Shown here piece by piece: positions 1 to 64,000 of a stretch of DNA of 64,000 nucleotides. Positions within the stretch are counted from its first letter, which is position 1. Each line of letters starts with the position of its first letter. Under the pieces are notes generated by a model, which was given only the letters and a program-made list of their open reading frames with translations, ran no database searches and was not told where the DNA came from. Source of the DNA: Daphnia carinata (taxonomy: Eukaryota > Arthropoda > Branchiopoda > Diplostraca > Daphniidae); contig NC_081331.1 of the NCBI RefSeq assembly GCF_022539665.2, positions 1,894,501 through 1,958,500 on the forward strand, given 5' to 3'. Both the position numbers and the translations under genes were made by a program.

Positions 1-73
1 AAAGACAATGGCGGGAGGTACGCGTTAAGTTCAAGATCCGAACAACGTTAAAGAAAAAGCGAAATAATTGTAC

Positions 74-97
74 CTGCTTGATGGTAGAAGAAGACAT
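74..97 (-). CDS. possible first coding exon of an unidentified minus-strand gene (partial)
   Basis: The minus strand has an ATG at 97 followed by eight codons (MSSSTIKQ) and then a CAG|GTACAA donor at 74/73. Upstream on the minus strand (98-300) the DNA is GC-richer than its surroundings, as a 5' untranslated leader might be. The next exon would lie at or beyond the left edge of the window, so neither product nor family can be named. It could equally be a chance donor in non-coding DNA. Confidence 0.2.
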
Positions 98-2268
98 GTT
101 GGCCGGAGGAGCTCGCGTGAGATGCTTCGAATGTTGATGCCAGTCGCAGCTGTGAATGCCGTAGTTATTTTTGCGCCCGTGATGTTCTCTGCCCGTCTCT
201 GGTCGTCTCGCTTGAATTGTGAATTCCAAGTCTGTCGGGCCCGCACCAGGTGTGTTGTCGAAACGAAATAAAGAAAAAAAGGGAACCAAATCGACGACGA
301 TGACCTTCTTCTTTTTCGATTTGAAGGCCACAAACTACCTTCCCTCTCTCTCTTTGTCTTTTTGCTCCTATTCGAATTTTTCTTTTATAGCCTTTTTTTT
401 CGGATTCATGTAGCTGCTGTTGTTTTGATTGAAAAAGGCAAGATCCCGTGATCGGATTTTTAGATGAGTACGGCTGTTTTTTTTTTTCTTTTTAAAGACG
501 ACTATAAAGCAATAGGTTTAGATTTAGGGTACGGACACGCACTTGTCAAAAAAATCGAGTTTTCAATCACGTTCCCTTTTTACAAGCAGTTACAATGCCA
601 ACACGAGCAATAATAGTAACATTCAGCATTCGGTAAACAAACACAAGAAAACTAGTCAAGAAAAGTAGATGATGAAAAAAGAATGAAAGAAAAATGCAAA
701 TGGAACCAAGGTGCTAGTTGCAGCGAAGATAACCTTGCCCCACTACGAGTTTTTTGTGCTCATGCATAAATATAAATGTAACTGGCACGACACAACCATA
801 ACTCTTTGCTCGACGAAGGGTGATATCTTTATCGTTTACCCCGCTATTTCAAAAAACAAAAAAATTTAAAATGTCCCTTAAGATAAAAGTAGAGCAACAC
901 TGTTCACGGTTTCTTGTTGCTGAGTGATCAAACACGTCAACACAAATACGACACACACAAAAGTAAAAAAGACTTAAGGTCCTGCCCTGTTGCTCCAGCA
1001 GCATTCGACGGCCGAATGCTACCCAAGTCATTGAACTGTTGAATTTTTTTTTTCAACGAATTTTCTTTTCACAGCCTCTTCCTTTTTTTTTTGTGTTGAG
1101 GCTAACGAAAGGGAGGTCGACTATAAGGAAAGAGGGTGGTATGTATGTGTAGCCTATATAATAAGAGAGGCATACAACAGCTGCTGAATCGGCCTTCGTC
1201 TCTTCATGGAGCCGGAGATGACTTGAACAGCGACCTTGGGCACAGTCGCCCTTTCCATGTTTTCCTTCTGGGGGAAGTTTTTTTTTCTGTGTGACCATCC
1301 TCAACACCTTTCTTACCTGTGGAAATCCACGACTTACAAAAAAAAAAAATGCTGCTAGGTTGGAAACTCCGCGCCATCTGTGATTTGATGCTGGCATTGG
1401 AATAAAATGATGTAACCGCCATCCGTCCTCCGGATGTACTGTAAAAAAAAAAAAAAAAAACTTATAATGGTACGGCCGTAAATTGCGTTTTGCTTCATTT
1501 ACTCGACGGAGGTAGAAAACAAAATTGAGAGCGGGAGTCTTCTAGCTGATTTTAACGGCCAACCTTTATGGCCCATGCAGGTAGTTAGTAGTACAGTGGC
1601 TAGGGCAGACACGTCGCCGACCTCCTACGGTTGTTTTGTTTCACCTATAACATGGCCTTAAATAAATAAGCGACGAAATTGAAACCCAAAGAGACGTTCA
1701 GAATTATTACTCCTTTTTACGGCCAGCCACTTTAACTACACTTATACACAAAACAATATAAAGGCACTAGAAAGTTGAAAGTGTTTCATGTTGTATTGAG
1801 TTTCGTGTTTCTTTTCTTTGTTGATAAATGTATATACAGAGAACGATCGATACAGCAGCAATGGTATGTATAATATAGTTTGATATAAAAAAGGAATCTG
1901 AATATATGTATTTGACGAAAGGAAAACAAAAAATCATAAGAAGACTTGGGATTGAAGTTTGACTAACCATTTTTTTTTTTTTTTCGTTTACGGTCAACAT
2001 CTCGCGCGCACTGCGCTCCAGATGTTCCAGGAAATATAATTTGTTCATATCGATTTTTTTGTTGTATTTGTTTCTTTTTTTTCTGCCCCATCGCGTTATC
2101 GTACGATACTGGAATGGTCCCGAAAGATATGATCTTTTTGTCTAGAATCCAGAGTTAAAGCCCAAAAGCACGGACCGAAGATAGATTCACATTGGATTCT
2201 TGTGAAAATGTTTTGTTGCCCTAAATCTTGGACACTCGACCTGTTTAAATTAGATAAGATTATGTTTG
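98..2268. other. non-coding stretch downstream of the GPCR gene
   Basis: A/T-rich DNA with many poly-A and poly-T runs. It includes the 3' untranslated region and downstream flank of the class C receptor, which ends at 2,269. Open frames here are short and low in complexity. I see no gene, RNA gene or repeat family. Confidence 0.6.
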
Positions 2269-5200
2269 TTACTCAGTGAACGAGAGAATGGGACCACAAA
2301 ATTTAGGTAGACAAGAAACATGAGGAAGCCTGTTCTTCATACCGTGAATGGAGGCCTCGTCTCCCAAGACGAGCATTTGACGGCTGCCAACCCGGCGAAC
2401 CATCAAGGCAGGACGTTGATTCTGTCCGCTCTGATTGGAATAATCTATCGATCCACGGCGACTGGGTGGTTGGCTACAGGATCTGTAACGAGACGGAGGT
2501 GAACCCTCGCAATCGGATAAATCATGATCTCCATCCACACTCCTATTAAAATAATAAATGCGAATTAAACGAATTAATTACTAATTATTCCACAGGTCAT
2601 TATTAAAATTTGTAAAGACAAAAAACTGCGTTTAGTCAGAGCATAATACCTAGCACCAGTGTGTAACCGACTGTGAGTCGGATAGACGGGATAAGGCACC
2701 ATGGGAGGATCGAAGACATCATCGCGATGATGACAACAAGAGCCTGATGGACTTGGGTAATTGGCCATAGCATCGAGACATTGATCGTGTAGACTGTGAC
2801 TACCTCTCCGACTGCTGTGTCGGGACAGCGAAGTGGACAGACCCAAACACAATCCCATGGCGGGATCCTCTGCGTTAGCAGCGAACGATTCGTTATGTCC
2901 TCCAGGTAAGTCCACTGGAAAATCGTTGAGTATAAATCATTTTGAATCACAGGTATTTTCATGAAAGCAATTACTGTCGAGGTCAGTGGTGTAAACAGAT
3001 GAGCCCGCGCATCGATTATTCGGGAAATTATGAAGACTCGGCTGCATGCACTTGCTAGTAAACTGCGAAAGAACAGCCAAATTACGTGATTCTTGACGAT
3101 GAACGGAGATCTCGTACACTTTACGGCCGTAAAGTATCAACAAAATGGTCTTGGCGCACAGGATATTACCCACCACAATGGCAGGCTCCCTGAAATCGAA
3201 ATACAAAATGTCAAAAAAACCGAAAATACGTCAACGCAAGACCATAAATTATACCTGGCTTTATAGGACGCTTGAGTGGCAATCAGAGTCCAGATGATGG
3301 TGAAGAAGGCCAATAGGGCGCAACAGGCCGTTGTGGAGCGACTATCGCGAGGAGCATCGGTGGATCGCCAAACGACCAATGAGAAGAGAGTGGCCGTGAA
3401 GAGCAAGATGATGGGCAAAATGAGCGAAATGATCAATTCCGATTCGAAATTCTCTGCCGGTGAGCAGCGCCACAAAGCTCCGCCTTGATACTGTTGCATT
3501 TGCAATTGGATCATGGGCGATGGGACGGCTTCCGGTGGCTTAAAAATGAGCCAAGCTGACAGCAAGATGACCTGAACAGCCACTAAGGTCATAGTAGTAA
3601 ATACAAGGCCAGGTGGTTTGGTAGCGTCGGTCAAATCGAACGACCTAGACGTCGACGATGAGCAAGAAAACGAAGTCGATGACATGACGTTGGTTCCGCG
3701 GTTGATGCGACGCCAGGCGTGAACAGTGCGGACCACAAGTCCCGAATAAATGATAGCGTAGGATAGACCGAGGAAGAATCGACGCAATCCGCAAGAGACG
3801 TCACTCGGCTGGATGAGGAAAAAGATGGTCGTGATGTACAGTAAAGCAATTCCAGCCAGGATGAAATAACTCAGAACAGAATTGGGCGACGGCTTGGGCA
3901 AGTTGCGGATGAAGAAACTGGCGCACGCCATGCAACTTAGTAAACCTAAAACGCAGAAAATAATGGCGACAACACCCCAGGCAGTAGCGAAGTTAGTGGG
4001 CACTTCCGGAGTAGGTGATTTGGACGATTGCGTCGGGATTCCGCGATTATTGCTCGATCCAGACTGACTTTGCGATGCTTGGGCAGAGCAAACGGACATG
4101 CACGTTCCTTGCAGGCATTCAATGGATGGAACAGCTGCGTATGGGACATAAAATTTCATTTGACTTTGGTCCACTTCCAATCGACCATGACGCCAGAATC
4201 CAACGCGTTCGTAATGGGCTGATTTCTCCGAGTAATATTGAACGTTCCAAACGACAACGCCACGATAGCCGCTCCGTTTTTGTTGCTGTTCCACTCCTGG
4301 AGATAATGGATTTTGCTGCTGTCTGTTTGAGTAAGGCTCACGCTTAACCATGTCGTTAAGGACGGCGTTGAAGCGCTCCTGCGAGTTGGGTCCGCAATCG
4401 CTAAACTGGACAGCTTCCGTTCCGGCGGCGCAGTAAAGTTGCAAGAACTCGTGCAGAGCTCTGACATAAGTCTCGACGGCCGCCATCGTATGGTAGACGT
4501 AAGGATCCTGTTCGATTTGGGACAGTTCAAAGTATTCAGAACCCGTGCACGATTTGGGGTACATCCGTTGACTGACTTTGCTGCCCAGCAAATGACATTC
4601 AAAGTGATGTTGGAAATATTCTTCAAACCAATCGGTCGGGATTGTCGAATGATTCTCCAGCGTCATTCCGGCTAAGAACTGATTGAATCCTGGAACGAGG
4701 TACGTTTCCATCGACACTGTCAGGACACCAGCCAATTTACGGCCGGACGTTGGATGGAAAAGGATGTCGTGATGGCTACCCCAGGCGTGATTAGCCAAAA
4801 CAACGAAGCGATTACTAAGACCGACATCGTCCAGCACTTGGAGAACGTGTTGAACTTGAGCAGGATTGTCCAGCAGTAAGACTGCCACGGACAAGACGGG
4901 AAGGTCGGATGCGATAGCTTCCAGCAACGAATGAAGATTGACTGTTTCGCCAGCGTGGCCGAACTTGTTGACGCGGACCTGAGCACCGATGCAAACTTCG
5001 TTTCCTGATTGACGGACGAGCTGGAGGAAAAGGTCGCGATCGGACGATCCGGCTTGGCTATCGTCGTAGAAAATTATGGCGTGTTTCCATGCCAATCCGC
5101 GAACAATGTCGAACAAAGCCTTAACTTCATCTTCTGGCGTCGGAACGGTTTTGATGATTTGATTCCCGCCCAGCGAGTGCCACGTTTTCTCCTTGCTACT

Positions 5201-8200
5201 ACCGACAGCTAAGGCCGCAGCTTGATTTTGCTGGTCAATACCGAAAGGAGCTATATTGGTGCTACGGTAGCTGTCAATGTCGACACTAAACTGCGGAATG
5301 TTGGCTTCGCTGAGGACGTTCGCTATCGCGTGGGCCGTCTCGCCATCTAAGGTTACCGCTCCAATAACGCTCGACTGAGACGAAGTAGACGGGCCGGCAT
5401 CTGAGATGAAGGACAATAGTCGTTGCTGGGCTCTTTCCACTCGACCACACGAATCGAAAAAGATTGCGCCGATCTGCAACGATGGCGGAATCGTCCGGTT
5501 TTGTTTGAGTCGATCGAGTGCCATAGCAACGGCGGCCAAATTCTGGAATATGCGTGGGCTGTGCATCGTACCGCATGACAAAGGTTTACTTCCTTGACGG
5601 TGGAACGGAAGGAGACCCACCAACGAAAAGCCAGGCTTTGTGCCTGTGCCCGGCTGCACTTGCATCGACGTTGAAGGATGCCATTGAGGCTTGGGCGTGA
5701 TCTTGACGCAATTGAGACATTGAGAAATCATTTTCTCGACAGAAATGGAGACGGACGCGTTGCTGGCGTCACGAGCTTTTAGTTTCGCCGCATTAAAGAC
5801 AAGGCCCTCCCGGAGGCTGTAGCTTCCAGCAACCATTTGCTCGGTGCCCAGCATTTTTGTGTGATGAGTATTAAGGATCTCGACGGTTGCCTCCTGACTG
5901 ACTCCCGTCGAGCGTAAAAATTTGACAGGTCGGCCGGTGATGTCCGTGAATCCGTGCTCGGTAATGGCTCGTTCAAGCCGTTGGCGGACATCTTGATTCG
6001 CCATTGCCGAGCAGATTCCCTGTTTGACACCTGGACATAATTCTTGCCGGACGCGCTCCAATCCCTGGGCGATAGCCAGCACTCCGTTAATGGTGTTGGA
6101 CACGGACTCGTCGCGTTCGTAAACCGAATCGGCCAGTTGAGTGGACTTGGCCAGCTGATTTAGCGATCGATTTTGACACGTAGCTCCTCTGCAATGGAAC
6201 ATCTGGCTCCAGTACTTCATCAGCCATGGATTGGACGTGCTCAAACTGAATTTCATCTGATCGTAATCCTGGAAAAATTTACCGGACATCGGTAAGCGAC
6301 TGCGGATGTGGACGACGCCGGACAGCAGAGCACTAGATTCTTCCATGACCTGCTTATTGTCTGACGTCGATAGAGTCACTAGAATAATAGATTGACCAGC
6401 TGCGAGTTGCAATGGCGGCAGTTTTCGAATGGCGGCCAGAAGATCGAAGATTTGACGATCGGGCAAAAGGGCAACGAGAACATGAGCGCCGTTTTGCGCC
6501 TTGGAATAGATCATAGACGCCACGTTTTCCCAGTAATTCGCCAAATGCGGTTGCTCGTTGACGGCCAAATCGACCGCAAACTGGACGTCTTGTTTGAAAG
6601 CGAAATTCTGGAACTCTTCGCAGACGGAATTGTAAGGGAAAACTTGACTGGAGCAGACGGAAGAAACGTAGGTCCAATTCATCAGATGGAGAACGTCGCT
6701 CAAGACTTTGGCCGTCATCGGAGTGGACGGGCTCAATTGAAGGAGAGACGGTGATGTGCCGGAAGGTAAGTTCTGCTGCATTTCCAGTCCCGGAACAGAG
6801 AGAACAATAGGCAATTGTTGCCTATTGTGCAATTCAAAGAGGACGCGAGGATCGGCGTCTGGCGTGCCAACGACTAGACCGAGGATTTGGTTCTCTGCTA
6901 TGCCTGATTGGACAGCGGCTGTACTGAAAGCGCGAGCTATTTCTGCCGATCGCTTTTCTTGCGTGCCACAGCCGTCCAAACCAATAGCTCCCAGTTGAAT
7001 ACCGGGCAAAATATCGGCTATCTGGTTGACTTGTTCTAACGCCCAAACAAAGGCCTGCCAACCAAAAATCACCAATTTTTTTTTTTTGTTTAGATATTAT
7101 GATAGCAATGAATTAATGCTGGGCTACATACCTCCGTTTGCTGGATGCCACGAGTAGTGACGTTAGTCGAACAGCTGTATAGTCCATCAAGACTCTTTTC
7201 ACGAACGTCAAAAAGTCCCATGATGTACATTCGATCTTTGCTGGGCTTGATGAGCATCTGATTCTGTTGTTTCGCTGCGCAACTCGACCAGCAAACTTCT
7301 TTTTGGCTGGCGACCGAGCACTCAGAGACCAGCGATAATAAACCATCATGAGCCATATTGTTAACGTCCGCCATGACAACATCCGAAGTGCTATTTTTGT
7401 CACTTGAAAATTGAAGAACGTCCTGATCGTAAGTGGCCATCGGTATAAACGTGAATTCAGCAAATCCGCCTCGCACTTCGACAATCTCCATTGGAGTGTC
7501 TCCGTATCCATGATCGGTGAAACCGAATTCGCCGTTAACGTCGCCTGGGCGATCTGTGCCCGTGTTTTGTAAATAGGCCAGCAAGTTTTCGCGGAAAGTT
7601 GTTGTGTTAGTGGCGCAAAGATCCTCATCGTTCTCTTCGCTTGTTTCAACGCTGCTCGCCTTCAGTAACTGCTGATCGGGACAGTAGTCTTGAATTAGCC
7701 GGGCCAATCCCGAAGCGACAACGTAAACTGTTTGAATGACGGTCGTCGTTGATGGATGAATGCGCGGTACGGGAGAACATTCACCTGACTGTTGACACTG
7801 CGCCATTTGGTCAAAGTATTCACCGTACCATGGGTTTCGTTCGTTATTTTCTGGTCGTAAACGGGCAAAGTGTTCGACGAATTCCTTGACGAGCTGGACT
7901 TGCGGACGGACGACTAACCATCTACCGACGTCTTTGACCAAGTTTTGGACTTTGCCGCCGGCGATCCAACTGCTGGCGCTGATCCAGGTGATTTGCTTGA
8001 ATTTATCGGCCTGTTCCGGTGAGAGCAGGTGCATCTTGGCCAGGATGGATTGCGTGTCCATTTCGTCGGTCCACAAGACGACGACTCGACCACCCAGATC
8101 CATCTTAGAAGCCAGTTGTTCGAAAACGCGATCTAATGATCGGCTGGCTCTTACGGGACCAGTGCGAGAAGTTCGATTGAGTTTCTCCACCAAACCGACG

Positions 8201-11200
8201 CAAATTTGCGTGTTTTCGGCCAGATGCTGGAAGTGTCTGAAACCGGTGACGGCGTCAACGTCGTGGCTGCTGTAAACGACGCTAACGTAGGTCCATCCGG
8301 CGTAGTTGAGGAGATCAATGACCGCTCTGGCTGCGACGGACATGGGAACGGGCACCTGTAAATGGTAGGCGGACGTCAGCCGAGTGTCACTTCTCTCCTT
8401 GGCGCTGATGGTCGTGATGAAATTGGAGGCCAACATCAAGGTGGCCGCTTCCGTTTCTTCGCCGCTGGTAGCCGAGACGACAGCTAACAGCTGGTCGGGA
8501 TCAATGTTGATTTCTTCCAGCATTGGGTCGCCCTCTTTGGCCAGCACGCTGGCGACCAGATGGGCCGCTTTAGCTGGCGACGAACAGGTGTCGAATACGA
8601 CGGCGCCAATTTCTATTCCATTCAACAAATCCGTGTTACGGTTAACCACATCCAATGCCCAGAGAAAAGCTTCCACGTCCTGGATTGCGTTCGGATCCAC
8701 CTCAGCGCTGCATTGCAATGGAGTCGGTCCGGCTTTGTGAACAGCGAAGAGGGCCGGTATGATAATGTCTGTGATTTTCAAGCGATGCTCGACCTGCGTC
8801 TCCAGTTCCTGTTGAGGCTCTTCATTTTCTTGTGGCTGTTGCTGGACGGCTTTGCTCCGCGAATCCCTTTCTTGATCATCCTTCAATTCTGCTCTATTCT
8901 GATGTGCTCGATCTTGTTGAGCGCTACTGGATTTGTTCACCGAAATGATGGATTCTTCCGGTTCTAAATCGCCTTCTAGGTACTGCTCGACTGGTTTGGT
9001 CTCTTCAGCGGGTTCAACGTTGCGTGTTGAAGGTGTTGTCCGGTAACTGCCGGCCGATTGGAAGTAAACGCAATCAGAGCAGCCATCGACTGGACATTGC
9101 GATGGTCTTATTTGGAATGACCGATCAATCGTCTGAGTTCCAGTCGATTTATGGTAGGAAAAAAGTTCGCGAATCTGGTCGCCTTCTGCTGAGCGGATCA
9201 GCGAAAACTTCACGTCGGATATCTTGTTGCTGGATGGTTTTTTGGAGCCAACAAATCCGGCAGGAACTCGATTTCCGGGCGAGGCGTGCTGTAGCTGTAG
9301 CGCGTGAAAGACATCGTCGTAGAATTCTTTGCGCGTCAGTTCGCGAAGAGATTGACAGTAGCCATTTTCCGATCCGCATTTCGAATCGCGGGCTTTGCGG
9401 AACGCCGACGCAAAGACATTGAGGACGTGAACTGCCGGAAGAACGCGCGTATTCCTTAACACACGTTCCAACGAAGTCTCCGCAAAGTTGAAATTATGAC
9501 AGAGCAACCAATTCGGGTCGATGGTGGTAATGTTAGCTATCGATTCCAGGTGGCATTTCTTCGTGGTGACCATGTATTCCAAGAACCAAAGATTCTCCGG
9601 AACGGCCGGAAGGACAGGGGTTTTTCTACGGAGCCAATAGCTTTCGAACTGGTCCACAATAATGGGACTAACGGCCACGGCGTAGACTTCGGCGGGACCG
9701 GTCAGTTCGGCTAGCAAGTCTGTCTTCTCAGCCGACCACGGGTGTGAAAAAAGCCACTGGTAAGGTCCACGATGGCCGACCGATGCCGCTAGGCTGAGTC
9801 TCCGTGTGACGTTCTGGGCGTCTTCTGGCGGTGAAATGACAAGGACGGCTGTCGAATTACCGGCAGCATTCATTGTGACGTCATCGGCGCTGACGGGAGT
9901 GAACGATTCGAAACAGACGCCCATTTCTTCCGCTTTCAGGCTCACCGATTTGGTGATGGCTAGGCTGTAGTCGTCATCGGCGTAGACGACCGCTACTTTA
10001 TCCCACAACATCTGCTTAGAAAACCGCACCAGGGCCTAAGGATGTAACGTGACAATAACCAAAGGAAACGATCATTTCATTGGCAAGGCTTTGTGTGCCC
10101 ATTCTCAATAGACTTGTGTTTTATGGTTTAGACTATTATTTTATTTTATTCTTTTTTTTTTTTCAAAAGAAATACGAGTCATATTGTATAGGAGGTTATT
10201 ACCTCGGCCACTTCTTCTGCCGGCAGGAAGTCGTCCAATCGGACGGCCATGAACGGAATGCTAAACGAGGCGAGCTGCTCGCCAATTTCCGGATCCTCTT
10301 CGACCAATCCGACGAAATCGATGAGCCCGAGCATCGGCTTTTCGTCTTGTTCATCCTCGTTACTACCGTTGCCGTTTCGGCAGTTGTTTGCCTCTTCTTC
10401 TTCCAGCAGCTCCGGAAAGAGGACGCCCAGCTGGCGCTCGGCCAAATCGGCGTCGCCGCAAGCATCGAAAATTTTCAAACCTAGATTCCCGGGCGAACGA
10501 ATCATGACGTGAGCCAGCGAATTTGCATATAGTATATTATATGTTAATGTGGAACACCCCCTTTTGTTTAAGTAATAACATGTGGAAAAGAGCTAAAGCA
10601 TACATAATAACTCCAGCAATAAATAGAAAAAAAGAAAAGAGTTCGGCAATGATCTTACCTAGTTTGATTCCGGGGATGAAAGATTCCTTGACTAATCGCG
10701 ACGCCACCTGTCCCGAGTTCTGGTTGATGAAGGACAGGTACCAACGGAGACTCTCGTACAACTCGATGGCTTCACGGTGAAGTCCCGTCCCGCATTTCCC
10801 GGGGGTTTCGTCATCCATTTCGCGCACGTTCAACAAGACTCCTAACATGGTCATAACAATTATTACTACCGTATCATTAGCGTCATTATCATTCCGTTTT
10901 AAATCGCTGTGCTGTGGATAGCACTTAAAAATGGAACGCATCCCGGAAAAAAAAAATGAAAATAAAACCTAGGACAATTAAGAACTTTTTCTTTTCTCCA
11001 ACAAATCGTCTTAATGATGGGCTAAAATTAAAATGCCATTAGAATAAACCAGTTTTTTTTTAAAGCCTACAATCAACGGCATAGAACTCGTGAAAATCAT
11101 CAGTGCTTTGACATTTCTCCCCCCCCCCCTCCCTACATTCACGTTATTGATGTCTAGAGTCGTCTGATTTGTGACTTGGAAACCCAATGCCAAGACATTA

Positions 11201-11368
11201 CGTACCTAAATAAACGTCAGCGTCCTGATTGACGATCACGGCTGGCGGTCCGTTATAGCAGTTGTCTTTAGTTGACGAAACAGTGGCCAGAAAAAACATT
11301 AGGACAACGTGAACGAGGAGCAGCTGCAGGCCGTTGACCCTCTTCATCTTGCCCGACATGCCAACCAT
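2269..11368 (-). CDS. giant class C GPCR with four Venus-flytrap domains
   Basis: The eight exons are 11,368-11,206, 10,841-10,659, 10,480-10,203, 10,035-7,132, 7,054-3,255, 3,189-2,975, 2,914-2,650 and 2,542-2,269. Their phases join cleanly to give 2,693 aa. Residues 1-33 form a signal peptide. Venus-flytrap (ANF-receptor-like) domains lie near residues 50-510, 626-1086, 1143-1619 and 1651-2147. Each opens with the family pattern of an IPG(I/V)xLG-like strand followed by (F)D(A/T/S/G)CG, and domains 2 and 3 also carry the WTYVS signature of metabotropic glutamate receptors. An acidic, glutamine-rich linker (about 550-625) separates domains 1 and 2. The seven helices lie near 2198-2225, 2235-2257, 2265-2288, 2326-2347, 2383-2405, 2419-2438 and 2445-2464, with the class C disulfide pair at C2264 (top of TM3) and C2373 (second outer loop). 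TM7 is completed by exon 6 and ends in YGRKVYEI. The last about 220 residues are a serine- and histidine-rich cytoplasmic tail. The role is inferred as an orphan, plasma-membrane receptor. Class C receptors normally have one flytrap domain, so the count is unusual. The first ATG was chosen because a signal peptide follows it. Confidence 0.88.
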
Positions 11369-14300
11369 CTCCCACGATGACGTTGGCAGCTTTTGTTTTC
11401 TAATCTTTTGAGTTGATCCTTGTTATGGCTCCTAGCTGATTGAAAAGTTCCCTTTAAAAGAAAAATGTTTGAAGTTATTCAATCACGAGGGTGTTGGGTC
11501 AGAGTTTCGTAAATACGTCTATAGTTTATCTTCGCGTATTTCGTGCAAGCGAAATGAACTAGAGCATCGAGTTCAAATCGAAACGTATAAACGAAACGGT
11601 ACACGTGAATCATTTGCAGGACTAAGGAAAAATAGTTTGAGCAAAGATTTACAATCGAAAATTGCCGTCGGGCTGATGGATGATGGGACTCTATTTATGT
11701 CGACAATGAAATATAAATAGGGAAATAAGCTTCACTAGACAAAAATATTCGGAGGCTAAGGCTTAAACAAGATGTCTGTGCATGCGTGTCTAATAACTCA
11801 GTCGTAGCACCGTTACCTCATCGAGTATCCTAAACCATCCAGCTATTTTTCGCGTCTCCATAATCCTGCCACGGATGGCAAAATGTGAAACGAAAAATAG
11901 CTACATCATCGCTGTTCCCGACCCCTTGTGATTTGGGTTCTGTCACCGCTTTAAAGCCTCGTTGTTCAAATCGTTGGAAATCCGAGATTGCGGTAGGTTA
12001 AAGCCAACGGAAAAGAAAGAAGCTACAGAAGAAAGCATAATCAAGAAATAACCGGTCTGTCAGACGATCTACGTATGTGGCGTGAACAGAAAAAGGCGAC
12101 AAGAATAAATAGCAAAAAGAGTTATTGAAAAAGGTGGCGTATAGTATTGTAACCAAGTGTAATAAGAAAAAACAAAACTCATAAAATTTTAGCCGGGGAA
12201 ATTTTCTTATTATTACCCTATTAATATTTCCACTATTCCATTGAAACGTAACGAAGCGAGAAGGAGGGCTCTTCATTTTACACCCGTCAGCAAGAAATCC
12301 CCATTAAACTCTATGATTCACGTTGAAAAAAAAAATGCTTGTGTTTACCGTTGGATGTTTTGTTTATGTAGCTCGTTGCCTGATTCACACTATTTTTTCC
12401 CAAGACATAGATACCCCATTACGCCGTAAGCGGCAAAGTATCCCGCTTGATTACTTTTCGTGCGTCTTTGGAACGCACACACTGACCATATTGACCCATA
12501 TTTATACACGACCAGAGATGATGAGAGAATGATAGTAGAGTACTCTTATACGGGCCGCACGGCCATACATGACATCTGTTGTGCGAGCTATATTTTCTGC
12601 CTTCTATATCTCGGCACGCCAAAAGGTAATAAGTTGTATATTCCTTTGTTTTTGTTTCGTTGGCTATGTGGGCTGTGTGAATCCGCCGTTAGACGATAAC
12701 CGACCCCATAGACACATCGCATTACACACTTTTCTATTACTCTGTCAAACCGGAGAGACATACTACATCCCAACCACTACACGATAAAATTGAACCGTGT
12801 TTGCTTTGAAAGTTACAATAAAAGCTAGTGTTGGCGTAAAAATAACACGAGCTTGTCGCTTCTGTGTGTCGTTTTTTCTACGTCATGCCAATTCCGGGGC
12901 CGCCGGAGTAGATGACTATTCAATGTGGCGTGACGCACGAGACGTCGTGATATCCCACGACGTACACGACTAGGCTCTCTATCGGTTTGCTGTAATAATA
13001 GTAAATAATGAATAAAAATAAAGTGGAAGAGAAGAAAGCCTGAAAAAGCTAGAAAACTATCAATTACTAGTCATAACCTCTTCCGGTTGCCGGCGTATTG
13101 GACTGTCCTAACCTTTAGCGCCATTACGGCACGTAATATATATATATATATATACGATATATAAATGAAATTGGTCGTTGCTAGAGAATTTAGAACACGG
13201 ACGTCTTTTTAGGTGTGACGTTGATTAAGGGCAATGGCCCTGCAGTGTAGACATGCACACCGTATGTGTAAATTCACACGATCACGTTGTGAAGAGGACA
13301 ACAACAAAAAAATGGAGGGAATTGTATAGTTATTGTTCCCAAAAAAAAAAAAGGAAAAAAAGCTAAAAACATAAGAACGTAGTACGCATACAAAGCTACT
13401 AACAATACCATACATATCTGTGATCGTTGCAATCGTGACACACATGTGCACTCCCGAAGAAGAATACCGTGAACGCGTCCCAATGGAACCTGCGTTGCCA
13501 TTAGTTTCAACTTGATTCACTCTTGTTCCCTACTCCGCAGCACAGATAGTTATACTTTTCCGAATGGTGCCCGCTTCAAAAGCGAAGCTCCTCAATCGAT
13601 TGTTCAACGTACCAAGAAATAGAAATAGGCTCGCGGTATGTACGTATCTGGTCCTCGCACACTGTCCATGCATCCAACACAACAAAGACGAAAAAAAAAT
13701 CCAGAAGAAAGAACGAAGCAGAAGAAGAATAGACGAGTGATTCGAGCAATGGTCCGTAAGAGAGAGCCATTTTAGCTGATGTTATACAAAGCGCACTGGC
13801 CATTGCCAGTCTCTTTCATTGCAGTTCGTTTTCCTTATTGTGTCGTTGACTTCGCCAATCGTCCTGAAAGCACAGAATCATTCTCAATTGCATTTGAGTA
13901 TATTTTCATCAGATTGATGAATCGTTAAACAAAGAGGGATTCCTATGGTGCATGTTGACATTCAATATTCGTGTGCATGTTACGGAATGGATAAAAAAAA
14001 TGAGTTATCTTCTTAACATACGAACGCGACGTCATTGCCTCTTATTGAGATAACTGTTATTTCCCTAACAATTGCGATTGCAGAGTTTGTTGAGCAGTTG
14101 ATGGGAAATCAGAGAGGAAATAAAATATATTTAAAAAAAAACACATTTCAGTCTAAGCTTTATACCCGTGTGGAGTTTGGTTGCGGCAGCAGGGCCGTCG
14201 TCCTGCTGTTACCACCGCCAGCAGGAGGAAGAGAGGGAAAAAAAACGCAAAAATTTAACGAGCCGTGCCTAGTATAGACACACTATGAAGGAGGTCCAGA

Positions 14301-17300
14301 TTTACCGTTAGGGACGAGACAACAGAGAATCTTTTCGTCTCTGCCCGGCTATCCCCCCCCCCCTCAATTTTGTCGTCCCACACGCCTTCAATTGCATTTG
14401 GTTTTCTATAAAAAATTACATCGTACATCTCACATCACGTATATACGATAACTCTGTTATTCCAGTTAATCAAATACACGGCGAATTTTACGTTGAGCTG
14501 ATTGATAGATAGATGCGTGTAAATTTGTGAGTGCCCGCGGAATCCCTGATTAGCAATTCATCGAGGAAAAAAAAAATGAATAAAAATATGGGAATTCCTG
14601 CACTGGGTAATGGACAGAAATGTGTCCTAGATTCACCAAAACAAACATGACTAAGAGATTTAAAATAATAATAATAAAATGTGTACCGTCAGAGTCCAGA
14701 ATCTCGGCAAGATCGTTTGCCAACACCAGGTCATTTAACGGCTCTTTTTTTTTATTTATTTATATATTTTTTTCGTCTTTAATTCGAAATTACAAACCCA
14801 CGCCAGACAGTTTCTTTTTTTTTCAAACCCATTTTTCAAAGTCGGGAAAAAAAAAAAAAAATAACGTAATGAACACGATGTTCTTACCTTACTGAAATAA
14901 ACGTGAATCAGCTGACAGCCTGCAGCAAATGAATTGAACGTAATGTCAGTCAAGGCAGGTGGTGATCACAACGTCGTGGAAACATAAACCCAAATGTCGG
15001 CAAACGAAAAATGTGATGATCACGATATCGCCATGGAAAATCGAAAAAATCTAAGAAGCACAACTAGCAACAAAACGCTCGGATTTCCTTGAAATCGCCG
15101 CAACTTAGGCACGCGGGAACACGTACTGCTCTACTGGTAAGTCTTTTCTGTTTGAAAAAAAAAAAACCAAACAACCGTCGTAAGCCGCAACGTAGCAACG
15201 ATCCGTTCAGCCAAGGAGTTATTAGCAGACTGTTGCCAGGTTTTTGCTCTTCAAGTCCAGTCACTGTTGTCTATACACGCTGCTTGGGCTACACAGCGGC
15301 GTGAGAGAGTCAGAGAGCTGCGAATGCTACAGGCTCTGCTTACCGCTTCCACCACATCGGTGGCAATGGCTATCTACCTGGGTTTGTTTCTTTTCCCCAT
15401 CGAACGAAACACCTGTCGCGCTCTGAAGCACCCACCGCTCTTTTTCTTCTTTCTTTTCTGGGGCTGCAGTTGATGACCACCAAGCCGACAATGCTTCTTG
15501 TATTTTCTCCGTACCTGGTGTGGCGCCCGTTTATTAGGTTAATGCTGTGCGGATGACTTGGCTCACTGAGCTTTTTTACCCGCTGGTTTTGTCTTACACT
15601 ATTTTCTTCGTTAGATTATAGACTGGCCGTTCGTTTAACCAGAACAGATTTTTTTTTATATAGAGAAGATGCGATTTGAAGAATTTCCCGCGTACACATT
15701 CATCGCTGTATGAAAAACAAATTAAAGCGGAACGATTGCGACAAGAGCTTCCATTCGACCGGTTAGAGTATTTAGCTATTTTTCACGCAATCCAATGCCG
15801 AGCATCACTTCTCTTTCAGGTCGACCCTTTTTCTTTTTCCCGATGTCTTTATGTACGTATTACGTGAACGTGATCTTTGCTTACGATTCGAATTCTGCGG
15901 GGCCATCCAAGTATGCCAAGAGTTCGCGACGGGCTCGCCCGGATTTCGACAGCAGACGGTCAATGGTCGAAACAATGACGTCATTAATGTTTCATACGGG
16001 GGGAGTTTTGGAATTTTTCTCATATTCTATTCTCTCTACAAAAAGTGGGAAATTTCGTTACAAACGGTCAACCATCGCCAACTCGTATACAAGCCATTTT
16101 CTTTATTGTATGTGTGCGGTGTTTTCGTTCTGGGATGTCCCAACGAACAAAACTCTAAAAAAGTTTTTTATTTTTCAATTGAGGCTGAATTTTTCAATTC
16201 ACATCATTGAATAAAAGCTTCCAACTGAATCACTAACCATTTTTCATCGCTAGTTCTCTGTAGTATAAGAATCGCCCAGAGAACAAAACACAATAACTTT
16301 CTATCACCGTATTTCAACATGACCGTGTGTGCATTGTGATTTGTCCAGAAAATTTTGAAATCGTCCATTGCCCATCTTTCTATTGTGTTTTTTTTTCTCA
16401 CTGTAGTGTTGCATTGGCTATTTCACTAATCTATTGTGAAATCAAAGGTTGATCAACGCTGTTGCTCGAATAAGATTTCCCGAAACATGGCAGTGATTCG
16501 CACAATCTGGCGAAAGTTTTTTCAGATTATGTTGCGAATCCGCGAAATAATTTCCCAGAGCCAAATGAAAGTTTTAATATTATTTGTCTTTCTTCTTGTT
16601 ACCACATTTTCCCTCCAGAACAAGAAAAGATGTAAAAATAGATAGCTTGAAAACGCTTGAAATTGAATTTGACGGGTTTTGCATCTCCCTTAATGACATT
16701 CAACATTCAATTGATCGTCGTTTCCATAAACACAGACAACAATACATCCCCCAAAAAAAGATGCCAAGAAAACAGAGAGAACCAGGAAAAAAAAAATAAT
16801 AACCAACACTACCACAGTCGTATTTACCATATCGACCGATGGTTTGCCCGACTGAACCAGAGAACGAAAAAGAAAAACAAAGCAAAAAGAAACAAAAACT
16901 TGAAACAAAAAGTAGGCTATCTGCTCCGTTAGGGCCAGATGTTGAAGTTCTAAATGGTTTCCTCCCTTTTTTTCCGCTGGCCTTGCCGGTCTTTTCAGCC
17001 ATTTTTCTTTCACAATAAATGGTATACGAACAATGCCCCTCCAGACTATTAAGCAAACTCCCAAAAATCTCTGTCGAGGAGCCAAAAAGCGCAACTGGTA
17101 CGAAAGCAGAGGAATTCACGATGTAACTTTTCCTTAACACGCAGCACGACAAAGTGCATTGAGAATAGTCCCCATTTTTTTTTGTTTGTTTGTTCTGATG
17201 GTGCAAATCGAGGTATTTCACGCGTTTCAACATGTTGTCGAGCTCTGGCTGTCAGAACTATTCAACGAATGACGGTACGTGCTCTAGTTTCTTTGTATTC

Positions 17301-20253
17301 TGCTTTTGCAGCATCGCGACGTTGACCAGTGCGCGCCGGATATGTCGTGCGCTGGATGCGGAACAATGGTCGATGATCAACGAGGGAATCCATTTGATGG
17401 ACGACAAGAAAAGGGACCACGCAAAAAGTAAAACACGCCTCCACATTGAACAACAATGCGCAACCAGTGAAAGTTGGCTGGTTGATAAAAATTAAAGATG
17501 TTGTTTGACTTTCTTTTTCTCTTTGCGTCTTTCCCTAAACACGGTTATCTATTTAGCACCTCGTTTTCTACATCTCTAATGAATTGGTTACAAGGAAAAC
17601 AAAAACTAGAAGCAAATTAAATGGTGCGGAAGATAGAAAGTACAGTTATGTGTTACTTTATACTATCACAGGCTCGTTATTAGCGGCGATGAAAGAAACT
17701 TTCTGCCAATAATCTATATGGCTTTTCTTTCTTCTTTTGTTTCTGCTACATTGGTTTTCCATCCGCGTTTTTGTTTCGCCCACCGGAAGATGTTACACAG
17801 AATCCGTTGTAAAAGTCGAATCATCTATACATTTCCGTTCGAGTCAAAGACCTCGATCAATTGAATCTGCCTCAATGGCTTGAAGGAATTCATCCCGGCG
17901 CCAAATGTGCGCTATAAACAACACAAACGTAAGTGACGGTTGATCGTCGACACATACACAAAAGAAATATGGGAATAAGAATAATAATAATAAAAAAAAA
18001 AATAAGCTGCTATGCATCTCAGAATAGTACAGGACTCTCCGTTTAATATTCACAAACACTTGCTGAGGCTTCTGCTTTCGTAGAACGAGAGAAGGAGATT
18101 CGCAACGCGGAGGGTGTGTATACGTAGTGGGGGAACCAATCTAATCTACGTCAACCTCTTCTGGCATTCTCCCGGCATCCTTTGAATAATTGATGCGCGG
18201 CCCCTCATCGTTCAGAAGCCACGTACATCACAGGCACCATGGATTCAAGCCTCTTTCAACTCCAGCATAAGTTTCGGGGCTTTTCTTTTTTTTTTTTTGG
18301 TTCCAACACCTCCACACCAAGTCTGCTTCAAACTCAGCTTCACTGTACTTTTAGGTCCCCTTCTAATACCAGGAAGATGAAACAAACTTGCGTCTAAGGG
18401 TGCGTGCAGTGGCGGCGGGGAACGACTATTGTCAACTTTCCATAAGTATCCAGAAATGATGGGACAGAGGCCATTGCGGATTTTGGTGGAAGTCATTTGC
18501 CCCGTTCGCGTCCATTCCCATTTCAGTACGAACTTTTCAATAACGAGAGCCATTCTTTTTCTTTCTTGCTTTCAAAACGCTTTGTAATTGCAGAACGATT
18601 CTTGACGTACGTATAATAATCACGATTGAATAACCAATGATTTTTCGATTTGAAATCTTTATTTCATATACCAGAATTGTGTCAATAGATGTCCAAGCTT
18701 TCAATGAGCCAACAAAGAGATTATCAACTTGAAAACTATGATCAAGCAAAGATTCCTTTCTGAAAAGGTTCGTGTCCTGTTTTGCCACTTTTAAAAAAAC
18801 ATCGGTGCCTCATAATTGTGTGATTGTATTCACCGTCACGCTCGGGAAGACAACAAAAAATCGACAGACCGAGGATTGGACGGCTTCGGCACCCTTTGGG
18901 AGCTTGCTGTTCCTCCACCTCAGCTTGTCACCCTTACGCCTCAGTGACTATGGAATAACTCCCGCAGATGAAAGTGCTGATGGCTCCCATACACCCGACG
19001 GCTACAAACATACGGCGCAGCATTTTCAGACCATCAGCGCATAACGGGTGAGTAAAACAAAACAAAAAAAACTCTTGGTCGGCGACATCGTCTGTTCACT
19101 CCCTGGCGTCGCCAAAAATCTAATCATCTCAAAGTATAAAAGAATTGAAGCGACGAGCCATTGCTGAGGCAAACAGCACTACGCTGGTAGAGGTGATGAA
19201 GAGCAACCCATCGGGTGATCATGATGGCGTGAGGGGGGGGGGGGTTTCTATTCTTTCATACAACTTCAGCCCATCGACTCGTACAAAAGATCGTTCTTCG
19301 GATAATTCACATCCAGCCAGTCATCACTGTTCTCTCGGGGGGCAGCCCTGCGTGATACATTTTAGCCAGTCGACTTTTTTTTATTTAGTAAATAGAACCC
19401 ATCTATTCTCTTTCTTTATCACTCTTCCATTCCTATTTCTTTTCACCGTCTTGCGTGAGTGTGGTGTCTATTGCTCAATTCTTTTTTTCATTAAACAACA
19501 TGGTTTATTAAAATGCAATCGTCTTTTATCCTCCCCTTTTCAGCCGCCACTTCTTTTCTTCATCCTTTTTTTTTATACATAGAGACGTGGCGATAAAGTT
19601 ACCAACAGCAAGTAGAAGCCAGCTGCTTGCTTGTCCATTGTCAGATGGATTTTTCTGGGGTAATAATAAAGGCAGCTCAACGGTTGCGAATGGCATTAAG
19701 TAACGTCTTTATTGATTTTCCAATCACGCATGGCGTGCATCGTCCCCCTCACGTCCCGCACGTCTTCAATTGCTGTCCATTCATTGGTTCATCCAAAGTG
19801 CGAAGAGACTAGAATACGCACATTAAATGTTTCACTTTCGCATGCAGTTCACAGAAGGTGAAAAACAAGTTCAACGAGAGAGGGGTGAGGATTCAGTTAC
19901 ACGTTTTGGAAAGTAAAGAGCATAATCCCTGAGAGTTGCCATGGAACAAACACGGTTGACTGATCACCATGTCACAATTCAACAACTTTATCACAGTCGT
20001 TTGAATGTGGTAATGACGTGCACGAAGCTCTTGCACTGTTAACACGGTGATCAAGAAATAACGGGTCGTTAAATCATTCAAATGTGTTCTGCAATGTATT
20101 ACGATAACAGTGGTTTATGTGTATACAAATCAATAATATATCAAACTGTATTATGTAGTTTTAAAAAAAATCTGCTGTTGGTTTATCTCGCCACAATGCA
20201 ATCAAGGATAGTTTCCCCCCTCCATGTCAATTATCAGTCTGGTCTCGTGTTTC
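11369..20253. other. intergenic region between the GPCR and Shisa genes
   Basis: About 8.9 kb of A/T-rich DNA. It should hold the GPCR promoter and leader and the Shisa 3' untranslated region. Short simple repeats occur, such as a (TA)n run at 13,138-13,153 and many A or T homopolymers of 8-18 bases. Open frames are low in complexity and lack paired splice sites. I found no coding exon. Confidence 0.5.
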
Positions 20254-23200
20254 TCAGAACTTTGTTGAATGATAATTCAATTGAGAATTGTCTCTCAGGC
20301 CGTCATCGATGATGCAAAGCGCTGGCTGTCGTGGACTTATATTACTGCTGTGTTGTTGTTGACGGAAAGCCGACGTTTCGGCTTGATGTTGCTGCTGAAG
20401 CTGTTGCAAATGTTGCCGTAACTGAGCTTGTTGGTTTAGCGAAGTAGTTCGATTATTCATCGTCTCAACCGATGGATGATGGCGATGCATATTGGGGTTG
20501 AAATCCGCTTCGTAAGGAGGCGGAGGCGAAGGATCGTCTCTGTGGCGACAGGTTTGCACATGCCCTGCATAGATAAGCATAGAATTTTACCAACATCAAA
20601 ACGCTATAGCTTTTTCTATCTATTCCAGGTATTTTTTGCACGGCTTGATTTTACTCTGGTTTCATTGAATACGAACAGTTTCTTTATGTTGTCGTGAATA
20701 GCAGCTGGGTTCAACTGGTTCACATCGTGAGGATTATACTATACCCGCCCCCCTATCGTCTGGTTTTTGGGAAGCTTAGATGTCACGCGAAATTCGCTAA
20801 GTAACATGTACATGAAACGGAAAGACTACAGCCAATTACTCTTATTCCCTTGATATCTAATACTGTGTTTCATCTCGCGACTGTTGAATCAAAAACCGAA
20901 AGAAAAAAACGTACTACCTAAATACGACAACCAGCTATACCAAAAGCGGTTGATCCGTCTTATACGTGTATCTCATCAATTAAGTGATAAAGCTTATTTT
21001 TGTGCATTTGGAAATGAGTTGGAACAGTTGATTGAACCTTGACTGCTGTTGGTCGGCACCCGCACGGACATGAGCTGGTTTTCGCTGTTTGGGTTGTTGC
21101 TGCCAATGACGGAAGAGGCCAATCGCGGTAAAGGTCGGTTCCAGTAGAGATGATGGCAACCTCCTCTGCCTGCTGCTGGCCGAGTCATTTCCGATTGACG
21201 GTGGACGCCTGAGATTTGATCAATGTTAGAAATGGGATTGGAGTCGGGCGTCATCATGGCAACGGGCGACGGACAATGGGAATCCGAAAGAGAGTAGAGA
21301 CTTGAAACTCCACCGCCAGCACTCATGTTCCTCGTTTCTCCGCTATTACCCCCGCCGCCTCCATTGAAACTGTGAAAACTGGCCGACGTCCGGACGTCGT
21401 TGAAACCAATGGCCGGCCTGTGCTGATGTTGATGGTGTTGATTTGATAGTCCAGGACTGGACGTGGTCATCGCCGCTGGCACGTAGGTGCTCATCGTCGA
21501 AGAGCAAGGTAATCGATACAGAGGACCTGAATATTGATTGCATTTACGAATTTGAAAAACTTTTTAGCGTTCAGTTGTCTAAAACAAAAAGAGAACACAC
21601 ATACACTACACAAAGGGCAAGAAAAAAAAGGACTGAAAATCAGATATATTAGTTGCAGCTTCGTTGATGACCGTCAATCGATCCTACCATCGATCACGCT
21701 AAAGCCCCAATGTAGGCCGATCGATTACCGATTCGAACTAAACGTTACGTATCAGTCGGTGACAGAAGTCGGTGACGTTAGCCAAAACCCCGAGTACAAA
21801 CCGAATGTACACGCGAAAGAATTGGGAAGAAAAGAATACAAAACAAGAACCAAACTGAGCACAGGGGACAAAAAACAAAAGGGTAAGACAAGAATAATGT
21901 AATAAAAAATGAAATAAAAGAATAGACAGGGAAGGATAGGCTTTTCTTTAGACATGCACAGACGGGGTACTATAAAGTACGCAGTTCTTATGCTTGTTTT
22001 CGAGGCAATATAGTCTGCTTTTTTTGTTTATGTTTTCTATTATTAGTGGTTGTTTTCAACGGGTGGATGTGCAGTTTTCTACGACAAAAAAACGCCCACC
22101 GACATCCTTTTTGTACATCGTTAAGTCGAGAAAAACGAGAGATAAAGACGAAAAAGAAAGGCAAACTAAAAATAGGAATCCATACGAAAAGAATTGTGAA
22201 GAGAAGACCGAGATTCAAACGGATAAAGCAAAATAGGAAAACCGGTGGAAATAGACGGGGAAAAAAAGAGGAAAGCTCTCTATTGAAAACATCTCCGGCA
22301 ACTGGCGGAGATCCTCAAATCCGATTTGCTTCCCTCCAACGATCCGTTAGACACAGCCAAACACACATACGCTTCTTTAACAGACACCAACTATCGCACG
22401 GGTTATATACGAGCTGCTGCTAGTTATACACCAACGGATCCCCATCGACGTGCCCAATTTCAGAACGATGATTGGCGTGATATATCTCGGGATTAATTGG
22501 CTCTTTGCTTCTTCATCAACTCATCTCGCTTTAAGCCTAACAATTCCCGTATCTTTTCTATATATGCCTGAGAGAATAAAACAATGAACGATTCGCCGTC
22601 ATTTAAATACAAATCTTGTACGTGTAGCATTTAATCCTTTCTATATGCTCCTTCAACGACCTGTTTCCTCGAGGTCATTGAATTTTTGATTGATGGAAAA
22701 AAGAAATCGTTTTTCGTTCTATTTTGCATTGAAACGAAATTCCATTACGTGTTAACGCGTTAAGAATGAGAAAGGGTTTTCTTTTTCTTTTAGTATTGTG
22801 GTTCCTTGACATTTCAATCAAGTATACACAGCAGAAGTTTCGCTGCAGGAAATTATGTTTGCTGAACGAATTGTGCGTGAAAAATCGATAACATGTGTGA
22901 GCTTCGTGTGTTCAATTCCAGTCGTAAGCGGAAAAATAAGCACGGTAATGTGATATTCGCTACGTACACAGATCTTTCAAGAATATTAGACACCACATAG
23001 CACAGAGAAAGCAGAAATTGGATTTTCTCAATTAAACCCGTTTGAAAGTGGGGTGAAAGAAAGTCTACGCCGTTTTGATACACTCGATTAAGTGTACCGC
23101 TACATCTGTTGATTAGCCTTATTCGAAAGTGGAACTACCGATCGGGTCCTTTAATAGCCTCAGAGTAAACGTATATTAGGGATAATGATTTAACTAATTT

Positions 23201-23930
23201 TATCTTTCGTTTCTTTGAATTCTTTTCTTGTTCAATGTTTCCTTCCCACGTTCTCACATCCCTGGACGTCCTTCATTTTTTTGCATTGCGTTGACACATT
23301 ATTTTTTGAGGAATATTTTCTAAATTTTTTAAATTCTTTTTTCGTGGTTTCCCACGGTTTTTACTATCCTGCCTTTTTCTGAGGGGTTATCAATCTAAGC
23401 GCTAGACTTGATAAATACTATCGATTTTCGGTGCACCGGTCATTGGGTACACGAACTGATGAGATTTTGAACACCTTTTACATGCAATGTCCAATACCTG
23501 GTCGTCGTTTCTTATGTAAGAGGCAGCCGGGACAGACGAAGCAGGCGACCAGGATGAGTAACGTGATACCAGCCGCAACACCAAGCGTAATGGCCAGAAC
23601 CAGAAGTAACCTATACACATTCGAAAAATGTTGGCCATTAGATTTACAAGAAAAAAAAAAACTTTTTGATCGAAAAATCAAAGGAAACGTAAACTTAACG
23701 TGTATTTATTGAAGTGGTAATACGAATGAACAAGAAAAACCAAACTTACGGATCTTCAGGTGGAGGAGGTGGAGCTGTGGCGATCCTCAGCTTACCGGAA
23801 CAGCAGTATTTGTAGAATTCTGTTCCGCAACAGAAACCGGGAGTGGAGCCATCAAGCCAAGGGCACGGAAATCCCGTATTCCACTTGCCAAATTGATCGA
23901 TGTATCCCGAACAGAAATCCGCGTTCAACA
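20254..23930 (-). CDS. Shisa-family single-pass membrane protein (3' exons; N-terminus not found)
   Basis: Four exons in order are 23,930-23,750, 23,610-23,498, 21,526-21,038 and 20,564-20,254 (stop). Exon A encodes the Shisa cysteine domain, with FCSGYIDQFGKW, an FPCP motif, then FCCGTEFYKYCC. This spacing is typical of the Shisa N-terminus. Exon B encodes a hydrophobic helix followed by the juxtamembrane cysteines CFVCPGC and basic residues. Exon C (163 codons) is rich in His, Gly, Ser and Asn. Exon D holds PSPPPPYEADF, a PY motif that can bind WW domains, and a glutamine-rich stretch. Vertebrate Shisa proteins act on receptor trafficking or modulate Wnt, FGF or AMPA receptors. A similar membrane-adaptor role is inferred here, not shown. 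Exon A starts in phase 1, so a signal-peptide exon must lie upstream (beyond 23,930). Introns are 139 bp, 1,971 bp and 473 bp. Confidence 0.8.
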
Positions 23931-26900
23931 CTGAACAAAAAAAAAAAGATTTTAACATCAAAAGAACATTTAAAAAAATAGATGATCCTTATAGCTTTTT
24001 ATAATCCCCGATCAAATGAACCGTTTATGATCCAACCACCAAGCAATTAAACACGTATGGGACAGATCAACGTATCACCATGTTTTCGTTATTAATGACG
24101 CAACGACTTTGTTGTTTTTGCCGACCACCGACCTGTCCAGCGATGACGAATACGTGTACTGGAAAAACATCTATTTTATTTCGGGCTCCTTCTTAATTAC
24201 TACTGGGACATGTATGAATCCCTGGGGCAGCTGGAACGACCAACAAAATGTGCACCATCAGAATGAGACAGAGAGAAATGATGATGACCTGGCATCGTTA
24301 TCCCCCAGCAGAAAAAAGAAAGTCGGTCTCAACACTCCAATGCCAGAGTATTGGAAAATGAGTAAACGGCTAAGCCACCCTTGCTGTTTTTAATGAATGT
24401 CATCGAGTTCAAGCTGACGAAATTTGTTACACGTGGCAGTATTAAGTTGGGGAAAAAAAAGAAGCTGGCCAAATTAACTTTTCAATGGGGAAAATAAAGT
24501 ACAGACTATAACTCTTCGCATTCCATAGTTTTGCCCCGTTTGGTTCTTGCTGCTTCGGGCCTTCACAGAGCTTCACAGCAGAGCCCCAAACAGATAACCC
24601 TTCCATACATTACATGAGTCTAGCGCAAAACATAAGCCAAGCCGACGTCGCAAACATAAATCAAGGAAACGCATCACGCGAAATCGATAGCTCGAGTCGG
24701 GGAGGCTCATGCAGTTCGCTTTTTTCTTGTTCTTGTACAGATTCTACATTATCAGTTTTTTTTTCCTGTGTTCTTGTTGTCTCCTCCCGCAAACTTTCGG
24801 CGTGATATATGTCTATAGGAGGAGCTATAGCGTCAGGTTTTTTTTTTTTTGCGTGTGTATAGATATAGCCGTATATAGCTTTCTATAGGCAACCAGAACA
24901 GACTTTATACATAAGCACAAAAAATAAATAAATAGCAATAAAAAAAATAACTGAAAATATATGGAAAGACACGCGGAAACAGGCACAAGAAAAAAAAATG
25001 TCGTTGACGCAACGATATCCATAAGGAGTCGCCTTTTTTGGCACTGATGTATCCGCGTCATTCTTTGGCGGCATACCACAGGGCAGGCCATCAGCTGTGT
25101 CTTTTGTTAAAGTAGAGAAAAGGGATTTCTAACCTTCTTTCCTACTAACGTACCGTTGTCGGCAGTGTTAGAATATAAATAACTTAACGGAGCTACTCTG
25201 TACACGAGTGGTCCATTTTAATATGTAAACGGACATTGTAACTGACTCGATCCATTTTCGACTGTTATTAATGCCGTATTTGCATACAACGCAAAACGTG
25301 CATATCAAATGTTCGATGTTGTTTTTGCATTTACATTAAAGCATCTACGAGACAGTGCAATATCAAATGACGTATGGAACAGAGAACACGACGCAGCGTC
25401 ACGTCGCATTCGATCATTACCGTTGCAATGTCTACATTAAAATTTAACGTTGTTTTTTTTATTATTGCCTTGCAAATGTTCTCAAATGACACGCAGATCC
25501 TGTTATTCGTGTACAAAGCACAGTTAATAGAAAACTGGAATGTTATTCATCTTAAACATTTAGCGGCGCAACACTGGCTTATATTGAGTTTGATTGTCTC
25601 ACTGTTCTTTCTTTATTAATATAAAACTTAAAGGAATAAATATGAATGACAAATACAACGATGACGTGCGAACGTCATTACATCCGACGCAGGACGAACA
25701 CGAAATGTGTTTTATGTTCCAGAGTAACTCAATATTTCCATTTTCCTGTCGTTCTCTTTGGTTTTCTCTTTTTCTCACAACGTTTTCGCTTCTCTCCTTT
25801 CTTCTTAAGAAGCAAACATCACAGGGATACTACGTGAACGTACGTATGTTTTTTTAAAAGCGATTGTGTTAGTTTATGCCGGGAAGTATTGCGCGTTTGG
25901 TGAGTCCAAAAATGTTGTCCCACTTGGGCACACCATAATTATGTGCGTAGTAGAAGAAGAACGTTGCTGTAAATGGATAATTCTTGCTTTTCGGCAATCG
26001 TGCGGAACGGCTTCCGCTCCGGACGACAGTCACGAACAGCGGCAAAACAACATTCTGAAGCTGCAGAATAAGGGAGCTGTAAACGACAGCAAAGTACGAG
26101 GTCCTACCGTCGGTCCTCAACACAGCCACCCACTCTCATGTGCTGCAGTTCTATTTCTTCATAAATCAGATTGCCTTCCACTTGGTAGCCTTTCACCAAC
26201 TTGGACTCTAAAGAGGCCTGTAATGGGCATGATAAATGGCTCCCGAAGAAAAAAAAAAAGGGATCCGCGCAACTATGAAATGAAGTGGGCATGAAAAGTT
26301 GTTCACTAAGGCCGTCTGCCTCTAACAATTGCGTCTTTCTCACTGAAGCCCCATGAAAGGATGCGCATTGAAAATTTTGCACTTGCTATGAATAACACAC
26401 ACAAAGTCCTACGTATACCTTCACCGCATTCTCGCCGAATTTCAGATGCGACGTGCGAGCAAACAAAAGCTTTTGTGATCCGCTGGATTTTTTATAGTTG
26501 ACTCCCTCGTCCATCCGCACACAGAATAGCGGCAAAAGATTAATGGATGCTTATAATTGTGTCTTACGTGTGTACGTTAGAAGCGTGCATATGTTAGCGT
26601 ACCCCCCCCCCCCTCTCAAAAAAAAAAAAAAGAGTTGGGTAAACTTCCCCACAAGTAAATGGGGAAACTTTTCTGAAGGGAACTAAACAAGTACAATATG
26701 AAGTACCGTCTCTCTCGGTATCCAACAGCTGGCTCATTAGTCATTTGAGAGCCAACTTTTCATGTACCGTACGGCTATTCATTTCCACCTTTTACTAGGC
26801 AGAAAGCAAAAAAAAAAAAACTTTATTGAATCACGGTCTCCTCTTCGACATTTTCTAGCATCAACGACAAGCGCTTTTCAAGTTGTATCTCATCTCTTTA

Positions 26901-29900
26901 CCTAATTAAGCGACAAGCATATATCTATTTAAACGAGCTGAATTGATGGAGACGTCCTAAGCAGAAGAGATCTCTGTTTCATTCTTTTTTCTTTTTCTAT
27001 TCGGTCATGTATGCAAATGATAGGATAAAGAACGAAGGAACTTAGCATTTTGCTCGGTGCGCTCTTTTGCGTGCTCGAGGCACTAGACCATACACGATGC
27101 CATGTGAACAAAGAAGAAAAATGTCGGACCCTTTTTTTTCGATCAATAAAAAAGATCGGGCCAACAACCGAAAAGGTATAGAGGGAATACCAACACCGCT
27201 GACATGTCGGCGGTCAATAGGAAAAACCCCTTCCTCCCGCCCCCCCCCACAAAAATGCATAATAGAGACCTAAATACTGACTCTCTTTTTTTTTTCTATT
27301 AAAGGGCGGTTAAACAACGTTCAACACTAAAAGGACCAATAACCCTATCGCACTTGGAACAAAAGAAAGAAAAAAAAATGAAATAAGAGCAAAAAGTCGG
27401 GGGGAAAAATGGGCGTCGGCTGGAACGTGGGTCGGAGAGTCGATCATAATGCCTGCTTGTTTGTCCCGCGGCTTTCACGAGAAATAAATGAGAGGGGAGA
27501 AGAAAGGATTCTACTCATAGCAGGGTTAACGTATAAGAATGGAGTACTAACGTTCGAAAGAAAAAAAAAATGAGAAGAAAAGGACGGAGGGAAATAAGGA
27601 AAAGAAATAGAAAAGGCGGAAAACAATTGGGGAGAAGAAAAAATAAAAGTGGACGAAAGTGAAGAATTGCGGGAGGGGAGATGTCGCCCGGAAATATTCA
27701 TTTGGTTAATTACCCAAGACGTTGATAGTGATTGACACAAACGGAATCATTGCGAACAAGAAAAAAGGGGGAAGACAAAGAGAACATTGCGGTCTATTGG
27801 TTTCTAAATGTAGCCCTTAAAAGTAATTTCATTTATTTTTTAATCAACTCGTCATCGGTTCGGCCGACCACTTTTCGTTTGTTCCCACCCTCTCCATTTC
27901 AACGTCCTATCCTGTTTGATCATCTTTGATTAGCCTATTCTTCATCTTTACGACAGATAAGCAATTCCACGACCTGTGGTCATTATAATAACTGAATTAG
28001 TAGAGCACTATGCGCTTAGTTCGGTGACACGTAACGAGATTGATCCATTTCGCTATCCTTTCTTTGCAAAATCGCTTCAAAGGCCTATAATTTTAAGGTG
28101 AAATGATTCCTTCCTCTTCATCAAATTTCCATCTTTTTCCAGAAATACCAACAGTGGAGGCTGGAGTGCTTGTTATCCTTTGGGCGTGTGCAGCACGCTC
28201 GAAGCCACGTTCGAAATACTTCCACTACTTTGAAAGACACTGGTTTTTTTCAACTTACGCAATTGAAGTGCACTACATCTTAATCTGTTCTCTTCTCGTG
28301 CGAGGACTCGAGATTTCCTTATCGACTCCAACTCTTTCCGGATATTTTCACGTTCCTCACGGCCACGTCTAGAGCTTTGCACGCCACTGGAGAGCTCAAT
28401 TGACTAATAGATAGTCGACACAAGTAGAGTAAAGGTATTTTTTTAGCCTGGTGGTTATAGTTAATAACAGAAATTACAATCTTCGCTATGAATAGGAAGG
28501 TTGCGTATGAAAGGGGAAGGTTACATGCATCCTCCTTCTTCGCTATTACTGAGCAAACACAGCCAATGATGTGCAGTGTGTCTATCAGCCAACGTAATTT
28601 CCTGTTTCCGGTTCCCGGCATTCTTGCCTCATTGTGAACTCTGAGCAGCCAAACAGAAAATCTTTCCCAGCTCAAAATTTTTTTCTTTTTTGGAAATTAT
28701 TATTTTCATTATTTTTCCTGTTTTGGCGAGTTGTTCTCGCATCAGTGGAACTCTTTCTTATCTTCATCATTAGCATGAGAACACTATTGTTCACAATGTC
28801 TGGCCTCTCCATTTTTCTTGGTATAATCTTTTTGTTCCGTTTTTTTTTTTGTTCCCTCCATTAGCATATATGGCATAACCTGCTATGTTCCTTTTTTCGA
28901 TCGCTTTTAAAATTCAAACAAAAGCTTTTTGATGTTTAAAGTTGGACGGAAGCAGCCAACGTTTTGTTTGCCTTCACTTTTCGAACTCTCGTTAATGGAT
29001 TAGACCTATAACTACTACCTAACAAGCTATATAGTTTTGCCGTTCGCCGCGAACCGTGTTTGAACTCAGAGTTGTTTAGCTACCGCACGACTGGCGCAAG
29101 TTAAAACTTTGAAAATACCTAAAAGGTGATGAGAAAAGTAAAGCGTTTGTCTGGTCCGTTTTTTTTTTGTTTTTTTTTTTATTTGGCGAACGAATTTTAG
29201 TTCTGACTGGCATTTATTTAAAAGCAAAAGTAAGAAACTGTGTAAGCAATTTCCATCTAGCCGTTTGTGTATAGTGAAGGGTTTGGAGCAAAAAGAGAGT
29301 CACATCTTTCGCCCGTGTTGTTAGATCTATTTCTCTAGCGAAGCTTATAGTTATGTGTCTTTTGTTTTATTCGATGTATAGCTAAAAGCGCTCTACTAGC
29401 AGCCATCTTTCCAATTCCAGTTGCATTAGCCAGCGCTCTTCTTTTTTTACCGCTCCAAACATTCCCGCAGTGCCCGACATTCTATCACAACAGTCAATCA
29501 TAAGACTGGCCAGGACTTGTTCCGTTTTTTTTTTTGGCTCGTCGGCCCACCAAAGCCCCCGCCGTTTCCACCGTCGTGCCAATAATGTGAAGAAAAACGA
29601 AACAACGCCAATAAAAAAATAGGAAAAAATAAGAAGACAAAGAATGGAACCAAAAAAAAAAAGAGAAAGGAAAAAGAAACAAATGAAATACAAATCATAA
29701 AAACTGGACGTGGGGGGCTGTTGTCTTCGGAAAATTCTCTCTTTCTCTACGGCTGGAACAGTTTGCGCTATATTCGGGATAACGTTGGACCGTGCGCTTC
29801 AGAAGAACGCAACGAATTGCTCAGATCGAATAATATTTTATAGCCCTTTTGTTCTATTCAGGATATACAGTAGAGTCATATACTTCCTGTTTATACTCGT

Positions 29901-32900
29901 TGACGTAGATAGCAATGCTGAAGAAAGTTTGGAATTAACTCTCCGCCCAAAGTGAAAACATCCGACAGAATTGACAAGGAAAAATACATGGAGAAACCAT
30001 CATCACACAATAGTGTACACGTAAGTAATATGGGAATTTTATTTTAATGCGTATAAATAATTTTTCCGTTTAACATAAAGGCGTTACAACTTTCACCTGT
30101 AATAAACGAGAGAAAAAAAAATACTCTCATGTTTTCTATTATCTCTCGTTTCTCTTTCGTTTATCAATTTTTTTCTAGTGAGCTGGTCCTGAGAAAACAA
30201 AGTTTCCGTCCACTCTCAGTCCGTGCCTACCCGATGCTCTATTACGTTTTTCTCGTTTCCCTTCGATTTGGAGCGATGACGCATCTCTTACTTCTCGACA
30301 TTTCTACTCCGATCGTCTTTCCCTTCATTTTCTCTTGATTCTTCACGACTAGAACGTTCCCTCCCTGCACTTCATCCTGTATTACCCGATAAAGCATCGG
30401 GTACAAGGAACTAAATCCGCGTTCCGCGCTTCGATCCAAGAGGATCTCGTTTAATCGGCACCGTCCCCGAGGACGGATAAATGTCTTATAAACAAGCTTT
30501 TCTCAAGGGCCGAGAAATTCTTTTTCACTTCATTTTTACCCTTCTTTTTTCACCGTGAAGACTCTTGTTTCTAGCGACCTTCGTCGGTGTTTGTCTCCAT
30601 TGCTGAGGTCCGCCATCTTCAATCACAATCTCGTCCAGTAGCGAGCCTCCTCCTTTCCCCCCTGCTGGTTATTATATTTTTCGTGTACAGTCAGCTGAAA
30701 CATCAAAGTGAACATGAAACGAATTGGTGGTAGTGCGCGAACGGAGACATTGGCAAATCAAAAGCGATGTGGAAATAGATTGGGTTATCGGTACGATGCG
30801 TGTATACTCTTTTCGAAAACCGAGAAAACGTCCTCTTGAAAAAAAAAAAAAAAGGAAAAACGACAATGGAATAAAGAGAGTCGCAAATTGAAAAGAAAAA
30901 GAGAAGATAAAAAAAAAAAAGTAGAGAGGCAAGAGGAAGGAGGACGTTTGGAACAAGGAAATAAAGAACAATGTCCACACATAAGAAGATGGGGTAACTG
31001 GAAAAGAAGTGGGAGACAAAGAGGGAGGACATAGAGAGTTGGAGATAAGCCGTCGTCGAGATTGAAATGCCACGCTGATTGAGTTTTATATAAGGTTGCC
31101 CAATTTCAGATCCAATCTAATGGGGGAGGAGCTCATAAAGAAGCGACCGAGGAAAAAAGTCCTTAACAGTGGAAGAAGTTGCAACCGTTTCATGGAACAA
31201 ATCACTACTCTCAAAGGGCCAGTGCATATACCGAGAATGCGACAAGATCGGCTGTATATGTATGACCCCAAAGAGAACTAAAAGCAGATCCAATCGCGCG
31301 TATGTGTCCACGCTGTGCTGGGCATCGGCCAACCAATGTTTTGTGTGTAATCATCGACTGTAACAATCAACTCGTAAAGTTGGTATACCGTACAAAAAGT
31401 TCTTGTCCAGTTTCCCGCATGTGGACACACCATTCCAACTTTTGTCGTCGTCCAAAACTTGATAACGACTGTGTTGCTACACACGTCCTTCACGTAGTCA
31501 GGGCAAACTATTTATATTTATAAAATTATTTTATTTAGATTGTGATGTAAATTTCTTTCGTGTGGACGTTTGACGTGTAAATTTCGTATTCAAGCCGTTC
31601 TTTTTGACATTTTTCTTTTTAAAACTTGCTTTAACAAGATTGCCACCAGTTGTGTACAACTTTAGCTTCAATCTTCAGGGAATATAGACGATTCAAGATT
31701 TTCTAAATCGATTTTCGTGTCTCCAGCAATTCTATCTCAAAAGGGAGAAAAAAAAAATGCTCTTTTCATGTCTTCCTTTCTCTCTCTATATCTTGCTCTG
31801 TTATTTAGTATAGATAAGAGATAAAAAGCGTGTGTCTGTAGGCACGGCTATAATCGGTGGCGCTCCAATTTCCTGAGCCATTATTTCCCTTCGGAGTTGT
31901 CGTCCTGCTACGACGCAACGTACAGCGTGAATTTCTTATACACATCCGGATTGGATTGTCGGCCAAGCGTTCAAAGGCCAAAAGGTGAGTGCCTATAGAC
32001 TCTACGTCTCGTGAAAAAGACATACGCTCCAAGTATATGGTTTCTTGTTGGAAAGAAATATATAAACCTTTCTATTCCAGTAGTTTGGCGCAAAACCTAG
32101 TAAAATTGACATAACGATCCACATTTATTTACACCACGCGTCACGTAAACAGTTAACGCGAGAAAAAGCATTCGAGAAAAGCATCAAGATAAATCCTATT
32201 TTGATTTCTGATCCCGCACAGCGGAAGTTGGCGGTGTCAAACAAGAATCGCAGTGATACAAGGACTGTTTTGTGTGTGTGTGTGTGACTTGGTATAATCG
32301 ATGGCGTGAGAAACACACTCGTATATATCAAGAAGCAAAGTACTCTACGGAATTGAGATTGGCTAATATCCACGGGTGCAGCAGAGCTTGTGTCAGCCCG
32401 TGACAGCTGACGGGCAGCTCGTCGCGCTCGGTCATTCGGATCCTGATTTGAATGCAAATGGACAGGATCATCAGGAATTATTTAGGGGTTTGGGGCAAAA
32501 GGGATGTCTTGGGTTGTACACTTCACCGATTCACGGCCACACACACTCCTGACGAGTTATCGTTTTTTTTTTCTTTCTTGGCATCATTCCCGATTTTTAT
32601 TTCTTCTTTTCTTATTTCTTTTTTTTTTTTTTTTGCTATTTTATTTCTTTTCCATTCAGTGGTTTTTTCTACCCCTTCTGTCCGCCCACGTCTTTCCTTG
32701 TCGTGATTTTCTTCCAACGTCTTCCTCCTCAAGTGTTCCCTCTGCGACTCTAGTTATTTCCCCTTTTCTAAGAGGATTCAGATTTTCTCAAGCAAAACAG
32801 GCTTCAAAAGAAAGTGAATGAGTTTCCCAAACGAAAACCAGATTTACTGATGACGTTTTCCTCTTTTCTTTTCAGGTGTGTCATCTTCGCTCTTGCAGAA

Positions 32901-35900
32901 TGCAAGAGCCTGTGCGTTCAATTAAAAGGAAAGGGGCGGAAAAAAGAAGTTTAAATCATGTTTCCAATCAGCTTCTTTTCCCTTTTTTTTTCAATGTTCT
33001 CTTCTTTTCGCTCTTCTTTTCATGGGTTTGTTAAAAATAGAAGAAAAATAAAAGAAAGCGCACGTTTGCATAAAACGTGTAGGTCTACCTTTCATCCTGT
33101 GTTGGCCAACATGCACATAAACATCAACGCTGTTCGATATTTCATTAAAGCTAATGCGCTCCGTGTCAACGCTTTGAATCCGGGGCGTGCCTCATATCCG
33201 GATTAAATGAAAACGAGATCTACATATATCAAATCAGCTGCGTGTGTCCGACGTGAAACTCTTCCCTGCGTACCGCCCGACATCAATAGTCGGCCGGTTT
33301 ACATTCCCAGGCAAGTGAAAATCCTCATTTTCAGTTCGCTTTCTTTATTGAAACGTTCGGCGTACCAGACGAAACCAAATATTATTTCGAAACGGAAAAC
33401 AATGAACGAACTCACCTTCGTGACTTTGATGAAGAAGTGGAGACACGGCCATTGTTTTTTGGCCCCGCTCAGAAGAATTAATGAACTGCAGTCGCCAAAT
33501 TGCCAATGAAATTTGATTAGATTTTCTCCGCGCCTGAAAGAGGGTGAACAAAATGTTTCATTTAAATTCAAATTCCAGACATTATGCAATTTCCTAATGA
33601 GCTGCTAACAAGTATTCTGTGATGGATTGGCATTCAGGCAGTCAGATTGATTTACTTTCCTTAAATTTAGCAGTTCGGATTTAGAGCAAAGGTCTTTGTT
33701 CACCTTATGACTCGACAACAACGAAGCGACCGACATACGTCGCTACGCACGTCATCCACAATTCACTCGTTTATCGTTCTCAGTTTATGAAAAGGAGAGA
33801 TCCCTTTCTCGGATTCTTGTCTCGATTTTCCCAGACATTTCCATATCACGTACATAGCCATAAGCATTCACCCGATCCTCCCAAAGACACACACGCATTT
33901 CCTATAGTTCGTCTTCCTCCTTTCATTGATCGTCTCAATGGTGTATATACCAACGGGCTTTTATCCTTCGTTTTTTTTTCATATTGAATTTCCTTCTGAA
34001 TTATTCAAAAGAATGGGCGGATAATACCATACCGTGTGCTGTGTACACAAACCCGAAAGGGTGGTTGCTTGCTCTATCTACCGCTGGTCGTGTCAAAAGA
34101 CCAGTAGGAGCTGTATAATACATAAAGTCCTTCTCTTGCTTTCTCTGCTCCGCTTGTGATTGCCTTACTTTTGGGCGGCTTTCCCAATAGTTTCCATTCA
34201 CGTCCAGCAAGCAGAAAAGGTGACCTTCTATAATACTTGTATATATATATACACAGTATATCGCAGCTGTTTACGTGACGTAATGTTTGATTCGTCTTTA
34301 CTACGTCAGTCTGCCTTCCTGAAACGAGCTAGAATGATCTTGAAGTTGATGGCATCGTCACAGGCTATATAAGAAGATAAGGTCCTAATAGGTTTTGATG
34401 ACATTTGAACGAGTCCCGTCGCCAGTTGAGAGCGCGCAGCAGTTCTACAACTTACTCGATTCCTGAATGATATAAGAATCAAGTTGCTCGCCATTTTTAT
34501 TTTTCAGCTCATTGATTACATAGAAATATTCAAGGATAATATTCTGCCTATTCTTCCGCATGCAGACGCAGTTCCAGTTTTTAGATTTGTATAACGACTT
34601 GATTTTCCTTCCTTCCTCTTCTTTTTTTTTTATATTGTTGTTTTGAATACAAAGAATAGCTGAAATAAAAACACACACATGCAGGATGGAGGAGGAACTG
34701 TTTCTTTAATATCATGTTTGTATGCCCTGTGTGTTCTTTGCTATACACAGACGATTAAGTAGATATAGTGATATGCAACGCAAGCCAACAGCCTTGTTAT
34801 TTCCATCATGTAAGACTAGTCCCCCTTTCTTCTTCCCTTTATGGGTATTTTGTCATAGAAACTGTCGTCTGTACGGTAGGGACAAAAAGAAAAGTGAAAC
34901 TATAAAGAGCGACGTGCTCATTCCCGAATGGCTGTATTTACTTCTAACAACAAATCTCAACCGTATATAGTTTGTTTTTAAGCACTTCGTCTCCTCTTTG
35001 CTCGTCAGACAGGCACTGAGTCGCATTTAAAAAAAGACAACAACAACAAAACTAGAGTCTACTACAATCAGAGGCTTTTTTCTGTTGCATTCACGAGATT
35101 AGTCCAATTATACGCTTTTGTTTCTGTATACATGGAATTTTTGGTGGAAAACGTTATAAGCCCGACTGGCGAATTAGTTTGTTATAATGCTGCTGCAGTG
35201 AGTGCCAGAAAAAGAAAAAAAGAGGCAATGGGTTGAACGAGACGACGAGAGAGCAACTGGAGCAAACCTCACAAACCACAAGCCTTGATGAGCTTAAACT
35301 GCCAGACAAGGAAGAAAGAAAGAAGACGTCTCTTCTTCTTCCTTTTTTTTTTCTTTTTAATTCTCTCGCAGTGGCGCGGCAGGAGATTATCTGCAATCAC
35401 GAGGTCTAATCCTTTCGTATAAGACAGCCGGCGAAGAGTTGGCCAAATGGGTTGTCCCACTCTGGTGAGGGGGTGTGTGTTCGTATTATGTGGTGACGAC
35501 GAGCTGCGGAACGCGTCGTGGCTTTTCTCGTTCGTGTTGGCCGAGGAAAGAAAAGAAAATAATAAAAAGAAAGAACTGCTCGTCTATGTACTTCACTACG
35601 TTCTCTACTGTCTTCCCCCCTTTCTTTTTTCTCCTTCAAGCTCCTCGTCTATAGCCCAATCTTTTATTGATCCATGATTGACTCTAGCGTTTTTCCTTAT
35701 TCCCGCCTTATATATATATATATATCAGGAGTTGATGTATATGAAAACAGCACCCAAGAACAACCTCCAGTTCTTTTATAGAGCAGTCAGGAGCGGGACG
35801 ATCCCAATGGCATGGCGGTTCACCCGCAATCGACCGACGTCTAGTGCACTATAAGTAACCTAATCTCAGTGTATATTGACTGATGATGTCGTCCTTTGTC

Positions 35901-37484
35901 GGCAACTAAACGACTGTCCACTGTGAGCAACAAAGCAATGCTGCCTTGCCGATCCTTTTGGCATACAAGCAGAAAAGACATGTCATCAATGCATGAGGAT
36001 GGCAAAAACGAAAATAGATCGTTTGTGAACTGATTCGATTTAACATCAGGCCTGCATTGCCACTCTCTTGGCAGCTACGGGGGGAGTCTTCCTATCGACA
36101 TTGCCAGGACAAAAAAAATGGCGACGATTTGAAAAATCCAACACAATCATAACAAATAGAAAAAAAAAGGAGGAAGAAGTGGCACCTATTTATACTCCGT
36201 ATGTCTGCCTTTACATAGTGCCGTTCACGATGTATATCCGTCCTGAAATTCGATATCCGTAGACGACGCACTCGTGCTTTGTTTTCCTATTTGTTCGCTT
36301 TTTGTTGTTTTTTTCTTAGTTGTTTGGTTTTAAAAGTAAACCACTGGCTGGTGGCCAGACATGGATGATCCTTACAGTCTTTTTTTTCCCCACCCAAAAT
36401 GTGCATTTCTGAGATGACAAAAATAATTATAGGAAAGAACTCCTCGGAGGCTTTGAAGCGCGATCTGGTTTTGACTTCTTTTTTTCTAGATGTTATTCTT
36501 TTCTTGTTTAGTTGAGATGTGTGGATTGCTGTCATTCCTAGCCGCTCCTCCCAAGTCGGTTGCACTGGATATTGAACTGTCACCCAAGGTACAGTACATC
36601 CTACTGTAGTAGTTTCTCATTTTTTTTTTTTTCTAGCTCTCTTTCTCTCTCTCTCTCAACTCCAGCAATCTTTTTTCCAGCGAGAAGATTCATCTCTCTC
36701 ACTCTCCCATTTCTTCTGTTTCTTCTATATTTTTTCAGAGCCAAAAGCAACTGGCGAAGCGCAGCGGCAGCAGCTGCTGGCATTCCGTCTCTATTTTCAT
36801 CGATACGTGCGTGTGTGTGTGTGTGTATATAACAGGCAGAAAGGAAAAAAAGGAGAAATGAAAACGAAGAAGATACTGACGAAAGTTGAAATGGGAAGAG
36901 AGGGGAGTGCGGAGAAGAAACGGGATGTGACGTGCTACGCACCGCCCTCCTGTTCCATATACGGAACAAAACAGGAAGAATAGAAATACGGATGGAGCTT
37001 GTGAGTATGTCTTGTTGTCGTCGTCGATGCTCGTGTGTGTATGCCTTTTTGCCGACAGACAATTTACGATGCTCAGAAGGCCGCAAGACCTGACAACACA
37101 TTGAGACACGGCCAGCTCACATATAGGAGTCTCTTAACCACGTCCCTAATGCACCGCTTACGGCTGACGCTGTCAATATAGCCTAACTTCTTTTTTCTTA
37201 CCGCCTCGAATGTTTTGATTTTTAATTTAATCTTAAGCCCCAATCCGTGCGACTAGCAATCTTCACGAAAATTGTCTCTCCTTTTCTTCTCGCTTAACCT
37301 TTGATTTCTTCGTAATCTACCCAAACATTTGCGACGGCCGTGTGGGTGTAGCTACTAGTGGTTAATACAAGCGAGTTTAGGGCTTATAAATCCCACTGCT
37401 CGGTAACGAACCATTACTGTTTGTAGTTTTTCTGTGTTGGAGCAACAGTCGAGGTCCTTTTTCAAAATAGAAAACCCAAAAGCT

Positions 37485-37527
<43 letters not shown>

Positions 37528-40500
37528 GAGGGCGGAAGAGGAGACGACGTATCACAGGGGGTAGTAAAAGAAAAGATGCTGCCGGTGTATTTCAAGCGGA
37601 GGCGCTAGCAACAGCGGTGAGTGCCGGAGCATCGTTTTCCTTTCGCCTGGACTGCCATGGAAAGGGGGAGAGACAAACACTCACGTAACATTCCGAACAC
37701 GCGTCCCAAAATTATTGTTAAGCAGAAGCAACAGAAGAGTGAGTTGAAAGACAAGGAGAACCATTTCTTTTTCTTTTTCCACAAACTCATACTGCGCTCC
37801 ACGTAGGACTATAACTGAGTCAAACAGTCAGAAACAATATAGTCTTCTGTTGACATCGTGTCCAGTTTTACGTAGGACGACGTCCGTATATTTTTATTCA
37901 AGAATGGAACGAGAAAGATGTGAAAAGTAACAAATTGCCTTTGCGTGTGTATGCTGTTGTTGCTGCTGTTCCATGTTGGGAGGCATAAATCCTACAACTG
38001 TGGCATATTCTACATCGTAGAGTAGAAGATTTGCAGACAAAGGAAAAAGGAACGACCGAGGCAAAAATAATGACTAACCATTTCCTGCCATTCCCCATTT
38101 CTCCGTTTCTTGTTGCCCTTTACTTTGCTAGACTTCACTTCCCAACAACCATCAATAAGAGGGAGAGAGACCGTGGGCAGCCAATAGGCGAATGAGAGTC
38201 TGATAACGCAATCAACCATAAGTCATTGCTCTCAATTCGGCAAATTTTTTTTGTACAAAAATGCAAACAGGAAATGTCGACTTACAAATGATCGGCACAA
38301 CGGGACGTTGGAATGAGATGCAACAGACGAACCCAAGTCGAGTCCACCAGTTCACAAGCAAACCGACTATCAATCAGTTTGACAAGTTGATACTATTTGA
38401 AAAAATAATAGCTCTATAAACTCCTGTTTTGAATCACAAAACGGCACTGGTGGCTCTTTTTGCCCTTATCGTCCACTAATAGGACAGAAACGAACTTGAG
38501 CCCGTAAAAAAATGATCTCCAAGCTCACTCGTCGGCAGTTCAATCAGCTTTTCAACAATTTGAATGAAAGCAGTAAGGGCTCACTTAAACTGCAAACATT
38601 TCTTCACATGTCCAAAAGAAAAACTGAATATTACAGCGCACAAGCTTGGATGTACACGGAGGCCGAAGAAGATCGAGACGTGGGTTTCCTTAACGTGCCC
38701 AGACACAATACTGAAGTTGCCAGTCGTAAGGATGAAAAGGTTATATGCTTCATAGTACAGTAGGCTAGCACAGCACAGGAAGCCGGCAGCACCCGGCCCT
38801 ATCTTCTTTCATGGTATAACACGACGTCTTTGACGCGCCTGCGCTTCTCGCTCATTTAAAAGTGAAAAACGATATGGGGGAATTTATTCAAAAAAGAAAA
38901 CAAATAAAGGGTAAAAAAAATAAAAGAGAGGAGAAGAGAAAAGAGTATTATATTACTGCTTGCCTATATGTGTTTTTGCCTGCAAGAGAAGTAAAAGAGC
39001 GAATCCCGATTTTCAATCTTATCTCTTCAACCTATTGGAATGTTCACGCTCAAAGGGACTCACGGCTGTTTTTTTCGAGCAGGCAAAGAAAAGGAAAAGG
39101 TGTTGTATTAGTAGTCCCTGACAATGTACCCCATTGTCACCCTGTGATGGTTAAGATAATAACGTGTCATATCAAACAAGAGCGTATGCGCTATAAAAAG
39201 CGCAACGATTTCTGATTGGGTCGTTTTTTTCGAACTTTACGACGAACAGAGTGAACTCATCTAAAAATAGAGAGAAATAGGAGTGGGGCCACTGTCAAAC
39301 AGACCAGTGATTGGCTCCTTTGACGTAACCCATATGTACATCTTCATGGATTCCTTGTTCTTTCCTCATTTATTTCGCTTGCTTTCTACTTCTTTTTTTT
39401 ACATACTTCGCTAATGAATTTCCAGCCGCTAGTTTTGATGTGGTTGACGTTTGTAGATGCCAGTCCTTCCGTCCCTCAATTCCTATGGTCCCAAAATTTA
39501 ACTACAGACGAAAGCTGTCCCGCCATATATGTTTTTTTTTTTGGTATGTCACAAATGCAAAAATGCGTAATGCATTAGGCAATTTTCCCTTTTTAATCTC
39601 AAATGAAAAGACTTTCAATTACATTTTTTTTTCGTTCCCACTGTAGGCTTTTTTTTTAAAAGTATGTTAGTGCTGTGGCCTTTAGATGAACGCACTGTAG
39701 AGATCATGAGACCTCTATGATAGAGGTGGTACAGGAAGTGTGAACGACAGCGAATGCAAAAGGGGAGTTGAAAGAAGGCGTAGAGAGATTGAGGAAATAA
39801 TAGAATAGGCCTACACAGCGTAGGCGGCAACGTATAAACCCCTATATGAATGTTTAAGGCAGCTACACAGACAACCCATTTTGAATCGCTACTGTATGAG
39901 CCTGCCGACGGCTGTCATTTCCGTTGAATATTCCAATGGTTCTTCTCGCCGACTTTTGTCAAAATCGCCTTGCTCTGCTTTGCTATTTCTCTGAGTGGAA
40001 TCGGCACTCTTTGTGCTTTACTGCAGATCACCATCTAAAGCTTTCTTTCCTACGTGCGAGGCCTTATGGTGCTCACTGCCACTGTGCGTTAGCCTTTGTT
40101 TCCTGATTACGCAGATTCCCATCAACGAGATTTGATCTTTCCTTACATGTTTTAGCATCGCTTTCGGCGTCTTTCAGTTCTCACGGCCAATAACCGTCAG
40201 CGGAGCACAACTAGTGAAACGCTCCTAGTTATTTCATAATTTTAAAATGGCTAAGAAAATTGTCATTACTGAACGTTATTAGGCTTAAGAAATCGAACAC
40301 CATACTTCTCTAAAAGTTCTGTTGAACTATATTGTGTTGATAAATAAACATGCGCCCTCCAAAAGGAATGTCACTTTAAGCTGATGTGAAGTAAAGCATC
40401 TGCTTGTTTTCATACGAAAGTGTATCGTGAAGTTCATAGGATTACTGTGCTACATTGCGTTAAAGTTGGCTTTTAAAGTTGTCTTTAACAGTTAAAAAAA

Positions 40501-40650
40501 AAAAAGGTCTTCTGTTAAAACGCTTGCAATAAAAAAAAGACCCTAGGAATATTCCGGTAGGGGTTTGTCTAGATTACTGAAACGACCACCCATTAGGTAA
40601 TATTTTTGCTAACAGATGGCAGTTCTCACGTTCATGATTCGAGGTAAATG
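23931..40650. other. long non-coding region upstream of the Shisa exons
   Basis: About 16.7 kb with no convincing coding exon. It most likely contains the first intron, first exon and promoter of the Shisa gene. It is rich in homopolymers and simple repeats: (TA)n near 34,240 and 35,707-35,726, (GT)n at 32,272-32,286 and 36,808-36,825, (CT)n near 36,640-36,656 and (GA)n at 37,488-37,522. Open frames over 100 codons here are made of these repeats. Confidence 0.5.
37488..37522. repeat. (GA)n microsatellite
   Basis: About 17 uninterrupted GA dinucleotides. Both strands give serine/leucine or arginine/glutamate repeat frames that are artefacts of the microsatellite. Confidence 0.95.
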
Positions 40651-40680
40651 TTTGACCGTTAGATGGCAATTACCGCTCAT

Positions 40681-42150
40681 TCAATTCGGGACAAATTTTG
40701 GGGAAAGGGGGATCTTCAAATAACCCTTGATGTTATTGTGAAAATCGGGTTTTGGTATTGTGTAATTTGTGTACTGGTCAAACATTTGGATTAAAAGTAT
40801 GTTTGAGTATTCTCCTCGCTGTGCCAATCGGCCTATTAGAATTAGTTTTGATAGAACAAAATAACTAAACATGTGTTGTGACGCCGATACAGAAACATTA
40901 CAGTCAGACTGTGGCAGATAATTCCGAATTCCACAGTGCTGATAACTTCGGGGGGAACAAATCACCAGAACAAAAAGGTATGTGAAGGATGAACATAGGT
41001 GGCAAAACTTGATGATACATGAACCCCATGTAAAAAAGAAAAAAACAGCAACCAAAAAGTAAATTAGTGACATTTACTAACCGATGACTTTGTCATACAG
41101 TATTTGTCTGCAAAGTCAACAAGGCCTTCAAATTTGACGAGGGCAATGTCGTTGTAAGTTCGCTTTGATAGTATTCCAGAGAATAGTGACAGACTACATT
41201 CCTTTCGATGAGTTGAATTTAGACAACAGTTAAACAACAGCAATTATCCTGTAACACAGTGAGCAGCAATGAGCCCGTGAGAAGACCCCAATAATAATAC
41301 TCCACACACGTCAGCACCCTCGTTTTCATCTTTCTTCAAAATAAAAGCTTGTCTGGAAGGCTCAACTACAGGAGTTGTTCCAGTATAGCATCTGTCATCA
41401 AATGTTGGCAAACGCTTTCTCCGATTTGGAGGCCATCTCGTCCGTTGAAACATATGATACGAGCAACTTTACCTCTGTGGTTTCAGGATGGTGTCTGCGT
41501 TCGTTTTTAACAACGAAACTGTAGAGAGCAATGTAATGACAATTCACAATTAATTTAAGCGTGTCAAAAATTAGGTATTATATTCCGAAAATGTACCAAC
41601 ATTTACAGTTACATTAGAAAATTACGAAGTTTAGAATGCACTTTGGCTCAAATAGATTTCGAGCTTAAATTTTACGAATTACAACCAAGTAAATTTATTG
41701 CTAAAATGACAAACGAAGAATATAAAGCGGAAACTAACATACCTGACGGGCGGTGCGTCTGAAGATGGTGCCAAGGCAACATTTGCAGTGGAAGATCCCT
41801 GCAAGAATGTGAACTGAATTGTTGGCCACCGCCTTATATAAACGTCGACACGTTCCACGTCCTGGCTTTCCCAGAATAAAAGTCTAGGGTAGGGGTGCAA
41901 TTCTGAAGGCCGATAGCCGTAAGATAAACATTAACTTCCACGTGAACTCCGGGAGATGGCCGTTCCCCCTCGATGAACTCAAACGCTTGCACCTAAAATA
42001 AATGAATAACCTTGGGCAATTCAAAATAAAGAATCAAAACACCATTTTGACCTTTGCAGCTCAGTAGCTCACCCACCTGCACGATATGCACTAGCGTAGT
42101 TTTATCGCTTCGATTACCGGTGTAGTCATTCACACTTTTTCACATGAATT
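40681..42150 (-). pseudogene. degraded or unusual trypsin-like serine protease exons
   Basis: On the minus strand, 41,453-41,244 reads to GVLLLGSSHGLIAAHCVTG, which matches the histidine-box region of trypsin-like proteases (TAAHC). Further along, 41,200-41,095 reads KRTYNDIALVKFEGLVDFAD, matching the box around the catalytic aspartate (NDIAL). Upstream, about 42,128-42,071 and 41,992-41,880 read as two coding-like exons joined by a CAG|GTGGGT donor and a TTTTAG acceptor. They include FEFIEGERPSPGVHVEVNVY, which I do not recognise. I could not find the GDSGG serine box downstream to 40,681. I also could not connect the His and Asp exons with clean splice phases. It may be a pseudogene, an inactive protease homologue, or a gene whose exons I have mis-joined. 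Confidence 0.4.
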
Positions 42151-42446
42151 GATTTTGCCTTCACCAATTGGATACCTTTTATATTTTGTGGATACACCAA
42201 TCACGCACTAAATAAGCACTGCATCAGCACTTCGTCTTGCCTCTGCACTAGTTTAGTTCAGTTGCATATGCCATTTCACTGGGTCGTATAGCTAAATCAT
42301 TGCTTTTGCACAACATTACCCTGGTCATTTCATTTCACTATCTTATGCATTATTTAGCAGTAGCCATTGCTCGCAATCCGTTTCTCTATAATGAATTGAA
42401 TGTTTTGATCATGTCACACAATTTCCAAATGCCCCATCACTCCTAA

Positions 42447-42503
42447 GGACCTCACGACTACTAATCCTAACGACCTCATGACTACTAATCCTAACGAACT
42501 ATT
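42447..42503. repeat. short direct repeat (24-bp unit, two copies plus partial)
   Basis: A unit of about 24 bp with the core CGACTACTAATCCTAACGA (second copy ATGACTACTAATCCTAACGA) is repeated twice, with a few substitutions. It lies 140 bp before the large exon-like array. Confidence 0.7.
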
Positions 42504-42645
42504 GTCAATAATGATTTTTTTTTTCAGGAACTTTGCTATGAATGTGATTGTTAAAACTGTCTGTGATGCCTGTTAGATTTAAGCTGAAACTTGTCGTTAT
42601 CTAATTATTCAAAAGCAATTTTTTTTCCCGTTTTTGTGCGATCAG

Positions 42646-45600
42646 GAGGGCAATCTGCGGAGGCCGAAAAGGACACCGGACATCGAGGATCATCGCGGGA
42701 GCTACAAGATCGTCGCACAAAAAGGTATCAGTGATAAATTAAAGTGTACTAACTGTGTTTTTTTTGTATTTTATGTATCTAGATTGGCCGGCCAAGGGGC
42801 CGAAAAGGCCCAACGAGAATCGTCGTGGGAGCTACAAGATCGCCGTGGGATCGTCGAGATCGTCGCCAGTAAGGTATCAGTGATAAATTAAAGTGTACTA
42901 ATTGTGTTTTTTTGTATTTTATGTATCTAGATTGGCCGGCCAAGGGACCGAAAAAGCCCAACGAGGATCGTCGTGGGAGCTACAAGATCGTCGTGGGATC
43001 GTCGAGATCGTCGCCAGTAAGGTATCAGTGATAAATTAAAGTGTACTGATTGTGTTTTTTTGTATTTTATGTATCTAGATTGGCCGGCCAAGGGACCGAA
43101 AAGGCCCAACGAGGATCGTCGGGGGAGCTACAAGATCGTCGTGGGATCGTCGAGATCGTCGCCAGTAAGGTATCACTGATAAATTAAAGTGTACTAATTG
43201 TGTTTTTTTTGTATTTTATGTATCTAGATTGGCCGGCCAAGGGACCGAAAAGGTCCAACGAGGATCGTCGTGGGAGCTACAAGATCGCCGTGGGATCGTC
43301 GAGATCGTCGCCAGTAAGGTATCAGTGATAAATTAAAGTGTACTAATTGTGTTTTTTTGTATTTTATGTATCTAGATTGGCCGGCCAAGGGACCGAAAAG
43401 GTCCAACGAGGATCGTCGTGGGAGCTACAAGATCGCCGTGGGATCGTCGAGATCGTCGCCAGTAAGGTATCAGTGATAAATTAAAGTGTACTAATTGTGT
43501 TTTTTTGTATTTTATGTATCTAGATTGGCCGGCCAAGGGACCGAAAAGGCCCAACGAGGATCGTCGTGGGAGCTACAAGATCGTCGTGGGATCGTCGAGA
43601 TCGTCGCCAGTAAGGTATCAGTGATAAATTAAAGTGTACTAATTGTGTTTTTTTGTATTTTATGTATCTAGATTGGCCGGCCAAGGGACCGAAAAAGCCC
43701 AACGAGGATCGTCGTGGGAGCTACAAGATCGTCGTGGGATCGTCGAGATCGTCGCCAGTAAGGTATCAGTGATAAATTAAAGTGTACTAATTGTGTTTTT
43801 TTGTATTTTATGTATCTAGATTGGCCGGCCAAGGGACCGAAAAGGCCCAACGAGGATCGTCGTGGGAGCTACAAGATCGCCGTGGGATCGTCGAGATCGT
43901 CGCCAGTAAGGTATCAGTGATAAATTAAAGTGTACTAATTGTGTTTTTTTGTATTTTATGTATCTAGATTGGCCGGCCAAGGGACCGAAAAGGCCCAACG
44001 AGGATCGTCGTGGGAGCTACAAGATCGTCGTGGGATCGTCGAGATCGTCGCCAGTAAGGTATCAGTGATAAATTAAAGTGTACTAATTGTGTTTTTTTGT
44101 ATTTTATGTATCTAGATTGGCCGGCCAAGGGACCGAAAAGGCCCAACGAGGATCGTCGTGGGAGCTACAAGATCGTCGTGGGATCGTCGAGATCGTCGCC
44201 AGTAAGGTATCAGTGATAAATTAAAGTGTACTAATTGTGTTTTTTTGTATTTTATGTATCTAGATTGGCCGGCCAAGGGACCGAAAAGGCCCAACGAGGA
44301 TCGTCGGGGGAGCTACAAGATCGTCGTGGGATCGTCGAGATCGTCGCCAGTAAGGTATCAGTGATAAATTAAAGTGTACTAATTGTGTTTTTTTGTATTT
44401 TATGTATCTAGATTGGCCGGCCAAGGGACCGAAAAGGTCCAACGAGGATCGTCGTGGGAGCTACAAGATCGCCGTGGGATCGTCGAGATCGTCGCCAGTA
44501 AGGTATCAGTGATAAATTAAAGTGTACTAATTGTGTTTTTTTTGTATTTTATGTATCTAGATTGGCCGGCCAAGGGACCGAAAAGGCCCAACGAGGATCG
44601 TCGTGGGAGCTACAAGATCGTCGTGGGATCGTCGAGATCGTCGCCAGTAAGGTATCAGTGATAAATTAAAGTGTACTAATTGTGTTTTTTTGTATTTTAT
44701 ATATCTAGATTGGCCGGCCAAGGGACCGAAAAAGCCCAACGAGGATCGTCGTGGGAGCTACAAGATCGTCGTGGGATCGTCGAGATCGTCGCCAGTAAGG
44801 TATCAGTGATAAATTAAAGTGTACTAATTGTGTTTTTTTGTATTTTATGTATCTAGATTGGCCGGCCAAGGGACCGAAAAGGCCCAACGAGGATCGTCGT
44901 GGGAGCTACAAGATCGCCGTGGGATCGTCGAGATCGTCGCCAGTAAGGTATCAGTGATAAATTAAAGTGTACTAATTGTGTTTTTTTGTATTTTATGTAT
45001 CTAGATTGGCCGGCCAAGGGACCGAAAAGGCCCAACGAGGATCGTCGTGGGAGCTACAAGATCGTCGTGGGATCGTCGAGATCGTCGCCAGTAAGGTATC
45101 AGTGATAAATTAAAGTGTACTAATTGTGTTTTTTTGTATTTTATGTATCTAGATTGGCCGGCCAAGGGACCGAAAAAGCCCAACGAGGATCGTCGTGGGA
45201 GCTACAAGATCGTCGTGGGATCGTCGAGATCGTCGCCAGTAAGGTATCAGTGATAAATTAAAATGTACTAATTGTGTTTTTTTGTATTTTATGTATCTAG
45301 ATTGGCCGGCCAAGGGACCGAAATGGCCCAACGAGAATCGTCGTGGGAGCTACAAGATCGTCGTGGGATCGTCGAGATCGTCACCAGTAAGGTATCAGTG
45401 ATAAATTAAAGTGTACTAATTGTGTTTTTTGTATTTTATGTATCTAGATTGGCCGGCCAAGGGACCGAAAAGGCCCAACGAGGATCGTCGTGGGATCGTC
45501 GAGATCGTCGCCAGTAAGGTATCAGTGATAAATTAAAGTGTACTAATTGTGTTTTTTTGTATTTTATGTATCTAGATTGGCCGGCCAAGGGACCGAAAAG

Positions 45601-46736
45601 GTCCAACGAGGATCGTCGTGGGAGCTACAAGATCGTCGTGGGATCGTCGAGATCGTCGCCAGTAAGGTATCAGTGATAAATTAAAGTGTACTAATTGTGT
45701 TTTTTTGTATTTTATGTATCTAGATTGGCCGGCCAAGGGACCGAAAAGGCCCAACGAGGATCGTCGTGGGAGCTACAAGATCGTCGTGGGATCGTCGAGA
45801 TCGTCGCCAGTAAGGTATCAGTGATAAATTAAAATGTACTAATTGTGTTTTTTTGTATTTTATGTATCTAGATTGGCCGGCCAAGGGACCGAAAAGGCCC
45901 AACGAGAATCGTCGTGGGAGCTACAAGATCGTCGTGGGATCGTCGAGATCGTCGCCAGTAAGGTATCAGTGATAAATTAAAGTGTACTAATTGTGTTTTT
46001 TGTATTTTATGTATCTAGATTGGCCGGCCAAGGGACCGAAAAGGCCCAACGAGGATCGTCGTGGGAGCTACAAGATCGTCGTGGGATCGTCGAGATCGTC
46101 GCCAGTAAGGTATCAGTGATAAATTAAAGTGTACTAATTGTGTTTTTTTGTATTTTATGTATCTAGATTGGCCGGCCAAGGGACCGAAAAGGTCCAACGA
46201 GGATCGTCGTGGGAGCTACAAGATCGTCGTGGGATCGTCGAGATCGTCGCCAGTAAGGTATCAGTGATAAATTAAAGTGTACTAATTGTGTTTTTTTGTA
46301 TTTTATGTATCTAGATTGGCCGGCCAAGGGACCGAAAAGGCCCAACGAGGATCGTCGTGGGAGCTACAAGATCGTCGTGGGATCGTCGAGATCGTCGCCA
46401 GTAAGGTATCAGTGATAAATTAAAGTGTACTAATTGTGTTTTTTTGTATTTTATGTATCTAGATTGGCCGGCCAAGGGACCGAAAAGGCCCAACGAGGAT
46501 CGTCGTGGGAGCTACAAGATCGCCGTGGGATCGTCGAGATCGTCGCCAGTAAGGTATCAGTGATAAATTAAAGTGTACTAATTGTGTTTTTTTGTATTTT
46601 ATGTATCTAGATTGGCCGGCCAAGGGACCGAAAAGGCCCAACGAGGATCGTCGTGGGAGCTACAAGATCGCCGTGGGACGCAGGGACATCGAGGATCGCC
46701 GCCCAGCCCCGAGATTCCGCCCATTAGGATACTGAA
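42646..46736 (+). repeat. tandem array of about 27 exon-plus-intron units (148-bp period)
   Basis: Units start with ATTGGCCGGCCAAGGGACC at 42,783, 42,931, 43,079, 43,228 and onward to 46,611. The period is 148 bp, with 149 where the T-run is one longer and 128 in one deleted copy at 45,448. On the plus strand each unit reads as an 86-nt GC-rich block, then GTAAGGTATC (donor), TACTAAT (branch site), a T-rich tract and TATCTAG (acceptor), giving a 62-nt intron. A diverged first block (42,646-42,724) follows its own acceptor (GCGATCAG) and ends in AAAAAG|GTATCAG. The last block is diverged after its first two thirds and runs to a stop at 46,733-46,735. The best protein frame is basic: WPAKGPKRPNEDRRGSYKIV. 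The first block has the related DIEDHRGSYKIV, and the last ends RRDIEDRRPAPRFRPLGY. No known family is recognised. Confidence 0.9.
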
Positions 46737-46745
46737 AATCTGAAG

Positions 46746-46937
46746 ATGGTACGGTTGAGTATTGCCAAATTGGCATTTTTTCTTACTTTATTCTATGCTG
46801 TGAGGTGTGTGTTTTTTAGATGTTGGGATATTGGGCCCTTTTTTCTTACTTTGGTTTTCCATTCAAGCACTACGGCTTATGGTCATTGCACAATGCCTTC
46901 ACCTTGTAGTGAGCACGAAACTTCACAACTCATTTAG
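46746..46937 (+). CDS. possible small secreted peptide (42 aa, two exons)
   Basis: The ATG at 46,746 lies 11 bases after the stop of the last array block. Exon 1 (46,746-46,804) encodes MVRLSIAKLAFFLTLFYAV, a typical signal-peptide core. A GTGAG|GTGTGT donor and a TTTTCCATTCAAG acceptor (46,867) bound a 63-nt intron. Exon 2 (46,868-46,937) gives YGHCTMPSPCSEHETSQLI after a likely cleavage at STTA. The intron is also in frame and stop-free, so a retained form of 63 aa is possible. The two cysteines could form a disulfide. No family is recognised, and a short signal-peptide-like frame can arise by chance in T-rich DNA. Confidence 0.35.
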   Translation: MVRLSIAKLAFFLTLFYAVRCVFFRCWDIGPFFLTLVFHSSTTAYGHCTMPSPCSEHETSQLI

Positions 46938-47258
46938 CACATGGTTCTTTGGCTGTTTTTATTAGCTCACCATCATCCACCAGGTAGGGAGGCTTGTTTT
47001 TATGTATTTAACTCCGCACTTCACATAAGTATCTCACTTAAACATTTGTTGGTGTAGGTTTACTAATACTAACTGCTTTCAGGACAAAAAAGAAAACGAA
47101 ATAAACGTATTCGCTTTGGCCAGCGTTTTAAAAAAATCACTATTGGACCAGGGTTTGAATCAGCCTGGCTTTCATTCTTTTATTTTTAAAAGATAGTGTT
47201 AATTTGTATAAATTGTATTTGTATTGCTGTTTTCTTTCTATTTGTATTAGTGTCACTA
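46938..47258. other. non-coding gap after the array
   Basis: T-rich sequence. A good branch site and acceptor occur at 47,065-47,083 (TACTAAC then TTTCAG). No open frame reaches it in a consistent phase from the preceding peptide. Nothing else is recognised. Confidence 0.4.
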
Positions 47259-48290
47259 GATGGCAGTAAAACAAAGATATAAAGTCGTTATTGTGTATTA
47301 TTTTCTAATCGCAACAACCAATAACGACTTTATTTTACTCAAACATATTATTCATACCTATAACACGCAATCATTCTAATTATTATTAGAATTACATTCA
47401 TTATATTTGCTGCAGTACAAAATGGAAAGTTAATAGTAATAATAATAAAGTTAAGCAAGTAGATTAAAACAAAATAATTGCTGCATAGTTATATTTTAAT
47501 CAAATAAAGTTATTAATTTTAAAAATTATATATTTATATGGTTAGAATGCGTAAAGTACTGGCCGATAGATGGCCATAGCTGTAAAAAGAAAAATGGGCC
47601 TTTTTTCTTTTTTACACTACCGCCATCTACCGGTCAGATTCTAATTAAGTTTCTAAATACAACTTTACATATTCTAGCCATATAAATATGGAATTTTTTT
47701 ATTAATAATTTAATTTAATTTACATACAACTAAACCTTATTTTATTTTGTTATACTCTATTTCCTTAACTTAATTATTATTACTATTCACTATTGACTTC
47801 ATTTTGAACTGCATTTTGCAGCAATGATAATGAATTAAATTCCAATAACAATGAGAATAATTGCTTGTTTTAGGTATAAAAAATATGTTTGGGTAATATA
47901 AAGTCGTTGTTGTTTGTTCCGGTGTGAAAATAATACACAATAACGATTTCATATTACTCAAACATATTATTTATTCCTAAAAAAAGCAATTATTGCTATT
48001 ATTATCATTGCTGCAAAATGCAGTACAAAAAGGAAAGTTAATAGTTAATAGTAATAATAATTAAGTTAAACAAGTTGAATATAACAAAATAATTACTGTA
48101 TAGTTGTATGTTAATCAAATAAAGTTATTAATTTAAAAAATTATATATTTACATGGCTAGAATATGTAAAGTTGTGTTGGGAGGCTTAATTCGAATTTGA
48201 CCGCTAGATGGCCATAGCTGTAAAAAGAAAAAATTTGGTCTTTTTCCTTTTTTACAGCTACGGCCATCTAGCGGCCAAATTCCTATTTAA
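47259..48290. repeat. chain of alternating hairpin modules (MITE-like)
   Basis: Four hairpins punctuate the stretch: about 47,279-47,333, 47,560-47,636, 47,885-47,975 and 48,200-48,282. The first and third share arms of the type ATAAAGTCGTTATTG. The second and fourth share arms with (C)TAGATGGCCATAGCTGTAA. The A/T-rich spacers between them (about 47,360-47,560, 47,645-47,885 and 47,980-48,195) are copies of one sequence in alternating orientation: forward, reverse, forward. There is no transposase frame. It looks like nested or end-to-end copies of a non-autonomous inverted-repeat element. Confidence 0.75.
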
Positions 48291-49747
48291 TATTCTCTCT
48301 CATTCCTTCAGGCATGGTTTGTATATGGTTACTTGAACACTGGATTTGCAAATGCAGTACAGCTGACTTATGTTTCACATGGTCAGTTGGAGATTTCCCA
48401 GGCAAAATTTCTAGTAACTCAGCATTTGGTACCATCTGTACTATATTTTTATACAGTATCCTGCATGTCTCATTAATTAAGATTTAAATCCTTTTATAGA
48501 TTGTCACATCAGTGAGCAAGGTTCAGTTTAGGGATTGAGAGCCCTCAGCGACTATAACACCTAGCCCATATTCAAATTGTAGCACTTGATTACTGCCACT
48601 GATTCTTCAAAATGCCTATCTTGTATGGAATGCTTGACAGCCAAATGGTACTCCGACGTCACATAAATATCAATTGTTTACTTTATTTACATTTATTAAA
48701 AATTTTTGAAGGAATGATTTAAACAAATGCCAAAGGTGAGACATGCTGGAAAAGCTTGATATGAATGTGTAGATGTAGTTTTGGAATTCAGAGGTGCAGC
48801 TGGCTGTTGGGTAAAACTTCATTAAAATTTTGTTTCAATTCAATATGTTTTAGTTACTATTTGTGTGATTACGCAAAGGATTGTGCCATCCAGGCAATGT
48901 GGATATTCTGCCATGTACATGATAAACCGAGGATTCTTCGTCAACATGCAAGCTGTTACTCCCTGGTAATGCTTTTCTGCTGAGTTTGTTTAGTTTTCTA
49001 ATTTTAATCGTCAATGTTGTATTAGTAAACTACTGTTGGCAGAAAAGCTGATACATTGGGAAAATGGTTATGGCAAGTGCGATGAATAAATCACCATAGG
49101 TCAGTTGTCTTGCCTTCACAATTACAACGAAGATGAATCATGGAGTCAAAAACATTAAAAGGTGGTACTATTTTAAATTTTTAAATTGTTTTAATTGGTG
49201 TATCGCTAAGTGCTGATACATGTGTAGAACATGATGGAATTCATGTCATCCTGGAGAGGACTAAAAAAAACGAGCTTTATCCACGAAGCAGCTCATTAAT
49301 CATGTCCCAAACGATTGTCTGCGTCAGCCAGCAATCTTTCAATGGCTAACAAGCATTTAATAGTTTTGAAAATCGTGGTTTGCACTCCCTAAGGCGACAT
49401 TCCTTAATCCTCACCTGTCAATAGATTTGAGTGCAACCATTTCATTCTGAACTGTCGCCTACGAAATTCTTTTTCCATAAAAGCAGGTGATATGATGTTA
49501 TAATGGAAATTGTTGTCAAGATTGCCGAGACCAGGTACACTGTTTACCTTAACATTTAGTGATCAAAACAACCAACTTTGTAACCTATCTGTTTTTTATG
49601 GTGCATGGAACGTCCAACCGGAAAGCCCATGGAAGATCTCTGTGTCTAACACGAAGGGTTTTTCCAAACTTTCGTATTCAAGTTTTGGCTATGGTGATCA
49701 TTTGCAACTGCATAGCCTTTTAGAAGCTCCTGCCAGGAATCTACAGG
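48291..49747. other. unassigned stretch
   Basis: A/T-rich DNA. A stretch after a TTCCTTCAG acceptor at 48,309 is open in two frames for more than 50 codons. I recognise neither product and could not link them to a start or a downstream exon. No other feature is seen. Confidence 0.4.
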
Positions 49748-50011
49748 AATATGGCAGATGATGAATTTATGTACCATGTAAGCGATATCAATAAGAACGT
49801 CTTATGCTTATCTATGTTTTATTTTCTTAATTTAGATTAATAGCAATAGTGAACCTGCGAAGGTTTCTGGTTGGGATGTGATGACGAAAAGTTATGATAA
49901 TTTGAAGTACGGAATTGAATTTCCCTCCATCAGTCGCCTGTGTATTCCCGCGTATTACGGTATTAATTATTTAAAATTGAAGTGCATATCTGGGCTCCCT
50001 TCCTTTCCGTA
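49748..50011 (+). pseudogene. short coding remnant running into the foldback element
   Basis: An ATG at about 49,751 starts MADDEFMYH, followed by a GTAAGC donor. After an intron of about 66 bp, a TTAATTTAG acceptor opens INSNSEPAKVSGWDVMTKSY and a further coding-like run ending FPSISRLCIPAYY. At that point the terminal repeat of the foldback element begins (49,944). The frame continues inside the element only to a stop shortly after 50,000. Phase is consistent across the intron. The family is not recognised. Inferred: the 3' part of a small gene was lost or separated by insertion of the element. A chance open frame is the main alternative. Confidence 0.35.
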
Positions 50012-50570
50012 GCCCCGTTTCCCCTTGACTCGTAATAAGCCCGTAGGGGGTCATGCCCCTACTGTACGGTATATATAAAAACAACATATACCGAGGTTTG
50101 GAGGGCTCTGGCCGGAAAGGGGACGTGGGGTGCCGCTTAGTCCGATGATGTGTTCACGGAGGGCGACGTGGCTACCCACAAATCCGAACTAAAGGTTAAT
50201 CGCTCCTGTAAAAATGTTCCAAATCTTCAGCTCTTCTTCCGGCTTCTCTTAGCCAATCACCGGGTAATCTCCCCGGTGGGTCAACAAGGCAGTGTCTCCC
50301 CCTGCCTGGGTTGACGGCAACTTTTGAAAGGGCTATTATGCCTTTTTAAAGTTGCAAAAATAATTGTAATGTGCAGAGAATTGTCAATAAAATTTTTTTT
50401 ATAAAATATTTTTTGCAAAATTTGTTTCTTTCATTGTCTGTGTTAGGTGTGTTCACACATTACATTTATCAAGTTTTTTTTTTTTTTTGTTTTGCTTTAT
50501 TTGTTTTTGTCACGTTTGATGGTAAGCATTGTTTCCATTGGTTTATCGTTTATCTGTAAGCATTCTATTA

Positions 50571-50636
50571 TTATCCAGGGATCGGACCCTGGATGTTCGG
50601 CATACCGCGCCGATGCTCTACCAATGAGCCATGAAT
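50571..50636 (-). pseudogene. tRNA-like sequence 1 in the foldback loop
   Basis: The minus strand folds into a D-arm (GCTC ATTGGTA GAGC), an anticodon arm (TCGGC GCGGTAT GCCGA) and a T-arm-like hairpin (CCAGGG TCCGAT CCCTGG). The ends do not pair into a proper acceptor stem. Position 33 is C instead of U. It is therefore a tRNA-derived pseudogene or SINE head, probably with usable A and B box promoter elements. Confidence 0.6.
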
Positions 50637-50763
50637 CATGTTATGTCAAGTTGGCTTTTTTCTAGTCACTTGTGGACTTGCATTTATACTTAGAATAAAA
50701 CTGAAATGCAATTCTGCAATATACTCTTCTACATTTATTCTACTTCATTTTTACACATCTACT

Positions 50764-50828
50764 GAGGTTTGAACCCAGGGTAACATATATCGCAGCTAAA
50801 GGCTCTACCAAAGAGCTATGAACCTTAT
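50764..50828 (-). pseudogene. tRNA-like sequence 2 in the foldback loop
   Basis: The minus strand has a D-arm (GCTCTTTGGTAGAGC) and a good T-arm (CTGGG TTCAAAC CTCAG). The anticodon region is weakly paired and its loop contains TGC. The acceptor stem is not evident. It is a tRNA-derived pseudogene. Confidence 0.55.
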
Positions 50829-50922
50829 GAAAGCAATAGAAAGATAAACATATAGTTGTGAAAGACTGCATAAACATCCTAGACGATAACATATGATATG
50901 CGATAATAAAATATTTAGATAT

Positions 50923-50991
50923 ATCTCGTGGCTCAATGTTAGAGCATCGGCGTTGCACGCTGAATGTCTGGGGATCGGTTCCTATACGAGT
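50923..50991 (+). pseudogene. tRNA-like sequence 3 (alanine-type anticodon TGC)
   Basis: The plus strand has partial acceptor pairing (CTCGT with ACGAG), a D-arm (GCTC AATGTTA GAGC) and an anticodon arm (TCGGC GTTGCAC GCTGA) with U33 and anticodon TGC. The T-arm is distorted, so it is probably a degenerate copy rather than a working tRNA gene. Confidence 0.55.
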
Positions 50992-51706
50992 AAAACAAAA
51001 TACAAAATTACTTCAAAAAATATCCAGATATTACACGTTGTTCTTTGAATCTAAGTTGAAGAAATCAAAGAATGTAATAAATAATAATAGAATGCTTACA
51101 GATAAACGATAAACCAATGGAAACAATGCTTACCATCAAACGTGACAAAAACAAATAAAGCAAAACAAAAAAAAAAAAACTTGATAAATGTAACGTTTGT
51201 ACACAGCTAACACAGACAATGAAAGAAACGAATTTTGCAAAAAATATTTTATAAAAAAAATTTTATTGACAATTCTCTGCACATTACAATTATTTTTGCA
51301 ACTTTAAAAAGACATAATAGCCCTTTCAAAAGTTGCCGTCAACCCAGGCAGGGGGGGACACTGCCTTGTTGACCCACCGGGGAGATTACCCGGTGATTGG
51401 CTAAGAGAAGCCGGAAGAAGAGCTGAAGATTTGGAACATTTTTACAGGAGCGATTAACCTTTAGTTCGGATTTGTGGGTAGCCACGTCGCCCTCCGTGAA
51501 CACATCATCGGACTAAGCGGACCCCACGTCCCCTTTCCGGCCAGAGCCCTCCAAACCTCGGTATATGTTATTTTTATATATACCGTACAGTAGGGGCATG
51601 ACCCCCTACGGGCTTATTACGAGTCAAGGGGAAACGGGGCTACGGAAAGGAAGGGAGCCCAGATATGCACTTCAATTTTTTAAATATAAAATACCGTCTC
51701 GGGAAT

Positions 51707-52126
51707 CCGAATGAAGTATAGAAATATCATGTCATCCATCCAATCATTACAATTTATTCAGTGTCATGCCCCAACCAAGAATTTTTTCAGATCCAATGTT
51801 ACTATTAACCTACACTGAGAAAAGAAAAACAACACCATTAAGCATCTCAGTTGTTGCTCATGTGACTTACATGACTCATAGATTCAACTTCTGACAGAAG
51901 CTTGGGAAAGGCCATACAAATTGTAGATGAAAATCATTGTATAAGGCTCTTGAATGATAAAATAACACCCCTAGAAAGTTGCATTGTTGATAGTTGTGTT
52001 CCCAGTATGCTGAAAATCCTTTCCTTTGGATAAATTTTTTTTTTGTAGATTAGACATGGTTGGCAAAAAGGAGGAGAAAAGCTTCATCATAAATTCAAAA
52101 ATTTTTCAAGAAAATTCCTTTCATAC
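51707..52126. other. gap between foldback element and orphan gene
   Basis: A/T-rich DNA containing the 3' flank of the minus-strand orphan gene. No feature is recognised. Confidence 0.5.
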
Positions 52127-52769
52127 CTAAAGAGTCCATGTATGATGTTCATCTCTGCGATGCCAGTGAAGTGAAACATCTTTAGGGCCATTTAAGTACC
52201 CAGCTTCACCAACACTCTGAGTGTAAAGGACAAGTTGTTCTTTAGCAAAAGAAGCAGAATTATTTGAGGCTTCTAGCTGTGACAGAACTATAAAGGATTG
52301 CTGTTGTACACAGGATTCATTAACACAAGATGGTACTTCTCATTAGACAATTTGCATTACTCTATTACTTTACCTCACACCTTAACGGTAATGCACTCTC
52401 AGTGTTTTTTTCAACTACAGGCTGACTCTTCCATCCTGTAACACTTCCAGACTTGACTTGATCCCCCGCTAAAATTCTGTGAATGCAAAATAATAGCATT
52501 AAAAATACTTTTTCGATAGACAAAGAACGGGGAAGTACCTAATCCATGTTTTAGGTTGAACTCGTGCCATTTCTGGGTTTCCGTACCACACCCATTTTTG
52601 GCCCAAATACAGTCCCACAATTGTTCAGTTCCATCGCTGCATGGACTGATTACGAACAATAATTGAGCCTGCAGGTTCATAATTAGAGCTAAAAAACAAT
52701 AATTAATAATTGAAAACTAATATAATAATCTTTGTACTTACCATCCTTATGTTTCATTATCTTATCCAT
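52127..52769 (-). CDS. orphan four-exon gene, 148 aa
   Basis: The exons are 52,769-52,742, 52,688-52,539, 52,468-52,374 and 52,300-52,127. All junctions use GT...AG and the phases (1, 1, 0) join to give 148 aa. Introns are 53, 70 and 73 bp, like those of the neighbouring genes. The protein starts MDKIMKHKDALIMNLQ. It has a short hydrophobic strand (QLLFVIS), a cysteine/tryptophan-rich stretch (CSDGTEQLWDCIWAKNGC) and a polar C-terminus ending HRRDEHHTWTL. There is no signal peptide or membrane helix. I do not recognise a family. The last stop (TAG) overlaps a donor-like TAG|GTATG, so a spliced 3' untranslated region is possible. The multi-exon phase agreement is the main reason to call it a gene. 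Confidence 0.55.
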
Positions 52770-53534
52770 TTTAACATATTTTTCTCCAGCCACACGTTAT
52801 TCTCCATCCACGCTACTCAACTAACTGCGAATGGCATCCAATGGACTGAAATTGCCTACATGCCAGTAATAACGAGTCTGAGCGGTAGATGGCTACGTGT
52901 CGGAAAAAAAGAAAAAAGTGTGATTTTTTTTTTTTTTGGCGAATTTTTTTTTTTTTGGGGGGGTAAAACGGATTGCCATATGCGTACACCGTGAGCAAAT
53001 TAGTCGGAAATTTCAAAAGTTCTACGCACTGTAGAACTTAACGTGTGGTTGCTTACAATAGCTGCCTAAGATCGATAAAAATGGATTAAGCTACTGCTAT
53101 CTAATATTTCCTGCCATTTCTAATACTAAAAAAGGGCAAAAGTGTACACTGCTAAACAGAATATATATTTTCGGCGTTAGTACACGACTCGCTGAATTAA
53201 TGATTCATCCATCTTTACATTTCATATACAAACAGACAATGAACATTAAGTGGATATGTTATGAGGCGCATGAGTTGGCCGATTGGAGGTTAAAAAAAAA
53301 AAGAAAACAACGATAAGAAAATAAGTTAACATCTCCAGAACGAAGCAATTCTGGAGATGAAAAATTCCTCCTTACTCCAGAATACATCTTAGAGTCACAG
53401 GCCAGTGGGTAAATTAAAGAATCTTTTAAAACTGCAATTTTCTTCGTCGCTCGATGTGGTTGCGAGAAAACGCATGATTCTTCCTCGATGACGCTCCACC
53501 AAAATAGACTGCATTGATCTCCAATTATTTTGTT
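52770..53534. other. gap before the phosphate transporter cluster
   Basis: It contains a GGTAGATGGCTACGTG motif at 52,884-52,899 followed by poly-A, poly-T and poly-G runs, resembling one arm of the hairpin modules at 47.6 and 48.2 kb. The rest is A/T-rich and includes the 3' flank of transporter copy A. No gene is seen. Confidence 0.5.
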
Positions 53535-56018
53535 TTACGACGCATCTTTGGTTTCGTTTTCGCTGGAATCGCCTGAAATACTGGATGCGGAACTTGGAAT
53601 GTTACCCTCAGCTTCCGGCCTGAATTTCTTGCAGCAAGCGCATTTGGCGAACTGGCGATCGTACGGCTCCAGGGATCGACAAGCAAGCGGAAGCCACTTC
53701 CAATTCCGCATTGTTTTCGGTAGCCATGATGGTTTTTTGCGCTGTAGTGTTTTGATAATGGCTATTGCGATCAAAAGAAGCACAAACGGAATACCAACGC
53801 ATAATAGTGGGATAGTTCCAGCGACAGAGAGACCCAAAACGATTCCGGGGAAAAGGAAGAACATTCCCACCAAATATATAATGGCGAACCATCGGTATTT
53901 GGCCGTCTCATTGCCGAGGAATTTCGCCATTGGAATGGGAAATCGCATAAACGGAATGGGGTAGTAAAGCAAAATGCCCGTTATGTTGAAAAACAAATGG
54001 ACCAGTGAAATTTGCAAAGTGTCCTGAAGTTTTTCGACTGGTGCGGCCAACGCAGCGATGAGCGACGTCGTTGTCGTTCCAATGTTTGATCCCAAAGTTA
54101 GTGGATACACTCGTTCAATCGAAATGACACCGATGCCGACGAGAGGAGTAAGTGTCGACGTAAACACCGAGCTCGACTGAACCAGAAAGGTAATAACCGC
54201 ACCAACAATCATAGCAAGATAGCCGGTCAGCCAAGGGACGTATGGAATTTTGGCATTAATCACTCGTTTGATAATGTTGGCAATGTGTCCTGAAAATTTG
54301 TAATTTGTCATCTTAGCAGATCCGATTATTTTTTCTTGGAATTTGGAAGCAGAATAATTATACCTTTCATCATGGAGTTGAGAATTTTGACTAAACCAAC
54401 GAGACATCCGCAGAGCATGAAAAGTGAGATGAATAAGAGAATCAGACCGACAGCCCAATCTTCTAGCCCTGTGTTTTCGAACAAAAATTCGCCCTCTGAA
54501 ATGAAAAAAAAAACACAAATAAATAAATTACAAATTATGATCAATTTTAACGGTTTTTAAAATACAAACGTACCACAAGGAACAGGCTGGGTGATGTTTT
54601 CGCCGCACTGCTTGATTAAGGAAGCGTTGTCGTAATTTGGATCGCCTGCTGCCCAGCCCTCAAGGACTTGGGAATCAAGCTAAAAGTGCAATTATTTAAG
54701 GATTTGTTTAGCCTGCACAATTAAAGAATGACTTTTCTTACCTGAATAATTTTATCTACGAACGGGTCTATGATGGCATTCAACAAGGTAACCCCGCCGT
54801 TCCCGGACGAAGAATTGACGCCTTTAACAATTTCTCCAGTCAACCATTCCAGATAACCGATTCCAAATATTGAGTCTGCACAAAACAAAGCACTATTATG
54901 CCTCCAATCTTTTACAAGTAAATTGAGCTGTTCACGAAACGAAAATTTCGTACTCGAAACGATTTCAACGGTAAAGAGAACAATGACGGCCAGCCAATTA
55001 AACATATCGTGTACTGTCGCCCCAGCGAAAGCTCTTCTAAACTCGTTTCTGTTGGCGATCTGGGTGAAGGACACAATTGTGTTTGTCACTGAAGTTCCAA
55101 TATTGGCACCCATGATGATTGGGATTGCCATGTGAACGGTAATAACTAAACAAAATTGAGACACAATTAGACTGATTGCACGCGACAATGGCTTTGACTT
55201 TGACCGTTCCGAAAATGATACAGCAAAAAAAAAGTATTTCAGCTTACTGTCTGCGGCAACCATGCTGACCACAATTGATGTAGATGTTGAAGAACTTTGA
55301 ACGAGTACGGTGACTAGAATTCCAATCATCAAACCAACCACGGGGTTTTGCATAAGTTCACTTTGCTGAAAAAGTTCACCTGGAACCGAGGGAGTTTTAT
55401 GTTTTTCAATCCTTGAATTCACTTCATTCTTCTAAATTAAAGAATATTTACCGGCTGTTTTTCCAGCAATGAGGCGGAATGCGCTAGAAAGTAAGGTTAG
55501 GGAGCATATGAAGAAGTAGAGCAATCCTAGTGCAGTTAGGATTTTGGCGAAGTTGATTAGCACTCGGATTATTTTGGCCTTCGTAGTCATGTCTGTGATT
55601 CACGGGGAAAATAGCATTCATGTAGATCGTTTCTTTATAGATCAAGCTTAACATTTTTGCAACGTACCAGCCCATTTCTCCGAGTCGTCTACTAGCTCGA
55701 TGATGGCCCACGGATCGTCAACATTGGCTGCGATGGCAGAATCAGAATCATCAGAACTCGAACTTGCCCGCCGACTGTCAACTCCTTTCTCCATAAGGTC
55801 AGGATCAATCACGCCCACTGTTTCGCTAGAAACATTTTCCTGTCAATCGAAAAGAGCGCACGCAATTCGTTAATGTTGATGTAAAATCTTAATAGGGTGT
55901 TTTAAGTGTAAGAGGAAGATTACGTAAGACAATTCAAGGTTTAAAACGACACTACCTCGGATGGTGGGTTGACAACCTTTCCTTCGAGGGTCAGCTGAGT
56001 AGCCCTACTGATTGTCAT
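53535..56018 (-). CDS. sodium-dependent phosphate cotransporter, copy A (SLC34 / NaPi-II family)
   Basis: The nine exons are 56,018-55,956, 55,839-55,668, 55,592-55,452, 55,379-55,248, 55,145-54,954, 54,875-54,742, 54,679-54,574, 54,495-54,364 and 54,289-53,535, giving 608 aa. The family couples Na+ and phosphate import at the plasma membrane. The two QSSS motifs that mark the inverted transport repeats are present at residues 153-156 (QSSSTSTS) and 395-398 (QSSSVFTS). The family motifs [11 protein letters not shown] and [10 protein letters not shown] follow. A large extracellular-loop segment ([22 protein letters not shown]) and a cysteine cluster near the C-terminus (KCACCKKF) also fit NaPi-II. 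The chosen ATG follows a short leader. An upstream untranslated exon (about 56,160-56,075) probably joins at 56,022 through a 52-bp intron. It lacks the intron found in copies B and C inside the ATVHDMFNW motif. It is shorter than the roughly 630-690 aa of vertebrate NaPi-II proteins, but the core is intact. Confidence 0.92.
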
Positions 56019-56022
56019 TTTC

Positions 56023-56074
56023 CTACGATAAAAAAAATTGGTTGAAACTAAGCGTTATTAACAAGAAAACTTAC
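56023..56074 (-). other. probable intron in the 5' leader of copy A
   Basis: A donor TTTTTC|GTAAGT (56,075/56,074) and an acceptor TATCGTAG (56,023) lie four bases before the start codon. The length matches other introns in this gene. Confidence 0.5.
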
Positions 56075-56189
56075 GAAAAAAATTACCAGGGGTTCTATAG
56101 CCTTGGCAAGGGTGGTTTTTCACCTTGAGTTCACGAAGTGACAAACGCTTCTCCGTGTGCTGCAGCTAGATATCAGCGAAACTCACCCA

Positions 56190-56196
56190 TTTTATA
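56190..56196 (-). promoter_or_regulatory. TATA box of phosphate transporter copy A
   Basis: TATAAAA on the minus strand (CACCTATAAAATGGG), about 30 bp before the inferred start of the leader exon near 56,160 and about 170 bp before the ATG. No equivalent was seen for copy B. Confidence 0.5.
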
Positions 56197-57398
56197 GGTG
56201 ATCATTCGGTGTAGCAGGAATGTGACCGACCCCTGTTATCCAACCTAAAGTCACTTATCGTGACACGAAGTCTTCAGAGTCATTACCACGTGCTACCGGT
56301 GTGACACATTGCGTCACCATTCATGAGGGTATTCACCAGCAACAGGGATAGTGATCTAGGGCACCATGACTTTGAATGTTGAAGTAACAAATAATCCCAG
56401 TCCATTATCGCCTAATCTTGTAAGACGAGTTGACGGAGCGATCACGTCTGACAGTAGGAATCTACTATTGCGCTACCATGGGAAAACTGTGAAGATGATA
56501 GGCTACTTTACTTGACTGGGCGGGGAGGAGGGGTAGGTAACGTAAATATCAATACATTCTGAAACACACGGCAATAGCGTCTGGGAGAAGAAGGCATTGA
56601 AAACATTTCTACTTGTCTGTGATTTCTCTTATCATTTTTTTACTTTAGCTTCTAGTGGTGGAAAAGTAATGAATAGGTCAATCAAAGCTCGCACTAGCAA
56701 AGGCCATGAAACCAGAAAAACTGGCTCCATTGAACTTTGAACATGCAGGACGTCGTGTTGGATGATACAACAATCATCAATCCCGTGTGCAGCTTCGTTG
56801 TAAAGTTTTCCAACCATTAACGGAGTCGAATGTGATCGGATTTAAACTGTGACCGCTGTAACCAGAGTTGCAAACACACTCCCCCTTTCCTCCCTTTTCA
56901 AGATAGGAAAGCACACCCGCTCGTCCTTGGACGTAAACGAACGGCGTTAATAGGATTTACAAACAACTCGATCGTTAAGCTTACCAAAAGGAATCGACTG
57001 CGGACATTGGAAGGTAGATAAAAACCCTGAATAGCCTTGAATGGATGTAGCGGTGCATGTCTAGCTTAAAATACACGTAACATAAGCAAAAACGTCGTAG
57101 CGAGTTTCGCAGTTGAACTCTTGCTAGTTTTATTGAGGCAGTATAGCCAATGGTACGTTTGAATGTGGTCAGTGCCAAATCAAGCAAAAAAAACTTGAAA
57201 AATAAAACAACCGCAAAATTATTTGAGAATACACCATTGGTTTATAAATTTTCCGAAGACACGAAATGTAACCTAATCCCATCATTTCAGTATACCGGAT
57301 GGTCGATAAAAATGTTGCGTAGCTTATGGCCTTGTACCTATTGCGGTCGCCATTGTTTTACAGGTAGTCTTAGGACGAGATGGAAACTCGATTAATTT
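56197..57398. other. intergenic region between transporter copies A and B
   Basis: It contains the upstream region of copy A and the 3' untranslated region of copy B. A minus-strand AATAAA polyadenylation signal lies at 57,129-57,134, about 265 bases after the copy B stop. The 81-codon plus-strand frame at 57,150-57,395 lies opposite this untranslated region and is not called. Confidence 0.5.
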
Positions 57399-59995
57399 TC
57401 AGGTTGTCTGATTCAAATCGGTTGAACTTTCCGATTCGACGAGAACAACGGAACTCGTCGTGTTGTTTTCTTTACTATCTTCACCCTGTCGAAACTTGTT
57501 ACAGCAAGCGCATTTGGCGAACTGGCGATCGTACGGCTCCAGGGATCGACATCCAACAGGCAGCCACTTCCAATCCCGCATGACGGAAGGCAAAAGAAAA
57601 GGCCACTTTCGCTGCAAAATTTTGATGACGGCTATGGCGATCAAAACAATTAAGACCGGAACGCCTACGACTAGCAATGCGATGGTGCCAGCAATGGAAA
57701 GACCCAAAACTATAGCAGGCAAGAAGAAGAACATTCCTACTAGATAGAGAATGGCGAACCATCGATACTTGGCAGTTTCGTTGCCGAGAAACTTAGCCAT
57801 TGGAATCGGAAACCGCATGAATGGGATAGGATAGAAAAGTAAGATGCCAGTGACGTTGAAGCATAGATGGACCAAAGATATTTGCAAGGTGTCGTGCAGC
57901 GCATCTGGCGAAGCTGCTAAAGCGGCAAGAAGGGCTGTTGTTGTCGTACCAATGTTGGACCCCAAAGTGAGCGGATAGACTCGCTCTAGCGATATAACAC
58001 CGATACCAACAAGTGGAGTAAGCGCTGATGTAAAGACAGAGCTAGACTGAACTATGAAAGTCATTCCAGCTCCGACAGCAAGGGCTATGTAACCGGTGAG
58101 CCATGGAACGTAAGGGATTTTGGCGTTGATCACGCGTTTGATGACGTTAGCAATGTGTCCTTCGTTAGGAACAAAATAACATTGTTGTGTCAGGACTTAA
58201 ATTTAAAAAAGTAACCCGAATTTTTTACCTTGCATCATGGAGTTGAGGATCTTGACAAGGAAAATAAGGCAGCTGCAAAGTATGATCAGTGAAATGGCCA
58301 GAAGAATTAATCCCACAGCCCAGTCTTCCATTCCGGTGTCTTCAAATAGAAATTCTCCGTCTACGAAAGCGCAAATTACAAACGTATTTTTTTAAAGACA
58401 TCTGGAGCGACTCTAGGTCAATGGCTGCAGTAACATAGGTTCACAGAGAAACAAATTTACCGCATGGTATTGGGTCGGTGACATTTCCGCCACATTGCTG
58501 AATTAGCGAAGCATTTTCGTAACGAGGATCATCGTTAGCCCAGCCTTTTAACACTTTCGAATCTAACTGCAAAGTAAAGATCGCGTTCATGGAGATTCGA
58601 CATTGGAAAAAGAAGTTGATCGATTAGCAACTACTAAAGCGACTTACCTGTATGATAAGGTCTACGAAAGGATCTGTTACTACCGTCAAAATTTTTATTT
58701 CTCCTTCGCCAGAAGACGTGTTGACTCCGTTGACGATGACGCCACTCAACCACTCCAAGTAGCCAACACCGAAGATGGGTTCTGAAATTGGGAATTGAAA
58801 AGAGTTTGTTTAAAAACCGACTGAGACGTGGGTTATGTGAAATCCTTACGGCAAACGACTTCAACGATAAAAAGAACGATCACTGTCAACCAATTGAACA
58901 TGTCGTGTACCTGAAACACGCAAAACAGTACAACATTGAATTACTTATGCACCGCGACAAAAAGAACGTTGAAAAATGCATACCGTTGCGCCAGCAAAGG
59001 CTCTTCTAAATTCATTTTTGTTGCCGATTTGAGTAAAGGAAACGATGGTGTTAGTAACTGAAGTTCCAATGTTGGCACCCATGATGATTGGGATTGCCAT
59101 TGCAACGGTCAGAACTAAGTAAATAGAAATGATTTGTTAATCCCTAGACTATGTATAGTAAACGAAAAAAATGCGTAATAGCGAATTACCACCAGCTCCG
59201 ACCATGCTCACAATGATGGAAGTTGACGTGGAAGAACTCTGAACCAATACGGTGACTAAAATGCCAATCATCAATCCAACGACAGGATTTTGCATGAGCT
59301 CGCTCTGCTGGAAAATTGTACCTGTACGAAATCAATAAAGCGTTAAGTCAATAGCGATTATTTCACAGTTATAAGACTTGGTAATCATGTTTGTTGAGGA
59401 GCACTTAGCTTTAAAATTTGTGTAAAACACACCAAAAACAATTTACCAGCTGTTTTTCCAGATATCAGGCGAAATGCGCTGGAAAGTAGGTCTAGCGAGC
59501 AGATGAAGAAGTACAGTAAGCCAATAGCAGCAAGTATTTTCGAGACGTTGGTCACCACTCGGATTACTTTGGCTTTCGTGCTCATATCTGGAACGCAATG
59601 CGTGCAAAAAAATGAGGAAATTAAGTGGCTATACCAAAAGTACCATTTTACACTGTTATACCTTCCCATTTTTCAGAATTGTCGACGAGCTCAACAATCG
59701 CCCATGGATCCTCTTCGGCTGATGCTGGTGCCGGGACACTGTCAACACTTGGGCTATCAGATGTCTCTGATTGAGCCTTATTCCTTCTGGAATCAATACT
59801 GCTATTGCTTTCAACGTCATTGCTAACAGACATCTAATGGAAATTATTGAAGAATAAAAGGATTTTTTTCAATATTCTTTCGGTTTGTTTAGGTAAGTTG
59901 AAATTCAAAAAGGAGAAGCAATTTACGGCATCCGAAGAATGTTCGCTGTTCTTTTCTTTCGGATCGGCAGATGTAGGGATCAGTGTGTTGGTCAT
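57399..59995 (-). CDS. sodium-dependent phosphate cotransporter, copy B (SLC34 / NaPi-II family)
   Basis: The ten exons are 59,995-59,927, 59,833-59,662, 59,587-59,447, 59,321-59,190, 59,114-58,984, 58,910-58,850, 58,781-58,648, 58,566-58,461, 58,360-58,229 and 58,159-57,399, giving 612 aa. The QSSS motifs are at residues 155-158 and 397-400, with [11 protein letters not shown] and [10 protein letters not shown] near them. The extracellular-loop segment reads [22 protein letters not shown], and the C-terminal cysteine cluster is KCACCNKF. Exon lengths 172, 141, 132, 134, 106 and 132 are identical to those of copy A, so the pair arose by tandem duplication. Compared with A, an extra intron splits ...[11 protein letters not shown]. 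The cytoplasmic N-terminus is serine-rich and differs most from A. The start codon lies at the beginning of a short exon; a leader exon ending at 60,087 probably joins at 60,004. Confidence 0.92.
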
Positions 59996-62244
59996 CTTCG
60001 TTGCCTATTAAGTAAAAACGAACAGGTTAATAAAGAATAAGTGACCATTCACTTTTTTTTTTTTTTTTTTTGCAAATAAGACGTACCGGTTCCGGTGAGC
60101 GTTGAGCTTAGTCGATTTTATTTGACAACAGGACTGTTTCAAATAATATCTTCCAAGACTAGTGAGAGTTACTAGTGAACTGCTACGCGACCAGGTGTTT
60201 GCGGACGAATTTATTGAAAACGTTTCATTTGTTCGGAATGCAAGCAACGTTTTTCATATCGCCCCTTAATTCTTCTTTAAAGAACAACATATAGCTTTAC
60301 ACACGACCACGCGTTAATTGCCCCTTCCGCACGTGATATAACTGTGGCCTTGTGTTTCTTATGTTGAAAAATGGCGAATAAACGCTTCACACCCGGAACA
60401 CGCAACAGATAACATAGCACTTAGTGATCCGTTACTAGATCTATTTTTAACGTAATACCTCAATTAACAGAATGACGGAAAACCATTTGAAGTCGGCCGG
60501 CATTTCAGTAGGTGAGCTGGGTAGCGTAACGTTTAACGTTACAGTCATACAGTGGTAAATTCTAGCCCATCCAAAGCCGGGGATAAAAGGCTTAGCTTTA
60601 TTAGCTGTCTACAAAGTCGTCGATTCGCTGGTACGTGTTAAAATTTAATTCCAGTACATTTTAACGGGACTTATAGCGAAGAAATCTAGGTAACAAAAGC
60701 TCGATTAATATGTAAGTAGCAGTACCTGGTGTTGATCATTTTTTTGCTAAACTATTGAAAATGGTAATAGCAACAAACCCTTGCCACCAACAAAGAGGAT
60801 TAACATAAATATTATGGGAAGTTATAACATGAAAGGGAAAATCTTTGAACTTGTTAGATAGGATTGAAATATTGTGACTACATGTTCAAGACGTCCTATC
60901 ACACTTTAGGTGTGAAATCCGTGTTTCTTATCGAGCTTTGTAAAACGCATAAATAGGGAAAAATTTCCCTAAAGAAAGATCAGTCCGTCCACTGACTTCT
61001 AGTACTCATAACACCATTGATGTAGAGCCAGAATCATGTTTTTTCCCTCTCAATCGCCTTATACAAGTTGAAATGAATCATATATTCTTGGTTTACAACA
61101 GCTACACTAAGTAGTTGGGGAAACAAAAAAAAGTCAAACAGGGTTGCGATGAAATACCTTTGGGTAGTAGCCAACAGTGACTTTCAACCCTCCCTAACCG
61201 ATTTTTGTTTTAAACAAACACTAAGAAACGAACCAAACGACAGACAAAATTGCGCAATACGTGTGATGTGGTACGTCGTCTTTGATAATCTATTTGTCCA
61301 TCTATTATCTCCTACAAGGTTGCGATTTAGCCAACAACAAAATCGCTGCAAGAACAGAGTAGACATTGATCTTTCGCGCACGGCACGCCCGTGATCGTAC
61401 GTAAAGCTACAAACAAGTAGATTATCTTTCTTTAAAATGCCAAGCCCCCGAACTCAGTCAACTCTTCCCGAAAAGAAAAAGAAAGATACATTTTATTTAC
61501 GTATTTATTTTTTCGAGGCAACGCCAAACAAAATGGATACGGCGAGCCAAAGTAGGTCATTTCGTTCATGCGCATTTTTTAGGCGCGCATTATTACTATC
61601 GGGAAGCCGGAATTTGCGCTTCACAGTGTAAGGTTCACTAACACATTGAAGTTTATGCGGCACAGTCACAGATCCGGAACCAGAGAAGAAATACGAGAAC
61701 AAACGTTTCAAACAAGCTGCATATATTGCCTTTAAATATATGTAAAAACGTTCAGGCATATACAAAATGAAAAAAAAAATAATAATAATTAAAAAAAACG
61801 TGTGCGAGATTCTGTTCTGTTCAAAGGCTAACAACATTCTAACCGAGCACAGTGTAGCCGATTCTCTAGCCATAAAAATTGTGCGCTTGTTGGGACTGAA
61901 AACGCCTTTTAGGCTTACCAATTCGATACATTTCCGCATTAGACATTCTGTTCGTAGAATAATAATTACGCAATAGTAATTGCGTGGAAATAACATTATA
62001 ATTTAATAAGAAGGCTGTGGAAGTGCGGTTGGGGTATAGGCGGTATTCCTAAATCGCTTTTGTTTCTAACTTTGATGCGAATCCTCTCACCATCCGCCAT
62101 AAAAGAAATTGCATTTAGCGGTAAATTCTAGGTAGTACTAGAGCAAGGGATTCGCAAGTAAGATAGGTACCGCTCATAAATATATGAACTAGCCAAAATG
62201 GTGGGTAAATAGGCATTAAATAGGCATAGCAGCCTCCTAACCGG
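59996..62244. other. intergenic region between transporter copies B and C
   Basis: A probable leader intron of copy B spans 60,005-60,086, with a donor ACCG|GTACGT and an acceptor TTAATAG, next to a long T-run. The remainder is A/T-rich DNA with promoter sequences of B and 3' sequences of C. Minus-strand AATAAA signals occur around 61,495-61,510. No coding exon is seen. Confidence 0.5.
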
Positions 62245-63981
62245 TTACTCGTACCCTAAATTCGAATGACCAGCAGGAAGACCATTGCCGTTTTTTTCTG
62301 AGCCCTTACAACAAATACAGCTCGATAGGAGTCGATCAAAGGGTTCTAAGGACCTCATGTAAAGCGGCAGGAATTTCCAGGTCCGCATAGCAACCGGTAG
62401 CACAGTCGGCATTTTACGTTGTAAAACGGAGACGATCACGACGGTTGTCATCAAGATGACAACGGGAGCTAAAACAGCGATCAAAGTGATTGTGCCAGCA
62501 AAGGAAAGGGCGAGAACGATGCCGGGCAATAAGAAGAACATTAAAATGAGATACGCGATGGCGAACCATCGGTACTTGGCCGTTGTTTCGCCTAAACATT
62601 TAGCCATCGGAATGGGGAAACGCGTGAACGGGACTGGATAAAAGAGCACGATACCTGTCACGTTGAAAATAAAATGACACAACGATATCTGCAAGGTGTA
62701 GCGTAATTGTTCAGGTGGGGCGGCAAGCGCGGCTATCACGCTAGTGGTTGTTGTGCCAATGTTGGATCCCAAGGTGAGCGGGTAGACTCGTTCCAGCGAA
62801 ATGACGCCCACGCCGACTAGTGGAGTTAGCGCCGATGTGAAAACCGAACTGGATTGAACCAAGAAGGTCATAATGGCGCCGATTGCAATGGCCAAGTACC
62901 CAGTAATCCAAGGGACATAAGGTATGTTTGCGTTGAGTACTCGTTTAATGACGCCAGCGATTTGACCTATTAGAAGGTTATAATGTCAATCGTGAATAAA
63001 GTCGTATAAGGAAGCAGACTGGCGAATACCTTTTAACATGGAGTTGAGCACTTTGACAATGCAGACTAAGCAACCGCAAAGGACGCTTAGCGAGACTACG
63101 AGCAAAATCAATCCAACTTCTGCATCGTTCAAACCAGTGTCCTTCATAAGGAAAAAACCTGAAGGGTTTCCAAAAAATTTAGATAGACGGAAATGATTTC
63201 TAAAAGGATAAGGGAATGACCCATTTTTTTTTCAGATAAAAAATGTAAAGACAAAATTTGCGCTAAGGTGGAGCCATACTTACAAGGTTCTCTGATTTTG
63301 ATTCCGTTGACCACAACCGGGCAGTATTGTTTGATTAAAGAAGAATTAAAGTACGTGGAATCGTTTTTCGACCAGCCTTCGAGTACCCCTTTGTCAATCT
63401 GCAAAATGTACAAGCCATCGTTATGTTAACGTTCTAAAAATTGATTAGGCCAATAAGTTCCGTTCGATTTATTACTTGGACAATAAGCTTAGAAAGCGGT
63501 TCAGTCAGAGCGTTCAGAAGCTTGACCTCACCGCCTCCTGGACCACCAGATCCAATGTGTTGCGTTGCGGATTCACTCGTGGCTTCAAGGAATCCTATTC
63601 CAAATGTCTCTCCTATTCAGAAATGTTTCGCTAATTATTAGAGCGTTCAATTACATAAATTACTCGATATGGAAGCTAAACCGCTCCGTTTTACATTAAC
63701 GACTATTAAACTGCAAGATTGGCTTACGCGATATGATCTCGACAGGAAAAAGAATGATAACCGACAACCAGTTGAACATGTCCTAGACATAAATAAGGAT
63801 AAATATCGATAGAACTAATAATAACTATTTAATAACGATCTCACGTGCACTGTGGCGGCAGCAAACGCTCTGCGGAATTCGTTACGATCGCCCATTTGGG
63901 TCAATGAAACAATGGTATTGGTTACCGAGGTGCCTATATTTGCACCCATGATAATGGGAATAGCGCACCGTACTGTGAGAA
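62245..63981 (-). CDS. sodium-dependent phosphate cotransporter, copy C (partial at window edge)
   Basis: Six 3' exons are visible: 63,981-63,845, 63,782-63,728, 63,612-63,476, 63,398-63,284, 63,158-63,030 and 62,966-62,245. The 5' exons lie beyond 64,000. The visible part starts at [17 protein letters not shown] and includes [11 protein letters not shown], the second QSSS motif (QSSSVFTS) and [10 protein letters not shown]. It ends in a cysteine cluster (SCICCKGSE) and a short tail. The extracellular loop is more diverged ([18 protein letters not shown]) and contains a glycine-rich insert (GSGGPGGGE). The DWAVG motif before the loop-side helix is DAEVG here. Exon lengths differ from A and B by multiples of three (137, 115, 129 against 134, 106, 132). 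It is the most diverged of the three copies, but no frame break is seen. Confidence 0.9.
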
Positions 63982-64000
63982 CTGAAAACAAAAGTAGAAA

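Follow-up and report, generated by a model that had tools for sequence, protein, structure and literature searches.

A tandem exon-intron array in Daphnia carinata and its dispersed relatives: a possible family of spliced, probably non-coding RNA genes

Exons can be amplified in tandem within coding genes, as in the kringle IV region of apolipoprotein(a) and in Dscam, where the reading frame is kept. The array described here is similar in that an exon and its intron have been amplified between unique end exons, but different in that, over all loci of its family, the frame is broken in 17 of the 18 changed exon lengths. Homogenised tandem arrays are also familiar from satellite DNA and from transposons that carry central tandem repeats, such as DINE-TR1 and Tetris. 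The Daphnia arrays resemble these in their unit of near 150 bp, their homogeneity and their dispersed sites; however, they keep splice signals, and 24 of 27 loci have a first-exon motif. Ampliconic genes in palindromes are known from mammalian Y chromosomes. Diverged relatives of the array are likewise paired in inverted orientation, and in two of the three pairs tested the arms are nearly identical. What is paired here, though, is a gene with many small exons, and no long reading frame is found in the palindromic copy. In the long non-coding RNA Firre, a repeat makes up 7 of 13 exons in human and 11 of 23 in mouse, according to PMC4820808. The Daphnia repeat would likewise form many exons of one RNA, and, as in Firre-type RNAs, there is no conserved reading frame (stops in all three frames at 14 of 15 loci, with the locus L017 as the exception). 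The Firre repeats recur discontinuously in one locus, whereas those of Daphnia are compact units of 140-148 bp, placed head to tail at many loci. No description of the array family appears in the titles and abstract openings among the literature matches listed.

The array lies in a stretch of 64,000 nucleotides of the D. carinata genome (contig NC_081331.1, positions 1,894,501 to 1,958,500), referred to as the window. Tandem Repeats Finder reports a 148-bp unit in 27.0 copies at window 42707-46678 (96% matches, score 7360), which bears out the first-pass annotation of about 27 near-identical exon-intron units. The region 42646-46983 resolves into 28 exons with 27 introns between them (Table 1), the internal exons being 91 nt long in 25 of 26 cases and 71 nt in one. 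The proposed acceptor TATCTAG is present in all 27 introns. A branch site TACTAAT had been claimed for every unit; TACTAA is found in 26 of the 27 introns, and the remaining one carries a substitution. The array contains 26 copies of GTAAGG and 27 acceptors, and the blocks from an acceptor to the next GTAAGG measure 86 nt in 25 of 26 cases and 66 nt in the other.

Table 1. Coordinates of features of the array and its surroundings in the window.
Feature	Position	Strand	Remark
Frames resembling parts of a trypsin-like serine protease	41067..41468	-	AAHC and NDIAL stretches
Shared upstream block	41630..42640	.	About 83-87% DNA identity among subfamily A copies; weaker pieces in other subfamilies
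Conserved upstream core	42063..42096	.	Window copy has 3 mismatches from the searched pattern
Stretch between candidate upstream acceptor (T-rich, CAG|GAA) and exon 1	42528..42645	+	
Exon 1	42646..42724	+	79 nt
Array of 27 introns alternating with 26 internal exons	42725..46610	+	Introns 56-58 nt in the 26 measured
Sole intron with altered branch site	43022..43078	+	TACTGAT
Internal exon with 20-nt deletion	45448..45518	+	71 nt, frame shifted
Last array exon	46611..46983	+	Conserved GAAGATGGTACGG...GGCATTTTT block (about 46742-46780)
Candidate terminal intron	46984..47082	+	CAG|GTAGGG ... TTTACTAATACTAACTGCTTTCAG
Candidate terminal exon	47083..47130	+	AATAAA at 47100-47105; end inferred

The annotation had taken GTAAGG as the splice donor, with 86-nt exonic blocks and 62-nt introns. 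The blocks are there, but the donor and the intron length probably do not hold. The motif AG|GTATCA sits 5 bases downstream of GTAAGG and is present in all 27 window introns; it also follows exon 1, which lacks GTAAGG. GTAAGG is absent from that position at 15 of the 27 intron-bearing loci in the genome; it is probably not the donor and was rejected as such. With AG|GTATCA as the common donor, exons are mostly 91 or 83 nt long (88 and 47, respectively, of 164 exons, units above 130 nt being left out of the counts) and introns mostly 57 nt, as in the window. Among 194 introns from 27 loci, called with a tolerance of 4 mismatches in 18 bases, GT is found in 194, AG|GT in 193 and the exact AG|GTATCA in 181. 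Called acceptors end in TAG in 190 of 192 cases, and the two exceptions, at L028 and L033, both seem to have lost theirs.

The unit is found at 29 places, the window and 28 others, with at least 120 genome matches. Of these places, 27 carry recognisable introns, from one up to 27; L035 (no intron) and L036 (a 35-bp match) are excluded from the intron counts. Thus the earlier picture of one gene with an amplified internal exon survives as regards amplification and homogenisation between distinct first and last exons, but not as regards a single gene. The intron pattern has 189 matches in the genome, of which 189 lie in the 29 examined loci, and a reversed control gives 0, so that a missed array is unlikely at that sensitivity. 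A wandering intron was considered and rejected, as the number of intron matches genome-wide equals that at the array loci (at most 3 mismatches). The annotation had also named dispersed satellite blocks of the unit as evidence against it. This holds in part: the unit does recur, but at 24 of 27 loci it has the exon-1 motif ahead of it (the motif was not found at L026-L028). The last-exon pattern, allowing 3 mismatches, has 15 matches, and the same last exon is found in the 16 copies aligned. Each array lies on one strand, and in one orientation to its flanks where these align. Subfamily A (L037, L009, L010 and L029) has about 1.1 kb of left flank in common (83-87%). Similarity spans 3.4 kb in subfamily B, and the main block is about 0.8-1.1 kb in the others.

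The surroundings of the dispersed copies contain other sequences. At most subfamily B loci, frames for a YYTT-repeat protein lie on the opposite strand, up to 3.4 kb to the left and often across two or three frames; such frames occur in the flanks of L013, L017, L018, L021, L026, L030 and L033. Near the L029 array, a frame at 6084-6479 (oriented) resembles what we take to be an RR-type cuticle protein. Contig C92, which holds L038 and L039, has two COI copies about 16.7 kb apart, with 95% identity to each other. The COI of C106 (L040) is 100% identical over 447 aa to that of a D. carinata record, and one of the C92 copies is 83% identical to it. The question arises whether C92 represents foreign DNA in the assembly or a nuclear mitochondrial insertion.

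To the left of the window array, the conserved core of the shared upstream block may be the splice donor of an exon on the opposite strand. A 71-aa minus-strand peptide from this block matches no Pfam family at E 1. The minus-strand frames further upstream presumably represent parts of a trypsin-like serine protease; L029 matches both their AAHC and NDIAL stretches and L010 one of them, at 42-59% on the protein level. At the right end, a distinct last block had been recognised and stands, but its end at 46736 probably does not: the conserved block, a candidate terminal intron and AATAAA all lie beyond, and the last exon probably extends past that position. Of five copies aligned in this part, only L037 and L010 have a clear AATAAA. 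Right of the array, window 47277-48296 contains repeats in both orientations, similar to each other and to L021, in which the only Rfam matches are sub-threshold microRNA ones. Elsewhere in the window are two adjoining long frames with ANF_receptor domains, one of them with a class C 7TM domain as well (3137-10029, minus strand), and several frames resembling a Na/Pi cotransporter cluster (53535-62895), of which the one scanned matches Pfam Na_Pi_cotrans.

Variation in the introns is distributed unevenly. The 134 introns of 57 nt in loci with four or more show no within-locus variants at GT/AG and 72 at the 47 other positions (p 0.0065), and between the consensuses of 23 loci there are 0 at GT/AG versus 70 elsewhere (p 0.006); the input was 151 introns of 57 nt, including these 134, and the AG half of the test is circular because of the 57-nt length filter. 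The branch site alone is not depleted of variants (5 in 6 positions, p 0.21). The units of L041, a diverged relative, were delimited at sites that had been chosen from motif lists by eye. They average 63% identity, yet the aligned donor has GT in all 11 and the acceptor has AG in 8 of 11. On this pattern, selection appears to keep the splice sites but, at most loci, no reading frame. Conservation of the splice sites could partly come from shared descent or homogenisation.

Unit and flank tell different histories. Between many loci the unit consensuses are 0.94-0.99 alike (162 units), whereas the 800-bp left flanks are 0.52-0.58 alike in global alignment (15 loci); for L010 and L016, for example, the values are 0.99 and 0.53. 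Conversely, L013 and L018 have flanks that are 0.97 alike but differ in unit type (91 versus 83 nt), and L013 itself mixes two types, with units 1-9 of the 91 type and the last, unit 10 (84 nt), of the other. Only one identical unit sequence is shared between loci, by L011 and L013. High unit but low flank identity, mixed unit types and this shared unit together point to units passing between loci and multiplying inside them. However, in most large arrays every unit has its nearest relative within the same locus, and this, with the single shared sequence, indicates that exchange is not continual. L023-L025 retain more diverged units, with consensuses 0.81-0.91 alike to the others.

More distant relatives occur in inverted arrangements. 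L041, on contig C2, has the same anatomy as the arrays, with about 12 diverged units, and lies inside a palindrome, the arms of which each hold an array gene and are 97.7-98.1% alike. The end part of L041, 901 bases long, gives 128 genome matches, chiefly on C2 (2.58-3.79 Mb) and C9 (6.3-7.5 Mb), and by the author's count matches of the L041 type form 14 convergent pairs about 5.5-10 kb apart. The arms are 99.9-100% alike in two of three pairs tested and 81% in the third, with 78-86% between pairs. The near-identical arms would agree with either conversion between them or recent insertion. No palindrome or inverted pair was seen at the window locus. Both arms of the L041 palindrome contain tRNA-Thr (CGT) calls, at 5324-5394 and 6282-6352, together with further tRNA-like repeats.

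The reading favoured here, at slightly better than even, is that the window array belongs to a multicopy, spliced, probably non-coding family of Daphnia RNA genes in which internal exons have been amplified and exchanged. The sequence shows the shared upstream block, a first exon and then a GC-rich exon, in most cases of 91 or 83 nt, repeated up to 27 times with a 57-nt intron carrying AG|GTATCA, TACTAAY, a T-rich tract and TAG; after the repeats come the conserved last exon and the candidate terminal intron. Transcription and splicing of the array would produce a single long RNA built of repeated exon modules, with a length that tracks copy number. The pattern of unit types suggests that units multiply within a locus by unequal exchange and move between loci by gene conversion or reinsertion. 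For the repeated exon as an RNA module, the nearest worked model, by analogy only, is a repeat-domain long non-coding RNA of the Firre type.

The annotation had suggested instead that the array yields a long repetitive basic protein. Read with 86-nt exons, the window is indeed open for 776-782 aa in the three frames; however, when one 86-nt exon is dinucleotide-shuffled 5000 times, 11.8% of the shuffles leave all three frames open as well, and the donor that this reading needs is the one missing at 15 of 27 loci. When exon 1 and the internal exons are instead spliced at AG|GTATCA, all three frames contain stops at 14 of 15 loci. L017, which favours coding, has one frame open for 241 aa over these exons (280 aa including part of the last exon). 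Only 14 of 164 exon lengths are divisible by three, and 17 of the 18 units that deviate from the modal exon length of their locus, counted as units and not as independent events, differ from it by a length that is not a multiple of three. Protein searches differ between the readings. The 91-nt reading gives no match at E 0.01 or better among 21 candidates, while the 86-nt reading matches two proteins without known function. One is a D. magna model of 215 aa (E 2.8e-15; locus OUZ56_030553), the other a metagenome protein of 212 aa (E 5e-5), from which it follows that the family extends beyond the D. carinata genome. The D. magna model, annotated as a protein, contains an apparent exon 1 and three near-identical 34-aa units, with the same intron translated, seemingly by read-through; a 34-aa repeat would preserve the reading frame, so that D. 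magna may have a unit of this kind. The metagenome protein contains the last-exon block. Neither a start codon nor a coding exon upstream was identified for the array, and a 125-aa frame from L013 matches no Pfam family at E 1. A protein gene, at the window or only at some loci or relatives, is therefore judged quite improbable, and the family is, from these frames, probably mostly non-coding in D. carinata, with products from some loci possible. As to structured RNA, Rfam searches of five loci at E 0.5 gave no covariance-model match inside the arrays; those outside are tRNA in the L041 palindrome and two sub-threshold microRNA matches in L037. A stable exon fold is not supported as the conserved feature, as only the window form folds better than shuffles (z -2.2; the other three 0.1, 0.5 and 1.0).

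If the arrays are not coding, they might also be not transcribed at all, but a satellite-like repeat in segmental duplications or a mobile element, with an intron-like appearance inherited from a dead gene. Recurrence of the unit at 29 places, with anything from a partial unit to 27 introns, agrees with this, as do the high identity of units beside poor identity of flanks, which is usual for satellites, and the convergent pairs and palindrome of the diverged relatives. Diverged copies, though, retain splice sites while frame and flanks change, most copies have the exon-1 motif and the aligned ones the same last exon, and related protein models exist elsewhere; this explanation is considered unlikely. 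The palindrome and the 14 convergent pairs, with arms in two of three cases far more alike than different pairs are, would also suit a transposable element that has tandem repeats inside and long inverted ends, presumably foldback-, Galileo- or Helitron-like, of which the dispersed arrays would be relics. This is very improbable, as L041 has no stop-free frame longer than 147 aa and the dispersed loci show no common ends over the stretches compared, their similarity breaking off at the differing lengths given above for subfamily B and the others.

Within the favoured reading of a spliced RNA gene family, a bolder version is put forward tentatively, with the balance leaning against it. A self-spreading exon-intron module of 140-148 bp would have overwritten internal exons of paralogous non-coding genes throughout the genome and multiplied there, so that a mutable copy number sets RNA length and splicing alone is selected.

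A family of this kind would be a case in which selection apparently keeps splicing, rather than coding or an RNA fold, in an amplified repeat. Its loci would provide a natural series, from 1 to 27 near-identical exons, for the study of array splicing, repeat-domain RNAs and the exchange of units between loci. In clonally reproducing Daphnia, the rate of copy-number change would be directly measurable.
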